Assembly (NCBI GenBank): GCA_944384705.1
Contig: CALWUI010000027.1
Location: 62,001 to 126,000, forward strand
Direction of reading: 5' to 3'
From: an uncultured Clostridia bacterium
Lineage (GTDB): Bacteria; Bacillota; Clostridia; Oscillospirales; Acutalibacteraceae
DNA: 64,000 nt
Positions 1 to 64,000 of the stretch are shown piece after piece. How positions within the stretch are numbered: position 1 is the stretch's first letter; every line of letters starts with the position of its first letter. Made by a program: the position numbers and the translations under genes. The notes under the pieces were generated by a model. That model was not told the DNA's origin. It was given only the letters and a program-made list of their open reading frames with translations, and did no database searches.

Positions 1-399
1 ATTATATCCATTGCAGTAGTAGTGATAAGCAATGTCTAGAACATCATTTTTATTTTGAGAATATCCATGAAGTATAATTGTATAATTACCAGATTTTTCA
101 TTCAGATTAAATTTTGTTCCACTTAATTTCAAATTATCATATGAAATTACCGATACATCCTGCTTATTTACTTCTTTTACCCATGACTTTGAAGTATTAT
201 ATTCTTTTTCAAAATTTTCTTCAAGAATGTGTTGAATATGAGCAGGAATATTATTTTCAACATTCCTATTAGCTCCCTCAGCTGTTCCGTTACTACGTAC
301 TAAAGCATAGTTAAAAAAGTAGTTGCCAATACACATCAACACTATAAAAAAGATTAAAATTATTACAGAAAAAATAATTAAAAATTTCTTCTTTTTCAC
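1..399 (-). CDS. alpha/beta hydrolase, C-terminally cut by the window edge
   Basis: Reading the minus strand from a GTG at 399 gives 133 codons without a stop up to the window edge. The product begins with Lys residues and one hydrophobic segment (about residues 6-25), so it is probably a membrane-anchored or secreted enzyme. At about residue 113 comes Ile-Ile-Leu-His-Gly-Tyr-Ser, the strand and oxyanion-hole HG motif of alpha/beta hydrolases (YqkD-like proteins of Firmicutes have this layout). The catalytic triad lies beyond the edge and cannot be checked. The GTG overlaps the ATG-TGA end of the glycosyltransferase upstream, so the two are probably translationally coupled. The substrate is unknown. 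Confidence 0.7.
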   Translation of the reverse strand, partial: MKKKKFLIIFSVIILIFFIVLMCIGNYFFNYALVRSNGTAEGANRNVENNIPAHIQHILEENFEKEYNTSKSWVKEVNKQDVSVISYDNLKLSGTKFNLNEKSGNYTIILHGYSQNKNDVLDIAYHYYCNGYN

Positions 400-1598
400 A
401 TTTCAACACTCTTTTGATTTGTATTTTTATAAAATAGATCAATTGCATATTTATAAACGTTAAGAACTCTAGCAGCCATATCATTTTTTGTATTACTGAT
501 AATAACGCTATTTCTTACTTTATTTTTTAATTTTAGACGGTCATCTCTTGGCATATTATAAACAAAATTCATTTTATGAATAAAACTAGCTTCATCATTA
601 AAAATAAACCCATTAACATTCTCTATTATTTGCCCTTTATTTATAGGATCCTCGCGTTGAATTACCGGCAAACCCATAGACATAGCTTCTAACATGGATA
701 TTGAATTTGTATCGGTTAGCGAAGCAGTCAAGAATACATCGCAGGTAGCATAATAAGGCAATAATTTATTATTGGGGATTTTACCTGTAAATATAACAAT
801 ATCACTAATTTTTAAATCTTTGACTTGTTTTTCCAAATCTTTTTTCGCTGGGCCATCTCCCACAATTAAAAACCTAAAATTTTTATTTACTTTAGAGTAT
901 TTTTCTATATAATCCAGCAATAAATCAATGCTTTTTTCTTTCCCGATTCTAGAAACAATGCATCCAACAAACGCATCATCTGCAATATTATAAATTTTCC
1001 TTATACTTGCAACATCATCATTAGAAACATTTTGTATAGAAAACCTCTCCACATCAACAGGGTTAGGAATAATCTCAATATTTCGACGTAAGCCGGCATT
1101 TATTAAATATTCATGACTTTTTGGCGACGGTCCAGTAATTATAGTGGCTCTTTTATAAAGCGAACGAATATATTTGTAAAATATGCGCTTGCCAGTTTTT
1201 ATAAGAGGCTTTGGCATAACATAATACATATAATCATCGTATATTGTATGCAAAGTATAAATTACTGGACGTTTTAACATTTTGGAAACTAAAATACCAA
1301 ATAAGCCGATGCCGAATTCTGTATGAATATGTACAACATCCGGGTTAAACTTTTTTATAATTTGATATTGCCTAACATTTAATGGCATAGAAAGGCCGTA
1401 TCCATAAATTCTTTTTAATTTTATACTTGGGCAACGCAAAACGCCGGATTCTTGATAAATAATCTGGTCTTTTTGATTAGTTGTAACTACAAGAACGTTA
1501 TGTCCAAGTGATTCTAGCCCTTCTTTAAGAGCCGCCACATGAGTGGCTACGCCGTTTATTTCTGGAACATATGTATCTGAAAATAAAGCTATTTTCAT
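396..1598 (-). CDS. GT4 family glycosyltransferase, diacylglycerol glucosyltransferase-like
   Basis: A 400-residue two-domain GT-B glycosyltransferase. The N-terminus (DTYVPEINGVATHV) is typical of the GT4 enzymes that glucosylate diacylglycerol or build cell-surface glycolipids in Firmicutes, and the C-terminal domain has the nucleotide-sugar part (GDGPAKKDL, FTGKIPNN, LEAMSMGLPV). Retaining GT4 enzymes carry an EX7E motif. Here the first acidic position is Asp (TDTNSISMLE), so it reads DX7E. It likely uses a UDP- or GDP-sugar at the inner face of the membrane. It is in an operon with the overlapping alpha/beta hydrolase. The exact acceptor cannot be told from sequence. Confidence 0.85.
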   Translation of the reverse strand: MKIALFSDTYVPEINGVATHVAALKEGLESLGHNVLVVTTNQKDQIIYQESGVLRCPSIKLKRIYGYGLSMPLNVRQYQIIKKFNPDVVHIHTEFGIGLFGILVSKMLKRPVIYTLHTIYDDYMYYVMPKPLIKTGKRIFYKYIRSLYKRATIITGPSPKSHEYLINAGLRRNIEIIPNPVDVERFSIQNVSNDDVASIRKIYNIADDAFVGCIVSRIGKEKSIDLLLDYIEKYSKVNKNFRFLIVGDGPAKKDLEKQVKDLKISDIVIFTGKIPNNKLLPYYATCDVFLTASLTDTNSISMLEAMSMGLPVIQREDPINKGQIIENVNGFIFNDEASFIHKMNFVYNMPRDDRLKLKNKVRNSVIISNTKNDMAARVLNVYKYAIDLFYKNTNQKSVEM

Positions 1599-1753
1599 AA
1601 AAATATCCTTTCAATTTTTAAACCGATAATTAAGTATATATTAATTTTTTTTATTTTTCAAGCAAATTATTTAAAAGGGAAGCATTGTATAAATTCTTAT
1701 AAAAACATCAAAAATTTTAGAAATTTTACATGTTTAAATTCTGCTTTAAAATA

Positions 1754-1782
1754 TTGACAAACTACATAAAAAAATATATAAT
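1754..1782 (+). promoter_or_regulatory. consensus sigma-A promoter of the NHLM export operon
   Basis: TTGACA at 1754-1759 and TATAAT at 1777-1782 are separated by exactly 17 bases, a perfect vegetative promoter about 110 bases upstream of the HlyD-like gene. The rest of the 1599-1895 gap is AT-rich and holds no convincing small gene. Confidence 0.85.
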
Positions 1783-1895
1783 TTTGAAAAATTGTTAAAT
1801 AAGTAGAATAAAGAAATATAAATTATATATTTTGAAAATAGTATATTAATTTTTTAGAATATTTAATGATTGTAAAAGAATTGGAGCTGTGAAAT

Positions 1896-2492
1896 ATGGA
1901 CAATAGTTTGTTTAGGAAGAAAAGCCTTGAGAGGATTTCTTCTCCAGAGCAATTGAATGGCTATATAAAAGTCTCTAGCCCAAGTGTATGGCTTATTATT
2001 AGTGCTATGATTATTATTGCTGTTGCATTTTCTATTTGGGCTTTTAGCGGAAATATTACTTCGGAGGTTTCTAGTACGGGGGTTTTTCAAGGAAGTTCTG
2101 AGGATAATATAAATTCAGTTGTTTGCTATGTTGATGCAAACTATGCTCCTAAGATTTCGGAGGGAATGACTGTGCGAATTTATGATAAATCTAAACCTAT
2201 GAGTGCGTATGTAAATGGCAAAGTAACAAAGATTTCACAGACTCCGGTTAATCAAGAAGATATATTGCACTCTTATTCGAGCGAATATGTGGCAGACAGT
2301 ATTTTAGAATCAGATTATGGCGTGGGAGTTTTTATAAAGATAAATAAAAACTCGCAAAATGCTTACGATTGGGCAAATAATGAAGTAGGAAATGATGACT
2401 TTATTAAGTTAAATGGTTTGTGTAAGGTGGATATAATTACAGAATCTATTACTCCTATAGACTTTCTCTTTAATGGCTCAAAATCAAAATAG
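1896..2492 (+). CDS. HlyD-like secretion adaptor of an NHLM/NHLP-type peptide export system
   Basis: A 198-residue protein with the N-terminal signature of NHLM-system secretion proteins (LFRKKSLERISSPEQLN), then one transmembrane helix (about residues 32-51) and an extracytoplasmic beta-rich part related to HlyD/membrane-fusion adaptors. It lacks the long coiled coil of Gram-negative adaptors. It would link the two ABC proteins encoded directly downstream to the cell surface. The start ATG follows GGAGCTGTGAAAT. The next gene begins 15 bases after its stop, so the three genes form one operon. The family assignment rests on the N-terminal motif and the gene context. Confidence 0.8.
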   Translation: MDNSLFRKKSLERISSPEQLNGYIKVSSPSVWLIISAMIIIAVAFSIWAFSGNITSEVSSTGVFQGSSEDNINSVVCYVDANYAPKISEGMTVRIYDKSKPMSAYVNGKVTKISQTPVNQEDILHSYSSEYVADSILESDYGVGVFIKINKNSQNAYDWANNEVGNDDFIKLNGLCKVDIITESITPIDFLFNGSKSK

Positions 2493-2507
2493 AAAGGTGA
2501 AGTTACA

Positions 2508-4667
2508 ATGCTTAAAAGTAGGGTCGCAAAAGTGCCTGTGATTATGCAGATGGAAGCTTTAGAATGTGGTGCAGCTGCGCTGGCAATGATCCTTGCTTAT
2601 CATGGCAAATGGATTCCGCTCGAAAAAGTTCGCGCCGATTGCGGAGTTTCGAGAGATGGCAGCAATTTGAAGGATATGTCTGATGCAGCTAAAGCATATG
2701 GTTTGCAGGTGGATGCCTACAGGTGCGGGATGGATGATGTTAAGACTTTGCCTGTTCCTGCAATTATTCATTGGAATTTTAACCATTTTGTAGTTCTAAA
2801 CGGCTTTAAAAAGAATAAGGCTGTTATAAATGATCCGGCAAGAGGTACTGTGGAGGTTTCGATAGAAGACTTCGACAAAGCATTCACTGGAATTATAGTC
2901 TGCTTTGAAAAGACGGATTCTTTTGTGGCAGATGGAAAAAAGAAAAGTGTAATTTCTTTTGCTCAAAAACGTCTTAAAGGAACTTTAGTTCCATTTGTTT
3001 TTGTTGTTTTAACAGGCCTTTTGGTCACTTTTATTGGAATAATTAATCCTGTTTTTACGCGGATTTTTTTTGACAGAATTTTATCTGGAGAAAATCCCGA
3101 ATGGCTAATACCAGTTCTTTCTGGAATGGCCATACTCGTAGCGTTTCAAATAATCGTTCAGGCAATAAATATTATTTATATGTTAAAGATTAAAGGAAAA
3201 TTAGCTATTGTTGCAAATTCAACTTTTATGTGGCACGTGCTGCGGCTGCCGATGAATTTCTTTTCTCAGCGGCAAGTTGGAGACATCGCTATGAGGCAAT
3301 CTTCTAACGAAGGTATAGCCGAGGTTTTGATTCAAAGCCTGGCTCCCATTTTTTTGAATGCTATAATGCTGATTTTCTATTTTTTTATGGTAATAAACAT
3401 CAGTTGGCCGCTTACGCTTTTGGGGCTGAGTGCTGTTATTATAAATATGTTTTTAGCAAATTATATTTCTAAAAAAAGAATTAATATTACTCGTGCTCAG
3501 CTAAGAGATGGAGGCAAACTTGCTTCGGCCACTGTTTCTGGAATCGAAATGATTGAGACAATTAAGTCTTCTGGTGCAGAAAACGGCTTTTTTGAAAAAT
3601 GGTCCGGCTATCAGGCCTCTGTGAATTCGTCGGTTGTTAGGTTCTCAAAATTGAATGAGTATATTGGAGCTGTTCCGGCGGTTGTACAAGGGCTTGCTAA
3701 CACCGCGGTGCTGCTTATTGGTGCTATGTTTATTATGCAGGGGACGAATGGCTTTACTGCTGGAGTTTTGATGATGTTTCAGGGGTATTTAGGAAAGTTT
3801 ATCGAACCGCTTGAATCTTTTAGAGGTGTAGGACAGCAAATTCAAGAAATGCGCACCGATATGGAACGCATTGAGGATGTTATGAACTATGAGCCTGATG
3901 TTTTTTATGATGATGTAAAAATAGATGAAAATGCAGAGTACACAAAGCTAACCGGCGAAATGCAAATGAAGAACATTACCTTCGGATATAAACCATTAGG
4001 AGCTCCGTTGATTGAGGATTTTAATTTGAAATTAAAACCAGGTTCTACGGTTGCATTCGTAGGAGCATCCGGTTGCGGGAAGTCTACCCTTGCAAAACTT
4101 ATTTCTGGCTTGTACAAGCCTTGGAGCGGCGAGATTACTTTTGATGGCGTACCGCTTTCTAGTGTGAATAGAGAAATTTTCACAAGTTCAGTTGCTGTGG
4201 TAGACCAAGACATTATTTTGTTTGAGGATACTATAGCAGATAATATTAGAATGTGGGATAAGTCGATAAGCGATTCCGAAATGATTGTAGCGGCCAAAGA
4301 TGCGCATATCCATGAGGATATAATGCTAAAAGAAGGTGGGTATAGCCATAAAGTCTTGGAGGGCGGAAAGAACTTTTCTGGAGGGCAACGGCAACGCTTA
4401 GAAATAGCACGAACCCTTGCAAAAAACCCTACGATAATTATACTGGATGAGGCAACTTCTGCTTTGGATGCCAAAACTGAACATGATGTTATACAGTCGA
4501 TTACCGACAGAGGCGTAACTTGTATAATTGTGGCGCATAGACTATCTACAATCCGTGATTGCGACGAAATAATCGTATTAGAAAAAGGTAAAGTGATTGA
4601 GCGAGGTACTCATGATGAGTTATTGTCAAAAAATGGACTTTACACTCAGTTAATTACTACAGAATAA
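2508..4667 (+). CDS. NHLM-type peptidase/ABC transporter (C39 peptidase, permease, ATPase)
   Basis: A 719-residue bacteriocin-type exporter. The N-terminal C39 peptidase (about residues 1-140) has its catalytic Cys20 (ECGAA), His93 (NHFVVL) and Asp109 (NDPARG). Such domains cut leader peptides after Gly-Gly or Gly-Ala on the cytoplasmic side. The membrane domain follows at about 160-430. The ATPase domain has Walker A GASGCGKST, signature FSGGQRQRLE, Walker B IIILDEATSALD and an H-loop in VAHRLST, all intact. It should process and export a small peptide together with the adaptor before it and the ABC protein after it. No substrate gene is adjacent. The precursor at 58.5 kb is one candidate, by inference only. 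Confidence 0.92.
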   Translation: MLKSRVAKVPVIMQMEALECGAAALAMILAYHGKWIPLEKVRADCGVSRDGSNLKDMSDAAKAYGLQVDAYRCGMDDVKTLPVPAIIHWNFNHFVVLNGFKKNKAVINDPARGTVEVSIEDFDKAFTGIIVCFEKTDSFVADGKKKSVISFAQKRLKGTLVPFVFVVLTGLLVTFIGIINPVFTRIFFDRILSGENPEWLIPVLSGMAILVAFQIIVQAINIIYMLKIKGKLAIVANSTFMWHVLRLPMNFFSQRQVGDIAMRQSSNEGIAEVLIQSLAPIFLNAIMLIFYFFMVINISWPLTLLGLSAVIINMFLANYISKKRINITRAQLRDGGKLASATVSGIEMIETIKSSGAENGFFEKWSGYQASVNSSVVRFSKLNEYIGAVPAVVQGLANTAVLLIGAMFIMQGTNGFTAGVLMMFQGYLGKFIEPLESFRGVGQQIQEMRTDMERIEDVMNYEPDVFYDDVKIDENAEYTKLTGEMQMKNITFGYKPLGAPLIEDFNLKLKPGSTVAFVGASGCGKSTLAKLISGLYKPWSGEITFDGVPLSSVNREIFTSSVAVVDQDIILFEDTIADNIRMWDKSISDSEMIVAAKDAHIHEDIMLKEGGYSHKVLEGGKNFSGGQRQRLEIARTLAKNPTIIILDEATSALDAKTEHDVIQSITDRGVTCIIVAHRLSTIRDCDEIIVLEKGKVIERGTHDELLSKNGLYTQLITTE

Positions 4668-4675
4668 ATATTCAA

Positions 4676-4685
4676 AAGGAGGTGA
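4676..4685 (+). promoter_or_regulatory. ribosome binding site that fixes a TTG start
   Basis: AAGGAGGTGA is a full anti-16S match. The GTG at 4682 lies inside it and cannot be the start, so the TTG at 4691 is the likely initiation codon. Confidence 0.8.
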
Positions 4686-4690
4686 GTCTT

Positions 4691-6880
4691 TTGGGTTGGT
4701 TTAGTGAACAACTAAAAAGCAGAATGAAAAAAGATAAAGAAGATTTTGAAAATTCTTTTGTGGTTTTATCGTCGGTTGTGCTAGGAGAATCTGCAATAGC
4801 AAAAGCCCTTAATAACGACAGACAAAAAACACAAAACGCCATAGAAGAAGTTCTAAATTTCTATAAAGCAAAAATTATAGAGCTGCCAAGCAAATTAGAT
4901 GATATGAACGAACAGCTTGAGTATATGCTCAGGCCAACCGGGATTATGCGAAGAACAGTTGAACTTAAAGGAAATTGGTGGGAAAATGCAGTAGGAGCTT
5001 TGATCGGACAAACTAAATCTGGAGACACTGTTGCATTAATTCCCGACGAGGTTAAAGGATATAGCTTTTTTGACTATGAATCAGGAAAAAGAATTAGAAT
5101 AACTGAAAAAACTAAAGACTTGATAGAAGAAAATGCATTTTGTTTTTATAAACCTTTTCCGCTAAGAAAGATAAACCTTGTTGATATTAGTAAATATATT
5201 TTGTCGACATTAAGTAAAGCTGATATAGCATATATAATATTTATTTCTTTAGTTGTACAGTTGATTGGAATGATTTTACCTTTTGTAAATAAGTTATTAT
5301 ATGGCGGAGTTATTCCTGTGGGTAAGGTTAGCTTGCTATTTCCTTTTGCGTGCCTGCTTATTGGAATGACATTATCTCAAACTCTTATAAGAATCACAAG
5401 TAATTTAGTTTCGGCTAAGATCGGGATGAAGATGAATATGTCAATACAGGCAGCTACGATGAGTAGAGTTATGTCTTTGCCGGCTAACTTTTTCTCCAGT
5501 TACAATTCGGGAGATTTATCGTCTCGTGTAGAAGGAATGCAACAAATTTCGATTATGTTAAGTGGCCTGTTCTTTGGCACGGGGCTCACTAGCATATGTT
5601 CTTTTGTATATATCTTTCAGATGAATCAATATGCACCGCAATTGGTAGCTCCTGGAATTTTATTTATTTTTATCCAACTAGCTTTAAATGTTTTGAGTAC
5701 GTTTATGTTGATAAATTTGAATAGAAAAAAAACAGATGTGAAAATTAAATTAAATTCATTAGTATATTCACTGTTTTCTGGAGTTCAAAAGATAAAATTA
5801 TCTGGAGCTGAAAGAAGAGCTTTTTCTAAATGGGCTAATGTGTATAAATCTGGAGCAAAAATTGACTACAATCCCCCATTGCTAATAAAAGTTTTACCAA
5901 TGATTTCTACAGTTATATCTATGATTAGCGTAATAGTTCTATATTATATAGCCGGCACCACCAATGTGTCTATGGCAGATTTTATTGCTTTTAGTACGGC
6001 TTTTTCTGCCGTCAGTGGAGCAATATTAGCATTAGCTCCGCTGTTTACAAAGTTTTCAGAAATGAAGCCAATTATAGAGGTGATAAAACCAATCTTGGAG
6101 ACTCAACCAGAAGTGAGTGAAAATAAAAAAATATTAACAAGCTTATCTGGTGCAATAGAATTAAATAACGTTTCTTTTAAATACAGCGAAAATGGTCCAT
6201 TGGTTTTGGATGACATTAGCTTAAAAATTAAGCCAGGACAATATATTGCTATAGTTGGAAAAACCGGATGTGGAAAATCTACATTGATGAGATTGCTTTT
6301 AGGGTTTGAAACCACCCAAAACGGTGCCATATATTATGATGGCCAGGATATAAATACTTTAGATTTAAGAAGTTTACGGCGGCACATTGGTGCTGTTATG
6401 CAAAACGGTAAGCTGTTTCAGGGCGATATATTTTCTAATATTGTAATCTCAGCACCATGGCTTACGCTTGACAATGCCTGGGAGGCAGCCAAACTTGCCG
6501 GAATAGACAAAGACATAAAAGATATGCCCATGGGCATGCACACGCTTATAACAGAAGGCAGTGGAGGAGTTTCTGGCGGACAAAAACAGCGTCTGATGAT
6601 CGCTAGAGCAATAGCTCCTAAGCCGAGTATACTTATGTTCGACGAAGCCACCAGTGCTCTTGACAATATAACGCAAAAACAGATTTCTGAATCGCTAGAT
6701 TCTTTAAAAAGTACACGAATTGTTATAGCTCACAGACTTTCTACAATAAAAAATTGCGACAGAATTATAGTAATCAACAATGGCAAAATTGCCGAAGATG
6801 GAACATTCAATGAATTAATGGACAAAAATGGATATTTTGCGGAGCTTGTAAAAAGGCAACAAATTGGTTCAACGGAATAA
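4691..6880 (+). CDS. second NHLM-type ABC transporter (permease-ATPase)
   Basis: A protein of about 729 residues from the TTG at 4691. A roughly 160-residue N-terminal region without obvious motifs precedes a six-helix membrane domain (about 180-440) and an ATPase domain with Walker A GKTGCGKST, signature VSGGQKQRL, Walker B ILMFDEATSALD and IAHRLST. The N-terminal extension and the pairing with a peptidase-ABC protein match the partner ABC protein of NHLM/NHLP bacteriocin export systems. It probably forms a heteromeric exporter with the previous gene product. No gene follows in the operon, and the stop lies 57 bases before the convergent tRNA-Arg. Confidence 0.88.
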   Translation: MGWFSEQLKSRMKKDKEDFENSFVVLSSVVLGESAIAKALNNDRQKTQNAIEEVLNFYKAKIIELPSKLDDMNEQLEYMLRPTGIMRRTVELKGNWWENAVGALIGQTKSGDTVALIPDEVKGYSFFDYESGKRIRITEKTKDLIEENAFCFYKPFPLRKINLVDISKYILSTLSKADIAYIIFISLVVQLIGMILPFVNKLLYGGVIPVGKVSLLFPFACLLIGMTLSQTLIRITSNLVSAKIGMKMNMSIQAATMSRVMSLPANFFSSYNSGDLSSRVEGMQQISIMLSGLFFGTGLTSICSFVYIFQMNQYAPQLVAPGILFIFIQLALNVLSTFMLINLNRKKTDVKIKLNSLVYSLFSGVQKIKLSGAERRAFSKWANVYKSGAKIDYNPPLLIKVLPMISTVISMISVIVLYYIAGTTNVSMADFIAFSTAFSAVSGAILALAPLFTKFSEMKPIIEVIKPILETQPEVSENKKILTSLSGAIELNNVSFKYSENGPLVLDDISLKIKPGQYIAIVGKTGCGKSTLMRLLLGFETTQNGAIYYDGQDINTLDLRSLRRHIGAVMQNGKLFQGDIFSNIVISAPWLTLDNAWEAAKLAGIDKDIKDMPMGMHTLITEGSGGVSGGQKQRLMIARAIAPKPSILMFDEATSALDNITQKQISESLDSLKSTRIVIAHRLSTIKNCDRIIVINNGKIAEDGTFNELMDKNGYFAELVKRQQIGSTE

Positions 6881-6936
6881 TTATATAAAAATGGTGTCGC
6901 ACTATACCGCGCGGCGTCAGCAGCTTGCAAAGATAA

Positions 6937-7013
6937 TGGCGTCCCCGAGACGATTTGAACGTCCGGCCTACTGCTTAGGAGGCAGTTGCTCTATCCTACT
7001 GAGCTACGGAGAC
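6937..7013 (-). tRNA. tRNA-Arg (anticodon CCT)
   Basis: The minus strand folds as a full cloverleaf. The 7-bp acceptor is GTCTCCG with CGGGGAC, the anticodon stem ACTGC/GCAGT encloses loop CTCCTAA with anticodon CCT, and the T-loop is TTCAAAT. The 3' CCA is encoded (6937-6939). It reads AGG codons. Confidence 0.95.
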
Positions 7014-7117
7014 ATTTTTTGCTTATAATTTTATCTCAAAACCAATTTTTTGTCAATTATTTTGCCTTAAAACAAAAAACATATTTTGATTTTTCTAAAT
7101 ATTTTTGATTTTACCCC

Positions 7118-7146
7118 TTGAAATGTAATTGAGTTTGTGATATAAT
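7118..7146 (+). promoter_or_regulatory. sigma-A promoter of rpmE
   Basis: TTGAAA (7118-7123) and TATAAT (7141-7146) are spaced by 17 bases, about 40 bases before the rpmE start. Confidence 0.8.
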
Positions 7147-7186
7147 TAAAATTATCAGCGTAGTTTGGTTGAAAGAGGTGACATGT

Positions 7187-7393
7187 GTGCGCGAAAATTT
7201 GCATCCAGCTTATAATAAAACTACTATTACTTGTGCTTGTGGTAATACGATTGAAACTGCATCAACTAAACAAAATATAAAAGTAGAAATTTGTTCTAAG
7301 TGTCATCCATTTTTTACCGGAAAACAAAAGCTTGTTGATACCGGCGGCCGTGTGGATAGATTTAATAGACGTCTTAATAGTAAAATCGATTAG
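7187..7393 (+). CDS. rpmE: 50S ribosomal protein L31
   Basis: A 68-residue L31. It has the canonical opening ([10 protein letters not shown]) and the zinc-binding cysteines of the C+ form (CACG and CSKCHPF), followed by the conserved FTGKQK and [10 protein letters not shown] chose the GTG at 7187 because AAAGAGGTGA lies six bases upstream and the family starts here. An in-frame TTG at 7169 would lie before that site. A terminator hairpin follows, so it is probably a single-gene unit. L31 sits on the central protuberance of the 50S subunit and bridges to the 30S subunit. Confidence 0.95.
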
Positions 7394-7409
7394 TATTTGC
7401 TAAAAAATT

Positions 7410-7441
7410 AGCGGTGCAGTTTTGCACCGCTTGTCGTTTTA
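7410..7441 (+). terminator. terminator after rpmE
   Basis: A 9-bp perfect stem (AGCGGTGCA with TGCACCGCT) with a 4-base loop, followed by a short T-rich tract. Confidence 0.75.
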
Positions 7442-7514
7442 CATAAAAAGAATATTTAGTTATATTTGTATTAAAATATTAAAGTATAACTATAAATTAA
7501 GGTGGATTTTGCCT

Positions 7515-8138
7515 ATGATTAACTCTTACCTAACTGTAAAAAAAACTGCTTATTATGAGTTAATTGAGAAAAAATCTAGATTTATTGGTTATGTTAAACC
7601 AATTGAAAGGCAAGAAGAAGCGTTAAGTTTTATCAATGAAATAAAAATTAAAAATAGAAACGCAAGACATAATGCGTATGCCTATGTTATTAGAAAAAAT
7701 AATACTTTTAAATGCTCCGATGATGGAGAACCACAAGGAACAGCAGGTTGGCCAATTTTGAGCGCTGTAAAACAGAATAATTTAAAGGATGTGGCAATTG
7801 TTGTTACGAGATATTTTGGAGGAATTCTTCTTGGCAAGAGTGGACTCATGAGAGCCTACAGTGATACTGCTTCTGGAGCACTGGACTGCGCTGGAGCTAT
7901 AAAGAAATATCTTTGTTATGATTGTAGCATATTTTGTGATTATAATCAATACGGTAAATTATTAAATATTATTAGAGAATATGGCGGAGTTGTAGATTTT
8001 ACAGATTTTGAGAAAGATGTGAAAATAGATTTTCATTTATGCAAAGAAAATTTCTTAAATTTGTCTACAAAGATTGCTGACTTTTTTGCAGGAGCATTGA
8101 ATTGCAAAATTTTAGGGGAAAGTTTTTATGATTTTTGA
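7515..8138 (+). CDS. YigZ/IMPACT family protein (UPF0029)
   Basis: A 207-residue protein from the ATG at 7515, which follows AAGGTGG. It has the family's conserved centre (SRFIGYVKP, RHNAYAYV, SDDGEPQGTAG, VTRYFGGILLGKSGLMRAY) and a C-terminal ferredoxin-like half. The IMPACT fold resembles EF-G domain IV, and the family is linked to translation control, but its bacterial role is not settled. Upstream in-frame codons to 7422 lack a ribosome binding site and overlap the rpmE terminator. Confidence 0.88.
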   Translation: MINSYLTVKKTAYYELIEKKSRFIGYVKPIERQEEALSFINEIKIKNRNARHNAYAYVIRKNNTFKCSDDGEPQGTAGWPILSAVKQNNLKDVAIVVTRYFGGILLGKSGLMRAYSDTASGALDCAGAIKKYLCYDCSIFCDYNQYGKLLNIIREYGGVVDFTDFEKDVKIDFHLCKENFLNLSTKIADFFAGALNCKILGESFYDF

Positions 8139-8189
8139 CTATGGCTTGTTGATTTAGGTTGTGATTTTAAATTAATTTAAAAAGAAATG

Positions 8190-8200
8190 TTGAGACTTTT
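8190..8200 (+). promoter_or_regulatory. leader motif TTGAGACTTTT upstream of dnaG
   Basis: This 11-mer differs at one base from TTGAGGCTTTT found in the leaders of rpoB (11390-11400) and rpsL (19030-19040). It lies 23 bases before the dnaG start and 10 bases before the ribosome binding site. Function unknown. Confidence 0.4.
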
Positions 8201-8223
8201 AAATTTTTAGCGGAGGTCTTTTT

Positions 8224-10002
8224 ATGCCGTTGCCAGATGGCTTTATAGAAGAAATAAAGTTTAAAAATGATATTATCGATGTGATTTCTTCGTATGTTAA
8301 TTTAAAAAGGCGCGGCAGAAATTTTGTTGGATTGTGCCCTTTTCATAACGAAAAAACACCATCTTTTAATGTGTATTTGCAGAGTAATTCGTTTTATTGT
8401 TTTGGTTGTGGTGTAGGTGGGGACATTATTACTTTTATTGAGAAAATTGAAAATTTAAACTATATTGAAGCAGTTAAATTTTTGGCACAAAGAGCAGGTC
8501 TTGAAATGCCAGAAAATGATGGGAAAACACAGGAGCTTTTAAGTATTAAGACCCGAATTTTTGAAATTAATCGTGAATCAGCACGCTTTTTTTATGAAAG
8601 AATGTATTCGGAAGAGGGTAAAAAAGCTCTTGAGTATTTGAAAAAGAGAGGGCTTTCAGGTAAAATAATTCGAAAATTTGGCATCGGATATTCGCCGAGC
8701 ACCCGATATGAACTTGTAAATTATTTGAAGAAAAAAGGTTTTAAATATGAAGAAATGATCAATGCTAATCTGGTTTATGGCAAAAATGGATTGAGAATTG
8801 CTGCCCGTTTTTTTGACAGGATTATGTTTCCTATTATAGATTTAAGAGGAAATGTTATCGCTTTTGGAGGAAGAACTCTGCCTGCTCAGCAGAAACCTAA
8901 ATACTTGAACACCTCGGATACGTTAGTATTTAAAAAAAGTTTGAACTTATTTTCGCTTAACTTTGCAAGAATCGACAACGCTGGGGTTTTAGTTTTGGTT
9001 GAAGGGTATATGGATGTGATTGCTTTATATCAGGCTGGAATTAAAAATGCTGTGGCTACTTTGGGGACTGCTTTGACTTCGGAACAAGCAAGAATTATTT
9101 CAAGATATGCAAAAGAAGTTATAATTTGCTATGACTCTGATGAAGCAGGACAGAAAGCAACAGCTCGTGCAATTGACCTCTTGCGGCCAACAGGTCTTCT
9201 TATTAAAGTGATTTCACTTCCTAATGGAAAAGATCCGGACGAGTTTGTTAGACATTATGGCAGAGATGCTGCTGTTCGCTTTTCTCAGCTTATAAAAAAT
9301 TCTGAAAATGATGTTGATTATAAGTTAAAAAAATTAGCCAATAATTATAATTTTAACGAATCGAACGAGAAAGTTGCATATTTGAGAGAATCTATAAAAA
9401 TTTTAGCATCACTGGACGATCTGATTGAACAGGAAATTTATGCAGGGAAATTAAGTGAAAAATTAAATGTTCCTAAAGATGCGATTATGCTGCAGATTGA
9501 AAAGGAGAAAAAAAAGAAAAAGAAAATTATAGATAAAAAACATTTTTTGCAAGTGCAGCAGGATTTGTCTGCCAAAAACGATAAGATTAATACCGAAAAG
9601 TTTGATAACTTGCGTGCAGCTACCGCTGAGGAGGCTATAATTGCTTATATCTTTAATAACCCTGAAATGGCTGGAGAAATATTTTCTAGGATTTCTAGCG
9701 AGAGCTTTTGTACAAGCTTTAATAAGAAAATATACTCAATTTTGGAGGAAAGATTTAAAGCTTTGAGGCCTATTGGAATTATAGATTTAACACAGGACTT
9801 TTCTAGCGAAGAAATTGCTGCAATTGCTGCAATGGTGGCAAGAGAATCGGAAAGAATGTCGGACAAAGATGCTGTTTTGGAGTATATAGATGTGGTTTTA
9901 TTCGAAAAGGAAAAATTAAATAAAAATAAGATAATCTCAGCTCGCGATGACGAGAACGAAATTATGGAATATATGAAGTTGCTAAGGGAACATAAAAAAT
10001 AG
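8224..10002 (+). CDS. dnaG: DNA primase DnaG
   Basis: A 592-residue primase that makes RNA primers for replication. The N-terminal CHC2 zinc domain has ligands Cys38, His41, Cys59 and Cys62. The catalytic core has the TOPRIM acidic residues (VEGYMDVI at about 260, and CYDSDEAGQKA at about 305). The C-terminal third is the helicase-binding domain and is rich in Lys and Glu. The ATG follows AGCGGAGGTC. sigA begins 12 bases after its stop, so the two form the dnaG-sigA part of the macromolecular synthesis operon. Confidence 0.97.
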   Translation: MPLPDGFIEEIKFKNDIIDVISSYVNLKRRGRNFVGLCPFHNEKTPSFNVYLQSNSFYCFGCGVGGDIITFIEKIENLNYIEAVKFLAQRAGLEMPENDGKTQELLSIKTRIFEINRESARFFYERMYSEEGKKALEYLKKRGLSGKIIRKFGIGYSPSTRYELVNYLKKKGFKYEEMINANLVYGKNGLRIAARFFDRIMFPIIDLRGNVIAFGGRTLPAQQKPKYLNTSDTLVFKKSLNLFSLNFARIDNAGVLVLVEGYMDVIALYQAGIKNAVATLGTALTSEQARIISRYAKEVIICYDSDEAGQKATARAIDLLRPTGLLIKVISLPNGKDPDEFVRHYGRDAAVRFSQLIKNSENDVDYKLKKLANNYNFNESNEKVAYLRESIKILASLDDLIEQEIYAGKLSEKLNVPKDAIMLQIEKEKKKKKKIIDKKHFLQVQQDLSAKNDKINTEKFDNLRAATAEEAIIAYIFNNPEMAGEIFSRISSESFCTSFNKKIYSILEERFKALRPIGIIDLTQDFSSEEIAAIAAMVARESERMSDKDAVLEYIDVVLFEKEKLNKNKIISARDDENEIMEYMKLLREHKK

Positions 10003-10014
10003 GGGGAATGTTAA

Positions 10015-11124
10015 ATGACTTCAACTCCAGTGAAGGATAAGAATAATATTATGAAAAGTTTGTTCGATAAGGCTAAAATTAATGGTCGGATAAATACAAA
10101 AGAAATTCTTGACGCTATTGGAGAGCTTGATTTTGGCCCGGAACAGTTAGAAAAATTTTATGATGAACTTGAGAATGCGGGAATTGAAATAATAGAAGAT
10201 TTTAGTGAGATTAAATCGGATGATTTGGAATTTACTAAAGAAATGGCAACGGAAAATTTGGACGATAATGGAGATTTGCCTGTTTCGGAAGGCGTTCTGA
10301 TAGATGACCCGGTTAAAGTATATTTGAAGGAGATTGGTAGAGTGCCCCTTTTGTCCCCAGAAGAGGAGCTCGATTTGGCTGTGAAATTTTCTAAGGGTGA
10401 TATGAAGGCTAAAAAAAGACTATCGGAGGCAAACCTTAGACTGGTTGTTAGTATTGCAAAAAGATATTTAGGAAGAGGTTTGCAATTTTTGGACTTGATC
10501 CAGGAGGGAAATTTGGGACTTATAAAAGCAGTAGAAAAATTTGATTATACTAAAGGGTTTAAATTTTCTACATATGCCACGTGGTGGATCCGTCAGGCTA
10601 TTACTAGAGCTATATCTGATCAGGCGAGAACTATTAGAATCCCTGTTCATATGGTTGAAAGTATAAATAAGGTGAAAAAGGCACAAAGTGCTTTGCTCCA
10701 CGCGAATGGACATGAGCCTACAGCTGAGGAAATCGCAGAACAGTTGGATATGCCGCTTGAAAAAGTTAGAGAAGTTATTCGGGTTGCTCAGGAGCCGGTT
10801 TCACTTGAGACTCCAATAGGAGAAGAAGATGACAGCCATTTAGGCGATTTTATTCCGGATGATGAAGCTTTGGCCCCGGCAGACGCGGCTTCTCATACAC
10901 TACTTAAAGAACAGTTATCTAATGTTCTTTATACGCTGACACCTAGAGAAGAAAAAGTTTTAAGATTACGTTTTGGTCTGGAGGACGGTAAATCTCGTAC
11001 TTTGGAGGAGGTCGGTAGAGAATTTAATGTTACTCGTGAGCGTATTAGACAAATTGAAGCTAAAGCACTCAGAAAATTACGTCACCCAAGTAGGAGCAAA
11101 AAATTAAAGGATTTTCTTGACTGA
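10015..11124 (+). CDS. sigA: primary RNA polymerase sigma factor (SigA/RpoD)
   Basis: A 369-residue group 1 sigma factor. An N-terminal region 1.1-like segment (about 10-70) precedes regions 1.2-2.4 ([40 protein letters not shown]), region 3 ([10 protein letters not shown]) and region 4.2 ([20 protein letters not shown]). It should recognise the TTGACA/TATAAT promoters seen through the window. It follows dnaG with GGGGGAATGTTAA as ribosome binding site. Confidence 0.97.
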
Positions 11125-11256
11125 TTTGACTTTGTACATAAAATTGCTCTGGATGCTTTAACGTTTTAATATTTAAACTATTAAAAGCTAGTAGATTAGG
11201 CAATATAGTGAGACATCGGTGTGAATTATGTTTGAAATAAAAATACTAAAAAATGC

Positions 11257-11285
11257 TTGACTTTTTATGCTGAATGCAATAAAAT
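11257..11285 (+). promoter_or_regulatory. sigma-A promoter of rpoBC
   Basis: TTGACT (11257-11262) and TAAAAT (11280-11285) with 17-base spacing. The gap 11125-11439 contains this promoter, a leader of about 150 bases and a short leader ORF. I see no ribosomal protein or other gene in it. Confidence 0.7.
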
Positions 11286-11288
11286 TAT

Positions 11289-11301
11289 ATACTGCATTGT
11301 G
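11289..11301 (+). promoter_or_regulatory. start-site element shared with the rpsL operon
   Basis: ATACTGCATTGTG just downstream of the -10 box matches 12 of 13 bases of the element at 18882-18894, at the corresponding place before rpsL. It may be a shared initial transcribed sequence for co-regulation. This is inference. Confidence 0.4.
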
Positions 11302-11389
11302 ATAATAGATAAAATATAAAAACTTTAATTATAACACTATTTCTACAAAAAATCAATTATTTCTTTATTTTTTTTATGCCTTTTTGTGA

Positions 11390-11400
11390 TTGAGGCTTTT
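11390..11400 (+). promoter_or_regulatory. leader motif TTGAGGCTTTT upstream of rpoB
   Basis: Identical to the 11-mer in the rpsL leader (19030-19040) and one base different from that in the dnaG leader (8190-8200). It ends 39 bases before the rpoB start. Confidence 0.4.
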
Positions 11401-11407
11401 GCCAACT

Positions 11408-11446
11408 ATGATATTTATGAATTGGAGTGGGGAAAACTTATGCTGA
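11408..11446 (+). CDS. possible 12-residue leader peptide overlapping the rpoB start
   Basis: ATG at 11408 opens a short frame, [12 protein letters not shown], whose TGA (11444-11446) runs past the rpoB ATG at 11440. A GAGG lies 12 bases upstream, a wide spacing. If translated it would couple to rpoB initiation. It is too short to judge by codon use and may be chance. Confidence 0.25.
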
Positions 11447-14400
11447 ATGTTAAACCTGTGCATATGGGCAAAAATGTAAGAATGAGCTTTTCACGAATAG
11501 ATGAGGTCTTGAAAATGCCAAATCTTATTGAGGTACAGAAAAATTCGTATCAGTGGTTTCTTGATGAGGGGCTTAGAGAAGTTCTTAAGGACATTTCTGG
11601 AATTACTGATTACACCGGCAATTTGGTTTTGGAATTTGTGGACTATCATCTTGACAGCGATAAGCCAAATTATAGTGTTGCTGAATGCAAGGAACGTGAT
11701 GCTACCTACTCGGCAGCCCTTAGAATTAAGACGCGCCTTTTGAATAAAGAAAATGGAGAAATTAAAGAGTCGGAAGTTTTTATGGGAGATTTTCCTTTAA
11801 TGACTGACAGCGGCACATTTATTATTAATGGTGCAGAACGTGTGGTTGTTTCTCAGTTGGTTCGCTCTCCTGGAGTTTATTATAAAATGGAGTACGACAA
11901 GACTGGTAAAGAGTTGTTTAGCGCTACGGTTATCCCTAACAGGGGCGCTTGGCTTGAATATGAAAATGATGTTAATGACGTTTTTTATGTTAGAATAGAT
12001 AAAAACAGAAAAATTCCGATAACAGTGCTAATTCGTGCATTAGGATTGAGTACAACGGATGAAATTATCGATTATTTTGGACGTGATTCTAGAATTTTAG
12101 CTAGCTTAGAAAAGGATCCTTGCAACAATACCGAAGAAGCTCTGTTGGAAATATACCGTAAATTAAGACCAACTGAACCACCTACCCTTGATAGCGCAAA
12201 AACTCATTTGGATTCATTGTTCTTTGATGAACGTCGCTATGATCTATCACGCGTGGGAAGGTATAAATATAATAAAAAATTAGGAATTGCTAATAGATTG
12301 GTTGGCAGAATGCTATCTCAACCTATTGTGAACCCTAATACTGGAGAGATTATTGCCGATGAAGGCGAGATTATTTCTTTTGAAAAGGCTAACACTATAG
12401 AGAATTCTGGCGTTATGGTAGCTTACGTTAAAGCAGAAGATGAAGAAGTAAAAATAATCTCTAATGGTATGGTTGACATAAATTGTTATGTCGATTTTGA
12501 CGCTAAAAAAGAGTGCGGCGTTAAAGAAAAAGTTCGGTTCAGCGTTCTGGCTGAGATTTTAGAGTCTGCTAACTCAGAAAATGAGCTTAAAGAGGCTATT
12601 ATTAGTAGATTGGGCGAACTTGTTCCTAATTATATCACTATTGATGATATATTTGCCTCGATTAATTATATGAACTGTCTCGCTTGTGGAGTCGGTAATA
12701 CTGATGATATTGATCATTTGGGCAATAGAAGGATTCGTTCTGTGGGAGAATTGCTGCAGAATCAGTTTAGAATAGGATTATCTCGCTTAGAAAGAGTAAT
12801 TCGCGAGAGGATGACTCTTCAGGCACAGGATTTAGAAATGTTAACTCCGCAATCTCTAATAAATATTAGACCAGTTGTTGCGGCTATTAAGGAGTTTTTT
12901 GGATCTTCTCCTTTATCTCAGTTTATGGATCAGACAAATCCTTTGGCAGAGCTTACGCATAAGAGACGTCTTTCTGCTTTGGGTCCGGGAGGTCTTTCGA
13001 GAGATAGAGCAGGCTTTGAAGTTCGTGATGTTCATTATAGCCACTATGGACGGATGTGTCCTATTGAAACACCTGAAGGTCCTAACATCGGGTTGATATC
13101 TTATTTGGCGACTTTTGCTAGAATTAATGAGTACGGTTTTATTGAGGCCCCTTTTAGAAAGGTTGATAAGGGAAATGGGGTTGTTACTTCGGAAGTAGTT
13201 TACATGACGGCGGATGTTGAAGATGAATTTATTGTTGCACAGGCTAATGAGCCGCTTGATGAAGAGGGACATTTTTTAAATGCTAAAATTAATGGTAGAT
13301 ATCGCGATAATTTCGTAGAGGTTGAAAGTAATCGCGCTGATTATATGGATATTTGCCCTAGAATGGTGGTTTCTGTTGCTACAGCTATGATTCCTTTTTT
13401 AGAGAATGACGATGCAAACAGAGCCTTGATGGGTTCAAATATGCAGCGACAGGCGGTTCCATTGTTAAAAACAGAGGCTCCGATTGTTGGAACCGGAATA
13501 GAATATAAGGCTGGAGTGGATTCGGGCGTTTGCATTCTTTCTAAAGATAACGGTGTTGTGAGGAGTGTTTGTGCGGACGAAATTAAAGTTGAGTATGATT
13601 CTGGTAAAGATGAGACTTTTAAAGTTACTAAATTTATGCGCTCCAACCAGGGCACATGTGTTAATCAGGTGCCTGTGGTTAGCGAAGGTCAGCGAATTGA
13701 AAAAGGTGAGGTTTTAGCAGATGGTCCAGCTACTTGTAACGGAGAGATTAGTTTGGGCAAGAACGTTCTCATTGGGTTTATGACTTGGGAAGGCTATAAT
13801 TATGAGGATGCCGTTCTTATTAGCGAAAAGATTGTCCGTGACGATGTGTATACCTCAATTCACATAGAGGAGTATGAAACCGATGCTCGAGATACTAAAC
13901 TTGGCCCGGAGGAGATTACTAGAGATATCCCTAATGTTGGGGAGGACGTTTTAAAAGATCTCGATAAAATGGGGATAATTCGTGTTGGAACAGAAGTTCA
14001 GGCGGGAGATATTTTGGTGGGCAAGGTTACGCCTAAGGGAGAAACTGAGCTTACGGCAGAAGAACGATTATTGAGAGCTATTTTTGGTGAGAAAGCTAGA
14101 GAAGTTCGAGATACTTCTTTGCGTGTGCCGCATGGGGAGTATGGCATCGTTGTGGATGTGAAGGTATTTACTCGCGATAATTGTGATGAATTACAGCCTG
14201 GTGTTAATAAGTCAGTTAGATGTTATATTGCACAAAAACGTAAGATTTCTGTTGGAGATAAAATGGCTGGAAGACATGGCAATAAGGGTGTTGTTTCGAG
14301 AATTTTACCAGTTGAAGACATGCCATTTTTACCGGATGGAACACCTCTTGATATTGTGCTGAATCCACTTGGTGTGCCTTCTCGTATGAATATTGGTCAG

Positions 14401-15186
14401 GTCTTAGAGGTGCATTTGGGGTATGCAGCAAAAGCTTTGGGTTGGAAGATTATGACTCCAGTGTTTGACGGCGCACATGAGGACGATATTTTTGAATGTT
14501 TTAAAATGGCTGGATTTAGTGAAGATGGCAAAGTTTGGCTAAAGGATGGTCGAACAGGGGAGTACTTTGATAATCCTGTAACGGTGGGTTATATGTATTA
14601 TTTAAAACTCCACCATTTGGTTGACGATAAGATTCATGCTCGCTCAACTGGCCCGTATTCTTTAGTCACGCAGCAACCTTTGGGAGGAAAAGCTCAGTTT
14701 GGTGGTCAGCGGTTTGGAGAAATGGAAGTTTGGGCTCTTGAGGCTTATGGTGCAGCTTACACTTTGCAGGAGATTTTAACGGTTAAATCAGATGATATCT
14801 CTGGTAGAGTGAAAACTTATGAGGCAATTGTTAAGGGACAAAATATACCTAGACCAGGAATTCCAGAGTCGTTTAAGGTGCTCATAAAAGAACTTCAATC
14901 GCTTGGACTGGACGTTAAAATTTTGAACAAAAATGAGGAAGAAATCGATTTGAAACAAACTTTTGATGATGATAATATGGGGTTAACCTCTACAGAAAAA
15001 GAATTTCATGAAGATGAAGTTGTTACGTCTTTGGAGGGATTTACTTTGGAAGATGATCCTGAAGGGAAAAATATGTTTGATGAGTCGAGTTTGCAGAAAA
15101 ATTTGGATGATGAAGAAGACTTCGATGATGAGTTAGATAACATTTTTGACGATGCTGATATTCCAGAAGCCGATGAAAATCTTTAG
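11440..15186 (+). CDS. rpoB: RNA polymerase beta subunit
   Basis: A 1248-residue beta subunit from the ATG at 11440, preceded by GGAGTGGGG. The frame is open 18 codons further to a GTG at 11386, but that lacks a ribosome binding site and the family starts at the chosen place. It has the rifampicin-pocket region ([25 protein letters not shown]), the conserved [11 protein letters not shown] and [13 protein letters not shown] segments, and the C-terminal clamp contact ([18 protein letters not shown]). The last 60 residues are an acidic tail. rpoC starts 11 bases downstream. The rplKAJL genes that commonly precede rpoB are absent, and sigA lies there instead. Confidence 0.98.
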
Positions 15187-15197
15187 GGGGATATAAA

Positions 15198-18100
15198 ATG
15201 GAGTTTAATATGTTTGAATCGATTAAAATAGGCCTTGCCTCACCTGATGATATTAGAAAATGGTCTCATGGAGAAGTAAAAAAACCAGAAACTATTAATT
15301 ACAGAACTTTGAAACCCGAACGAGATGGATTGTTTTGTGAACGCATCTTTGGACCGCAAAAAGATTGGGAATGCCATTGTGGAAAGTATAAAAGAATTAG
15401 ATATAAGGGCAAAATTTGTGATAAGTGTGGTGTGGAAGTTACTAGATCTAAGGTGCGGCGCGAACGAATGGGCCACATTGAATTAGCAGCACCGGTTTCT
15501 CATATTTGGTATTTTAAAGGGATTCCTTCTAGAATTGGGCTTATTTTGGATATTTCTCCACGTATGCTTGAAAAGGTTTTGTACTTTGCACTTTATATCG
15601 TTACTGATCCGGGAAAAGCAAGAGAATTGGTAAAATATCAATTTCTTACAGAACGTGAATATCGCGATTTGAAGGAAAAATATGAGGACGATTTTGAAGC
15701 TTTGATGGGTGCAGAGGCTATAAAAAAATTATTGGCTGAAATTAATTTGGATGATTTATCAAGAGAACTTAAGGAAGAATTAGAGTCTGCAGCAGGACAG
15801 AAAAGAGTTAGACTTTTAAAAAGACTTGAGGCTGTTGAATCTTTTAGATTATCAGAAAACCGTCCAGAATGGATGATTTTGGATGTTATTCCGGTTATTC
15901 CCCCAGACCTTCGTCCTATGGTTCAATTGGATGGTGGACGATTCGCTACATCAGATCTAAACGACCTTTATCGAAGAGTTATTAATAGAAATAATCGGCT
16001 GAAAAGATTGCTTGACCTTGGAGCTCCAGATATTATTATTAGAAATGAAAAAAGAATGTTGCAAGAAGCTGTTGATGCTCTTATTGATAATGGTAGACGT
16101 GGCAGACCGGTGACTGGGCCAAACAATCGCCCTTTAAAGTCACTTTCGGATATGCTTAAAGGTAAACAGGGCAGATTTAGACAGAATCTGTTGGGTAAGC
16201 GTGTTGATTATTCTGGACGTTCAGTTATTGTTGTAGGCCCAGAACTTAAAATGTATCAGTGTGGATTGCCAAAAGAAATGGCTTTGGAATTATTTAAACC
16301 TTTTGTGATGAAACGATTGGTTGAAATTGGTGCATCTAATAATATTAAGTCTGCAAGAAAAGCCGTGGACAGAGCTAAACCAGAAGTATGGGATGCGCTG
16401 GAGACTGTTATAAAAGGGCATCCTGTGCTCTTAAATCGTGCACCTACACTACACAGACTGGGTATTCAAGCTTTTGAACCAGTTTTAGTTGAAGGTCGAG
16501 CTCTAAAATTGCATCCTTTGGTTTGTACGGCTTATAACGCGGATTTTGATGGAGATCAGATGGCGGTGCATGTTCCGCTTTCGGCAGAGGCTCAGGCTGA
16601 GGCTAGATTTTTAATGCTCGCTGCAGGGAACTTGCTTAAGCCTTCGGATGGAAGGCCAGTTGCCGTGCCTACACAGGATATGGTTTTGGGATCTTATTAT
16701 TTGACACTTGAAAAAGATGGCGAAAAAGGTGAGGGCAAAGTCTTTAGAGATTTTGCAGAGGCTTTGATGGCTTATGATGCAAAAGATATTGGATTGCATG
16801 CTAATATCAAAGTCCGAAGAACTGTTAGGGTTGGTAACCGTAATGTTACTGGAATTATTGAAACTACAGTTGGAAAAATTATCTTTAATCAGCCAATTCC
16901 TCAGGATCTGGGATTTATTGAGAGAAGAACTCCAGAGGACTATTTAAATCTAGAAATAAATTTTTTGGTGGGTAAGAAACAAATTCAAAAAATTATCGAT
17001 AGATGTATTAAGATCCATGGAACAAAGGTTAGCTCGGAGGTTTTGGATAGTATTAAAGCGTTGGGGTTTAAATATTCTACCAAGGGTGCTATTACTGTAT
17101 CAGTTCGCGATGCTGTTATTCCTCCGGCTAAAAAAGAAATTATTTCTGACGCTGAGAACCAGATAGAAAAAATTTCTCAACAGTTTAAACGAGGCCTTAT
17201 TTCAGATGAAGAACGTGAGGCACATGTGCTTAAAATTTGGGACAATGCTACAAATAAAGTGACTAAGGCTTTACAGGATAATTTGGATAGGTATAACCCA
17301 ATTTATATGATGGCTGATTCTGGTGCTCGCGGATCAATGAGCCAAATTCGCCAATTGGCTGGAATGCGTGGTCTTATTGCTAATACTTCGGGAAAAACTA
17401 TTGAGGTTCCGATTCGTGCAAATTATCGTGAGGGTTTGAATATTTTAGAGTATTTTATATCTTCTCGCGGGGCACGTAAAGGTTTGGCTGATACGGCCCT
17501 TCGTACTGCGGATTCTGGATATTTAACTAGACGTTTGGTTGATGTTTCTCAAGAGGTTATTATTCGAGAGGAAGACTGTGGTACAACGGAAGGTTTAACT
17601 GTTTTTGAAATTAAAGATGGTAATGAATCTATTGAAAGTTTGCACGAACGTTTGGTTGGAAGATATTTATGCTCTGACTTTGTTGATGAGAAAACAGGTA
17701 AAATTTTAATTTCTAAAGATAAAATAATGGATGACTACGATGCGGATATAATTGTTAATTCTGGCGTCGAAAAAATTAATATACGTTCTATTCTAAACTG
17801 TAGGGCTAAACACGGAGTTTGCAAAAAGTGTTATGGTGCTAACCTCGCAAATGGGAGACCGGTTACTGTGGGTGAAGCTGTGGGTATTATTGCAGCGCAG
17901 TCTATTGGAGAACCGGGCACACAGCTGACAATGAGAACTTTCCATACGGGTGGCGTGGCAAGCGCTGAGGATATTACTCAAGGTTTGCCTCGTGTTGAAG
18001 AGTTATTTGAAAGTAGAAAACCTAAACACCTTGCAATTATAAGTGAAATCGCTGGTGAGGTTAAATTTGAAGATATAAAAAATAATAAACATGCTATTAT

Positions 18101-18791
18101 TTATAATAAAGATACTGGAGAACAAGTTTCTTATCTGATTCCGTTTGATTCTAGGATTAGAGTACAAGAAGGACAGAGTGTGGAAGCTGGTGAGCGTTTG
18201 ACCGAAGGATCGGTTAATCCGCATGATATTCTGGCTATAAATGGAACAGATGCTGTGCAGAATTATTTGATTCAAGAAGTTCAGCGGGTGTACCGTATGC
18301 AGGGCGTTGACATAAATGACAAGCACATTGAGGTCATTGTGCGGCAGATGATGAGAAAAGTCCGTATAAAAGATCAGGGCGATACTGACTTGTTATCTGG
18401 AGCTATGGTGGATAAATCTGATTTTATTGAAGCTAATGAGAAGATTAGAAAACGAATCGCAAATGGTGAAACTGACCTAATGGAGGCAACTTGTATACCA
18501 ACATTGTTGGGAATCACTAAGGCTTCTTTGGCAACGGAGTCCTTTTTATCGGCTGCGTCGTTCCAAGAAACAACTCGTGTCTTGACGGATGCGGCGATTA
18601 AAGGTAAGATTGATCCTTTGGTGGGGTTAAAAGAGAATGTTATTATCGGTAAGTTGATTCCTGCAGGAACGGGATTGCACCGATATAGTGACGTTATAAT
18701 TAAAAGAGTTGAAGATGATCCAGAACAAAATATTGATGATAAATTAGAAAGCTCGGAGGATTATTTGAATAATATAGAGTTATCCAATTAA
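15198..18791 (+). CDS. rpoC: RNA polymerase beta' subunit
   Basis: A 1197-residue beta' subunit. The N-terminal zinc finger ([15 protein letters not shown]) and the catalytic metal-binding loop [12 protein letters not shown] are intact. The trigger loop and bridge helix region lies around [22 protein letters not shown]. The second zinc site ([13 protein letters not shown]) is present. It starts at the ATG at 15198 behind AGGGGG. Some databases would prefer the Met five codons later. It forms the catalytic cleft with RpoB. Confidence 0.98.
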
Positions 18792-18853
18792 GTTTAGGCT
18801 AATTATAATGTTAAATTATTTTTTATTATTTGATGAGTTTTTATAAAATTTGC

Positions 18854-18883
18854 TTGACAGATTTCTCTTTGGTGTGATATAAT
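18854..18883 (+). promoter_or_regulatory. sigma-A promoter of the rpsL-rpsG-fusA-tuf operon
   Basis: TTGACA (18854-18859) and TATAAT (18878-18883) with 18-base spacing, preceded by TGC as at the rpoB promoter. A leader of about 180 bases separates it from rpsL. Confidence 0.8.
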
Positions 18884-18894
18884 ACTGCATTATG
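18882..18894 (+). promoter_or_regulatory. start-site element shared with rpoBC
   Basis: ATACTGCATTATG overlaps the end of the -10 box and matches 12 of 13 bases of 11289-11301 before rpoB. Confidence 0.4.
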
Positions 18895-19029
18895 GAAGAT
18901 TATATGCGCAGATCATCCATGTGGTGGTTTGCGTTTATTTTCGATTATATTGGTTTGTATACATTTAGAATTATCGTTTTGTAAAATTTGGCGTTTATTT
19001 TTAGGTTATAAAGTCAAAACTATTGATTG

Positions 19030-19040
19030 TTGAGGCTTTT
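19030..19040 (+). promoter_or_regulatory. leader motif TTGAGGCTTTT upstream of rpsL
   Basis: An 11-base identity with the rpoB leader at 11390-11400, 30 bases before the rpsL start and upstream of its AGGAGGTG site. Confidence 0.4.
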
Positions 19041-19070
19041 AACATATAATTCTTTTTTAGGAGGTGTAAT

Positions 19071-19499
19071 ATGCCAACCTTTAATCAGTTAGTTAGAAAG
19101 GGTAGAAAAATTAGTGAGAAAAAATATAAGGCTCCTGCTCTTTTGAAGGGATGGAATTCTAAAAAAAGATCTTCTATTGATCAAACATCCCCACAAAAAC
19201 GTGGAGTTTGTACTGCTGTAAAAACTGCTACCCCTAAAAAACCTAACTCGGCACTTAGAAAAATTGCTAGAGTACGGCTTTCTAACGGAATTGAAGTTAG
19301 TTCTTATATTCCTGGAGAGGGTCATAATCTGCAAGAACACAGTGTTGTACTGATCCGAGGCGGCCGTGTTAAAGATTTGCCTGGTGTGCGATATCACATT
19401 GTTAGAGGTACTTTGGATGCGCAGGGTGTCGCAAAACGTATGCAGGGCAGATCTAAATATGGTGCTAAGCGGCCAAAGGCGGGTGCTGCTAAGAAATAA
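19071..19499 (+). CDS. rpsL: 30S ribosomal protein S12
   Basis: A 142-residue S12 with [12 protein letters not shown] at the start, the decoding-centre loop [11 protein letters not shown], and [28 protein letters not shown]. The lysines at the streptomycin-resistance positions are wild type. AGGAGGTG precedes the ATG. It is first in the str-type operon with rpsG, fusA and tuf. Confidence 0.98.
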
Positions 19500-19645
19500 C
19501 TGAAAAAGACAAATACCTATTACTGATGCAATTTGCACAGAGCAATGCAGAAGTGTTTATATATATAACGCCTCTGTGTTGGCAAGCGGGAGTTTTGTCA
19601 CTTTCGAGTACCTATGATATCATATTTGTGAAGGAGGGAAGAATT

Positions 19646-20116
19646 ATGCCAAGAAGAGGTTCGATTACTAAAAGAGATGTATTGGCAGATCCATTGTATA
19701 ATTCAAAATTGGTTGCACGATTGATTAATAATGTTATGTATGACGGAAAACGTGGAATCTCTCAGAAAATCGTTTATGGAGCATTTGATATTATCAGAGA
19801 AAAAACCGGCAGGGAACCTTTGGAAGTTTTTGAACAAGCTATGGAGAATATTATGCCTGTGCTGGAAGTAAAAGCTAGACGTGTGGGTGGTGCGACGTAT
19901 CAGGTTCCTATAGAAGTTAGACCTGAACGCAGGCAGACGTTGGGCCTTCGGTGGTTAACTAATTACGCTAGAACTAGATCGGAAAGAACAATGAAAGAAA
20001 GACTAGCTGGCGAAATTATGGATGCTGTTAACGAAACAGGTGGAGCTGTCAAAAAACGAGAAGATACTCATAAAATGGCTGAGGCCAACAAGGCTTTTGC
20101 ACACTATAGATGGTAG
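19646..20116 (+). CDS. rpsG: 30S ribosomal protein S7
   Basis: A 156-residue S7 of standard length from the ATG at 19646, with AAGGAGGG nine bases upstream. It opens with [20 protein letters not shown] and contains [14 protein letters not shown]. The 146-base gap after rpsL can form long-range pairing (ACAGAG with CTCTGT around 19537-19578). In E. coli this gap binds S7 for autoregulation. Whether that holds here is not shown. Confidence 0.98.
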
Positions 20117-20194
20117 CTTTTATTCTGAATTTTAAAATTTTTGCTTTAAATATGAAAAAATAAATATTTTGAAAGAAAGGAGAGGGTGCATTTT

Positions 20195-22273
20195 ATGGCA
20201 AGACAAGTCTCACTTGACTTTACACGTAATATAGGAATTATGGCGCATATTGATGCAGGAAAAACCACTACTACAGAACGAATTCTTTTTTATACCGGTG
20301 TAAACCATAAAATTGGAGAAACTCACGATGGTGCTGCAACAATGGACTGGATGGCTCAAGAACAAGAAAGAGGCATCACCATTACTTCTGCTGCAACGAC
20401 TTGCTTTTGGAATGATCATAGAATTAATATTATCGATACACCGGGGCATGTCGATTTTACTGTTGAAGTGGAACGTTCACTTAGAGTGCTGGATGGTTCA
20501 GTTACAGTTTTATGCGCTAAGGGAGGCGTTGAGCCCCAGTCGGAGACTGTTTGGCGTCAGGCGGATAGATACGGTGTTCCGCGCATGGTTTATGTTAACA
20601 AAATGGACATTATGGGCGCTGACTTTTATAATGTCGTCAAGATGATGAAAGAACGTCTAAAATGCAATGCAGTGCCAATTCAGCTGCCTATCGGTTCTGA
20701 AGACTCATTTAAGGGACTTATTGATTTGGTAGAAATGAAGGCCTATGTTTATTACGACGATTTGGGTAAAGATATCCGTGTTGAAGATATCCCGGATGAT
20801 ATGAAAGAACTCGCTGAGAAATATCATACTGAAATGATAGAACATGTTGCAGAACAAGATGAGGCTCTTTTTGAGAAATATCTTGAGGGAGAAAGCCTTA
20901 CTGAACAAGAAATAAAAGATTGCATTCGAAAATCTACACTTGCAAATGCAATGGTCCCTGTGGTTTGTGGATCATCTTACAGAAACAAGGGCGTTCAAAA
21001 ATTGCTTGATGCTATTGTTGATTATATGCCTGCACCTACAGATGTTCCTGCTATTAAAGGAATAAATCCAAATACAGAACAAGAGGAAGAACGGCACTCT
21101 TCGGATGAAGAACCCTTTTCTGCTTTGGCTTTTAAAATCGCTACGGATCCGTTTGTTGGCAAGTTGTGCTTTTTTAGAGTTTATTCTGGTACGATAAGCG
21201 CTGGCTCTACTGTTTATAATTCTACTAAGGATGGCAATGAGCGCTTAGGCCGTATCTTGCAAATGCATGCAAATCATCGGCAGGATATTGATACAGTTTA
21301 TGCTGGAGATATTGCAGCGGCTGTTGGTCTTAAAAATACAACTACTGGGGATACATTATGTACGGAAAAAGCTCCGATTATATTGGAATCGATGGAATTT
21401 CCGGACCCTGTAATTAGAGTTGCTATAGAACCCAAGACTAAAGCTGGTCAGGAGAAAATGGGTATAGCTTTGGCCAAACTTGCAGAAGAAGACCCAACTT
21501 TTAAGGCTTATACTGATGAGGAAACCGGCCAGACAATTATTGCGGGTATGGGAGAATTACATCTTGAGATTATTGTTGATAGGCTTTTAAGAGAGTTTAA
21601 AGTTGAAGCTAATGTTGGGAAACCACAGGTTGCGTATAAAGAGACTATTCGCCGCAGCGCGGATGTTGATCATAAATATGCAAGACAATCTGGTGGACGT
21701 GGCCAATATGGACATGTAAAAATTAAAATAGAACCTAATCCTACCAAAGGATATGAGTTTGTTAACTCAATTGTTGGAGGAGCTATACCAAAAGAATATA
21801 TTCCGGCAGTGGATCAGGGAATTCGTGGAGCTATGCTATCGGGTGTATTGGCTGGATATAATGTAGTTGATGTTAAGGTTACGCTTTATGATGGGTCGTA
21901 CCATGAGGTGGACTCTTCTGAGATGGCATTTAAAATCGCAGGTTCAATGGCTTTTAAAGAAGCTATGCGCAAGGCTGATCCTGTTTTGTTGGAACCAATT
22001 ATGAAAGTTTGCGTTACTGTGCCGGAGGAATATATGGGCGACGTGATTGGAGACATAAATTCGCGACGCGGGATGATTTTGGGTATGGAAGCAGTTTCTG
22101 GTGCTCAGAGGATTAATGCTAATGTGCCACTTTCTGAAATGTTTGGCTACGCTACAGATATGCGCTCTAAAACTCAAGGAAGAGGCCAGTATACTATGGA
22201 ACCTAGCCACTATGCTGAAGTTCCTAAATCGGTTTCGGATAAAATTATTGCTGATAGAACAAAATCTAGTTAG
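20195..22273 (+). CDS. fusA: translation elongation factor G
   Basis: A 692-residue EF-G that drives ribosomal translocation with GTP. The G motifs are intact: [31 protein letters not shown]. The C-terminal domains include [14 protein letters not shown] (domain IV) and RRGMILGME (domain V). The ATG at 20195 is preferred to the GTG at 20186 because the GAAAGGAGAGG site sits upstream at the right distance. Confidence 0.97.
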
Positions 22274-22382
22274 TTTTATTTTATATCTATTGATTTTTAA
22301 AATTAAAACTGCTAAAATGTAGACATTGGTAAAATTTTTATTATTATTTTTATACTTTTATATATCAAAAGGAGGAAATCCA

Positions 22383-23585
22383 ATGGCAAAAGCTAAATTT
22401 GAAAGAAATAAGCCTCATGTAAACATTGGAACTATTGGTCACGTTGACCATGGAAAAACAACATTGACTGCAGCTATCACTAAAGTCTTGAATTTGGATG
22501 GAGCAGCAGAATTCGTAGATTATGCTAATATCGATAAGGCTCCAGAAGAAAGAGAACGTGGAATTACAATTAATACGGCTCATGTTGAATATGAAACCGC
22601 AACTAGGCACTACGCTCATGTTGACTGCCCTGGCCATGCTGATTACGTTAAAAACATGATTACCGGTGCGGCTCAGATGGATGGTGCTATTTTAGTTGTT
22701 TCGGCTGCTGATGGCCCTATGCCTCAGACGAGAGAGCACATTTTGCTTTCTCGCCAGGTTGGTGTGCCTTATATTGTTGTATTTATGAATAAGGTCGATC
22801 AAGTTGATGACGAAGAATTATTAGACTTGGTTGAGATGGAAATCCGTGATTTGCTGAATGAGTATGAATTCCCGGGAGATGAAACTCCTATTATTAAGGG
22901 TTCTGCTTTGCGTGCACTCGAGTCTACTTCTAAGGACCCGAATGCTGAAGAGTATAAGTGTATCCATGAGCTTATGGATGCTGTGGATAAGTTTATTCCT
23001 ACTCCGGAGCGTAAGTCGGACCAGCCATTTTTGATGCCTGTTGAGGATGTATTTACTATTACTGGTCGAGGAACTGTTGCTACGGGTAGAGTTGAACGCG
23101 GCCAGCTAAAAACAGGTGAGGAAGTTGAATTGGTTGGATTGACTGATGACCGTAAAAAAACTGTTGTTACTGGTATTGAAATGTTTAGAAAAATTCTTGA
23201 TTACGCTGAGGCTGGAGATAATATTGGAGTTCTGCTTCGTGGTATTCAGCGCGATGAGATTCAACGTGGTCAGGTTTTGGCTAAACCAGGAACAATCCAT
23301 CCGCACACTAAGTTTAGAGGTCAGGTATATGTTCTAACAAAAGAAGAAGGTGGACGCCATACTCCTTTCTTTAACAATTATCGTCCGCAATTCTATTTTA
23401 GAACTACTGATGTTACTGGGATAATTAAATTGCCTGAGGGGACTGAAATGTGTATGCCTGGCGATAATGTGGTTATGGATGTTGAGTTGATTACACCTAT
23501 CGCTATTGAAGAAGGACTTCGTTTCGCTATCCGCGAAGGTGGCCGGACTGTTGGTTCTGGAGTGGTTACCGCTATTAGTGAATAG
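22383..23585 (+). CDS. tuf: translation elongation factor Tu
   Basis: A 400-residue EF-Tu with [30 protein letters not shown] and NKVDQVDD, then the two beta-barrel domains. It starts at the ATG at 22383 behind AAAAGGAGGAAAT. It delivers aminoacyl-tRNA to the ribosome. It is last in the operon, with a strong terminator downstream. Confidence 0.98.
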
Positions 23586-23626
23586 TTAGCCATTTTATTA
23601 TTGGTATGCTGCGACTGCGAGCGCCC

Positions 23627-23671
23627 CCGCCGAACTATCTAGAAATGAGATAGTTCGGCGGATTTTTATTT
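23627..23671 (+). terminator. strong terminator after tuf
   Basis: A 14-bp perfect stem (arms 23627-23640 and 23648-23661) with a 7-base loop, then ATTTTTATTTAT. Confidence 0.92.
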
Positions 23672-23805
23672 ATAAAAATCTACGTGGTTAAAACCATGTA
23701 GGGACGCTTGATTGTAGAATATTATAAAATAGTGCATAAAAACAAGATAAATATTTTAGTATTTTTGTTATTAAGGTAGAAATTTGAAATTATGGAAGAA
23801 TTCCC

Positions 23806-23834
23806 TTGATATATATTAATTTAGGTGATAAAAT
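23806..23834 (+). promoter_or_regulatory. sigma-A-like promoter of the M23 hydrolase gene
   Basis: TTGATA (23806-23811) and TAAAAT (23829-23834) with 17-base spacing. With the tuf terminator this accounts for the 306-base gap, and no gene is seen there. Confidence 0.65.
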
Positions 23835-23891
23835 AGTTACATGTTTGTAATAGATATTTCTAATTTGAAATAAATATGGAGGGAATAAATC

Positions 23892-25031
23892 TTGAAAACT
23901 TGCTTAAAAGTTGTATCTGGTATTATGGTAGCGTCTTTTCTAGTCACTGCAACTGATTTTAGAAAATATAATGTAATTTCAGCAGAAGATGAAGTTTCTT
24001 CAGTGAATAACCAGATAAGTGAGCTTGAACAGCAGCAAAAAAATTTAAATTCTGAATTAGCAAATTTGAAAAATAATTTAAATGATAAACGAGCATATAG
24101 GTCAAGTCTTTTAGAACAATTAGGTTCTTTGCAGAGTCAAATAAGCTTGCTAGAGCAAAAAATAGATCTTATTAATAGAGAAGTTTTAGAAAAAGAAGCT
24201 CAAATTTCTACAATTAAGCAGAGTATGGATGTTAATATGGCAACTCTTAGAGAAAGACTCAAAGCTATATATAAGGCTGGAGATGTTCCGGAACTTGCAA
24301 TATTTTTGAACGTTAAGGATTTTGACGACCTTTTGGATAAGGCCAATATAATACAAAAGCTTAGTAAGTATGATGCAGAACTTATAGATGGCTTAAAAAC
24401 AAGTATATCAAAAATTAAAGAAGAAGAAGAAATTATAGAAAAAAACAAAAGTGAAATAGAATCTTCTAAATTAAGTTTAGACAATAAACGAAATGAATTG
24501 CAAAATTTGCAGCAAGAAAATGATCGTGTAATTCGAGAATTGCAAAGTCAGGAATCTAACTTAAAGGCAAAGATAAATTCAAATGAAGCACGAAAAAGAA
24601 GTTTACAGGATAAAATATCTAGGCAAGGAACAGGTAGAATAGGAGATTACAAAAAAGGCCGATATATTTGGCCGGTTCCAGGACATGGAAGGATTTCTTC
24701 TGGCTGGGGAGATGGCAGAAGACATAACGGAATAGATATTCCGGCACCGAAAGGAACTAAAGTTGTAGCAGCTGCTGATGGTGTTGTAGTAGGAATTAAT
24801 GCTTCCAATCGGTGGGGATCTGGCTGGGGATACTATGTAAAAATTAGTCATGGCGGTGGCTATGAGACTATGTATGCTCATTTAAGTAAAATTAATGTAT
24901 CTCAAGGCCAACAAGTAAGAGCAGGTGAAATTGTTGGCGAAATCGGAAGCACCGGGCGGTCTACAGGAAACCATTTGCATTTTGGAACCTCTAAAAATGG
25001 AAAATGGTATAATCCTAAAACAGAAGTTTAA
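23892..25031 (+). CDS. secreted murein hydrolase, coiled coil plus M23/LytM peptidase
   Basis: A 379-residue protein with an N-terminal signal segment, a long coiled coil (about 35-240, rich in Glu, Gln, Lys and Leu), and a C-terminal M23 peptidase domain with zinc ligands in HNGIDIP and HLHFG. The layout is that of EnvC/CwlO-like peptidoglycan hydrolases or their activators, which act in the wall at division or growth. It starts at a TTG behind ATGGAGGG. It stands alone, between the tuf terminator and another terminator. Confidence 0.88.
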   Translation: MKTCLKVVSGIMVASFLVTATDFRKYNVISAEDEVSSVNNQISELEQQQKNLNSELANLKNNLNDKRAYRSSLLEQLGSLQSQISLLEQKIDLINREVLEKEAQISTIKQSMDVNMATLRERLKAIYKAGDVPELAIFLNVKDFDDLLDKANIIQKLSKYDAELIDGLKTSISKIKEEEEIIEKNKSEIESSKLSLDNKRNELQNLQQENDRVIRELQSQESNLKAKINSNEARKRSLQDKISRQGTGRIGDYKKGRYIWPVPGHGRISSGWGDGRRHNGIDIPAPKGTKVVAAADGVVVGINASNRWGSGWGYYVKISHGGGYETMYAHLSKINVSQGQQVRAGEIVGEIGSTGRSTGNHLHFGTSKNGKWYNPKTEV

Positions 25032-25094
25032 AATTGTAATCACAAGTATTTTTCGTTAAAAGTTGAACAAGATATATAAAGAAAATTTAATTAT

Positions 25095-25136
25095 AAACCC
25101 TAACTGTCTTATTATGACATAAGGGTTTATTTTTAT
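25095..25136 (+). terminator. terminator after the M23 hydrolase gene
   Basis: AAACCCT pairs with AGGGTTT and the inner TGTC with GACA, followed by ATTTTTAT. Confidence 0.75.
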
Positions 25137-25176
25137 CTTGCTTTATTTTTTAGTTTATAAAGAGGTTGCTTTTTCT

Positions 25177-25980
25177 ATGTTGAATAAAAAGAATTATTTA
25201 AAATATTATAAAAGAATCTATTTAAAAGGCAAAAGTACACGGATAAAAAAGAAATTTATTTTTTTGTTTATATTTGTTATATTTACTTCAGTATCTGTCT
25301 TGCTAGCTTTTTTTATTAATACTGAAGAGATGTATACAATGGACTTGAATGAAACGGATAGTGTTGTTAATCAAGCGGTTAGCGTAAAAAAGAAAAAGTT
25401 AAGAACAGACTTTACAAACTGGAACAGATCTTGTGATTGGAATTTGATTTTAGTTAATAATGTAAACGAAGTACCTGATTATTTTTTGCCGAACCTTAAA
25501 CAGTATGGAGATGTTGAAGTGGATGAGAGAATTTTTTCTTCGCTGAGCGAAATGATACAAGAATCGGCTAAGAATGGAGTTAAATTATGGGTATCTTCAG
25601 GTTACAGAAGCAAAGAACGGCAAAAACAGCTGTTCGACAGGGACTTTTCAGAAAATTTAAAACAAAATATGAATAAAGAAGATGCATATAATTTATCGTT
25701 AAAAAATATATCTCTACCAGGAAAAAATGAACATAATACTGGCCTTGCAATAGATTTTAACGCTGCAGGAGAGGAATTTTGTTCGACCAAAGAGTATGAG
25801 TGGCTTATAGAAAATAGTGCTAACTATGGCTATATTTTAAGATATCCCAAGGATAAAGAACAAGTAACAGGTAGAGTTTTTGAACCTGCCCATTTTAGAT
25901 ACGTTGGAGAAGAAGCAGCTAAAATAATAAAAATACAGAAGCTGTGTTTAGAAGAATATATTTCAAGCTTGATGAAGTGA
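25177..25980 (+). CDS. VanY-type D,D-carboxypeptidase (M15B)
   Basis: A 267-residue protein with a basic N-terminus and one transmembrane anchor (about 27-50). The M15 zinc peptidase domain has SSGYRS, the metal motif EHNTGLAIDF (H and D) and PAHFRYVG (H). It trims the terminal D-Ala of peptidoglycan stem peptides outside the membrane. The start ATG at 25177 follows AAAGAGG. An upstream in-frame extension to 25138 overlaps the terminator. No vancomycin-resistance genes are nearby, so a housekeeping wall role is likely. Confidence 0.88.
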   Translation: MLNKKNYLKYYKRIYLKGKSTRIKKKFIFLFIFVIFTSVSVLLAFFINTEEMYTMDLNETDSVVNQAVSVKKKKLRTDFTNWNRSCDWNLILVNNVNEVPDYFLPNLKQYGDVEVDERIFSSLSEMIQESAKNGVKLWVSSGYRSKERQKQLFDRDFSENLKQNMNKEDAYNLSLKNISLPGKNEHNTGLAIDFNAAGEEFCSTKEYEWLIENSANYGYILRYPKDKEQVTGRVFEPAHFRYVGEEAAKIIKIQKLCLEEYISSLMK

Positions 25981-26009
25981 ATTTTTGAGATAATAAATTT
26001 GTATTAGAT

Positions 26010-26037
26010 TTGATAAAATTTGAATTTTTGTTATAAT
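26010..26037 (+). promoter_or_regulatory. sigma-A promoter of gltX-glnS
   Basis: TTGATA (26010-26015) and TATAAT (26032-26037) with 16-base spacing. There is no room for a T-box leader before gltX. Confidence 0.65.
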
Positions 26038-26078
26038 TATTTTATTATGCTAAAATTAAGTTATTAAGGATGACAATA

Positions 26079-27539
26079 ATGTTAAAAGTAAGAACAAGAT
26101 ATGCACCAAGCCCTACAGGATTTATGCATGTAGGAAATTTGAGAACAGCCTTGTATGAGTATCTAATTGCTAAATCTAATAATGGAGATTTTATTTTAAG
26201 AATAGAGGATACCGACAGAGAAAGGCTTGTTCCGGGAGCTGTTGATGTAATATATGAAACACTAAAAGAAGTTGGCCTAAAATATGATGAGGGCCCTAAT
26301 ATTGGTGGAAAGTATGGCCCTTATGTGCAGAGTGAAAGAAAAAATCTGTATAAACAAATGGCAGAACAACTTGTAAAAGAAGGCAAGGCTTATTATTGTT
26401 TTTGCACAAAAGAACGACTTGATAATTTACATAACCAACAAAATAGCAAAGGCGAAACTTTTGGTGGTTACGACAGGCATTGTAGGAATTTGACTCCAGA
26501 AGAGATAGAAAAACTTTTAACAGAAAAAACTCCACATGTTATTAGACAAAAAGTTCCAACAGAAGGTTTTACCACGTTCGAAGATGCAGTTTATGGCACA
26601 ATAACTGTTAAAAATAGTGAGATTGAAGATCAAATTTTGATAAAAACAGATGGATATCCCACATATAACTTTGCAAATGTTGTAGATGATAACGCTATGC
26701 GAATTACTCATGTTGTTCGTGGAAGTGAGTATTTATCTTCTACGCCTAAATATGATCTTTTGTATGAGGCATTTGGATGGCAAAAACCAACATATATTCA
26801 TTTACCGTTAATTGTTGGGAAAAATCCGGATGGAACGGTTTCGAAACTCTCCAAAAGACACGGCGCAACCGGTTTTGGAGATCTGGTTCAGCTTGGATAT
26901 TTGCCGCAGGCGATTATAAATTATATTGCACTTTTGGGTTGGAGCCCTAATGATAATAAAGAAATTTTCAGTTTAGAAGAGTTAGTAGAGGCTTTTTCGA
27001 TAGATAGAATCTGTAAATCTCCGGCTATTTTTGACTACGATAAACTAAACTGGTTTAATTCAGAATATATTAAGGCTATGTCACTTGAAAAATTTAAAGA
27101 ACTTGCAATGCCATATTTTAAATATGTTATAAAAAAAGATTTAAATTGGACTAAATTAGCAGAAATACTGCAGAGAAGACTTGTAACCTTAAAACAAATT
27201 CCAGAAATGATAACATTCTTTTCTGAGTTACCGGATTATGATAAAGAATTATTCATAAATAAAAAAAGTAAAACAACATTAGAAAGTTCAAAACAGACTC
27301 TAATGGCTGCAATTAGTAAATTGTCTGAATTAAAGGAGTGGAATCATGACTCGATACATGATTGCTTAGTTGAATTGGCCGAGAGAATGAAAGTTAAAAA
27401 TGGAACTGTTATGTGGCCAGTAAGAATTGCTGTTTCTGGCATGTTGGTTACACCAGGAGGAGCAATAGAAATTCTTGAAATATTGGGTAAATCCGAATCA
27501 TTAAGAAGAATTAATTTGGGTCTTGAAAAATTATCATAA
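26079..27539 (+). CDS. gltX: glutamyl-tRNA synthetase
   Basis: A 486-residue class I synthetase that charges tRNA-Glu. The first signature (HIGH) reads HVGN in APSPTGFMHVGNLRTALY, and the second (KMSKS) reads KLSKRHG. I chose the ATG at 26079 because TTAAGGATGA lies just upstream. The ATG at 26070 is within that site. glnS follows in the same operon, so Glu and Gln charging genes are co-transcribed. Confidence 0.96.
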   Translation: MLKVRTRYAPSPTGFMHVGNLRTALYEYLIAKSNNGDFILRIEDTDRERLVPGAVDVIYETLKEVGLKYDEGPNIGGKYGPYVQSERKNLYKQMAEQLVKEGKAYYCFCTKERLDNLHNQQNSKGETFGGYDRHCRNLTPEEIEKLLTEKTPHVIRQKVPTEGFTTFEDAVYGTITVKNSEIEDQILIKTDGYPTYNFANVVDDNAMRITHVVRGSEYLSSTPKYDLLYEAFGWQKPTYIHLPLIVGKNPDGTVSKLSKRHGATGFGDLVQLGYLPQAIINYIALLGWSPNDNKEIFSLEELVEAFSIDRICKSPAIFDYDKLNWFNSEYIKAMSLEKFKELAMPYFKYVIKKDLNWTKLAEILQRRLVTLKQIPEMITFFSELPDYDKELFINKKSKTTLESSKQTLMAAISKLSELKEWNHDSIHDCLVELAERMKVKNGTVMWPVRIAVSGMLVTPGGAIEILEILGKSESLRRINLGLEKLS

Positions 27540-27552
27540 TAAAAAAGGAGTT

Positions 27553-27591
27553 ATGGCGACAAAAATTTTTGTGCGCTGTGTAAAGCTATGA
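27553..27591 (+). CDS. possible 12-residue leader ORF overlapping the glnS start
   Basis: ATG at 27553 opens [12 protein letters not shown] with TGA at 27589-27591, overlapping the glnS ATG (27588-27590). AAGGAG stands two bases before this ATG and is the only ribosome-binding-like sequence before glnS. It may feed ribosomes to glnS by termination-reinitiation. Confidence 0.35.
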
Positions 27592-29288
27592 GTGAAGAAA
27601 AGAATATGAATTCTATGATAGAGCAAGAAGAAAATAATAATTTTATTAAGGATATAATCAAAGAAGAGATTAAATCAGGAGGAAGATGCGAAGGGAAGAA
27701 AGTCCATACAAGATTTCCGCCGGAACCTAATGGATATCTTCATATTGGTCATGCAAAGGCTATTTGTATTGATTTTGGCTTAGCCGAAAGATTTAATGGG
27801 TTATGTAACCTACGAATGGACGATACAAATCCGACAAAAGAAGAAGAAGAATATGTTGACGCAATAAAAGAGGATATAAAATGGCTCGGGTTTGATTGGG
27901 ACGATAGATTTTATTTTGCTTCGGATTATTTTGAGGATATGTACAATTTTGCTTGCGAGCTTATAAACAAAGGGTTGGCGTATGTTTGTGAACTAACTCA
28001 AGAAGAAGTAAAAGCTAATAGGGGAGATCTTTCTACACCAGCTGTAAGCCCTTTTAGAGACAGGCCAATTGAAGAAAGTTTGGATTTGTTTAAAAGAATG
28101 CGTGCCGGAGAGTTTGAAGATGGTAAAATGACGCTGAGAGCAAAAATAGACCTATCTTCTGGCAACTTTAATATGAGAGACCCGGTAATTTATAGGATAA
28201 ACCATGCACATCACCATAGAACTGGCGATAAATGGTGTATTTACCCTATGTATGACTATGCTCACCCGATTGAAGATGCTCTGGAGGGGATTACACATTC
28301 TCTTTGCTCTTTGGAGTTTGAAGATCACCGTCCGCTTTATGAATGGGTTATCAATAATATAAGTGTAGAAGCAAAACCTAGACAAATTGAGTTTGCACGA
28401 CTTGGAATAAATTATACGGTAATGAGTAAAAGAAAATTGCGTAATTTGGTTGAAAACGGTATAGTTAGTGGCTGGGATGATCCGAGAATGCCAACTTTAT
28501 CTGGACTTAGAAGGCGAGGCTATACTCCTAATTCGATAAGAAATTTTTGCGAGAGGATCGGAGTTTCTAAAGTTAACAGTATAGTGGATTACAGCTTTTT
28601 GGAGCATTGCCTGAGAGAAGATTTAAATCAGAACGCTAAGCGGATTATGGCTGTTTTGCGACCGATAAAGCTGATTATTACAAATTATTCTGAAGATAAG
28701 ATAGAGAAATTTAAAATCGAAAATAATCCTAATCGACCTGATGATGGTGTACGCGAAATTACATTCTCGAGAGAATTATTTATAGAAAAAGATGACTTTA
28801 TGCAAGACCCAGTTAAAGGTTACTTTAGGCTTTTTCCTGGTAACGAAGTTCGTCTTAAAGGAACTTATGTTGTTAAATGTACTGGTTGCAATTTGGATGC
28901 AAATGGAGCAGTGCGAGAAGTCTATGCAGAATATGACCCGCTTACCAGAGGCGGCAACACTCCTGATGGAAGAAAGGTTAAAGGGACTATTCATTGGGTA
29001 GACGCAAAAAATGCTATTGATGCAGAAGTTCGACTCTATAATGAATTATTTACTGTGGCTGATCCGGAAGGCGGTGACAAAAATTTTATAGATTTTATAA
29101 ATCCAAACTCTTTAGAAATTTTGTCTAACTGCAAGGTAGAAAATAGTCTCGCAGAGGTAACTGCGCCATCTAATTTTCAATTTATGAGATTAGGATATTT
29201 TTGCGTTGATAATGTAGATAGTAAACCCGGGAAATTAGTTTTTAATCGTTCGGTTTCATTAAAAGACGGTTTTAAGAATAAGAAGTGA
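27588..29288 (+). CDS. glnS: glutaminyl-tRNA synthetase
   Basis: A 566-residue GlnRS. It has [17 protein letters not shown] (HIGH motif), MDDTNP, and VMSKRKL (KMSKS motif), followed by the two C-terminal anticodon-binding beta barrels. An N-terminal stretch of about 20 residues rich in Glu and Asn precedes the usual start region. The ATG at 27588 has no ribosome binding site of its own and may be reached by coupling from the 12-codon frame that overlaps it. With GlnRS present, tRNA-Gln can be charged directly. Confidence 0.96.
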
Positions 29289-29317
29289 TAGTAGTTTAGA
29301 GTGGGAGTGTAAAAATT

Positions 29318-29830
29318 TTGAAAAGAAAAATTATCTCAGCTGTTTTATTGATATCAGTGCTTCTTCCAAGTTTTAGAGCGCAGGCACTGTTTTTTTCAAA
29401 AAGTGATAAACATAGTAACACAAAAACTAACGAGGTAGTTGCAGAAGACCTTATTAATTCAACAAAAAATTTAATAATGGAGAATGGAACAATAAGTAAA
29501 GCTTTTTATGAATTAATTCATAAAGAAGTAAATAAAACCATTGGAGCTGAAATTGAAAATTTAAAAGCAGAGTTTAAGTCTTTAAAAGAAGTTAACGAAA
29601 AATTTTACGGCGTATTTTTATGCATAGGAATTTTAATCGGGATAGCTTTTGCCGGACCGGCTTGGCAACTTTTGGATGTAGCAACTAGACAAATTAGTCT
29701 ATGGTCAGCAGGGGTTTTTGGCATAGAGCAATTGAATAGACGAGTAGGAAGGCTAGAAAACAGCCACAGTTTTTTAGAATCGCGTATTGATGGTTTGAGT
29801 AATTTAGTTAACAGACTAAAAAATAAATAA
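29318..29830 (+). CDS. small secreted or membrane protein with coiled coil
   Basis: A 170-residue protein I do not recognise. It has a signal-like N-terminus ending at about residue 24 (Ala-Gln-Ala), a polar helical stretch, a hydrophobic segment at about 97-118, and a C-terminal helix with heptad-like spacing (LNRRVGRLENSHSFLESRI). It begins at a TTG behind GGGAGTG, 29 bases after glnS, so it may be the last gene of that operon. A terminator follows. Confidence 0.6.
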   Translation: MKRKIISAVLLISVLLPSFRAQALFFSKSDKHSNTKTNEVVAEDLINSTKNLIMENGTISKAFYELIHKEVNKTIGAEIENLKAEFKSLKEVNEKFYGVFLCIGILIGIAFAGPAWQLLDVATRQISLWSAGVFGIEQLNRRVGRLENSHSFLESRIDGLSNLVNRLKNK

Positions 29831-29851
29831 AACAATAGTAAAAAAAGAAAT

Positions 29852-29897
29852 CCCCTTTTTGTTAAGAAGTTTAACGACAAAAAGGGGAGAGTTTTTA
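29852..29897. terminator. bidirectional terminator
   Basis: CCCCTTTTTGTTAA pairs with the complementary arm ending AAAAAGGGG at 29887, then GAGAGTTTTTATT. It lies between convergent genes and has T or A tracts on both sides. Confidence 0.8.
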
Positions 29898-29900
29898 TTC

Positions 29901-30206
29901 TTATTTAGAAAAAATATAATAATCTAAAAGTTTATAAAGCCTAGATTTGGCCTTTTTTATGTGCCTAGATACGGTAGACTTACCTATTCCAAGGCGAAAC
30001 GCAATTTCTGTGACGGTCAAATTTTTGTAGTAACGCATTATGATGCACTGTTGCTGACGATGTGTAAGTTCGCCTGAAATAATCTTGGATAAAATATTCA
30101 GCAATTTTTTGTATTCTTTTTCATTAGTTATTTGTAGACTTTGACTATATTCTATCATGCCGGCGAGTGATTCGGTAAACTCATTTAAAGATAATTTTGT
30201 ACTCAT
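29901..30206 (-). CDS. sigma-70 region-4-like protein (phage late activator type)
   Basis: A 101-residue protein. The C-terminal 55 residues form a sigma region 4 helix-turn-helix (LTHRQQQCIIMRYY, LTVTEIAFRLGIGKSTVSRHIKKAKSRL). No region 2 is present, so it is not a full sigma factor. Xpf of the PBSX defective prophage, which switches on the late genes, has a comparable form. It is translated after the 68-residue gene with a one-base stop/start overlap (TAATG). It may activate the morphogenesis operon at 41.7 kb, which is inference from analogy. Confidence 0.75.
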   Translation of the reverse strand: MSTKLSLNEFTESLAGMIEYSQSLQITNEKEYKKLLNILSKIISGELTHRQQQCIIMRYYKNLTVTEIAFRLGIGKSTVSRHIKKAKSRLYKLLDYYIFSK

Positions 30207-30412
30207 TATATATCTCTTCTTTCACAAAGTTTTAAATATTCACTGGTGTGTTTTAAATCAAGACAAATTGAGTAGAGTATAGAGATTCTTCTTTTAACCT
30301 CTCTTTTGTTTAACTCATTAATATCCTTTAGCTGAAGTTTAAGATTTTTTACATATTTTGAGACGTTTTTATACTGCAAAAAATATTGAGCATATAACTG
30401 TTTGTATTTCAT
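30206..30412 (-). CDS. small helical protein of the control island
   Basis: A 68-residue, Lys- and Tyr-rich protein that I do not recognise, predicted helical throughout. The start has a strong site (AAAAGGAGGTCAAC). Its stop overlaps the start of the sigma-like gene, so the two are co-translated from a promoter that carries the operator at 30430-30444. Confidence 0.6.
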   Translation of the reverse strand: MKYKQLYAQYFLQYKNVSKYVKNLKLQLKDINELNKREVKRRISILYSICLDLKHTSEYLKLCERRDI

Positions 30413-30429
30413 GTTGACCTCCTTTTATT

Positions 30430-30444
30430 TACACTAATTGTGTA
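30430..30444. promoter_or_regulatory. operator-like palindrome at the leftward promoter
   Basis: TACACTAATTGTGTA, with 5-bp arms TACAC/GTGTA. It matches the arms of the palindrome at 30650-30664. On the minus strand it overlaps a plausible -10 region (TTTAATACAC), so a bound repressor would silence the small-protein/sigma-like pair. Confidence 0.55.
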
Positions 30445-30644
30445 TTAAATGGCAAAAATATACAACAAGAAAAGCATTATTGATTCTCAAAATGAATACG
30501 GCTCAAAATAAAAAATACAGGTGTTAATAAATAGATATTAGCATTTAATAACTAAAATGTCAATGTTAAAACAGAATTTTTAATCATTATTTTTAAAATT
30601 TTGATGTAGAAAATAAGATTAAAATAATGTGAAAAATTAATAAT

Positions 30645-30673
30645 TTGCATACACAAAATGTGTGTGGTATAAT
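30645..30673 (+). promoter_or_regulatory. promoter of the XRE gene with operator in its spacer
   Basis: TTGCAT (30645-30650) and TATAAT (30668-30673) are 17 bases apart. The spacer begins with ACACAAAATGTGT, a palindrome with ACACA/TGTGT arms. A repressor bound there would block its own transcription. The 298-base gap 30413-30710 is otherwise AT-rich and empty. Confidence 0.65.
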
Positions 30674-30710
30674 TTATTTGATTTGAAATGTTAATGAGGT
30701 GTTTTGGCAG

Positions 30711-31088
30711 ATGTTTAACGAAAATTTTAAAAAATTAAGACAGTCTCATGGGTTAACACAGATGCAAATGGCAAGCAAATTAAATGTTTCTCCGTCTGCT
30801 ATCGGTATGTATGAGCAAGGTAGAAGGATGCCGGATAGTGATATGTTGAAAAAAATTTGTATGGTTTTTAACGTGAGTATGGATTACCTTTTTGATGTAG
30901 TTTTAAATAATGATGAGGATCATAAATCTGTGGACGACTTTATAGATGAAATTACTTATACCTTAAAAAAACAAAAAGGGTTAATGTTTAATGGCAGACC
31001 TATTACTCAAGAAGATAAAGAAAAAATTGTTCAGGCCATAAAATTAGCAACAGCAATAGCGATTTCTAGTGTTGGTTCTAAGGAGTAG
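30711..31088 (+). CDS. XRE/Cro-CI family repressor
   Basis: A 125-residue regulator. The N-terminal helix-turn-helix (FKKLRQSHGLTQMQMASKLNVSPSAIGMYEQGRRMPD) is of the phage-repressor type. The C-terminal half is a short helical part without a LexA-like peptidase. I chose the ATG at 30711 because AATGAGGTG lies 9 bases upstream. It stands divergent to the sigma-like gene and before an ImmA-like protease, the layout of ImmR/ImmA and Xre switches of mobile elements. Confidence 0.88.
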   Translation: MFNENFKKLRQSHGLTQMQMASKLNVSPSAIGMYEQGRRMPDSDMLKKICMVFNVSMDYLFDVVLNNDEDHKSVDDFIDEITYTLKKQKGLMFNGRPITQEDKEKIVQAIKLATAIAISSVGSKE

Positions 31089-31120
31089 TTGCGCGTCTAG
31101 GCTTTAAATTTTTATGTTTA

Positions 31121-31125
31121 GGAGG
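31121..31125 (+). promoter_or_regulatory. ribosome binding site pointing to a non-ATG start
   Basis: TTAGGAGGCGAG lies seven bases before ATT at 31133 and 31 bases before the first conventional start codon (TTG at 31157). Confidence 0.5.
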
Positions 31126-31132
31126 CGAGAAA

Positions 31133-31462
31133 ATTATAAAACAATTTGTTCGTAATTTGGTGAAAAAATATGGAACGAATTCTCCTTTTGAATTGTGCAA
31201 GAAATTAAATATAAATGTATTGTTTGTAGATCTGCCTGAGAATGTGGATGGATTTTTTTTGAACTCTAGATCAAAAAATTCTATATTGATTAAGAAAGAT
31301 TTATCCATATCAGAACAAGAAAAAGTTTGTGCGCATGAGCTCGCCCATGCTTTGCTTCATAGCTGTATTAATGCCATAAATTATGAAGAAAAAAATCCAG
31401 AGTATATTGCTTTTTTAGAAAATGAAGCAAATAGTTTTTCAAAATTTTTACTCGAACAATAG
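31133..31462 (+). CDS. ImmA/IrrE-type metalloprotease
   Basis: A short zinc protease with HELAHALLH (HEXXH motif) and a downstream Glu-rich helix (ENEANSFSKFLL) that would supply the third ligand. ImmA proteins cleave their cognate XRE repressor after DNA damage or signalling, which induces the element. The strong AGGAGG site fits an ATT start at 31133, giving 109 residues with the family-typical N-terminal helix before KKYGTNSPFELCKKL. The TTG at 31157 (101 residues) would lose that helix and has no ribosome binding site. The stop and the function are firm. The start is not. Confidence 0.8.
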   Translation: MIKQFVRNLVKKYGTNSPFELCKKLNINVLFVDLPENVDGFFLNSRSKNSILIKKDLSISEQEKVCAHELAHALLHSCINAINYEEKNPEYIAFLENEANSFSKFLLEQ

Positions 31463-31491
31463 TTTACTTTTTTATAAAAAAATGGTACAAT
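31463..31491 (+). promoter_or_regulatory. possible sigma-A promoter
   Basis: TTTACT (31463-31468) and TACAAT (31486-31491) with 17-base spacing, upstream of two small genes. Confidence 0.5.
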
Positions 31492-31523
31492 AACGTTAAT
31501 AAAGTATAAAAGAAGGCTCAATT

Positions 31524-31742
31524 ATGAATTTTTTTAATGACATTTTTATAAAAAAGTTGCTGAACAATAAGTCATCAAAACAGAAGAGAACTTTCTATGA
31601 TAAACAATTAGTTGAGAAAGAAACCAAAATAAATAATATAGACTTAAAAACAGTTGTAGCTATCTATTCTGCAGTGGATAATTTTTATTCTAGTTGTAGC
31701 AAAAATTATAAAATTATTAATATAGACTGTGTATCCAATTAA
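31524..31742 (+). CDS. hypothetical 72-residue protein
   Basis: A Lys- and Asn-rich small protein that I do not recognise. The ATG follows AAAGAAGGCTC. There is no membrane segment or known motif. It lies between the ImmA-like gene and the TM2-domain gene and could belong to either unit. Confidence 0.4.
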   Translation: MNFFNDIFIKKLLNNKSSKQKRTFYDKQLVEKETKINNIDLKTVVAIYSAVDNFYSSCSKNYKIINIDCVSN

Positions 31743-31788
31743 TTGATTGCTTTATTATAAAAAAAATAATACTGAAGGAGAGTTGTTT

Positions 31789-32139
31789 ATGAACGAGTAT
31801 GCTGTAGATCAATATTTATTAGTAAATCAAAAATATTTTCCGCAAGAAAAAATGCTGTTTTTAAAAGAGCAGCTTTTAGAACTGGATGAAAGAAGCTTTT
31901 CACTCTTATATTCATTAGATTTAAAAGATCCGCTTATATTGTTAGTTATTTCAGTTTTTTTGGGGTATTTTGGAATAGACCGTTTTTTGCTTAACGATAT
32001 AACCCTTGGTTTTTTAAAATTGATAACCTGTGGTGGATGTGGAGTTTGGGCTATTGTAGATTGTATTTTGATAATGGATAGGACTAAGGAATATAATTTT
32101 AATAAAATAATGAATTTTATTTATGGATTTTCTGCTTAA
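31789..32139 (+). CDS. TM2-domain membrane protein
   Basis: A 116-residue protein. A polar N-terminal half of about 50 residues precedes a TM2 domain: two transmembrane helices with LGYFGIDRFLLND between them and CGGCGVWAIVDCILI in the second. TM2 proteins are widespread and their molecular role is unknown. The ATG at 31789 follows AAGGAGAG. A hairpin terminator lies just downstream. Confidence 0.75.
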   Translation: MNEYAVDQYLLVNQKYFPQEKMLFLKEQLLELDERSFSLLYSLDLKDPLILLVISVFLGYFGIDRFLLNDITLGFLKLITCGGCGVWAIVDCILIMDRTKEYNFNKIMNFIYGFSA

Positions 32140-32149
32140 ATTGGACATA

Positions 32150-32201
32150 TTAACAGCACAAATTACACATATTAGTAGTTAGTGCTGTTAATTTTATTTT
32201 T
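32150..32201 (+). terminator. terminator after the TM2 gene
   Basis: A 10-bp stem, TTAACAGCAC with GTGCTGTTAA, with a 22-base loop, then TTTTATTTTT. Confidence 0.65.
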
Positions 32202-32225
32202 AATTGGTTGAAAGGAAAAAAATTT

Positions 32226-34442
32226 ATGCGCAAAGTGATTCCATATTTGAAGCCGTATTTTTGGGGGATATTATGCTGTTTTGCTTTTTTGATTGTACAG
32301 AGCTTTTGTGAACTGAGCTTGCCAAACTATATGTCGGATATTGTAAATGTTGGCATTCAGCAGGGTGGCATAGAAAACGCGGCTCCAGAAGCTATGAGTG
32401 AAAAATTTTATAGTTTATTTAAGATGTTTATGTCGGACTCGGAGCGAGATCTTTTTAATAAAAATTATAAATTAATTAAAACAGATGAAAAAGGCCCTAG
32501 CTATGAGCGTTATATAAAAAAGTATCCGCTATTAGAAAATGAGAATATTTATGTTTTAAACACTTCTAATAGTAAAAATATGAGCTCAGTATTCAATTCG
32601 GCTTGCTTTGCTATGATTAACTTTTTTAAATTATATTTTCCGGATTATAATATTTCTTTAAATAGCTACGAAAGTATTGACTTTTCTAAGATATATCAAT
32701 TAGTTCCACAGATAGAAAATACACCTGCAGAAGTCTTTGATGAGCTAAGAAAAAATAAAACGCAAATAAATCAAGAACTAACGGAACAAACATCTATCTA
32801 TATAATAAAAGAACTATATAAAGAGCTAGAAATGGATACAAACAAGATTCAAAATGATTATATTTTAAAAATTGGTTTGATCATGTTAACCTTTGCACTG
32901 ATTAGCTGTTTTGCAAGCTTAATAGTAAACTACCTTGCTTCAAAGATATCTGCAAAAACTGCAAAAAATTTAAGACATGATGTATTTAGAAAAGTTGAGA
33001 GCTTTTCGAATAATGAATTTAATAAATTCTCAATAGCATCGCTAATTACAAGAACAACAAACGATATTACGCAAATTCAAAATTTAATAATAATGAGTGT
33101 GAGGATCTTATTTTATGCACCGATAACAGCAATTGGTGGAATTATAATGGCACTAAAAAAGAGTTCATCTATGTATTGGATAATCATTTTAGGTGTCACT
33201 GTTTTAATTATGTTGATAATTGCAATTTTTGTATTGGTATTTCCAAAGTTTAAATTGATTCAAAAGCTTGTAGATAAGTTTAATTTGGTTACAAAAGAAA
33301 ATTTAACTGGAACAATGGTAATTAGAGCGTTTGGAACGCAAGAGTTCGAAGAGAAAAGATTTGACGAAGCCAACAAAAAGCTGATGCAAACAGAATTATT
33401 TACTAACAGAATAATGGTCTTTATGATGCCGGCAATGATGCTGCTGATGAATCTTGTTTCTATTTTAATTATATGGACAGGTAGCCAAAAAATAGAAAGC
33501 TCTCAGATACAGGTAGGAGATATGATTGCTTTTATGCAGTATGCAATGCAGGTAATAATGTCGTTTTTGATGATATCGGCCACTTTTATTATATTTCCTA
33601 GATCGGCTGTATCGGCTAAGAGAGTAGCCGAAGTTTTGGAGACAGAACCAGAAATAAAAGATAATTTAAAAACAGTTAAAATAAAAAAAACACAAATAAA
33701 AGGTAAAATAGAATTTAAAAATGTATGCTTTAAGTATAGCAATGCCAAAGAAAATTTACTAGAAGACATAAATTTTGTAGCTTTGCCGGGCAAAATAACT
33801 GCTTTTATAGGCCCAACTGGGTCGGGCAAATCTACGCTTATAAATTTAATTCCGCGTTTTTTTGACGTAACAAGTGGAGAAATCTTAATTGATGGAATAA
33901 ATATAAAAAATCTTTCACAAAAGGATTTACATGATATAATTGCATATGTTCCGCAAAGAGGAATGCTATTTTCTGGAGATATAGAGTCTAACTTAAAGTT
34001 TGGAGATGAAAATGCAAGTGAAAAAGATTTACAATTAGCCGCCGATATAGCACAGGCAAGCGAATTCATAGAAGCTAATAAAGATGGATTCAAACGCAAG
34101 ATATCAGAAAATGGAAGCAATGTTTCGGGAGGACAACGTCAGAGATTATCAATTGCTAGAGCTATTTTAAAAAATGCCCCAATTTATATTTTTGACGACA
34201 GTTTTTCTGCTCTAGACTTAAAAACAGATGCTGCTCTAAGAAAGGCACTCTATCAGCACACAAAAAATAATACTATTTTAGTGGTAGCACAGAGAATCAG
34301 CACGATTATAAATGCCGACCAGATCATAGTTTTAAATGACGGAAAAATAGTTGGTATAGGAACCCATGAAGACCTAATTGAAACATGTGAAACTTATAGA
34401 GATATTGCATTATCTCAGTTGCCAAAGGAGAGTTTAGCATGA
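32226..34442 (+). CDS. heterodimeric ABC exporter, subunit with degenerate ATP site
   Basis: A 738-residue type IV ABC exporter half. A 170-residue insertion, probably extracytoplasmic, lies between the first and second membrane helices (about 40-210). The ATPase domain has Walker A GPTGSGKST and signature VSGGQRQRLS, but Walker B ends in IFDDSFSALD (Asp in place of the catalytic Glu) and the switch residue is Gln (VAQRIST) in place of His. This is the known degenerate-site pattern of TM287/288-like heterodimers. The next gene overlaps it by four bases and supplies the consensus half. The likely substrate class is drugs or lipids and is unknown here. Confidence 0.9.
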   Translation: MRKVIPYLKPYFWGILCCFAFLIVQSFCELSLPNYMSDIVNVGIQQGGIENAAPEAMSEKFYSLFKMFMSDSERDLFNKNYKLIKTDEKGPSYERYIKKYPLLENENIYVLNTSNSKNMSSVFNSACFAMINFFKLYFPDYNISLNSYESIDFSKIYQLVPQIENTPAEVFDELRKNKTQINQELTEQTSIYIIKELYKELEMDTNKIQNDYILKIGLIMLTFALISCFASLIVNYLASKISAKTAKNLRHDVFRKVESFSNNEFNKFSIASLITRTTNDITQIQNLIIMSVRILFYAPITAIGGIIMALKKSSSMYWIIILGVTVLIMLIIAIFVLVFPKFKLIQKLVDKFNLVTKENLTGTMVIRAFGTQEFEEKRFDEANKKLMQTELFTNRIMVFMMPAMMLLMNLVSILIIWTGSQKIESSQIQVGDMIAFMQYAMQVIMSFLMISATFIIFPRSAVSAKRVAEVLETEPEIKDNLKTVKIKKTQIKGKIEFKNVCFKYSNAKENLLEDINFVALPGKITAFIGPTGSGKSTLINLIPRFFDVTSGEILIDGINIKNLSQKDLHDIIAYVPQRGMLFSGDIESNLKFGDENASEKDLQLAADIAQASEFIEANKDGFKRKISENGSNVSGGQRQRLSIARAILKNAPIYIFDDSFSALDLKTDAALRKALYQHTKNNTILVVAQRISTIINADQIIVLNDGKIVGIGTHEDLIETCETYRDIALSQLPKESLA

Positions 34443-36304
34443 AAAAAGAATTTAATATTAAATCTATAGGACATCACCACGGTCCTAACATAGCTACCGA
34501 GAATGCAGAAGATTTTAAAGGAACTCTTATAAAATTAGCACAGCACTTGGGTAAATATAAATTAAGTTTATTTTTTGTGATTTTGTTTGCGATTTTATCG
34601 ACAGTATTTACAATAATTGGTCCTAAATTGCTAGGCAATGCAACCACATTAATTTATGAGGGAGTTATGAACAAAATATCTGGCAGCAACACTGGAATAG
34701 ATTTTGATGCAATAGCTAGACTATTAATTTTGTTAGGACTTCTTTATGCTTTGAGTGCTATCTTTTCGTATATTCAAGGATTTTTAATGACTACTACAGC
34801 GATGAAAACAACTTATATTTTGAGAAAAGAGATTTCTTTTAAGCTAAACAAACTTCCACTCTCGTATTTTGACAAAGTTAGTACAGGAGAAATACTGTCA
34901 AGAATAACAAACGATGTTGATACTCTAAACCAAAGTTTAAATCAAAGTCTTACACAAATTTTAACTTCAGTTTCTACAGTTATTGGCATATTAGTAATGA
35001 TGTTTACGATCAATTTAGAGCTAACTTTTGTAGCCTTATTAATAATTCCAATTTCATTATCATTGATTCTTGGAATAATTAAGAAGTCTCAGAAATATTT
35101 TTACAACCAACAAAAACATCTAGGCCGTTTAAATGGACACACAGAAGAGATGTATTCTGGTCATATGATAATAAAAGCGTTTAACAAAGAGGAATATTCG
35201 GTGGGTGTTTTTGATAAGCACAACAAAACTTTATACGAATCGGCTTGGAAATCACAATTTTTGTCGGGATTAATAATGCCAGTCATGTTTTTTATTTCGA
35301 ATTTAGGCTACGTTGCGATCTGTATTATAGGTGGATACTTAGTTATAATGAATAGGTTGGCTGTTGGAGATATCCAAGCGTTTCTTCAATATGTTCGTCA
35401 GTTTACTCACCCACTAAATCAAATTGCAAATATATCTAACATCTTACAGCAAACGGCAGCGGCAGCTGAGAGAGTCTTTAATTTTTTGGACGAAAAAGAA
35501 GAAATTCCGGATAAAAAAGAACCACTTCAGATAACTTTTGAAAAAGCTTCGGCAAAAAATTCAGGCAAAATTTTTATAGATGGTTCTGTAACTTTTGACC
35601 ATGTAAAATTTGGTTACAGCAAGGAAAAAATAATAATAGAAGATTTTTCTGCAAATGTAAAACCAGGCCAAAAAGTAGCTATAGTTGGGCCTACAGGAGC
35701 AGGAAAAACTACAGTAATAAAACTTTTGATGAGATTTTATGATGTGCTTGGAGGAAGAATTTTAGTTTCGGGGCATGATATAAGGGATTATTCTAGAAAA
35801 GATTTGCGATCAATGTTTGGAATGGTGCTTCAAGATACTTGGCTTTATAATGCTTCAATAAAAGATAATATAAGGTATGGCAGTCTAGATGCAACTGACG
35901 AAGAGATTTATAATGCGGCAAGAGCTTCACATGCCGAGCATTTTATAAATACGTTGCCAGGTGGATACGATATGATTATAAATGAAGATGCGGGGAATAT
36001 TTCTGTTGGGCAAAAACAGCTGCTAACCATTGCTAGAGCGATTATTTCTAAACCCAAGATTTTGATTTTTGACGAAGCGACAAGTTCTGTGGATACACGC
36101 ACAGAGGTGTTAATTCAAAAAGCAATGGAAACTTTAATGCAGAACCGTACAAGCTTTATTATTGCACATAGATTAAGCACAATAATAAATGCCAACCTAA
36201 TTCTTGTGATGAATAATGGAAATATTGTAGAGCAAGGCGATCACAAAGATTTACTCAATAAAAACGGTTTTTACGCCAGTTTATATAATAGTCAGTTTAA
36301 ATAA
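34439..36304 (+). CDS. heterodimeric ABC exporter, subunit with catalytic ATP site
   Basis: A 621-residue partner of the previous gene, starting at an ATGA overlap. Six membrane helices (about 40-340) precede an ATPase domain with Walker A GPTGAGKTT, Walker B ILIFDEATSSVD and the switch His in IAHRLST. Its signature motif reads ISVGQKQLL, not LSGGQ. In these heterodimers the composite site built from this Walker B and the partner's signature hydrolyses ATP, so both departures sit at the non-hydrolysing site. Confidence 0.9.
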   Translation: MKKEFNIKSIGHHHGPNIATENAEDFKGTLIKLAQHLGKYKLSLFFVILFAILSTVFTIIGPKLLGNATTLIYEGVMNKISGSNTGIDFDAIARLLILLGLLYALSAIFSYIQGFLMTTTAMKTTYILRKEISFKLNKLPLSYFDKVSTGEILSRITNDVDTLNQSLNQSLTQILTSVSTVIGILVMMFTINLELTFVALLIIPISLSLILGIIKKSQKYFYNQQKHLGRLNGHTEEMYSGHMIIKAFNKEEYSVGVFDKHNKTLYESAWKSQFLSGLIMPVMFFISNLGYVAICIIGGYLVIMNRLAVGDIQAFLQYVRQFTHPLNQIANISNILQQTAAAAERVFNFLDEKEEIPDKKEPLQITFEKASAKNSGKIFIDGSVTFDHVKFGYSKEKIIIEDFSANVKPGQKVAIVGPTGAGKTTVIKLLMRFYDVLGGRILVSGHDIRDYSRKDLRSMFGMVLQDTWLYNASIKDNIRYGSLDATDEEIYNAARASHAEHFINTLPGGYDMIINEDAGNISVGQKQLLTIARAIISKPKILIFDEATSSVDTRTEVLIQKAMETLMQNRTSFIIAHRLSTIINANLILVMNNGNIVEQGDHKDLLNKNGFYASLYNSQFK

Positions 36305-36424
36305 TGTAAAATTTATAAAATATTTTATCAAATACTTCCTTTTTTTATTTTTTATGTTATAATTATTATTATTGATTTTATTTTTAAATTTCAAAATTTG
36401 TTATAGGAAGGTCTGATTTATTAT

Positions 36425-36910
36425 ATGTTAAGCGTAAAAACTAATTCTTTTAAAATTGTTGCTACTTTTATTTTAACAGTAGAGTTGCTTGCTTCTTTGT
36501 TTGGATTTAAGTGCTTTTCTAGTAGTGCACCTGGCAATAGCGCAGAAAATCCTATAGTTATTGATTCCGTCCAAGATTTAGAAGCGCTGATTGAGGATAT
36601 TAATGACGGCAACTCTTGCGCTGGTAAGTATTTTAAGCTTAGAAAAGATATAGCTGTAAAAGATGATAATAAAATTTTCTCTAACGGCAAAGAGCCATTG
36701 ATTAAAGGTAAATTTAACGGAACTTTTGATGGCAATGGATATACAATTAATTTTAAAACGAAAAATAAAACAAAAGACGAAAAAAGAATTTTGTTCGATT
36801 CTTTAGGAAAGAATGCTATGATAAAAAATTTAAATATTAAAGGAAATATAAAAGATATCGCTTTAGAAAAAAATAATAATATTAAAAATTGTCGTGTTTT
36901 AGAAGATTAG
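36425..36910 (+). CDS. secreted protein with one GLUG-like beta-helix repeat
   Basis: A 161-residue protein with a hydrophobic N-terminal segment (about 8-30) that looks like a signal or anchor. After a short linker comes the pattern (FNGTFDGNGYTINF, ILFDSLGKNAMIKNLNIKG) that begins GLUG or right-handed beta-helix proteins of the bacterial surface. Such proteins usually have many repeats. Here only one or two turns remain before the stop, so it may be a small form or a shortened relative. Reading frame and stop are clean and a terminator follows. Confidence 0.65.
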   Translation: MLSVKTNSFKIVATFILTVELLASLFGFKCFSSSAPGNSAENPIVIDSVQDLEALIEDINDGNSCAGKYFKLRKDIAVKDDNKIFSNGKEPLIKGKFNGTFDGNGYTINFKTKNKTKDEKRILFDSLGKNAMIKNLNIKGNIKDIALEKNNNIKNCRVLED

Positions 36911-36927
36911 TATATAAAAAATATTAA

Positions 36928-36968
36928 TGTCAGCAGGGTTGAGATTTAGCTGACATTTTTTTTATTTT
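36928..36968 (+). terminator. terminator between convergent genes
   Basis: TGTCAGC pairs with GCTGACA across a 14-base loop, then ATTTTTTTTATTTT. Confidence 0.75.
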
Positions 36969-36978
36969 ATAATTGCTT

Positions 36979-39606
36979 TTAAGACACATTTTTTGAGACT
37001 TTTCGTTGAAAGTCTTTTATAATTTCTACAATCGGAATGATAGAAAACGAAAGAGCTATACATTGGAAATACTCAATAGGTTTGATTTGAGTAGCTTCAA
37101 AAATCTTTGCTAAATTAGGAAAGTATATGACAAAGTTTATAAGAATAGTTGAAAAGAGCATAGACGCGATTAAATACATATTTTGACTTTTTAATTTAAA
37201 AATAGAATTTTTTAAAGAGCGTGCATTAAAAGAATGGAAAGTTTCTGTCATAGACATTGTAAAAAAAGCCATAGAAGTACCGTAGATGCTATCTATAATT
37301 TGTAATTTTCCTGTTTCTGCAATAACTCCCAAAAAGTAAGAGCTAAGAGTAATCAAAGAAATTAAAAAACCTTGATATATAATATTAAAAGTTAACCCGC
37401 CTGCAAATAAACTTTCTGATTCTGAGCGAGGGGGGTGGCTCATCAGATCTTGCTCTTCTGTCTCTACACCTAGGCATAGAGCAGGAAAAGTATCTGTTAC
37501 TAAATTTATCCAAAGAATATGAATAGGTGAAAAAATTTTGAAGCCAAGGACAGTAGCTACAAAAATAGAAATTATCTCGCTAATATTTGACGACAACAAG
37601 AATTGAACAGCTTTTTTAATGTTATCATAAATTCTTCGACCTTCTTTAACAGCAGAGACTATAGTTGCAAAATTGTCGTCAGCCAAGACCATATCGGCAA
37701 CATTTTTAGTCACATCAGTGCCGGTTATGCCCATTCCTATGCCTATATCGGCTCTTTTTATCGATGGCGCATCATTCACTCCGTCGCCAGTCATTGCAAC
37801 TACTTTGCCTAGATTTTTAAAACACTCAACAATTCTTACTTTGTGATTTGGCTGAACTCTTGCATAAACGCTGATGTTGTATATTATTTTTTTAAGTTCT
37901 TCGTCAGAGATTTTATCAAGCTCAGCTCCAGTAATTGCCTGGGATTCATCGGCTATTATATTAAGCTTTTTGCCTATTGCAACAGCGGTATCTTTGTGGT
38001 CCCCGGTTATCATAACAGGCAGAATTCCGGCTGACTTACAGCTTTTAACAGCCTCAGAAGCTTCTGGTCTAACAGGATCAATTATTCCGTCCAGGCCAAC
38101 AAATATCATTTTATTTTCGCAAAATTCACTATTTAAGTTTTTTGGCAAGTTGTTATAAAATTTGCAAGCCGCGGCCAAAACTCTGAGAGCACGCTGCGCC
38201 ATATCTTTATTTTTAGAAATAATTTTTCTGCGGACGTCTTCACTTAATTCATATATGATACCGTTTTCGATATAATGAGTACACTTTTGCAAGACAATAT
38301 CAGGTGCACCTTTTGAGTACTGAATAATTTTATTATTGTATTTATGAAACGTAGACATCATTTTTCTATTAGAATCAAAAGGAATTTCGCCGATTCTTTT
38401 TTCGATTCTATTAAGATTTATAGATTTTTCTGAAAACTCGAAAAGAGCAATTTCTGTGGGATCGCCAGTTAAATTTCCATTTTTATCCTTTTTAGCGTCG
38501 TTACAAAGTGCAAATGCGTTAACAAGAAAATTTTTATCAAAAGTAAAGTTTTCAACTACAGTCATTTTATTTTGAGTTAATGTTCCGGTTTTATCTGAGC
38601 AGATTATTTGTGTGCAACCTAAAGTTTCTACAGCAGTTAGTTTGCGGATTATAGCATTATGTTTGGCCATTTTCGTGACTCCAATAGCTAGTTGAATGGT
38701 TACAACAGCAGCTAGACCAGACGGGATAGCTGCAACAGCAAGACTTACAGATATCATAAAAATATCCAAGAGATTTTCGGTGTTCAGGTTTGAACGTGTT
38801 ATTAAGCTAAAAATAAATATAAAAGCGCAGATTGCAATTACTACAAAACTTAAAGTTTTACCAAGTTGAGTAAGTCTTTTTTGCAGCGGAGTTTTTTCAT
38901 CGACTGTTTTGTTTATAAACTTTGCAATGTTTCCCATTTGAGTATTCATTCCGGATGCCACCACAACAGCCTCTCCTCTGCCATATGCAACCGTGCTGCC
39001 AGAATACACCATGTTCTTTTGATCATTTATTGGCAAGTCATCGACATTATTTTTTTTAATTACATCAGCAGTTTTTTCTACCGGCACGGATTCTCCGGTT
39101 AAAGCGGACTCCTCTATTTTTAAGCTTTTGCTCTCAATAATTCTTGCATCAGCAGGAATCGCGTCTCCGCTTTCGAACAAAATTATATCTCCCGGAACAA
39201 TTTCACTAGTGTTTACAGATTTTACGTCTCCATCACGACGAACTTTTGCTGTAGACTTAGATAGTTTTTTAAGTGCATCTATGGCTTTTTCAGCTTTAGA
39301 TTCCTGATAAACTCCAAGTATACTGTTGGCAAATACTACAAAAAGTATAATAAAAACATCAATGAAAGATTCTCCAGAATAAATTGAAACACCAATAGAT
39401 ACACCAGCAGCAGCTAAAAGAACTAATGTCATTGGATCAGCTAACTGATTGATAAATTTTTTTATAATCGATTCTTTTTTTTCTTTTGCCAGTTCATTTT
39501 TTCCATAAGTTCCAATACGATTCGTTGCTTCTTTAGATGTTAATCCACTTGGAGTGCTATTAAAGTTTTCTAAAACTTTATTTATTCCTTCGAGATAAAA
39601 TTTCAT
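36979..39606 (-). CDS. P2-type cation-transporting ATPase, calcium-pump-like
   Basis: An 875-residue P-type ATPase with all cytoplasmic motifs: TGES, phosphorylation site SDKTGTLTQNKM, MITGDHKDTA and TGDGVNDAPSIKRADIG. It has an N-terminal cation-ATPase domain and ten predicted helices. Helices 5 and 6 keep the calcium-site residues seen in SERCA-type pumps (SSNISEI with Asn and Glu, NLVTDTFPAL with Asn, Thr and Asp). The helix 4 motif, normally PEGL with a metal-binding Glu, reads IPSGLAAVV, so that ligand is Ser. The substrate may thus be a cation other than Ca2+, or one ion fewer may be carried. Single gene, convergent with the GLUG-like gene. Confidence 0.92.
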   Translation of the reverse strand: MKFYLEGINKVLENFNSTPSGLTSKEATNRIGTYGKNELAKEKKESIIKKFINQLADPMTLVLLAAAGVSIGVSIYSGESFIDVFIILFVVFANSILGVYQESKAEKAIDALKKLSKSTAKVRRDGDVKSVNTSEIVPGDIILFESGDAIPADARIIESKSLKIEESALTGESVPVEKTADVIKKNNVDDLPINDQKNMVYSGSTVAYGRGEAVVVASGMNTQMGNIAKFINKTVDEKTPLQKRLTQLGKTLSFVVIAICAFIFIFSLITRSNLNTENLLDIFMISVSLAVAAIPSGLAAVVTIQLAIGVTKMAKHNAIIRKLTAVETLGCTQIICSDKTGTLTQNKMTVVENFTFDKNFLVNAFALCNDAKKDKNGNLTGDPTEIALFEFSEKSINLNRIEKRIGEIPFDSNRKMMSTFHKYNNKIIQYSKGAPDIVLQKCTHYIENGIIYELSEDVRRKIISKNKDMAQRALRVLAAACKFYNNLPKNLNSEFCENKMIFVGLDGIIDPVRPEASEAVKSCKSAGILPVMITGDHKDTAVAIGKKLNIIADESQAITGAELDKISDEELKKIIYNISVYARVQPNHKVRIVECFKNLGKVVAMTGDGVNDAPSIKRADIGIGMGITGTDVTKNVADMVLADDNFATIVSAVKEGRRIYDNIKKAVQFLLSSNISEIISIFVATVLGFKIFSPIHILWINLVTDTFPALCLGVETEEQDLMSHPPRSESESLFAGGLTFNIIYQGFLISLITLSSYFLGVIAETGKLQIIDSIYGTSMAFFTMSMTETFHSFNARSLKNSIFKLKSQNMYLIASMLFSTILINFVIYFPNLAKIFEATQIKPIEYFQCIALSFSIIPIVEIIKDFQRKVSKNVS

Positions 39607-39765
39607 GATATAGTTACCTCTTTTTTAGATTTATATTACAAAATAATGATATAAATTTAATTATAAAAAGTCAATTTGGTGTTAAATATTAAAAAATAAT
39701 ATTGTAAAGCAGGCTCTATGATGTTATATTTATATTAGTTTTTAAAGCAAGGAGTTTTTATTATT

Positions 39766-41082
39766 ATGCTAGATTTTTTAAAGCCAGCTAAGCCTATAGA
39801 AAGACTTCCTAAAGAAAAAATCGCTGCAGTTTATAAAAGATATAGAATCCAGGTTTTTATTAGTATTTACTTTGGATACCTGATATATTACTTTGTTAGG
39901 AGCAATTTTGTATTTGCAAAGGATTATTTATTGAATTTAGGATTCAGCAAAACTGAGGTAGGCTTTGTAGCATCGGCCTTAGGTTTGGCTTATGGAATAA
40001 GCAAATTTGTTATGGGCAATGTCTCAGATAGATCGAATGCGAGATATTTTTTGGCTATTGGCCTAATTTTATCTGGAATAATAAACTTGTTTTTGCCAAA
40101 TACATATAATGTATTTTTTATGTTTATTTTAATGTTTTTAAATGGTTGGTTTCAGGGTATGGGCTGGCCACCTTGTGGAAGAATAATGACTCACTGGTTT
40201 TCTGACAGAGAACGAGGAGTAAAAATGGCACTATGGAACACGGCTCATAACTTAGGAGGAGGCTTAATAGCTACAGTTGCACTTTTGGGAGTCTCTTTAT
40301 TTGATAGCTGGAAGGGGATTTTTTACTTTCCGGCCATAATTGCAATTATTGGAGGATTCATTTATATACTGTTAGCTCGTGATACACCACAATCTGTTGG
40401 GCTGCCGCCAATTGAAGAGTTCAAAAATGATTATCCCGAGGTCCAAAAAGATATTAAAGATAAAGAAGCTGAACTATCGGGCAAAGAGATTTTATTCAAA
40501 TATGTACTAAACAATAAATTTTTATGGTATATAGCTATAGCAAACGTGTTTGTTTATCTTGTGAGATACGGAGTAATAAATTGGGTTCCAACTTATTTAA
40601 AAGAAGCGCGAGGCTTTAGCATAACAGAATCGTCTATAGCATTTGCATTGTTCGAGTATGCGGCGATTCCTGGAACCATAATAATTGGCTGGCTTAGCGA
40701 CAATATTTTTAATGGCAGACGTGCCCCTATAGGTATATTTTGTATGATAGGAGTCGCACTAGCAACGTTACTTTATTGGCAAAGTAAGAATTTTTTAGTT
40801 ATAAACTGTGCGCTTGCCTCTATTGGAGCACTGATTTATGGTCCCGTTATGCTAATAGGTGTAAGTGCTCTTGATTTAGTTCCTAAAAAAGCTGCAGGCA
40901 CAGCTGCCGGATTTACAGGTCTATTTGGTTATATGGGTGGTCAAGTCTTAGCAGAGTTTGCAATTGGAGCGGTTGTAGACAAATTTAGCTGGGACGGAGG
41001 TTTTATTACCTTAATTATTTGTAGCGTTTTAGCAATAATTTTTCTGTCATTCACATGGAATACGCATAATATTAAATCCTAA
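39766..41082 (+). CDS. glpT: glycerol-3-phosphate transporter-like MFS protein
   Basis: A 438-residue, 12-helix organophosphate:phosphate antiporter. It has the family marks YYFVRSNF in helix 1 and VYLVRYGVINWVPTYL in helix 7, whose arginines bind the substrate phosphate, plus GWFQGMGWPPCGR and DTPQSVGLPPIEE of the GlpT branch. It takes up glycerol-3-phosphate in exchange for phosphate. Hexose-phosphate specificity (UhpT) cannot be fully excluded. It has its own terminator, and no glycerol genes are adjacent. Confidence 0.88.
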   Translation: MLDFLKPAKPIERLPKEKIAAVYKRYRIQVFISIYFGYLIYYFVRSNFVFAKDYLLNLGFSKTEVGFVASALGLAYGISKFVMGNVSDRSNARYFLAIGLILSGIINLFLPNTYNVFFMFILMFLNGWFQGMGWPPCGRIMTHWFSDRERGVKMALWNTAHNLGGGLIATVALLGVSLFDSWKGIFYFPAIIAIIGGFIYILLARDTPQSVGLPPIEEFKNDYPEVQKDIKDKEAELSGKEILFKYVLNNKFLWYIAIANVFVYLVRYGVINWVPTYLKEARGFSITESSIAFALFEYAAIPGTIIIGWLSDNIFNGRRAPIGIFCMIGVALATLLYWQSKNFLVINCALASIGALIYGPVMLIGVSALDLVPKKAAGTAAGFTGLFGYMGGQVLAEFAIGAVVDKFSWDGGFITLIICSVLAIIFLSFTWNTHNIKS

Positions 41083-41120
41083 CAATGAGTTTAAATTAGT
41101 CAGTATTATTTTTTATTTGT

Positions 41121-41160
41121 AAAAGCCTCTCAGATTTTTCTGAGAGGCTTTTTTTATTTT
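41121..41160 (+). terminator. terminator after glpT
   Basis: AAAAGCCTCTCAGA and its complement form a 14-bp stem with a 4-base T loop, then TTTTTTTATTTT. It overlaps the end of the convergent membrane-protein gene. Confidence 0.9.
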
Positions 41161-41534
41161 TTGTACCTAGTTCCATATTTATTTTTAAAACGTTTTGTAT
41201 TCTTACACAATTTATATAGGCAAAATGAGAAAAAAATAGTCCCAAAAACAGAAATAGCAATCAAAAAGATTCCAATAAACATTAAAAGATGTCCATTATC
41301 GGCTAAATCGGAAGAAGCTAAATTTTTTTGTATAAAATCGAATTCACGGTTTTCTTTTTTTATATCATCGTCAAGAACTATTTTCCAGTCATCAGGCGAA
41401 AGAGTGTCTTCTTGTTTTTCCGAGAGAACCCTTAAATTATATGCATCACAAAAATAATCATATTTAAAATGAATACTAACAAGAGATGCAAAGATCAAAA
41501 ATAAAAAGAAAAAAAAACTTATTATTTTTTTCAA
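41154..41534 (-). CDS. small two-helix membrane protein
   Basis: A 126-residue protein that I do not recognise. Hydrophobic helices at about 4-22 and 83-110 flank an acidic middle and end in a basic tail (KNTKRFKNKYGTRYKK), so the middle is probably outside the cell. It starts at a TTG (41534) behind TAGGGAGGA. It faces away from the particle operon and shares the promoter gap with it. It is too different from known holins to call one. Confidence 0.55.
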   Translation of the reverse strand: MKKIISFFFFLFLIFASLVSIHFKYDYFCDAYNLRVLSEKQEDTLSPDDWKIVLDDDIKKENREFDFIQKNLASSDLADNGHLLMFIGIFLIAISVFGTIFFSFCLYKLCKNTKRFKNKYGTRYKK

Positions 41535-41570
41535 AAAAATTCCTCCCTAAAAGATTAAACAACCTTTTTT

Positions 41571-41600
41571 ATGATATCACATTTTGTAGATCTAAGACAA
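41571..41600 (-). promoter_or_regulatory. promoter of the two-helix protein gene
   Basis: On the minus strand TTGTCT and TATCAT are 18 bases apart. On the plus strand the same gap offers only a weak pair (TTGTAG 41584-41589, TAAAAT 41606-41611, spacing 16) for the particle operon. Confidence 0.5.
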
Positions 41601-41693
41601 TACATTAAAATTTTTTATTTTTGTTTTTCTCCAAAAGGCAAATAAACTAGTTTTTTTTGTGTTATTTGAAAATATAAAAAGGAGGGTAAATAT

Positions 41694-42194
41694 TTGAAGC
41701 ATTCTAATAAAAAGAAATTGACTCATCGTGAGTATTCATTCTGCAATTATTATGTCAATTCTGGGGATGTAAAAAAGTCAGCTGCCTTTGCCGGATATAA
41801 GCTGGACCCTGAACTGACAGGTTATAAGCTTTTGCAAAGAGATGATATTAATTCTAAAATAGATGAACTATATGATCAAAAGAAGAAAAATTTGCTTTAT
41901 AAAGCGTGCAGAGGATATGAAAAATTAGCATTTGGCAGTATTTCTGATGCAATAAAGTTAATTTACTCCGACAACATATCTTTAGACGCGATTTGTAGAA
42001 TGGATCTTTTTAACGTTGCCGAAATTAAAAAACCTCGAGATGGAATGCTAGAAATAAAATTTTTTGACAGATTTAAAGCACTAGAGAAGTTACAACAATT
42101 AGATTTTTTAAGTGCAAATCAAAATAATTCATTCTACTCTGCAATAGAAAATAGCCTGCAATCCTTGAATCCTTCAGAGTTTTCTGAGGATTAA
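41694..42194 (+). CDS. terminase small subunit
   Basis: A 166-residue protein. It opens with the Terminase_2 pattern (LTHREYSFCNYYVNSGDVKKSAAFAGY), a helix-turn-helix region that recognises packaging sites or DNA ends, followed by a helical oligomerisation part. It starts at a TTG behind AAGGAGGG. It is first in the operon, directly before the large terminase. In gene transfer agents this subunit has lost specific pac binding. That cannot be judged here. Confidence 0.85.
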   Translation: MKHSNKKKLTHREYSFCNYYVNSGDVKKSAAFAGYKLDPELTGYKLLQRDDINSKIDELYDQKKKNLLYKACRGYEKLAFGSISDAIKLIYSDNISLDAICRMDLFNVAEIKKPRDGMLEIKFFDRFKALEKLQQLDFLSANQNNSFYSAIENSLQSLNPSEFSED

Positions 42195-42208
42195 GAGGTG
42201 GGATATCT

Positions 42209-43465
42209 TTGAAATTTAACTCGTTTTCTAAAAAACAACTAAAAGTTTTAACTTGGTGGTTTAATCCTAAGTTGTTAAGCAGATATGATGCATTGATTTG
42301 TGATGGTGCTATTAGAAGCGGAAAAACAATCTGCATGGGAATATCTTTTGTTGCCTGGGCTATGAAAAATTTTAATTTTTCTACTTTTGCAATTTGCGGA
42401 AAAACTCTTGGTTCATTAAAAAGAAATTTTGTCGATCCATTACTTCCACTATTAAATGATATTGGATTTCATTGCAAATTTAAAATCTCTGAAAATCTGA
42501 TAACAATAGGTTTTAGCCGAATAGAAAATAAATTTTACTTATTTTCAGGAAAAGATGAAGCCAGTGCAGCGTTTATTCAGGGGATAACTCTATCAGGAAT
42601 ATTGTTTGACGAAGTAGCCTTAATGCCTCAGTCTTTTGTAGAGCAAGCATTAGCCAGATGTTCTATTGCAGGTTCTAAATTCTGGTTTAATTGCAATCCG
42701 GAGTACCCTCAACATTGGTTCTACCAAGAATGGATAAGCAAGGCCGACAAAAAAAATGCGCTTTATTTACATTTTACAATGGATGATAATCCTTCTTTGT
42801 CGGAGTATATAAAACAGCGCTATGCCGGATTATACAGTGGAACGTTTTATGAACGTTTTATTGAGGGACGATGGGTGGCAACGCAGGGGAATGTGTATCC
42901 AGAGATGTGCAGTTTAGAAGCTTTTGTAGATGTTCCAAAAGTAAATTTTGAAAAATATATGATTTCTTGTGACTATGGCACTGTTAATCCTACCTCCATG
43001 GGGCTGTGGGCCAAATTTGATGGAGCTTGGTATAGGATCCGAGAGTATTATTATGATTCTAGAAAGACTGGTTTTTCAAAAACAGATGAAGAACATTATG
43101 AATCTCTTTGTAATTTGGCAGGATCTTTTAAAGTTGAGGCAATGACTGTAGATCCATCTGCTGCAAGTTTTATTACGCTTATTCGCAAAAATGGCAGATT
43201 TAAGGTGATTCCGGCAAAAAACAATGTAATTAACGGAATCAGAAAGGTTTCTACGGCACTAAAAAATAAAACTTTGATAATTTGCAATACGTGTAAAGAT
43301 AGTATTCGAGAGTTTTCTTTGTATCGATGGGAGGATTCACAAAACAAGGATGTTCCTGTTAAAGAAAATGATCATGCTATGGACGACATTAGATATTTTG
43401 CGTCTACATTGATGGATGATGAGCCTGACGACAGCTTTTTTGCTTTTGCATGCAAAAGAGAATAA
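42209..43465 (+). CDS. terminase large subunit (PBSX type)
   Basis: A 418-residue DNA-packaging motor. The N-terminal ATPase has Walker A GAIRSGKT (residues 33-40) and Walker B ILFDEVAL (about 133). The C-terminal RNase H-like nuclease has acidic residues in SCDYGTVNP, TVDPSAAS and DHAMDDIRYF. It starts at a TTG after AGAGGTGGGAT. All catalytic parts are present, so the cluster should be able to package DNA. Confidence 0.93.
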   Translation: MKFNSFSKKQLKVLTWWFNPKLLSRYDALICDGAIRSGKTICMGISFVAWAMKNFNFSTFAICGKTLGSLKRNFVDPLLPLLNDIGFHCKFKISENLITIGFSRIENKFYLFSGKDEASAAFIQGITLSGILFDEVALMPQSFVEQALARCSIAGSKFWFNCNPEYPQHWFYQEWISKADKKNALYLHFTMDDNPSLSEYIKQRYAGLYSGTFYERFIEGRWVATQGNVYPEMCSLEAFVDVPKVNFEKYMISCDYGTVNPTSMGLWAKFDGAWYRIREYYYDSRKTGFSKTDEEHYESLCNLAGSFKVEAMTVDPSAASFITLIRKNGRFKVIPAKNNVINGIRKVSTALKNKTLIICNTCKDSIREFSLYRWEDSQNKDVPVKENDHAMDDIRYFASTLMDDEPDDSFFAFACKRE

Positions 43466-43485
43466 TTTTTAAAAGGAGTGATTAA

Positions 43486-44637
43486 ATGAAGTTCTTTAAA
43501 ATTAGAAAAAAAAATGAATATTCAGCAGTGCAAACTGTTCAGACGCCAAGAAAAACAAATCCTTTTTATGAATTGAATAACTATAATCCTAGAGCACAGG
43601 CCGAATATGAGTTATATGCTTTGTTGCGAGAGGCTGTTCCTATTATCGATGCAGCTATTTGCAAAACAGTTAGACTTGTGGGCAGCTTTAAAATCGATTG
43701 CTCAGATAAAAATATAGAAAATCAGTTAAATAGATTTATCTCTCATGTAAAAGTTAATTCTTGCGAAAACGGTTTGAATGCGTTTATATCTACATATTTA
43801 GACCAAATGTTAACATATGGAACAGCTGTGGGAGAGATAGTTACGAACACGTTAAATAACGACATAGCAGCACTTTATAATGCATCACTTAAAGACATAA
43901 AGCTAAAAACAGGCCAAAATCCTCTAAATTTAGAAGTATGCAAAGAGGACGAGAATGGTAAAGTGATTCCGCTAAAATATCAAAATTTACTTTTAGTAAC
44001 GCCGCTAAAACCAGAGCCTGGTCATATTTATGGCACATCCATTTTAAAAGGTCTTCCTTTTGTGAGCGGGATTTTACTTAATATATACCACAGTATTAAC
44101 GCAAACTGGGAGAGAGTAGGCAATGTCCGTTTTGCAGTTACATATAAACCTGGCCCAGATGCCAGCGAAAAAGCCTACGCAAAAGAGAGAGCTATGCAGG
44201 TTGCTAATGAATGGAGTCGAGCTATGAGTTCTTGTGGAGAAGTGAGTGATTTTGTATCTGTAGGAGATGTAAGTATAAAGGTAATTGGTGCAGATAATCA
44301 AGTTTTAGACAGTCAGGTGCCTGTTCGCCAAATGCTTGAACAAATTGTTGCAAAACTTGCAATACCACCATTTATTTTGGGGCTTTCTTGGTCTACTACA
44401 GAAAAAATGTCTGCCCAACAGGCGGATATTTTAACAAGCGAATTAGAATTTTATAGACGATGTCTAGCCCCAGTTATAGAGAGAATTTGTAATAAATGGC
44501 TTGCGTTTAATGGCATGTACGCGGATTTTAGCATTGTTTGGGATAATATAAACCTGCAAGACGAAGTAGAAACAGCTAATGCAAGGTTGATGACAGCAAG
44601 AGCTGCAGAAATTGAAAAAAGATTGGGGAATATCTAA
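43486..44637 (+). CDS. portal protein
   Basis: A 383-residue protein with the portal layout: an N-terminal wing (LREAVPIIDAAICKTVRLVGSF), a central part (YGTAVGEIV, GHIYGTSILKGLP) and a stem/crown helix (MSAQQADILTSELEFYRRCLAPVIERI). It would form the dodecameric ring through which DNA enters the capsid. It lies between terminase and protease as expected, and its stop overlaps the next start. Confidence 0.85.
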   Translation: MKFFKIRKKNEYSAVQTVQTPRKTNPFYELNNYNPRAQAEYELYALLREAVPIIDAAICKTVRLVGSFKIDCSDKNIENQLNRFISHVKVNSCENGLNAFISTYLDQMLTYGTAVGEIVTNTLNNDIAALYNASLKDIKLKTGQNPLNLEVCKEDENGKVIPLKYQNLLLVTPLKPEPGHIYGTSILKGLPFVSGILLNIYHSINANWERVGNVRFAVTYKPGPDASEKAYAKERAMQVANEWSRAMSSCGEVSDFVSVGDVSIKVIGADNQVLDSQVPVRQMLEQIVAKLAIPPFILGLSWSTTEKMSAQQADILTSELEFYRRCLAPVIERICNKWLAFNGMYADFSIVWDNINLQDEVETANARLMTARAAEIEKRLGNI

Positions 44638-45620
44638 TGAAAGATGGTTATGTTATAAAGAGCAATTCGAATTATGAGGTAAATCATAGTGATCTTGATT
44701 TGATAAACAATTATACTCGCAGAAGGTTAACTGAAGATGACGTATATATTTTTTCTGTAGTACTCTGCGATAATGAAATAGATAGAGAGTACGAAAAATT
44801 TACAAGAGAAGCACTAAAAATTTTAGCAGAAATGTTTGTAGGCAAAACCGGAGTTATAGATCACGAAGCAAAGAGTGAAAATCAAATGGCAAGGATTTTT
44901 GCCTGCAATGTTGAAGATATACCAAATAAAACAAACTCTGTAGGTGAGCAATACTGTAGGTTAGTTGCAAGAGCTTACATGCCAAGATGCGAAAAAAATA
45001 ATGATTTTATTTTAGAAATAGATTCAGGAATAAAAAAAGAAGTAAGCGTAGGGTGTGCCGTAAAAAAAATGACTTGTTCTATTTGTGGCAGCGATGTTAA
45101 AATTGCCCCATGCGATCACAGAAAAGGTGAGTTATACGGTGAATCTCTTTGCTATGTTATTTTAAGTGAGCCTTTAGATGCTTACGAATGGTCCTTTGTT
45201 GCGGTTCCAGCACAAAAAAATGCAGGTGTTATAAAAATGTTCAATTCGTTTTCGAAGGGAGGTGCTAAATCTATGAATGACTTAATTAAATCTATAAAAA
45301 GAGGCGAAGCTGTTACTATTACAGCGGAGCAAGCTAGAGAATTATCTAAGCTGATTAATGAGCTGGAGCGTCTTGCAAGTGAAGGTAAGGAGTATTACAA
45401 CGATTTGAAGCGAGAAGTTATGCGGCTTTGTGCATTAACTCAGCCAGAGCTAAATCCTCAGGTTATGGACAGTGTTACTTCTAAAATGGATTTATGTGAA
45501 TTGAAAGCCTTTAAAAAAGCTTTCGAGATAAAATCAGAAGAAGTTTTACCGGCTAGACCTCAGTTATCTTACTTAAAAAAAGAAAAAACAAATCAAAAAA
45601 TTAAGGACTTTAAAATGTAG
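44637..45620 (+). CDS. prohead protease with C-terminal scaffold region
   Basis: A 327-residue protein. The first 205 residues resemble phage head-maturation proteases: a conserved His in GVIDHEAK and a Ser in KKEVSVGCAV, followed by a Cys-rich knuckle (CSICGSDVKIAPCDH) that may bind zinc. The last 115 residues are helical and charged like a scaffold or delta domain. An internal start with an excellent ribosome binding site separates the two parts. The capsid gene follows 37 bases later. Confidence 0.8.
   Translation: MKDGYVIKSNSNYEVNHSDLDLINNYTRRRLTEDDVYIFSVVLCDNEIDREYEKFTREALKILAEMFVGKTGVIDHEAKSENQMARIFACNVEDIPNKTNSVGEQYCRLVARAYMPRCEKNNDFILEIDSGIKKEVSVGCAVKKMTCSICGSDVKIAPCDHRKGELYGESLCYVILSEPLDAYEWSFVAVPAQKNAGVIKMFNSFSKGGAKSMNDLIKSIKRGEAVTITAEQARELSKLINELERLASEGKEYYNDLKREVMRLCALTQPELNPQVMDSVTSKMDLCELKAFKKAFEIKSEEVLPARPQLSYLKKEKTNQKIKDFKM
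45255..45264 (+). promoter_or_regulatory. internal ribosome binding site for a nested scaffold protein
   Basis: AAGGGAGGTG lies eight bases before an in-frame ATG at 45273 inside the protease gene. Confidence 0.7.
45273..45620 (+). CDS. nested scaffold protein, in frame with the protease
   Basis: A 115-residue product of an internal in-frame start. It is helical, with a long charged stretch (ARELSKLINELERLASEGKEY) suited to a coiled-coil scaffold. The arrangement matches lambda C/Nu3, where the scaffold is made from an internal start of the protease gene so that more scaffold than protease is produced. The assignment rests on position, the strong ribosome binding site and composition. Confidence 0.6.
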   Translation: MNDLIKSIKRGEAVTITAEQARELSKLINELERLASEGKEYYNDLKREVMRLCALTQPELNPQVMDSVTSKMDLCELKAFKKAFEIKSEEVLPARPQLSYLKKEKTNQKIKDFKM

Positions 45621-45657
45621 TCTATAAAAAATTAATTAAATTTATGGAGGAGTAAAA

Positions 45658-46671
45658 ATGGCTTTTTATGATTCAGTAAAACTTGAAAAGGGTATGTATA
45701 ATTTAGGCTTTACAAAAGCATTAGAATCTATAGACCCATCAGAAAACTATGAGGGAACAGACTTAGCTGGCTTAGATGCTTATGAGCGCCAACTAAAAAG
45801 ATTTAATATTAGGGTTAAAGGGCAAAATTCTGATGTTATTGAGAGCTTTTTTAAAACGACAGATTCTGCGGTATTATTTCCCGAATTTGTAAAGCGGAGC
45901 GTTTTGCAGGGTATGGATAGTTCTAATATATTAGCCTCAATAGTTGCAACTGTAACTAATGTAGAAAACAATGACTACAGAACTATAAAATCTACAACAG
46001 ACAGTACGTCAGGAAATTCTGTAAATGAAACAAGCGAACTTCCAGAAACTGCAATTCAAACAAAAACCAGCCTGGTATCAATGAAAAAGCGCGGCAGAGT
46101 AATTTCTACCTCTTATGAGGCTTTAAAACATAAACGTCTAGACCTTTTTGCAGTTATGCTTAGAAAAATAGGTTTTGACATAGCAAATGCACAACTAGGC
46201 GATGCCGTAGATGTTTTAGTAAATGGAGATGAATCTGGAAGCGCCGCGGCAGCAGTTACTCCTGTTAGCACAAGTGGCATAGCTTATGCAGATTTGATCG
46301 AACTATGGGCCAATTTATCCGGTTATGAGCTAAATACAATCTTGGCAAATACCGAAACAATGCAAAACTTGCTTGCATTAACCGAACTGCAAGATGTACA
46401 GACTCTTTTAAGTTTTAAAGATGCTACACAGGTTGTTACACCGCTTGGCGCAACCTTGCACCGTGTTGATAAAGTTGCAGATAATACGATTGTTGGGTTT
46501 GATAAGAACTGCTCATTGGAGATGGTAAGAGTAGGTGACTTAACTGTAGATTACGATAAATTAATTGACAAACAGCTAGAAAGAGCAGCAATTAGTGCGA
46601 CAGCTGGTTTTGCAAAAATTTTTGCAGATGCAGCTAAAAAAATGACTTATACGCCAGCAATAACAGAGTAA
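45658..46671 (+). CDS. major capsid protein (HK97-fold candidate)
   Basis: A 337-residue protein directly after the protease/scaffold gene, behind GGAGGAG. The N-terminal 60 residues are charged and may be the part removed by the protease. The rest resembles phage major capsid proteins (LFPEFVKRSVLQG, SMKKRGRVISTSYEALKHKRLDLFAVMLRKIG, LANTETMQNLLALTELQD). Size and place fit. The fold is inferred. Confidence 0.85.
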   Translation: MAFYDSVKLEKGMYNLGFTKALESIDPSENYEGTDLAGLDAYERQLKRFNIRVKGQNSDVIESFFKTTDSAVLFPEFVKRSVLQGMDSSNILASIVATVTNVENNDYRTIKSTTDSTSGNSVNETSELPETAIQTKTSLVSMKKRGRVISTSYEALKHKRLDLFAVMLRKIGFDIANAQLGDAVDVLVNGDESGSAAAAVTPVSTSGIAYADLIELWANLSGYELNTILANTETMQNLLALTELQDVQTLLSFKDATQVVTPLGATLHRVDKVADNTIVGFDKNCSLEMVRVGDLTVDYDKLIDKQLERAAISATAGFAKIFADAAKKMTYTPAITE

Positions 46672-46690
46672 TCTGAAGGGATGATGAGTT

Positions 46691-47056
46691 TTGAATCTAG
46701 AAAATATTATAGAGCGGTTTGCTTTATTAGCTAGTTTGAGCAAAGAAGAAGCAAATAATTTTACATACATTTGCAGTGATGCAAAAGAAGAGATAATTTC
46801 AAAACTTTTACCCGATGTAGACTTGACTTTGCACAGTGAGCGGCTTATAGCCGCCGCTGGTGCTTTGAGTCTTTATAAATATATGCAGCTTAAGGCGTTG
46901 GGAGAATCTGTAGAGTCTTTTTCTGCTGGAGACATAACTGTAAAAGAAAACATGAGCAAAGCGGTAAAAGTTGCATACGAGATTTGGCAGGACGAAAAAG
47001 CAAAAATATCCGATCTATTAGAGGATGAAGATTTTGTTTTTTGGCAGGTGAAGTAA
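46691..47056 (+). CDS. head-tail connector protein
   Basis: A 121-residue mostly helical protein beginning at a TTG. It resembles gp6/gp15-type adaptors that bind below the portal (SKEEANNFTYICSDAKEEI, AAGALSLYKYMQLKA). It follows the capsid gene and overlaps nothing. The assignment is mainly by position and size. Confidence 0.65.
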   Translation: MNLENIIERFALLASLSKEEANNFTYICSDAKEEIISKLLPDVDLTLHSERLIAAAGALSLYKYMQLKALGESVESFSAGDITVKENMSKAVKVAYEIWQDEKAKISDLLEDEDFVFWQVK

Positions 47057-47057
47057 A

Positions 47058-47405
47058 ATGTTTAGCGATTGTGTTTCTAGCATTATAGATAAATTCGGTA
47101 GAGCGGTTACTATAAACCTGAGTGACAATAGTAAGATTAATACCAAAGCCTTTATTCAGCCTCTAAGATATAAAGATCAGACATATATGGGTGGAAAATG
47201 TTTAGACATAGGTTACTTAGACGGCAAAAATTATCTTTATATCGGAGATAAAAACACTCGACTAGATTTATATCCATTTAACACAAAAATAGATACATTT
47301 AATGAGAGCTATGTTGTAAAAAGAGCACAGGCAGTTTATCTTGGAGAAAATATTTTATACATATGGGCAATAGTTCAAGTTTTTGTGGAGGATGAAGATT
47401 TATGA
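47058..47405 (+). CDS. head closure or minor head protein
   Basis: A 115-residue protein, beta-rich, one base after the connector gene. Size and place match head-closure proteins of PBSX-like phages. I see no diagnostic motif. Its stop overlaps the next start (ATGA). Confidence 0.55.
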   Translation: MFSDCVSSIIDKFGRAVTINLSDNSKINTKAFIQPLRYKDQTYMGGKCLDIGYLDGKNYLYIGDKNTRLDLYPFNTKIDTFNESYVVKRAQAVYLGENILYIWAIVQVFVEDEDL

Positions 47406-47887
47406 GTGTATTTAATCAAATTGTTGACAAAATCAAATTGGATCTTTCAGAAAGTGTCAATTTAGCATCAATAAAATTTATAAGTCTAGATAACGAGGAG
47501 AAAGTACCTAATCCAATCAAAAATACTTATGTTTCATTTGAAATAGAAAAAATTTCAATAAAGGAGGGTTCTTTTAATTCGTTTCTTGGCACAGATACTT
47601 CTGGTGACCGGTATGGAAACAAAATGGAAATTATTTTAGATATGAATATTTTTTCTCCAAGAAAAAGCGGTAGCAAAGAGTGTTACGAAACCTTTTCTAA
47701 AATATACGAAGAACTCCTGCGCCACAGAGAAAATTATAATATTGATGAAATTTCGTGTGAAAAAACTAAATATAATATAGATGTTTTTTCGTTTGAACTA
47801 AACTGTAGCATAAAACTTAGCGCATATCTTGGATACGCAACAGAAGAGATTAATATAAGTGACATAAAAATAAAGAAAAAGAGCTAA
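47402..47887 (+). CDS. tail completion / tail terminator-like protein
   Basis: A 161-residue protein between the head-closure and sheath genes, where PBSX-like phages encode the tail terminator that caps the tube. It contains a mixed alpha/beta pattern. The assignment is by position. Confidence 0.5.
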   Translation: MSVFNQIVDKIKLDLSESVNLASIKFISLDNEEKVPNPIKNTYVSFEIEKISIKEGSFNSFLGTDTSGDRYGNKMEIILDMNIFSPRKSGSKECYETFSKIYEELLRHRENYNIDEISCEKTKYNIDVFSFELNCSIKLSAYLGYATEEINISDIKIKKKS

Positions 47888-47898
47888 GGGGTGATATT

Positions 47899-48945
47899 TT
47901 GACAATATTAGCAAAACAAAGACCAGGTGTGTATTCAGACTATAATACATCAAAAATAATGTACTCACAAAAAACAGGCAAGAGTATAGCTATTGTGGCA
48001 AAATCTAATGCAGAAACAGACAAAATATATAACATACAAAGTCTATTAGATGCTCAAACAATTTTTGAAAGCAGTAGCACAATGTATTTGCTATGCAAAG
48101 CTGTTTTAGAGAATGGAATGAGCAGCATTTTAGCAGTTTCAGTCGGGAGTTCTGACAATAATTACGAGTCAGCCTTTGACCTAATAGAAGCGACCGATGG
48201 AATAAGTGCAGTTATTTGCGACAGTACAAATGATTCTATTCAGCAATTACTGATGCAAAGTGTTTTAAATGCATCAGAGAATAAAAGAGAAAGGTTAGGC
48301 GTTTTAGCGTCACCAGAAAGTAACGATTCACTTAGCACATGGGCCAAACAATTTAATAGTGAAAGAATTCTTTTAATTGCGCAAAGCCCTATAAATTCAG
48401 AAGGAACAACTCTATCGAGTTGCAGTTTAGCGGCAGCTTTGGCAGCTGTAATTTCTAAATATACAGATCCATCTCAGTCATTTAATGGAGCAGAAATAGA
48501 AGGATTTTCTAAAATTAATAAATCTCTTACTGAAGACGAGGTTGATGAATATATAACAAATGGAATTATTCCTTTTGAAGTGGTTGCCGGTAGAATAGAA
48601 ATAATAAGGGCAGTAACCTCTAAAACAACAACTAATGGCGTAGCGGACAAAACATTTAAAGAAGTCAACACAATTTTAATTATTGATGAAGTTATAAAAT
48701 CTATTCGAGAGGCACTTAAAAATAATATTTCTGCAGCTAAGAACAATGTTACAACAAGAAATGCAATAAATAGTCAGGTGACTGTTAAGTTGCAAGAATT
48801 TTTAGATGCTGGAATCATAGATTCATATTCTGCACCAAATGTATATCAATCGAGCGAAGACCAAAGTGTTTGCATTGTAGAAATTGAATTTACAGTTGTA
48901 CAAGGAATAAATCAGATTCATATAACTGCCAATATAAATGTTTGA
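47899..48945 (+). CDS. contractile tail sheath protein
   Basis: A 348-residue sheath protein beginning at a TTG behind AAGGGGTGAT. The N-terminus (KQRPGVYSDYNT) and the C-terminal domain (NTILIIDEVIKSIREALKNN, TRNAINSQVTVKLQEFLDAGIIDSY) match phage sheath proteins. It is short for the family, with few surface domains. It shows that the tail is contractile. Confidence 0.88.
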   Translation: MTILAKQRPGVYSDYNTSKIMYSQKTGKSIAIVAKSNAETDKIYNIQSLLDAQTIFESSSTMYLLCKAVLENGMSSILAVSVGSSDNNYESAFDLIEATDGISAVICDSTNDSIQQLLMQSVLNASENKRERLGVLASPESNDSLSTWAKQFNSERILLIAQSPINSEGTTLSSCSLAAALAAVISKYTDPSQSFNGAEIEGFSKINKSLTEDEVDEYITNGIIPFEVVAGRIEIIRAVTSKTTTNGVADKTFKEVNTILIIDEVIKSIREALKNNISAAKNNVTTRNAINSQVTVKLQEFLDAGIIDSYSAPNVYQSSEDQSVCIVEIEFTVVQGINQIHITANINV

Positions 48946-48956
48946 GGAGGTGCTTT

Positions 48957-49346
48957 ATGCTAAACATAACCTTTCCGACCAGCAAAGACATATACATAGA
49001 GGTAAACGGCAAAAAATTAGCTGTAGTAGAAAGTTACAAAGCAAGATCTACCTGCGAAAGCCAATATATAGAGGCTTTTGGCCAAAATGAACCAGTTGGA
49101 ACGATTTCTGGCAAGGTGCATCATACTATAGAATTATCTAGAGTATACGTCTGCGATGATGACACGAACAGCCGAGTTAATTTTTATGATTTACACAATT
49201 TTAATTTGGTAATAGTAAAGCCCGATAAAAAAATAATTTACTCTGGTTGCGATTGGTCCGATATAAACGAATCAGCTTCAATAAATGGTGCTGTTTTAGA
49301 AGATGTAACTTTGATTGCGGCCAAAAGAATGGAGGTTTCTATATGA
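48957..49346 (+). CDS. tail tube protein
   Basis: A 129-residue protein directly after the sheath gene, from the ATG at 48957 behind GAGGAGG. Size and pattern (KSTCESQYIEAFGQ-like region, GTISGKVHHTIELSRVYV) fit the inner tube protein of myophage tails (XkdM-like). Its stop overlaps the next start. Confidence 0.75.
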   Translation: MLNITFPTSKDIYIEVNGKKLAVVESYKARSTCESQYIEAFGQNEPVGTISGKVHHTIELSRVYVCDDDTNSRVNFYDLHNFNLVIVKPDKKIIYSGCDWSDINESASINGAVLEDVTLIAAKRMEVSI

Positions 49347-49735
49347 AGCCCAAAATAAAACCGTTTGAAGTTTATAAAGGCAAAATTAGAAAAGCAATAA
49401 ATTTGCCTCAAAATAAAAAAGCATACGTAAATTTACTTTCAGTTTACGATATGCTTATTTGTGAAAGAATGTCTAAATCTTTAATTTTAAAACTTATAAA
49501 TGATGGGTTTGAAAGAAGCCAAGCAACAAAAGTTGCCGAAAACGCCTGTTTGAGCGTAATGTGTTTAACGGATCATAACTCTTTGCCTCTTTTTGACAAT
49601 ACAAAAGATTTAATGAACAGCCTAAGTGCAGAAGATATGCTCTGTATAGTAAAAGAATATTCTGAACTTCGCAAGGACTATCTTGGTTTTGACTTGCTTG
49701 ACGAAAAAGAACTAGAGCAGGTAAAAAAAAATTAA
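49343..49735 (+). CDS. tail assembly chaperone, G form
   Basis: A 130-residue protein, from the ATG at 49343 after GGAGG, with stop/start overlap to the tube gene. It is helical and in the position of XkdN/gpG chaperones, which coat the tape measure during tail assembly. It ends in a run of nine A residues, at which a ribosome can slip to make the longer GT form. Confidence 0.75.
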   Translation: MKPKIKPFEVYKGKIRKAINLPQNKKAYVNLLSVYDMLICERMSKSLILKLINDGFERSQATKVAENACLSVMCLTDHNSLPLFDNTKDLMNSLSAEDMLCIVKEYSELRKDYLGFDLLDEKELEQVKKN

Positions 49736-49941
49736 ATTCTAAATTTGAAAGAGCACGTTGGGAAATATTAAAAAAATTCAATAAATTGCCAAATGATCCA
49801 GTTGTAAAAAATATGACAGAAAATGATTATTTATATTGTTATGCACATATGATGCTAGATAAAGAAAAGACTTATGAAGAGTATATTTTTAACGAAAGTT
49901 TTAATCCAGAAGAATACAAAAGAAAGTGTGGTGAATATTAA
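49343..49941 (+). CDS. tail assembly chaperone, GT form by -1 frameshift
   Basis: The -1 frame is open from the A9 run (49723-49731) through 69 codons to the TAA at 49939-49941. It has no ribosome binding site or start of its own after the stop of the G form, so it is best read as the T extension. It is rich in aromatic and charged residues (YLYCYAHMMLDKEKTYEEY). The fusion would be about 199 residues. Frameshifted tail chaperones are conserved in long-tailed phages. Confidence 0.7.
49723..49731 (+). promoter_or_regulatory. slippery A9 frameshift site
   Basis: Nine consecutive A bases (in-frame AAA AAA AAT before TAA) give a classic site for -1 slippage. Confidence 0.7.
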
Positions 49942-50231
49942 TGCAGATATTTGACGCAATATTAAATCAATACATGCAGTTAGCATTAGAAACAAATCAA
50001 TACAAAAACAACTTAAGAATTTTAAATTTTAGCCAAAACTATGTTAGAAAAAGTGACAATAACACATCGATTAGTTTTGAAGCACAAAGTCATAATACAA
50101 TAGCGCAAAGGAATACCTCTTATTATAGCCAAGCAGATAGCAACATTAAAGAAATATATAACAAAATGGAATTTGATGCACGGCGCTACAACAGAAATTT
50201 TGACATTCAGACAGGAGCAGCCGCATTATGA
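49941..50231 (+). CDS. 96-residue protein in the tape-measure position
   Basis: A small helical, Asn/Gln-rich protein whose ATG overlaps the stop of the chaperone extension and whose stop overlaps the LysM gene. In related phages the tape-measure gene, often one of the longest, stands exactly here. There is no trace of a longer frame in either neighbour. The protein might be a minimal tape measure, or a plug or hub adaptor. I do not recognise its sequence. Confidence 0.65.
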   Translation: MQIFDAILNQYMQLALETNQYKNNLRILNFSQNYVRKSDNNTSISFEAQSHNTIAQRNTSYYSQADSNIKEIYNKMEFDARRYNRNFDIQTGAAAL

Positions 50232-50749
50232 AATTAAATGTTATGAAATTTAAAAATTATATTTGGCCATATAACCCTGCCAATATAGAAATATTAATAC
50301 AAAGATCGATAAAAGAAGTTATTATTCCGTTTAGAGGAAACAAATTTCAAGACTATGGCAGAGAAAAGAGAGTTATTACAGGTTCTGGGCAATTTTTTGG
50401 AGAAAACTGCATAGACCAATTTGACGAACTATTTTTTTTATTCAAGCAGGGAGGAAATGGTTATTTAGCTTTGCCAGGGATGGCGCCTTTTTTGGCTATT
50501 TTTAAGCGTCTTGAATTAATTGCTTCTACAACAGAAGTTTTAAATTATAGCTTCGAATTTTGGGAAGATCTAGCGCAAACAGAATCTAGTTCAGTTCTGT
50601 ATGAAGACTATTATACAGTTTTAGAAGGGGATACGCTTTGGGATATTTCGGTGCGATTTAATATTCCGGTAGAAACCTTATTAGCGTTAAATACTAATAT
50701 AAAAAATCCGAATCAACTAAGAGTGGGCGAAAGGTTGCGATTACGATGA
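50228..50749 (+). CDS. LysM tail protein (XkdP/gpX-like)
   Basis: A 173-residue protein. The N-terminal part binds tube or hub in relatives. The C-terminal 45 residues form a LysM domain (YYTVLEGDTLWDISVRF, LRVGERLRLR). LysM binds peptidoglycan-like sugars or, in tails, bridges tube and hub. The start overlaps the previous stop and the stop overlaps the next start, as in PBSX xkdO-P-Q order. Confidence 0.88.
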   Translation: MKLNVMKFKNYIWPYNPANIEILIQRSIKEVIIPFRGNKFQDYGREKRVITGSGQFFGENCIDQFDELFFLFKQGGNGYLALPGMAPFLAIFKRLELIASTTEVLNYSFEFWEDLAQTESSSVLYEDYYTVLEGDTLWDISVRFNIPVETLLALNTNIKNPNQLRVGERLRLR

Positions 50750-51693
50750 AATATCTTGCAACGACGATATCAGATGAAGAAATAGATTTAGGTCCTGCTT
50801 ATAATGTTCAAATAAATAGATCTAAAGAAGCACCTGCAGATAGTTTAACTGCAGTTTTTTTTAGTCAAAAAAAACATTCGGAATATAAAAATTTAGCAGT
50901 TTACACAGAAAAGAATCAATTATTTTTTTCCGGCATTGTTGATGAGCAACAGTTTGAGGTAAGCGAGAGTGGCTGCTTTTTAACGATTAAATCCAGAAGT
51001 AACACAGCATATTTAATTGACAATGAAGCTAGTCCGCAAATTTATAAACGTCCTTCGCTTGATATTATTTTTAGAAGACACGTGGAGCCATATGGTTTCA
51101 CTTCGGTAATTGGTGATAAATCTATTTTTAACGTGACGCTTGAAGTTGAAAAAGGCATGAGCGAGTGGGATGTATTTGAGCAGTTTTGTAGGTTATGCTT
51201 AAAAGAATTTCCCATTGTAAATCCAAATGGAGTTATTGATGTATCAGGAAGATCTGAGTCGGATTTGATATTATTTTCAAACAAGAATGACGGAGTTAAT
51301 TACAGCGCGGTAAATCAAAAATATAGTAGGTACAAATTGATTTCAGAGATTACCGTATGTGCTCCGTATGCGGCTATTTATGTAGATAAAATTAAGGCTC
51401 AAGAATTAATAAATAAAGGAATTAGCCGCAGGAAGTTTATAAGCATGTCGGAAGACACTGAAACGTCTAAGGCAATATCTGTGAGCACAGCAGAACAGAT
51501 GATTTATGAATCAAAAAAGAAGTTCAATGAAATTATAATAAAATGCCCGGGAGCAGTTTACGCGCAGCTTGGCAACAAGTGTGAGATAAATGACTACATA
51601 TTGGGCAGCATGAAAAATTTGCAAATTTATGAGATCGATTATATTTTAAACCATAATGGAGAATTTACACTATTCACACTATTGGAGGGATAA
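50746..51693 (+). CDS. baseplate hub protein (gpD/XkdQ-like)
   Basis: A 315-residue protein like the gp27/gpD hub that continues the tube into the baseplate (ADSLTAVFF near the start, LDIIFRRHVEPYGF in the middle, KCEINDYILGSMKNLQIYEIDYIL near the end). It follows the LysM gene with ATGA overlap and precedes the spike gene. Confidence 0.82.
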   Translation: MKYLATTISDEEIDLGPAYNVQINRSKEAPADSLTAVFFSQKKHSEYKNLAVYTEKNQLFFSGIVDEQQFEVSESGCFLTIKSRSNTAYLIDNEASPQIYKRPSLDIIFRRHVEPYGFTSVIGDKSIFNVTLEVEKGMSEWDVFEQFCRLCLKEFPIVNPNGVIDVSGRSESDLILFSNKNDGVNYSAVNQKYSRYKLISEITVCAPYAAIYVDKIKAQELINKGISRRKFISMSEDTETSKAISVSTAEQMIYESKKKFNEIIIKCPGAVYAQLGNKCEINDYILGSMKNLQIYEIDYILNHNGEFTLFTLLEG

Positions 51694-51696
51694 AAT

Positions 51697-52032
51697 ATGT
51701 GGCTTTCAAAACAGATAAGCAATGCATGCAAATTAATAAAAAACACACAAATAGGTGAGGTGACCTCAACTCACGACGATACAGTAACGGTACAAACAAG
51801 TGAAGAACATAGAGAAATAAAAGTTGCAGCACCTTTTGGAGTAATATCCATTCCACCAACTGGAGCAAAAGCTGTAGTCACGCCAACGGAGCAAGGTTTT
51901 ATTTACACAGGAGTATTAAATCAAGCTTCTGATTTAGAGCCAGGAGAGTTAATGCTATATTCAAGCGGGGGTGCAAATATCGTATTAAAAAATAACGGTC
52001 AAGTTTTGATAAATGGTACAGCTTTGGAATAG
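51697..52032 (+). CDS. baseplate spike protein (gpV-like, OB fold)
   Basis: A 111-residue beta-rich protein (VTSTHDDTVTVQT, VISIPPTGAKAVV, PGELMLYSSGGANIVL). It resembles the OB-fold and start of the needle of gpV/gp5 spikes that pierce the target envelope. It is short, so the needle would be a stub. Start behind GGAGGGATAAA. Confidence 0.72.
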   Translation: MWLSKQISNACKLIKNTQIGEVTSTHDDTVTVQTSEEHREIKVAAPFGVISIPPTGAKAVVTPTEQGFIYTGVLNQASDLEPGELMLYSSGGANIVLKNNGQVLINGTALE

Positions 52033-52042
52033 AGGTGATATT

Positions 52043-52390
52043 TTGGATACAGCAATTAGCAGTGGAGATTTTATTTGTGATTCAAAAGGATATCTTATAG
52101 AGTTATCGGGTTATGATGAACTTTTGCAGAGGATTCTGATACGCCTGACAATAAAGCAGGGTAGTTTTGTATATGATACTTCGCTTGGTAGCCGCCTTTA
52201 TACGTTAAAACCAACGGATATAAATATAAAAAATCGAGCATTGTCAATGATTAGAGAGGCACTAGCAGATGTTACGGAAGTAATAGTTGATGATGTATAC
52301 ACTGCGTTGACAAATGAAGGAGAAAATCTAGAATTGACAGTGATGCTATCAATAAACGATACAGAGAAAGATGTGGTGATAACAATATAA
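52043..52390 (+). CDS. baseplate wedge protein gp25-like (gpW/XkdS)
   Basis: A 115-residue protein from the TTG at 52043 behind AGAGGTGATA. It has the gp25/lysozyme-like fold pattern, with QRILIRLTIKQGSFVYDTSLG and the EVIVDDVYTAL segment. gp25 nucleates sheath assembly on the baseplate. Its stop overlaps the gpJ start. Confidence 0.82.
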   Translation: MDTAISSGDFICDSKGYLIELSGYDELLQRILIRLTIKQGSFVYDTSLGSRLYTLKPTDINIKNRALSMIREALADVTEVIVDDVYTALTNEGENLELTVMLSINDTEKDVVITI

Positions 52391-53451
52391 TGGAAAGTTA
52401 TGAAGATATTTTAAAAAGAATGAGAAGCAAGTTCACAGAATTAAGCGGAGCAAACATAAACGATGATTCGGATGTTGGCATAAGAATGAAGGTTTTGGCA
52501 GGAGAAATATTTTCTTTACAGAATAATGTTCAATGGCTCAAAAATCAGATGTTTGCGCAAACAGCTCAAGGTGAACAATTAGATTATTTAGCATTAGAAC
52601 GAGGATTAACTAGAAAATCAGCACTTAAATCTACAGGAACGCTTAAATTTATGAGAGATTCAGCACTCGACTATGATTTAGAGATACCAGTAGGAACAAT
52701 CTGTTCAACCAATGGAATTAATCCAATAAGAGTAAAAACCATAGAATCCGCAATTTTAGAGACTGGAGATCTTTCCGTAACAGTTCCAGCAGAGTCAGAA
52801 GAAGGCGGAACGCTACAGAATACAGGAGTAGGCACGGTAAAAATCATGGTGACGCCACCTGCAGGGATAACTTATGTAACAAATGAGACCGCATTTGTTG
52901 GAGGCATGGATGCAGAAAGCGACGAAGAATTAAGAGAAAGACTCATAGATAGTTACAAAAATATTTCTAATGGAACTAATGCAGCATTTTATAAATCTCA
53001 GGTTTTAAAATACGATGGTATATACTCGGCGAGTGTAGTAGGCAAAGCTAGAGGAGTAGGCACAGTAGATATTTATGTTGCGGCAAAAGGTGGGTTGCCA
53101 AGTGATGCACTGGTCTCAGAAATACAATCAGAGATAAATTCAATAAGAGAACTTAACGTAGATGTTAAAGTGTACAAAGCAGAGGCAGTAGAAATAGCGG
53201 TTGGAGTAGATATATCTGTAAAAAATGGCTACAGTTTTGATGCAATAAAAGAGCAATGTATAGCGAACATAACAGAGTATTTTAACACTCTAAAAATAGG
53301 TGAACCATTTCTTATCGCGGCTCTTGGCAATGCAATTTACACTGTGCAAGGAGTGGAGAATTATTACATTTTATCGAGTATTAGCACAGATAGATATACA
53401 ACTTCAAAGCAACTTGCAATAAAAGGTTCTGTGCAGATCTCAGAAAGGTGA
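52390..53451 (+). CDS. baseplate protein J
   Basis: A 353-residue Baseplate_J family protein. It opens with the typical segment (YEDILKRMRSKF, FAQTAQGEQLDYLALERG), and GGMDAESDEELRERLIDSYKN and GVGTVDIYVAAKGG are in place. It forms the wedge of the baseplate with gp25 and gpI. Confidence 0.92.
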   Translation: MESYEDILKRMRSKFTELSGANINDDSDVGIRMKVLAGEIFSLQNNVQWLKNQMFAQTAQGEQLDYLALERGLTRKSALKSTGTLKFMRDSALDYDLEIPVGTICSTNGINPIRVKTIESAILETGDLSVTVPAESEEGGTLQNTGVGTVKIMVTPPAGITYVTNETAFVGGMDAESDEELRERLIDSYKNISNGTNAAFYKSQVLKYDGIYSASVVGKARGVGTVDIYVAAKGGLPSDALVSEIQSEINSIRELNVDVKVYKAEAVEIAVGVDISVKNGYSFDAIKEQCIANITEYFNTLKIGEPFLIAALGNAIYTVQGVENYYILSSISTDRYTTSKQLAIKGSVQISER

Positions 53452-53461
53452 TGGTATCTAA

Positions 53462-54034
53462 ATGAGTTCGCTCAATTCTATTAAGCAAACACTTCGTCCG
53501 TTAGGTTTTTATAATCTTAACGAAAATACGCTAATCAATGCGGAACTTTCGGCCTATGCTATGGTTCTAGATGAGATATCCTTGCAACTTTCTGAAATAG
53601 AAAGAGAAAGATTCATCTCAACAGCAGAAAGTTATGGCCTGAGCATGAGAGAACTAATTTTTACAACAGAACAAAATGAAAAAACTGCCCAGGAAAGAAG
53701 AGACGTACTATTATATAGAACAGCAATTACTCCTAATGATTTTAATGAGAGTAGCATAAAAAGAGCAATGGAAATAGCCGGTGCAACAGGCTATATAATT
53801 GAAGACCATAGCAACAGCACTGTATATATTAATTGTCTGGAGCTAGCTGATAGTTCACCAGATAAAGAGACCATAAAAAGTATGATATCAGAGTTTTTAC
53901 CGGCACATCTTGAATGCATATTCGATTTTAGAAATCTGCAATGGGATACATTAGACAGCAAAGATAAAGTCTTTGACGAATTTGATTCAGATGATTTAAC
54001 CTGGAACGAAATAGATAATTATGAAGAAATATAG
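53462..54034 (+). CDS. baseplate/tail protein I-like (YmfQ family)
   Basis: A 190-residue protein after gpJ, matching the YmfQ/gpI type that attaches fibres to the wedge (LRPLGFYNLNENTLINAELSAYA, ERRDVLLYRTAITPNDFNESSIKRAME, FLPAHLECIFDF). Its C-terminus is acidic. Confidence 0.8.
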   Translation: MSSLNSIKQTLRPLGFYNLNENTLINAELSAYAMVLDEISLQLSEIERERFISTAESYGLSMRELIFTTEQNEKTAQERRDVLLYRTAITPNDFNESSIKRAMEIAGATGYIIEDHSNSTVYINCLELADSSPDKETIKSMISEFLPAHLECIFDFRNLQWDTLDSKDKVFDEFDSDDLTWNEIDNYEEI

Positions 54035-54045
54035 GAGGAGAAAAT

Positions 54046-54519
54046 ATGCCAACAGAAAATAAAACTACAAATTTAGGATTAAATAGCTGGTTAGGTACAG
54101 ACAAGCCAAAACGGGCAGATTTTGTATCGGATAACACAATATTGGATACAGTGATAAGCAATCATCTAAACGACGATACATTGCACCTGACTGAAGAAAC
54201 TAAAGCTTTAATAGAAAACCCATTTACAATAGGAGTACTTTCTGGCGACGGTGAGGCAAGCAAAGATCATACACTTAGCTTTTTTCCACGTTGTGTTTTC
54301 ATTTTTTTAAGGAATGCACCATTTATAGAATATGATTCAACAAACGGATATACAGTTTGTAACAGCGCCGTAGTAGCAGCGGACGGTGGTGGAGGGACCC
54401 CCGGAGCATCTTTGTTCTTAGACACGCTAACGCTTTCTCAAAGCACTTCAGCCAGCAATGGCAGATTTATAAACTTGAATAAGAGCGGCGCACAGTATTT
54501 TTATATAGCTTTTAAGTAA
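54046..54519 (+). CDS. short tail fibre or baseplate tip protein
   Basis: A 157-residue protein. The first 60 residues (TTNLGLNSWLGTDKPKRADF, HLNDDTLHLTEETK) are the usual N-terminal attachment part of clostridial phage fibres. The rest is a short Gly/Ser-rich beta domain (ADGGGGTPGASLFLDTLTL). No chaperone or long receptor-binding domain follows, so host contact would be by this small protein alone. It is last in the operon. Confidence 0.78.
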   Translation: MPTENKTTNLGLNSWLGTDKPKRADFVSDNTILDTVISNHLNDDTLHLTEETKALIENPFTIGVLSGDGEASKDHTLSFFPRCVFIFLRNAPFIEYDSTNGYTVCNSAVVAADGGGGTPGASLFLDTLTLSQSTSASNGRFINLNKSGAQYFYIAFK

Positions 54520-54526
54520 AAATGAG

Positions 54527-54557
54527 CCCTACAAAATTGTAGGGTATTTTTATTTTA
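54527..54557 (+). terminator. terminator of the particle operon
   Basis: CCCTACA and TGTAGGG form a stem with a 4-base loop, followed by TATTTTTATTTTA. Confidence 0.85.
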
Positions 54558-54582
54558 TAAATAACTCGGAATAAATATCCAA

Positions 54583-55824
54583 TTATTTTATAGAGCAAAA
54601 GTTATCAAACTTAGGATTTACCAACATATCTCCACAAATAACATTATTGTTTGTTGAGTTTTTTTTGCTAAATATTGATTTTTCGAATAATAAATTTAGA
54701 CTTGTAAAAATTTTTGCTCTAAAATGTTTATTTTTGTAACAAAAAAGAACATCTGCAAGCAGCCTAGTTGTTTTAATATCGAATCTTAATATTTTTGACG
54801 AGTATACAATAGGAATTTCGTCATAATTTTGCTTTAATATAAATAATTTTGGAATAATTTTCAGACGTTGATGGGAAATAGCCTCATAGTTAAAAAGATC
54901 GGCATTGCCAGGGTTTAAAATATTTAGCAAATCAGAGAAATATTGATTACATATTAAATTTTTTAAATAATTTTCTTTTATCAAGTAAATTTTTTTTGTT
55001 TTAAAGCCTTGTGAATCATATTTTATCCCATTAAATGGAAGAGAAACAAGATCAAAATTAAAATTAAAAATTTTATTATTAATATCTTTAGTTTTAATAA
55101 AGCTATTTTCAAAGTAAACATTGTTTGAATAAAATGCAATTATATACTGATTAAGAAATTCTGCGACCACGTTACTTTTAAATAGTATAGGTTTAGATAG
55201 ATCTAAATTTTTATAAAGAAAATTTACTTTGTTATAACTTATTTGCTTTTGCAATAGATAAGAAATAGAATTTTTTAGTGGATTAAAAAATGATATAAAA
55301 AAATTCTCAAGTATGTTGTCAGATTTATAAAAGAAGCCTTCAATATGAATAATTTGCTGCTGAATTCGTTTATTGCTTATAATTATCAGTTGCTGGAGAA
55401 TCTTGATCTCTATAGTAGCATTCAACTTAAGTTTACAGTTTTTTAATACATAATCAATATCAGTTTCGAGATCATTTATACATTTGCGCGGACAAAGAAA
55501 CTTTGAACCATTGAAATTTAGGCTATCAAGTTTAACACTTTTTATTTTTTTGCTTATAAAATTTTTATGCATGCCAAAAAGTAAAGCTGTCTCTATTAAT
55601 TTTTTTATATTTTTATAAGAAGTTTCTTCAGAAAGTTTTAGCTCTATAGGGTTCTTGTTGATTTTAAAATTCAAAGTGATATTTATTAGATTTGCATTCT
55701 CCAAAATTTTTTTATTATTGCATTTGTAGCTAAATATAACTTTTGTTAATCTCTCTTTAATAATTTTATAATTAAAGATACCGTATTCAATCAAAACATT
55801 TTCTATAAAATTTATTTTATTCAT
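54583..55824 (-). CDS. TldE/PmbA-like protease subunit
   Basis: A 413-residue diverged TldE. The C-terminal half keeps the family's landmarks (VVAEFLNQY, YDSQGFKTKKIYLIKENYL, PGNADLFNYE), while the N-terminal half is very rich in Asn, Lys and Ile. There is no HEXXXH motif, as expected for the non-metal partner. TldD and TldE form a heterodimeric metalloprotease that threads and cuts unfolded peptides, for instance the microcin B17 leader. Its start overlaps the end of the TldD-like gene by 8 bases. Last gene of the cluster. Confidence 0.78.
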   Translation of the reverse strand: MNKINFIENVLIEYGIFNYKIIKERLTKVIFSYKCNNKKILENANLINITLNFKINKNPIELKLSEETSYKNIKKLIETALLFGMHKNFISKKIKSVKLDSLNFNGSKFLCPRKCINDLETDIDYVLKNCKLKLNATIEIKILQQLIIISNKRIQQQIIHIEGFFYKSDNILENFFISFFNPLKNSISYLLQKQISYNKVNFLYKNLDLSKPILFKSNVVAEFLNQYIIAFYSNNVYFENSFIKTKDINNKIFNFNFDLVSLPFNGIKYDSQGFKTKKIYLIKENYLKNLICNQYFSDLLNILNPGNADLFNYEAISHQRLKIIPKLFILKQNYDEIPIVYSSKILRFDIKTTRLLADVLFCYKNKHFRAKIFTSLNLLFEKSIFSKKNSTNNNVICGDMLVNPKFDNFCSIK

Positions 55825-56992
55825 GTAGATTTCCCTGCAGAATTGGAATTTTTGACAGGCTTATAGTTGGAGCTAAAACTCCTACGCGAACCAACTGATT
55901 TAACTTTCCACAGAAAGAAACGGTAATCTGAGGGTCATTGCCTATAAAATCCAAATATTTCAAATCAGTTAATACGTTACCGTTGATAATAAGGCTACTT
56001 ACAAAATTTTTTATTTCTCCATTTTTTACTATAAAACCTTCACCGGACAAAACATATTTGTCCGAATTAAAAGTGGTGTAAGCAGATCTAATTTTAGACA
56101 TAAATAAGGCATTTTTATATCTAGCAATAATATCATTTTGAGCGTAATTATTTACAGTTTTTATCTTTGTAAAGCGCATTCTGGGCAAAGAAATGGTTTT
56201 AAAATTTTCGCGTCGAGCAAAACCATATAGTTTTCTATCAAAGCTTGATTTTTTATTAATGGCCATAATATTTGTTATTTTTCCAGCAGATATTAATTTT
56301 AAAGGTTTTATTTTTGTTCCTCTGTCATCGAATTTATTTAAACCAATAAAATGTTCGTAACCAGTTATATCATCAACTATTTCTATTTTTTTAGGTATAT
56401 TATAATTTTCAAAAAGTTTTTTATTAAAACAAAAAAAATCCTCTTCAAGCAAGTGCCCAATTATTTCGTGGATAAAACACCCAGCCGCCTGTGCAGACAA
56501 AATTACCGGGTAATTAGTCCTGAAAAAAGGTTTAGCTGTTAAAAATTTTTTCCTGATAATTTTTTCAAAGTAACATATATAAGTAGAAATTTGATCAAAT
56601 AAAAGCTTAAGATCCCGTGTGATAGCAAATTCACTTGAAAAATTTTTATTATTTATATTCATTATGATTTTTATAAAGCCATATACTCTGAAATCTTTTT
56701 TTTCATCAATTAATATAGTCTCGCTATGCATTTTTAAATATGCCGAAAAAGATGTTTTTAAACTTTTAAGCTTTTTAAATATATTCTCTAAGAATATTTT
56801 AAGGGTATAAATATCATTATCATTTAAAATAAAAAAGCCATAATTATTTGTTGTAGTGGACTTACAAGTTTTAATTTTTATTGTTCCATTTTTCAACTGA
56901 ACCCGATCTCCACTTAAAGATTCAAAAGTATATTCAAATTTTCCGTTTGTATATTTGATAATAAAATCGTTATTATCCTGTATATAATACAT
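55817..56992 (-). CDS. TldD-like metalloprotease subunit
   Basis: A 391-residue TldD homologue, from the ATG at 56992 behind TTGAGG. An open frame 16 codons longer overlaps the radical SAM gene and is less likely. The catalytic HEXXXH is present as HEIIGH (His175, Glu176, His180), and a Cys near the C-terminus (SFCGKLNQLVRVG) fits the third metal ligand known in TldD. It is co-translated between the radical SAM and TldE-like genes. The likely role is leader or precursor cleavage of the modified 65-residue peptide. Confidence 0.85.
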   Translation of the reverse strand: MYYIQDNNDFIIKYTNGKFEYTFESLSGDRVQLKNGTIKIKTCKSTTTNNYGFFILNDNDIYTLKIFLENIFKKLKSLKTSFSAYLKMHSETILIDEKKDFRVYGFIKIIMNINNKNFSSEFAITRDLKLLFDQISTYICYFEKIIRKKFLTAKPFFRTNYPVILSAQAAGCFIHEIIGHLLEEDFFCFNKKLFENYNIPKKIEIVDDITGYEHFIGLNKFDDRGTKIKPLKLISAGKITNIMAINKKSSFDRKLYGFARRENFKTISLPRMRFTKIKTVNNYAQNDIIARYKNALFMSKIRSAYTTFNSDKYVLSGEGFIVKNGEIKNFVSSLIINGNVLTDLKYLDFIGNDPQITVSFCGKLNQLVRVGVLAPTISLSKIPILQGNLHE

Positions 56993-56999
56993 AGCAACC

Positions 57000-58280
57000 T
57001 CAAGATTTAAATATAATTTTTTGGCTTTCGTACCACTCACAATTTTCTAAAAGTTTTTTATGTTTGCTTAAAGCTTGTGCTATGCATCCACTGCATTCGT
57101 TTTCAAATTTACACCCAGAGCATGTTGAATGATCAGGAATTTTAATTTTGCTCAGTAATTCGTTACTTTTTTTCATAATGTCCTCAAAAGAATTTACATT
57201 AATGTTGCCCAATTTTAAACCCATAACAGGACAGGGCTTGACATCCAAGCCAGAGGTTATATGGATTATTTGACGTCCTGCCCCACAATTATAATTTTTA
57301 TCTTTGACTGCATTTTTAATTTTAAAGCCATCATCAGAATATTTTTTATCCAAGTAAAATAAAAATTCAGATATTTTTTTATTATCATACTGAGATTTTA
57401 ATTTATTTTTATTTGCATTTCCTTTATTTATCAACAAGCCTATTTCCACATAATAAACTCCCAAAGATTTTACTAACTCAACCAAATTTTCAAAATCATT
57501 GAGGTTTTGGTCAATTGCAGTAACTGCTACCTGGCAAGGAATATTATACTTCTTTAAATTTTTAATAAAATTTATTGTATTTTCGAAAGCCTTAGAATTT
57601 TTTCGTATATCGTTATGTATTTTTTTGTTGCCATCTAAACTAACTCTTACTGCGCTACTTTTTACTTCTTTCAAAACTTTTAAAATTTTAAAAGTTCTAA
57701 AGTCATATTTAAATCCACTCGTAAGTAAGATAATGGGGATTTTAAAATTTAATATTTTGTTTAAAATATATTCTAAGTTAGGATGTAAAAGAGGGTCTCC
57801 TCCAGTTATTTGTATAGAGCGAAGGCCGCATTCAGATATTATTGATAAAATTTTATCTATTTGATTCAGAGAAATGAATTTGCTGTTTTTTTTATCTAAA
57901 TAGCAATGTTTACAGTCCAAAGGGCAATAATCTGTTATCTCCCAAGATATAATATCTGGATAGTAAACTTTATTACTTCCTTTAATAAAATTGTAAGTTT
58001 TTATCGAAGGATTATCTCTAAATACAATTATGTTTTTTTGTAAAGCATCATACAAAAAATTATAGACCTTACCTTTTAATTCTTTATAAGAAATTTCATA
58101 TTTTGTTAATAGTTTTTTTATTATATCGTCTACATCCATACTTCCATTACATAAAGAAAAAATATCTAAAGCAGTTTGATTTATAATCAAATTAGCAGAA
58201 GGCAAAATATCAGGATTACACAGTTCAAATTTGTCTAATTTTATTTTTAAAAAGAAATTTTCTTTAAACTGAGGATACAT
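57000..58280 (-). CDS. PqqD-fused radical SAM/SPASM peptide-modifying enzyme
   Basis: A 426-residue enzyme. Residues about 30-90 resemble a PqqD-like peptide-binding domain (TALDIFSLCNGSMDVDDIIK). The radical SAM core has the CX3CX2C cluster motif (Cys119, Cys123, Cys126 in CPLDCKHCYL) and QITGGDPLLHP. The C-terminal SPASM region has Cys residues for auxiliary Fe-S clusters (NCGAG, KPCPVMG, CSGCKFENECSGC). Such enzymes make crosslinks (for example Cys to alpha-carbon) on ribosomal peptides. It lies 135 bases after the precursor gene and 7 bases before the TldD-like gene. Confidence 0.9.
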   Translation of the reverse strand: MYPQFKENFFLKIKLDKFELCNPDILPSANLIINQTALDIFSLCNGSMDVDDIIKKLLTKYEISYKELKGKVYNFLYDALQKNIIVFRDNPSIKTYNFIKGSNKVYYPDIISWEITDYCPLDCKHCYLDKKNSKFISLNQIDKILSIISECGLRSIQITGGDPLLHPNLEYILNKILNFKIPIILLTSGFKYDFRTFKILKVLKEVKSSAVRVSLDGNKKIHNDIRKNSKAFENTINFIKNLKKYNIPCQVAVTAIDQNLNDFENLVELVKSLGVYYVEIGLLINKGNANKNKLKSQYDNKKISEFLFYLDKKYSDDGFKIKNAVKDKNYNCGAGRQIIHITSGLDVKPCPVMGLKLGNINVNSFEDIMKKSNELLSKIKIPDHSTCSGCKFENECSGCIAQALSKHKKLLENCEWYESQKIIFKS

Positions 58281-58415
58281 TATTCAGCTCCAAATCCAAA
58301 TATGTAGGAATTAAGAAATAATTAATTTTAGTACATTTAAGAGTCAACCAATTACAAAAAAGCAAAGTCAAGGATTATGTTATTCATAGCAAAGCAGCGC
58401 AGCTATAAACAAAAA

Positions 58416-58613
58416 TCAAGCGCCCACCGCGGCCGGAGCAACGACAGCAACTGCCGGAGCTAAACAAGATGCAATAAGAGGAGCCGCCATTGGCGCAGCA
58501 GAAGATGCAACAGGCACAGAACAGACAAAAAATTCTGCACCAGATATTTTTGGCTCTTCGAAAACTTTTTTAGAGGTTTTAACTTTTTTTTCTTTAAAAG
58601 CATTCTTTTTCAT
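58416..58613 (-). CDS. candidate RiPP precursor peptide
   Basis: A 65-residue peptide behind a strong GGAGG site. The first 24 residues are Lys/Glu-rich and leader-like. A Ser-Gly-Ala at 24-26 resembles a double-glycine-type cut site. Residues 27-65 form a hydrophobic core with 13 Ala, 7 Val, 5 Pro and just two Cys (31 and 50). The core is more GC-rich than its surroundings because of Ala and Pro codons. The radical SAM and TldD/E genes follow on the same strand. The two Cys are candidate crosslink donors. I do not recognise the family. Confidence 0.75.
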   Translation of the reverse strand: MKKNAFKEKKVKTSKKVFEEPKISGAEFFVCSVPVASSAAPMAAPLIASCLAPAVAVVAPAAVGA

Positions 58614-58813
58614 AATTATTTCCTCCGAATCTTTTGCAAAGTTTAATAACTTCAGTTTTTTCTTTAAGTATAAGAATTTTTATTGTTATTTTTTGTCAAA
58701 TTTTGTTGAAAAACAATTTTAAAATAAAAAATGTACGATAGTATCTATATTGTTGTATTATTATATGAAAAATAATAGCTTTTAAATATTAATCTATATT
58801 ATTTTTTATTTTA

Positions 58814-58889
58814 TGGTGGACGTTAACGGACTCGAACCGCTGACCCTTCGCACGTCAAGCGAATGCTCTACCAGCTGAGCTAAACGTCC
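58814..58889 (-). tRNA. tRNA-Val (anticodon GAC)
   Basis: A minus-strand cloverleaf with acceptor GGACGTT/AACGTCC, anticodon stem TTCGC/GCGAA around loop TTGACGT (anticodon GAC) and T-loop TTCGAGT. The 3' CCA is encoded. The 200 bases between it and the precursor gene hold only AT-rich DNA. A TTGACA and a TATACT occur there on the minus strand but 21 bases apart. Confidence 0.95.
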
Positions 58890-59022
58890 AGAATAAATAG
58901 CCTTTGAATATTATATTATGGAAAAGGATAAAATTCAATGATAAAGTTTTAAAATAATGATAAAAAATTTAACTTTTATGCTATAATTAATATGGTATAA
59001 CGGGGAGGAGAGATTTTAATTT

Positions 59023-59691
59023 ATGTCGATAAAAAATATAAACGAGATTTTAAGCTTAGAGCATACAATTGCAAAGGATTTATTTTTAAAAAAATTTTTT
59101 TGTTGGGAGGTCATCTCAGAGATATCGCAGTTTATAATTAATTTAGGAGAAACATTGTCGCGAGAAGAATTCGAAAAAATAGGTGAAAATATATGGGTTG
59201 CAAAGTCTGCGAAAATAAGTAAAACTTCCAGCTTAAATGGACCATTGATTATCGATGATAAAGCAGAAATTCGGCACTGCGCCTATATAAGAGGCAAAGT
59301 TATAATTGGCAAAAATGCTGTGGTAGGTAATTCTACTGAGATAAAGAACGCAATTTTGTTCGACGGAGCTCAAGTACCTCACTATAATTACGTTGGAGAT
59401 TCGGTTTTAGGATACAAAGCTCATATGGGAGCGGGAAGTATCACATCAAATGTAAAGTCAGATAGAGGAACTGTTAGTGTGATGTATAAAGGGGAAAAAA
59501 TTAATACTGGCCTAAAAAAGTTTGGAGCAATTGTTGGAGATTTTGCAGAGATTGGCTGTAATGCAGTTCTAAACCCGGGCACGATTATTGGAAAAAACAG
59601 CACTATTTATCCGTTAAATTCTGTTCGGGGAGTTATAAAATCAAATAGTATATACAAATCTAGCTCTATAATAATTGAAAAATCTTATTAG
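59023..59691 (+). CDS. left-handed beta-helix (hexapeptide) acyltransferase-like protein
   Basis: A 222-residue protein. A helical N-terminus of about 60 residues precedes hexapeptide repeats (IWVAKSAKISKTSSL, PLIIDDKAEIRHCAYIRGKVIIGKNAVVG) and a GlmU-like C-terminal helix end (GAIVGDFAEIGCNAVLNPGTIIG). It resembles the acetyltransferase half of GlmU without the uridyltransferase half. Its substrate is unknown. It has its own GGGGAGGAG site. Confidence 0.8.
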   Translation: MSIKNINEILSLEHTIAKDLFLKKFFCWEVISEISQFIINLGETLSREEFEKIGENIWVAKSAKISKTSSLNGPLIIDDKAEIRHCAYIRGKVIIGKNAVVGNSTEIKNAILFDGAQVPHYNYVGDSVLGYKAHMGAGSITSNVKSDRGTVSVMYKGEKINTGLKKFGAIVGDFAEIGCNAVLNPGTIIGKNSTIYPLNSVRGVIKSNSIYKSSSIIIEKSY

Positions 59692-59860
59692 TTTTATGAT
59701 TTTTTTGCTCGTTGAACTCCGGTTGACAATAATGCTGAAAAATTGGTAGAATAAAATTAAACAGAAAAAAGTCTCAAATGAAGTTGTTATGTTTAGGATA
59801 TATCTCAGAATGTAACTAAATTTACAAAACTTTTACTTGTGACTAAATTGAGGTTTGCAT

Positions 59861-60139
59861 ATGAAATTTATAAATATAGGTTTTGGAAATATGGTCTCAT
59901 CATTAAGGGTCGTTACCATTGTTAATCCAGACGCAGCACCAATAAAACGTGTGATATCTGATGCTCGTAGTAAAAATGAATTAATAGATGCAACTTGTGG
60001 AAGAAAAACAAGAGCTGTAATAGTCACCGATAGTGAGCTAATTATACTTTCGGCTTTGCAACCAGAAACACTTGTTAATAGATTAAAAAGTGATGATTTA
60101 AGTGATGACAATGAGGAGTCAAATCTATATGAGAAATAA
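59861..60139 (+). CDS. remA: RemA-type regulator (DUF370)
   Basis: A 92-residue protein matching RemA ([47 protein letters not shown]). In Bacillus RemA binds DNA as a ring and activates biofilm matrix and osmoprotection genes. In Clostridia it commonly precedes gmk, as here. The ATG at 59861 follows TTGAGG. The gmk start lies inside its last codons. Confidence 0.9.
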
Positions 60140-60755
60140 AGGGTTGTTGATAGTTTTATCAGGCCCTTCTGGAGTGGGCAAAGACACAGTTATTGAACAG
60201 GTTATTAAGAACGATAGCAGTATTAAAAGGTCAATTTCTGCAACTACTAGACCAGCTCGGCCCGGAGAGCTTAATGGAAGAGATTATTTGTTTATTTCGG
60301 AAGATGAGTTTTGTAAAAATATAACAGAAGACAGGCTGCTTGAGTATACAAAATATTGTGAAAATTATTATGGAACATTAAAAAAATCTGTTGAAGAAAT
60401 TCTAGCTGATGGCCAGAATGTGATTTTAAAAATAGAGGTTGATGGAGCAAGACAAATAAAAGAAAAATGTCCGGACTCGCTAAGAATTTTTATTTTACCG
60501 CCTACAATGCAAGAATTAAAAAATAGATTATTAAATAGAGGTTCGGAACCTTATAAAAACCTAGAAATACGATTAAAAAGGGCGATTGAAGAAATAAAAT
60601 TTTCTCTGCAGTACGACTATATTGTTGTAAATGATAATGTTGATGAATGTGCTGCTGTGATAAACTCAATTGTAAATGCAGAAAAATTTAAACCTTTTAG
60701 GATGAAAAATATTGTTAATGAGGTGCTAAACGATGAAAAAAATACCTATAGATGA
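60129..60755 (+). CDS. gmk: guanylate kinase
   Basis: A 208-residue GMP kinase with P-loop [10 protein letters not shown], the GMP-binding region ([21 protein letters not shown]) and [12 protein letters not shown]. It starts at the ATG at 60129 with GAGGAG ten bases upstream, overlapping remA by 11 bases. It makes GDP from GMP for nucleotide pools and overlaps rpoZ at its end. Confidence 0.95.
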
Positions 60756-60936
60756 TATATTGGCAGGTAGAAAAAGTAGATATTCTCTTGTGATCGGCAT
60801 TGCAAAACGAGCAAGAGAAATTGCTAATGAAGCGGCCAAAAAAGGAGAAGTTTTAATTGAAACGCCTGTTAACCTTGCAATAAAAGACTTCAAAGCGCAT
60901 AAGTATGAATTATTTGAACCAGAAACAAATGTGTAA
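60733..60936 (+). CDS. rpoZ: RNA polymerase omega subunit
   Basis: A 67-residue omega. It has the conserved [30 protein letters not shown] and PVNLAIKDF. It overlaps gmk by 23 bases, as is typical of gmk-rpoZ pairs, and helps RpoC folding. Confidence 0.93.
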   Translation: MKKIPIDDILAGRKSRYSLVIGIAKRAREIANEAAKKGEVLIETPVNLAIKDFKAHKYELFEPETNV

Positions 60937-60976
60937 TTGGAATTTTGACTTTTAAATTTTTAAGGAACTAATTTGT

Positions 60977-63436
60977 ATGGCTAAAAAATTTATTGTAAAA
61001 ATAGCGGTTGAAAACATTGTCTATCAATTAGATAAATTATATAGTTATACTATTACGGAGGATCTTATTGATAACGTGCGCTTAGGCTGTAGAGTGTTAG
61101 TTCCTTTTGGAATGAGCAACAAGAAGCGTCAAGGAATTATTTTAGAAACAGGATATTCTTATGAATTTGAAAAGCTAAAACCTGTTTTTTCGTTGCTCGA
61201 TGATAAGCCAATTTTAAATGATGAAATGCTCAAACTTGCTGGATTTATAAAGGAAAAATATTTTTGTACTATTTTTGATGCGATTAGATTGATGATTCCT
61301 TCGGGAATGAATTTTAAATTATATGAGAAATTTAGGCTTTGTAAAAATTTTAGAGAAAAGTTAAATCTTGAATGTGATGATTTGTTAAAAAATTTAATTA
61401 TATATCTAGAAGACACTGATTCCTGGGTTAGTAAAGAAAAATTAATGGATGAATTTGGGGAAAAAGTTCTAGTCTGTTTGAAAATTTTAGAAAGCAATGG
61501 ATTAATTGAAAAAAAAGAACTAAAAAAAAGAAAAATCATTGATGCAAAAACTAAAATGGTAAGATTAAGAGAAAATTTTTATGATTGTGAGAGAGAATTA
61601 ACGTCAAAACAGAGAAAAGTTTTTGACATTTTATCGCATAATAAGAGTGGGATTTCTTTAAAAGAACTTTTATATTTAACTGGAGTTAGTCTATGCGTTA
61701 TAGAAAACCTAATAAAAAAAAATATCGCAGAGTATTTTGAATGTGATATTTATAGAGATCCATATAAGAATATAGATTTTGTTAAAGAAGTAAAAGATGT
61801 AAATTTAACGGAAGAACAAAGCGACGCTTATAATTCTATTTTAGAATTATATAATTCTAAAGAATATAAAGTTGCACTTCTTTATGGAGTTACAGGCAGC
61901 GGAAAGACATCTGTTTTTATGAAGCTTGTAGAAAGAGTTGTATCAGAGGGTAAAAATGTAATTGTAATGGTGCCAGAGATTGCTTTGACTCCGCAGATGG
62001 TAGCTATATTTAAGCAAAAGTTTTTAGATAGAGTTGCGGTTTTTCACAGTGGCTTGTCTGAATCTGAAAGGCTAGATGAATATAAACGCGTAAAAAAGGG
62101 TTTAGCAAACGTTGTTGTGGGAACTCGATCAGCTGTGTTTGCACCTTTTGAAAATATTGGACTTATTGTTATGGATGAAGAACAGGAACCAAGCTATAAA
62201 TCTGAAGCTACCCCACGGTTTCATGCAAGAGAAATTGCTAAGTTCAGGTGTGCTTATCATAAAAGTTTATTGCTACTATCTTCGGCTACCCCTTCGGTAG
62301 AAAGTTATTTTTGGGCAAAAAACAAGAAATACTGCATAAGTGTTTTAAAACATAGACATTCTGGAATAAAATTACCCGAAGTTTCGATTGTAGATATGAA
62401 CAAAGAGGTAGAAAGAGGAAACTTTAGTGCATTTAGCAAAGCCCTTGAAGAAAAATTATTGAAAAATTTGAATGTTGGTAAACAATCTATTTTGCTGCTT
62501 AATAGAAGAGGATATAATACTTTGATTTCTTGTAGAGATTGCAGTAGCGTTATGATGTGTCCTAATTGCAGTGTGGCGCTGATATATCATGCGGTCAATA
62601 AAAAATTGATGTGCCATTATTGTGGCTTTTCTATGAGTGATACAAGTGAATGTCCGGCTTGTCATGGGCATAATTTAAAGTATATTGGTATGGGAACTCA
62701 GAAGATTGAAGAAGAACTAAAAGAAAAATTTTCGCAGGCAAGAGTTTTACGCATGGATTCGGACTCTATGGCACAAAAATTTTCTTATGAAAAAAAATTG
62801 AAAAGTTTTGAGAATAAAGAATATGATATTATGCTTGGAACACAGATGGTTGCCAAAGGCTTAAACTTTCCTAATGTTACCTTGGTGGGAGTATTATCGG
62901 CTGACCAATCTTTATATAATGGGGATTTTAGAAGCTACGAGCGAACTTTTTCACTAATTACCCAAGTCGTTGGTAGGTCCGGTAGATCTGGTGAAGAAGG
63001 ATATGCGCTTATTCAAACATTTACTCCAGAAAATACAATTATAAAATTAGCGTCGGAACAAGATTACGACTCTTTTTATAATGATGAAATAAATATAAGA
63101 AGAGCGTTACTGTATCCTCCTTTTACTAAACTTTGTGTTATAGGCTTTGTAGGAGAAAAAGAAACTAAAACTTTAAATGTGGCAGTTAGTTTCTTTAAAA
63201 TCTTGACTGATGTTATAAGAGACAAATATTTTGATTTTGCAGTAAGAATTTTGGGGCCAACTCCAGCACAGATTTTTAAAGTTAAAAATAAGTTTAGATA
63301 TAGAATGATTATAAAATTTAAAGATGAGAAAACCTTGAGAGAAATTGTTAAAGAGTCTTTTTTTAGGTTTAGTGAGAGTAAAAAGCTTTCTGGGATAAGC
63401 GTTTTTGTAGATGTGGACCCGGATACAATTTTGTGA
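60977..63436 (+). CDS. priA: primosomal replication-restart helicase PriA
   Basis: An 819-residue PriA that loads the replicative helicase at stalled forks. It has an N-terminal DNA-end-binding domain, helicase Walker [10 protein letters not shown], and motif II reading DEEQ where most PriA proteins have DEEH. It also has the zinc-binding cysteines between the helicase lobes ([25 protein letters not shown]), and [17 protein letters not shown] and [13 protein letters not shown] in the second lobe. Confidence 0.96.
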
Positions 63437-63458
63437 AAAAATTGAAGGGATGATTATT

Positions 63459-63932
63459 ATGGCAATTAGAAATATAATTTTAGAAGGAGATCCGATATTA
63501 TCAAAAAAAAGCAGGAAAGTTGAAAAATTTGATGATAGACTAGCTCTTCTTATTGAAGATATGATTGAGACTATGCAATTAAATAATGGCGTGGGTTTAG
63601 CTGCTCCACAAGTTGGAGTCTTGAAGGACGTTGTTGTTATTCAGATCGATAAGGACAAAAATGTTTTGGAGTTAGTTAATCCTGAAATAATAGAGGCTTC
63701 TGGAGTGCAAGAAGAAGTTGAAGGGTGCTTGTCTTGCCCAGGAGAATATGGAATTACTAAAAGACCTATGCATGTTAAAATTAAGGCACTAGATAGATTA
63801 GGAAATGAATATTTTTATGAAGGTGACGGTCTACTTGCACGTGCTTTTTGTCACGAAATTGACCATTTGTCTGGAATTTTATTTAAAAGCCATGCTGTTC
63901 GTATGCTAGATAAGACAGAAATAGATAGATAG
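63459..63932 (+). CDS. def: peptide deformylase
   Basis: A 157-residue deformylase with its three motifs: [18 protein letters not shown] and HEIDHLSG (metal ligands Cys, His, His). I chose the ATG at 63459, after TTGAAGGGATGA. The priA-def order is common, and fmt probably follows beyond the window. It removes the formyl group from nascent proteins. Confidence 0.95.
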
Positions 63933-63944
63933 AATAAAAGCACC

Positions 63945-63977
63945 GCCCAGGCTGACACAATATGTGTCAGCCTGGGC
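63945..63977. repeat. perfect 15-bp inverted repeat
   Basis: GCCCAGGCTGACACA, a 3-base loop (ATA), and its exact complement. On the plus strand it is followed by A-rich DNA, not a T tract, so it is not a typical terminator for def. On the minus strand a short TTTT lies five bases after the stem. It may be a repeat element or a terminator of a gene beyond the window. Confidence 0.6.
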
Positions 63978-64000
63978 AAATCAAAAAATTAGCTTATCAA

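Follow-up and report, generated by a model that had tools for sequence, protein, structure and literature searches.

Gene transfer agents (GTAs) have been documented mainly in Alphaproteobacteria and Brachyspira, and one example, FpGTA (2026), is known from the gut. RcGTA is encoded at one locus by a structural gene cluster that has been domesticated, is inherited vertically and evolves under purifying selection; its particle is of the siphovirus type and includes a tape measure, and its small terminase (TerS) has no DNA-binding domain. In FpGTA of Faecalibacterium prausnitzii, a ten-ORF operon (FpGTA I; CP030777, 2536737-2546346) contains the TerS, large terminase (TerL), portal, scaffold and capsid genes, and the baseplate and lysis genes form another operon at a distance of 125 kb (PMC12946183). 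Its particles have 40-nm heads without visible tails and contain random host fragments of 8.4-8.9 kb, and GTA-like packaging was also described in Ruminococcus callidus and Oscillospiraceae (PMC12946183). Apart from this paper, the open-access literature searched contained no account of GTAs in the order Oscillospirales.

The window, by which we mean the whole stretch of 64,000 nucleotides that was analysed, comes from a gut bacterium of the Acutalibacteraceae with a 1.09-Mb genome (99.5% complete, 30 contigs). It contains an operon on the + strand at positions 41694-54519, which consists of 19 sense ORFs, mostly overlapping or a few bases apart. Profile searches of the ORFs against PHROGs, Pfam and NCBIfam assigned the gene names in the order terminases, portal, putative protease, capsid, neck genes, sheath, tube, chaperones, LysM protein, hub and baseplate, which corresponds to xtmA-xtmB-xkdE-F-G-H-I-J-K-M-N-[O]-P-Q-R-S-T-U, the gene order of PBSX. 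The neighbours were cellular on both sides, with a P-type ATPase and an MFS transporter upstream and two TldD/PmbA-like proteins and a radical SAM/PqqD protein downstream, so that no holin/endolysin cassette adjoined the tail genes. Family scans of the operon and the flanking genes detected no integrase, repressor, replication, holin or endolysin gene, and the single holin family searched in the host genome (PF05105) was not found there. No attL/attR-like repeat was present, the sole exact direct repeats between the flanks being AT-rich words of 13-15 nt. The sequence-only reading, which had described an intact, tightly coupled head, packaging and baseplate operon without such genes and without a flanking repeat, was confirmed in these respects; the operon started at 41694 as it had stated, but ended at 54519 and not at 54557. 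The features that define an active temperate prophage, namely an integrase, att sites, replication and lysis modules and mobility between genomes, were not met, while the absence of integration, excision and replication genes from the cluster met that part of the definition of a GTA.

FpGTA is the closest described system, a comparison that rests on anatomy only, with no sequence homology data. Both belong to the Oscillospirales and have a chromosomal TerS-TerL-portal-scaffold/protease-capsid operon without replication genes; FpGTA, whose tail is invisible or very short, is near-ubiquitous in its genus. Unlike FpGTA, the window locus combines head, sheath, tube and baseplate genes in a single operon, and lysis genes were not detected. 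By definition, a GTA takes up random host DNA in portions that cannot hold its whole cluster; the window operon measures 12.8 kb, and the heads of FpGTA accommodate 8.4-8.9 kb (PMC12946183). The locus resembled PBSX, the defective prophage of Bacillus subtilis, in gene order and in the PBSX-family large terminase, but differed from it in lacking a long tape measure (XkdO), a lysis cassette and a regulatory region and in the reduction or loss of the tail in relatives. With only 96 aa in the position of the full-size XkdO, it did not qualify as a PBSX-type particle with a long contractile tail. As in RcGTA and other alphaproteobacterial GTAs, the cluster is domesticated, confined to a single locus, vertically inherited and under purifying selection, although it is of contractile ancestry and its tape measure was lost. 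R-type tailocins also combine a contractile sheath and baseplate without replication genes, but they have no head or terminase, whereas the window operon contains terminases, portal and capsid, and its head is the most conserved part.

The head and packaging genes were identified as follows, all on the + strand. TerL (418 aa, 42209..43465) belonged to the PBSX family (TIGR01547, 194 bits against a cut-off of 105; phrog_2, 2e-48), the portal protein (43486..44637) matched phrog_30703 (5e-137), and the major capsid protein with the HK97 fold (45658..46671) matched phrog_3922 (1e-80) and was above the cut-off of TIGR01554. The protein at the XkdF position (44637..45620) matched phrog_16951 of unknown function (1e-99) and only weakly the head maturation protease profile phrog_18299 (9e-5), so its function as a putative prohead protease or scaffold is inferred; H76, S137 and a Cys/His cluster were invariant in the alignment. 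The functions of the three neck proteins were inferred from position: H at the head-tail adaptor position (46691..47056) was present in 40/40 host-family operons examined, I at the stopper position (47058..47405) was kept in 30/40 and J at the tail terminator position (47402..47887) in 22/40. TerS (166 aa, TTG start, 41694..42194) matched nearly the whole Terminase_2 profile with residues 9-136 (PF03592, 50.5 bits). This domain is retained in full, whereas the TerS of RcGTA has no DNA-binding domain. A loss of packaging specificity, which is a feature of both RcGTA and FpGTA, was thus not evident in the window TerS; this counts, without being decisive, against a GTA, and random packaging is not guaranteed.

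The tail genes, also on the + strand, begin with a contractile sheath of 348 aa (47899..48945), which contained both Phage_sheath domains (PF04984 and PF17482; phrog_279, 2e-36). The next ORF, of 129 aa with an ATG start and a ribosome-binding site (48957..49346), was supported by an alignment and by phrog_27038 of unknown function (3e-46), and its role as the tail tube is inferred from its position after the sheath. It was followed by a short-form, G-like tail-assembly chaperone (49343..49735), assigned by position, and by its extension in the -1 frame (49723..49941), where a slippery A9 run precedes TTAA and the -1 frame stays open, an arrangement like the programmed frameshift of lambda G/GT; the same layout and site were found in a relative (L035). 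On the far side of the tape-measure position were a LysM baseplate/tail protein similar to XkdP (50228..50749; Pfam LysM, 54 bits; weak DNA_circ_N), the XkdQ/gp27-like hub (50746..51693; phrog_177, 5e-13), a gp45-like spike at the XkdR position (51697..52032; PF06890, 7e-5), a gp25-like sheath initiator or wedge at the XkdS position (52013..52390; PF10934, 4e-4; phrog_43), baseplate J, or XkdT (52390..53451; PF04865, 7e-46), and the gp48-like wedge XkdU (53462..54034; phrog_521, 3e-16; PF10076). The last ORF (157 aa, 54046..54519) matched phrog_33092 weakly and was kept in 22/40 operons, and a short fibre or receptor-binding role is inferred for it. A conserved gene of 415-427 aa after the fibre gene was considered as a member of the operon in relatives and was rejected, since it reads as the host gene HflX; it became a locus marker.

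No tape-measure gene of normal size was found in the window operon, where the interval between tube and LysM genes contained only the chaperone pair and an ORF of 96 aa (49941..50231). By annotated coordinates, the tape measures of the Faecalibacterium phages FP_Mushu and FP_Lagaffe have ~795 and ~1263 aa. At its C-terminus the 96-aa ORF carries a D-x-RRY motif, and the ORF preceding the LysM gene ended in a motif of this kind in 52/93 loci under a strict pattern, many of the remaining loci having variants such as RRF, LRY and RCY. This ORF measured ~150-290 aa in many operons of other families that have a sheath, 54-98 aa within the window genus and 40-80 aa in many sheathless operons. PHROGs gave no name to the ORFs at the tape-measure position or to the chaperone, and the interpretation of the 96-aa ORF as a tape-measure remnant that retains the hub-proximal end is an inference. 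The absence of the tape measure, the frameshifted chaperone pair and the inheritance of the operon lineage across several families had not been noticed by the sequence-only reading.

Across the relatives, the tail is reduced stepwise to head and neck only. TerS, TerL, portal, the XkdF-position protein, capsid and the first neck gene were present in 39-40 of 40 host-family operons and the genes from hub to gp48 in ~32/40, while the sheath was found in only four besides the window. Several carriers with head and neck genes only had no baseplate J anywhere in the genome. Sheath-bearing operons were common in family f14 and occurred in part of family f26 (f14 and f26 are, by inference, the Oscillospiraceae and Ruminococcaceae), and other f26 genomes had ~10 ORFs for terminases, portal, protease, capsid, neck and hub (e.g. 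L395, L400 and L404), which match the described size and content of FpGTA. A normal-size tape measure was absent from every operon mapped among the relatives. Downstream of the head genes in L036 and L039, ORFs of ~350 and ~790 aa were considered as sheath and tape measure, but they were rejected because their sequences correspond to NusA and IF-2 from the nusA-infB operon of the host. The term contractile, used for this operon beforehand, has to be qualified, since the window operon has a sheath but hardly any tape measure and most host-family relatives lack a sheath.

The portal gene was present in 3/3 genomes of the window genus, in 175/300 genomes and 80/135 genera of the Acutalibacteraceae, essentially always as a single copy, and in 143/337 genomes and 62/126 genera of f26, as a single copy with stops in few. 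Among the matches listed for the host family, only a few portals contained a stop, and intact operon frames were found across dozens of genera. In an order-wide sample, 70/394 genomes carried the portal, in families f1, f2, f7, f14, f15 and f26; class-wide, matches occurred in 9/391 genomes, eight of them within the order and one marginal at 18.8 bits, so that the portal was effectively absent from ~370 genomes of other orders. It was found in none of the 87 genomes of f13, the family to which one genome bearing FP_Mushu belongs. The best named relatives include Faecalispora, Clostridium sporosphaeroides, Caproiciproducens (placed in the Acutalibacteraceae by NCBI) and Caproicibacter. Among 50,697 phage records, the close relatives of the portal were five unannotated faecal scaffolds named "Bacteriophage sp."; two of the three that were fetched carry host genes such as NrdD, SecY, RnfC and GerA, and these scaffolds look like host chromosome recovered in virus-like-particle preparations, which is suggestive only. 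The relatives in IMG/VR were mostly fragments of at most ~15 kb with a matching operon layout and no long tape measure.

Inheritance with the host was examined in 60 genomes by comparing a head tree of TerL, portal, capsid and XkdF-position protein with a host tree of rpoB. The two trees had 38/57 splits in common, against a mean of 0.43 and a maximum of five when labels were permuted within family blocks, and the Mantel correlation was 0.78, a value reached in 0/1000 permutations. However, four of the 39 strongly supported head-tree splits conflicted with rpoB, which counts against a vertical reading. The operon lay directly upstream of hflX in at least seven host-family genera, complete chromosomes included, often with GntR/ABC-transporter genes on the opposite side. 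In the sister species (L032), it was located between the same neighbours as in the window, but in the third species of the genus other neighbours flanked it, which counts against a domesticated, vertically inherited particle. Comparison with the sister species gave dN/dS values of 0.02-0.28 in all 18 genes tested, with dS mostly 0.3-0.9. The trees, the locus and dN/dS therefore fulfil the GTA criterion of vertical transmission together with the host under purifying selection. The sequence-only reading had taken complete frames as a sign of selection and had proposed to test purifying selection, congruence with the host tree and the presence of the operon at the same locus in related genomes. 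The first two tests came out in its favour, and so did the third in the sister species and, more broadly, at hflX, but not in the third species. Of the observations that would have refuted it, att sites, an integrase and a patchy recent spread were not found; frame-disrupted copies do exist in relatives but are rare. One of them is L034, in which TerL and baseplate J are each split in two, and this too counts against a domesticated particle.

These data were weighed against three other explanations. That the operon is a decaying prophage remnant, intact only by chance, would agree with the missing integrase, replication and lysis genes and with the scattered copies with a broken frame, but it is contradicted already by the purifying selection at dS mostly 0.3-0.9; the intact frames in dozens of genera, the tree congruent with the host and the persistence in genomes of ~1 Mb oppose it too, and it can hardly be sustained. 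A mobile element, either an active prophage or a satellite that relies on the genes of another element for integration, replication and lysis, also appears very improbable. The head genes are phage-derived, the locus differs between some relatives and some genomes have no operon; yet there is one copy per genome, the tree is congruent, the hflX locus is conserved and the operon is nearly absent outside the order. Satellites, moreover, normally hijack the capsid of a helper, and a full head-tail set of their own, as seen here, is not usual for them.

The remaining alternative is a PBSX-like killing particle, which would package host DNA without injecting it and kill competing relatives with its short sheathed tail, so that selection would act on killing. 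The PBSX gene order, the PBSX-family terminase and a sheath with a full baseplate under purifying selection in the window genus are in its favour. Nevertheless, no tape measure for a long tail is present, most host-family relatives have lost the sheath and several lack baseplate J genome-wide, whereas the head was always kept. The persistent head and the mostly lost sheath in these relatives imply that the selected part is the DNA container and its motor rather than a killing device, and we consider the killing particle unlikely, though less so than the other two.

In our view, the operon probably descends from a PBSX-type phage that was domesticated, is now passed on vertically and provides its host with a small, GTA-like particle filled with DNA. 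The single copy, the congruent tree, the hflX locus, the dN/dS values, the lack of att sites and of integration and replication genes, the near absence elsewhere in the class and the short IMG/VR fragments were counted for this interpretation, as were the precedents of FpGTA, Ruminococcus callidus and Oscillospiraceae within the order (PMC12946183). However, the ~40% of host-family genomes without a portal match count against it. The proposal of the sequence-only reading, a GTA- or PBSX-like domesticated particle rather than an active prophage, is supported by locus, selection, congruence, single copy and the restriction to the order in the genomes sampled. The particle is best read as GTA-like, a variant of that known type with a contractile ancestry and a nearly absent tape measure. 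In the proposed mechanism, expression would be rare, with particles made by a subset of cells. Terminase, portal, protease and capsid would fill the head with DNA, whose host origin is inferred, and the connector would bear a very short stub tail of sheath, tube, baseplate and the 96-aa tape-measure remnant, its length likewise being an inference. Release is presumed to depend on lysis genes outside the operon, and the released DNA may be taken up by kin; delivery of DNA is itself inferred, and the ComEC present in the host is only permissive for the import of delivered DNA.

A bolder proposal, towards which we are slightly more doubtful than inclined, traces an order-wide GTA back to a single domestication in an ancestor that lived no later than the divergence of several Oscillospirales families, namely the Acutalibacteraceae and probably also the Oscillospiraceae and Ruminococcaceae. 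The tail of this GTA would since have been dismantled stepwise, and FpGTA would be one tip of its tree. In that case, the tape measure would have been lost first, leaving its C-terminal D-x-RRY anchor, followed by the sheath and then by tube and baseplate, while head and packaging motor would have stayed under selection throughout. The genus of the window would have kept a functional sheath, although its tail would have hardly any tape measure left.

If this is true, hundreds of species among the dominant gut anaerobes share one old GTA lineage, which has been retained even by genomes of 1 Mb and which viral databases list as short proviruses. Capsid-borne host DNA as a driver of gene exchange in the gut would then become testable, for which cultured carriers such as Clostridium sporosphaeroides DSM 1294, Caproicibacter fermentans and Caproiciproducens galactitolivorans exist. 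Among the relatives, one could also follow in a naturally occurring series how contractile tails lose tape measure, sheath and baseplate, a matter relevant to the minimal requirements of a DNA-delivering tail.

Within the tail genes of the operon, a 773-bp tract at 49273-50045, which runs from the last part of the tube gene through the tail chaperones into the beginning of the 96-aa ORF at the tape-measure position (49941-50231), carried just 4 differences from the sister species, which has the operon at the same place. The identity of 99.5% in the tract fell at sharp edges to about 86% around it. The tract could represent either recent recombination or an assembly artefact.

The genes flanking the operon were also found in the sister species. 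On the minus strand at 54583-58280, a pair of TldD/PmbA-like proteins adjoined a radical SAM/PqqD/SPASM protein. The sister species has this gene set next to its operon too; it resembles a cluster for peptide modification (RiPP-like), with no precursor identified. Immediately upstream of the operon, an antisense ORF of 126 aa (41154-41534, minus strand) encodes a membrane-like protein; it has a 127-aa counterpart in the sister species and gave no match in the PHROGs search.

Variation in gene content and order was observed among the relatives. In many of them the XkdF-position and capsid genes are separated by a decoration-protein-like ORF of about 110-130 aa (in the relative L345, at 9009-9392), which is absent from the operon of the window. 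In some operons of f26, another carrier family in the same order (L397, L400 and L403), the XkdF-position gene comes after the capsid gene, the reverse of the usual order. TerL and baseplate J were both split in the L034 copy. The XkdF-position and capsid genes were both split in the L069 copy, likely owing to sequencing error, since rpoB of the same genome was also split into two overlapping matches.

Copies of the operon were also present in viral databases. Relatives of the portal protein number at least 335 in IMG/VR, where numerous copies of the operon (L279-L358) are catalogued as viral contigs of short length, for the most part about 4-15 kb. In two faecal GenBank scaffolds named “Bacteriophage sp.” (L203, MT835508.1; L204, MT835952.1), the operon sits amid host genes, and these scaffolds are probably bacterial chromosome recovered from virus-like-particle preparations.

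Follow-up and report, generated by a model that had tools for sequence, protein, structure and literature searches.

A tight operon of four genes on the minus strand, running from position 58613 to 54583 of the window (the whole 64,000-nucleotide stretch of DNA that was analysed), encodes in this order a 65-residue precursor peptide, a PqqD-fused radical SAM/SPASM enzyme, a TldD-like protein and a TldE-like protein. With moderate confidence, we read the cluster as specifying a sactipeptide-like RiPP for which TldD/TldE would be the dedicated leader protease. Its product is very probably a hydrophobic, chemically cross-linked peptide, subtilosin-like in style.

An earlier note on this DNA had listed the four same-strand genes, and all of the open reading frames (ORFs) were found at the places given. 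The precursor gene (58416..58613) is preceded by a GGAGG ribosome-binding site (58622..58626, minus strand), which falls within a stretch of about 40 bases common to a sister species (G002). It is followed by the genes for the 426-residue maturase (57000..58280), the TldD-like protein (55817..56992) and the 413-residue TldE-like protein (54583..55824), the last two overlapping by 8 bases. Two starts can be read for tldD: a GTG at 57040, giving 407 residues and a 41-base overlap with the maturase gene, and an ATG at 56992, giving 391 residues and preceded by an RBS-like GAGG. The ATG is the better choice because conservation in the sister species starts there, and with it the spacing of 7 bases described previously between the maturase gene and tldD holds. 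A terminator-like hairpin, readable either way (54526..54545, both strands), occupies the interval between a phage tail gene and tldE; a hairpin between the precursor and maturase genes is not significant in the window (z -1.2) and moderate in the sister species (z -2.7). The host is a Clostridia bacterium with a small genome.

The earlier note had staked its RiPP reading on a small ORF being conserved beside the radical SAM gene, and such conservation is indeed observed. The sister species (CALWIK010000002.1) keeps the whole cluster in the same order and on the same strand; there, a homologous ORF precedes the radical SAM gene, and more than 30 upstream bases, including the GGAGG, are nearly identical. 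Between the two species, the core of about 40-41 residues is 90% identical and the leader (about residues 1-25) 46%. The core has undergone 4 amino-acid changes, compared with about 9 expected without selection from the same 14 base changes (p = 0.002), and its pN of 0.046 versus a pS of 0.283 (Fisher 5e-4) reveals purifying selection at the protein level; the leader has diverged with no constraint. Since the core is selected while the leader drifts, the precursor is a real gene with a leader and a core. The predicted core, residues 26-65 (AEFFVC...VGA; 58419..58538, minus strand), is delimited by this conservation boundary, which lies around S-G-A here and S-S-A in the sister species. As had been claimed, residues 27-65 include 13 alanines and the only two cysteines, Cys31 and Cys50, 19 apart; both are conserved in the sister species, along with the FFVC motif and Pro-punctuated Ala/Val stretches. 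Examined for the sactipeptide layout, with Cys donors near the N-terminus of the core and acceptors in a hydrophobic C-terminal part, the core presents Cys31 and Cys50 followed by an Ala/Val/Pro stretch, but its cysteines number just two and are 19 apart. The precursor matches nothing in Pfam or NCBIfam, its core has no counterpart in the libraries searched, and its homologues are confined to these two genomes, none having been found beyond the genus.

The maturase combines the elements of a sactipeptide-type enzyme, namely a PqqD-like leader-binding domain (31.8 bits in Pfam, cut-off 23.4), a Radical_SAM domain (81.9 bits, above its cut-off) and a SPASM domain (24.8 bits, cut-off 21.5). The CX3CX2C motif is formed by C119, C123 and C126, seven further cysteines lie in the C-terminal SPASM part (C332, C350, C387, C390, C396, C399 and C414), and all ten are kept in the sister species. 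The AlbA model of NCBIfam is matched over nearly its full length (388 residues, 6e-34), below its cut-off (117 of 850 bits); the SkfB model is matched with 80.3 bits against a cut-off of 300, and SkfB (6efn) is the best-matching solved structure in a PDB search (6e-17). All NCBIfam radical SAM cut-offs are missed by a wide margin. Judged by sequence, the enzyme is recognisably AlbA/SkfB-like, with sactipeptide maturases as its nearest named relatives. AlbA and SkfB form S-to-C-alpha thioethers, and the combination of such an enzyme with a core containing Cys in an Ala/Val/Gly-rich context suggests the same kind of bond here. The PqqD domain would bind the charged N-terminal leader, and the radical SAM enzyme would couple Cys31 and Cys50 to the backbone of Ala/Val/Ser-type residues, so that the hydrophobic peptide would carry two thioether rings.

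SPASM enzymes are nevertheless varied in their chemistry. An unlikely but serious alternative is a RiPP that is likewise matured by TldD/TldE and whose radical SAM enzyme installs a thioether at a beta- or gamma-carbon (the ranthipeptide type), a carbon-carbon or carbon-oxygen link, or an epimerisation; the cysteines would then be free, joined in a disulfide or bystanders. This diversity and the lack of any named family at its cut-off speak for it, as do the retention of FFVC with the Pro-punctuated Ala/Val stretches and the distance of 19 between the cysteines, unlike that in Cys-dense sactipeptide-type ORFs. However, the nearest enzymes are S-to-C-alpha formers, both cysteines are conserved, and the ranthipeptide PapB model (NCBIfam cut-off 340 bits) does not appear among the top 25 families, none of which reaches 127 bits. 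Several observations count against the sactipeptide-like reading itself: two cysteines are fewer than in most known sactipeptides, the cluster contains no exporter or immunity gene, the radical SAM cut-offs are missed, the TldE assignment covers about 100 residues, and precursor homologues come from two genomes.

The TldD-like protein contains an intact HEIIGH and the PmbA/TldD C-terminal domain (PF19289; 80.1 bits, cut-off 22, 1.7e-22). It aligns with E. coli TldD (5nj5) over residues 176-398, with the metal ligands of this M103 family, HExxxH and the C-terminal Cys (FCGK), in register, and falls short of the NCBIfam cut-offs for housekeeping TldD equivalogs. Its neighbour has the features of a TldE partner, a PF19289 domain (38.6 bits, cut-off 22, 8.8e-10) without HExxxH encoded beside tldD; a profile alignment with TldE (87% probability, E 4e-6) covers residues 208-308, the N-terminal half being unmatched. 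Structure predictions for both from two-row alignments gave a pLDDT of about 30. The genome has no second TldD and the clusterless third species of the genus (G001) has none; as the sole copy, the pair was rejected as a housekeeping protease in this genome. Clostridia TldD/E pairs sampled elsewhere are mostly stand-alone, without a radical SAM gene; one such gene adjoining tldD (L080) was not counted, being read as sulfatase-maturase-like beside a housekeeping tldD/E. A profile search of genome contigs with the TldD alignment, which picked N-terminal patterns, matched only the sister genome. It is proposed that the TldD/TldE heterodimer, with its metal site on TldD, would shorten the unmodified leader step by step, starting at its N-terminus, and, by analogy with the microcin B17 model, halt at the first cross-link near residue 31. 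The peptide, most likely a membrane-active bacteriocin, would then leave through a transporter encoded outside the cluster.

The leader could instead be removed elsewhere, for example by a C39-type NHLP exporter (2508-4667) at the ...SGA/EFF junction, with TldD/TldE serving another purpose, such as disposing of failed precursor or breaking down the product to protect the producer. A complete exporter 50 kb away, kept in the sister species, and the start of the conserved core around S-G-A/S-S-A fit this improbable scheme. However, the genome has its own Nif11-type precursors (on contig C13) for such exporters, the precursor shows no Nif11 or nitrile-hydratase-like leader in Pfam or NCBIfam and no double glycine (S-S-A in the sister species), and in both species tldD either overlaps the maturase gene or lies directly against it. 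Nor is the NHLP exporter likely to be the transporter dedicated to this cluster, because Nif11 precursors are encoded separately in the genome, together with another NHLP-type ABC pair. It is more improbable still that the peptide merely provides a scaffold, in the manner of PQQ, mycofactocin and pearlins, from which TldD/E excises a small modified fragment serving as cofactor or signal: PQQ-type pathways likewise pair a PqqD-radical SAM enzyme with a protease and pearlin clusters contain TldD/E (PMC10885120, PMC12715798), but a scaffold would retain only a short motif, whereas the entire 40-residue core is conserved, and the cluster is flanked by neither a peptide aminoacyl-tRNA ligase gene nor a dehydrogenase gene. 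Least probable of all is a 65-residue ORF with no link to the enzymes, for instance a leftover phage or membrane peptide beside a radical SAM/TldD/TldE set acting on another substrate: although a phage-like head-tail module adjoins the cluster and the ORF matches no Pfam or NCBIfam family, the sister species has the same ORF in the same place with the same upstream region and its core is under selection. G001 has an equal phage-like module with the same terminal tail gene but lacks the cluster; the ORF therefore does not belong to the module, and phage cargo was rejected as an origin; no relative of the maturase, TldD or precursor was found in the viral contigs searched.

Under the sactipeptide-like reading, the closest known systems include subtilosin A (alb), whose maturase also joins a PqqD-type N-terminal domain to radical SAM and SPASM domains, whose product is a small hydrophobic Cys peptide and whose peptidase has one catalytic and one non-catalytic subunit. 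The subtilosin pair, however, is M16B AlbE/AlbF (HXXEH) and its peptide has three cysteines; here both protease genes belong to the PmbA/TldD family (HExxxH, M103), with no M16 peptidase, exporter or immunity gene in the cluster, and TldD/TldE may be a functional stand-in for AlbE/AlbF. The SKF system shares the nearest enzyme of solved structure, but its precursor is unrelated, the cut-off of its SkfB profile is not reached and its clusters are not known to contain TldD/E. TldD-type RiPP proteases are already known. Biphenomycin/Pbs clusters also combine a cross-linking radical SAM enzyme with a dedicated TldD-type protease, in that case without TldE and with a B12-dependent enzyme, an MNIO that yields ortho-tyrosines and an aromatic FRF core (PMC12257519, PMC12707348); this locus has no MNIO, B12-radical SAM enzyme (no B12-binding domain in Pfam) or FRF motif. 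In microcin B17, the TldD/TldE heterodimer trims the leader of the modified precursor like a "pencil sharpener", acts on a core with azole heterocycles and belongs to the housekeeping proteases, its genes lying outside the cluster (PMC5810440, PMC10885120), whereas the pair described here, with conserved TldD metal ligands, is clustered with the radical SAM gene and includes the genome's only TldD.

A distant Bacillota genome (G1174) has a comparable locus, L198, with a small Cys/Val/Ala-rich ORF, a PqqD-radical SAM-SPASM enzyme, TldD and TldE. Among the relatives of the present maturase that about 2000 genome searches gave outside the genus, the L198 enzyme scores best by BLAST (29% over 430 residues); it is SkfB/AlbA-like (157 and 103 bits), so the combination with TldD/TldE recurs. 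L198 differs in its three cysteines (CX2C plus one), an ABC ATPase and permease between the radical SAM and TldD genes, and a full-length TldD (467 residues). In the radical SAM tree the present enzyme and that of L198 do not group as sisters; the present one has L150 as a weak neighbour, and TldD/E may therefore have been recruited twice. The claim of an undescribed family holds in that no curated family covers the precursor or enzyme at cut-off and no description of this cluster type was found in the literature searched; it is weakened by the AlbA/SkfB type of the enzyme, the known TldD-family RiPP proteases and L198. The underlying proposal that the enzyme modifies the C-terminal core and TldD/E matures it is partly supported, by the conserved small ORF and the lack of a curated family. 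Tentatively, these loci might represent a distinct Bacillota radical-SAM RiPP class, in which AlbA/SkfB-like maturases with a dedicated TldD/TldE serve differing cores (two-Cys Ala/Val/Pro here, three-Cys in L198), and the present enzyme might form two thioethers, long-range or of a new type, on a core that is aliphatic almost throughout.

Few steps in radical-SAM RiPP biosynthesis are as little known as the leader proteases. If the proposal is true, a TldD/TldE dedicated to an AlbA/SkfB-like enzyme would offer a sequence-tolerant tool that stops at a cross-link, two unrelated protease families would be seen to fill the place of a two-subunit protease in subtilosin-like clusters, and radical SAM with tldD/tldE would become a new genome-mining marker for peptides that current models miss. 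The sactipeptide-like reading also draws support from other close PqqD-domain relatives of the maturase, which lie beside Cys-rich sactipeptide-type ORFs: MFEPEYMEVEASCSDCLNCAVCVTFPGLDAELAGTLMLAQLG at L160, METPKMNAAPICVGCMACGECIICGPTPSGTECAAVAVGLSAFYN at L162 and, at L230, an ORF with an Ala/Val/Gly-rich tail. On an Anaerococcus plasmid, a sactipeptide gene of the Apre_1838 family is located near a further radical SAM relative.

The earlier note had read this region as four genes on one strand, in the order precursor, PqqD-fused radical SAM/SPASM enzyme, TldD-like and TldE-like protein, and both the arrangement and the enzyme's identity are upheld. The ORF coordinates place all four on the minus strand: the 65-residue precursor (58613-58416), the radical SAM enzyme (58280-57000), the TldD-like protein (start at ATG 56992 or GTG 57040, end at 55817) and the TldE-like protein (55824-54583), while the enzyme carries PqqD (33-85), Radical_SAM (114-270) and SPASM (332-391) domains, each above its Pfam cut-off. 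These genes form a genuine RiPP cluster, a variant of the AlbA/SkfB-like (sactipeptide-type) kind with TldD/TldE as the predicted protease and an aliphatic core holding two Cys. The host genome, of which the window is part, measures 1.09 Mb (99.5% complete, 30 contigs), and the cluster is flanked there by a phage-like head and contractile-tail module ending at 54519 and by tRNA-Val (58814-58889). A hairpin with T-runs on either side (54526-54545), lying between the convergent phage tail gene and tldE, is likely a bidirectional terminator.

Conservation of the 65-residue ORF, on which the earlier proposal depended, is borne out by a homologue under protein-level constraint. Of the two other genomes of the genus compared, one, a sister species (MAG E17__bin4, contig CALWIK010000002.1), has all four genes at the same position, between flanks of ~85% DNA identity; the cluster is absent from the other. 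Between the two carriers protein identity is 75% for the radical SAM enzyme, 81% for TldD, 72% for TldE and 74% for the precursor overall, with 46% in its leader (1-24) and 90% in its core (25-65). The 14 base changes in the core cause 4 amino-acid changes versus 9.2 expected (p = 0.002; pN 0.046 versus pS 0.283, Fisher 5e-4), and the same test detects no comparable constraint in the leader. At least 30 bases upstream of the precursor, including GGAGG, are also nearly identical. At the sequence level, this pattern of conservation and selection matches that expected of a leader/core precursor.

Among solved structures, the SKF maturase SkfB matches the enzyme best, by a wide margin (6e-17). Numerous NCBIfam models match it, every one far under its cut-off; that of the subtilosin maturase AlbA aligns to residues 31-418 with 117 bits (cut-off 850), and that of SkfB scores 80 (cut-off 300). 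Since its enzyme falls below both cut-offs and it lacks the protease genes of both systems, the cluster is not classed with subtilosin or SKF, nor is it classed as a sactipeptide, because the bond defining that class is here a predicted one. In a tree of the PqqD-radical SAM-SPASM enzymes found in the present analysis, the enzyme groups, with weak support (73/89), among those of three loci in other genomes (L160, L162, L230) that adjoin Cys-rich sactipeptide-type ORFs. At L230 (7907-9631, genome G1419), likely a sactipeptide cluster, a 63-residue ORF with a Cys-rich first half and an Ala/Val/Gly-rich second half immediately precedes the AlbA-like enzyme, and no TldD/E lies nearby.

Over residues 176-398, alignment of the TldD-like protein to E. 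coli TldD (5nj5) brings both HEIIGH and the C-terminal Cys-Gly-Lys into register; the first 160 residues of the protein are without any match. Its TldE-like partner passes PF19289 (38.6 bits), matches a TldE profile over ~100 residues (E 4e-6) and lacks HExxxH. A homologue search of the genome found no second TldD. Homologues occur in 11 of 60 genomes in the search of relatives, in 27 of 300 in the family and in many other Bacillota; because these are mostly stand-alone, full-length tldD/tldE pairs with no radical SAM gene, the pair described here is regarded as shortened, divergent and dedicated.

Gene order, domains, catalytic residues, core selection and the dedicated TldD form the basis of a proposed mechanism, in which the PqqD domain would bind the precursor leader, two thioethers would be formed on the core residues Cys31 and Cys50, and TldD/TldE would trim the leader as far as the first cross-link, by analogy with the TldD/TldE trimming reported for microcin B17 (PMC5810440, PMC10885120). 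In subtilosin, leader trimming is the task of AlbE/AlbF, an M16 pair of one catalytic and one non-catalytic member (PMC12731061). The main gap of this mechanism is that the cluster contains no exporter gene. Two ABC half-transporters ~18 kb away (32208-36304) are a possible exporter of the peptide. The window also holds an NHLP-type bacteriocin exporter (1896-6880; HlyD-like protein, C39-peptidase ABC and second ABC), which is kept in the sister species and both of whose ABC subunits pass their NCBIfam cut-off, and elsewhere in the genome (L194, contig C13) several Nif11-type precursors come after a second NHLP-type ABC pair.

No system combining a SPASM enzyme with TldD/TldE was found described in the open-access literature, accounts in subscription journals (e.g., radical SAM RiPP atlases) being possible. 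The nearest described case is biphenomycin, whose peptide is cross-linked by a B12-radical SAM enzyme and then finished by a TldD-type protease that has no TldE partner, whereas the present cluster has a SPASM enzyme and both TldD and TldE. Across ~2000 genome searches sampling family, order, class and phylum, the trio was not found outside the genus. Beyond the genus, the relative of the enzyme that scores best (161 bits, with 29% identity across 430 residues) belongs to locus L198 of a 3.56-Mb Bacillota genome (G1174), which comprises a 40-residue ORF (MNTPAYKGKKIAGCVGCAVVGLNPGLVSFPCIPWYVAAAV), this SkfB/AlbA-like enzyme, an ABC ATPase and permease, TldD and TldE. The same genome holds further tldD/tldE pairs adjoining several radical SAM genes (L196, L197), and locus L144 (3825-12895, genome G799) combines a B12-radical SAM enzyme, a radical SAM enzyme, an acyl carrier protein, TldD, TldE, a PapB-like radical SAM enzyme and an ABC transporter. 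From these loci it follows that pairs of TldD/TldE dedicated to radical SAM peptide enzymes recur in Bacillota. The window and L198 enzymes are not sisters in the tree, and the recruitment of TldD/TldE may not have been a single event.

At L196 (7208-15496), a tldE-tldD pair is preceded by the gene of a 605-residue protein, by three radical SAM genes and by a 30-residue ORF whose last residues are DGGVIC, an arrangement suggesting a separate peptide pathway with multiple radical SAM enzymes. Locus L195 (6957-17415) has an unusual, RiPP-like neighbourhood, in which TldE and a 410-residue TldD adjoin ABC genes as well as a thioredoxin-reductase-like, flavin-binding protein whose N-terminus is weakly PqqD-like.

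The adjacent phage-like module (41694-54519) is compact, encoding terminase, portal, major head protein, tail sheath and baseplate in an order shared with both other genomes of the genus, and no integrase or replication genes were recognised alongside. A search of 24 other genomes from the same genus or family found one copy of its head protein in 16 of them (42-93% identity), and in this family the module could represent a domesticated phage particle or an element resembling a gene-transfer agent.
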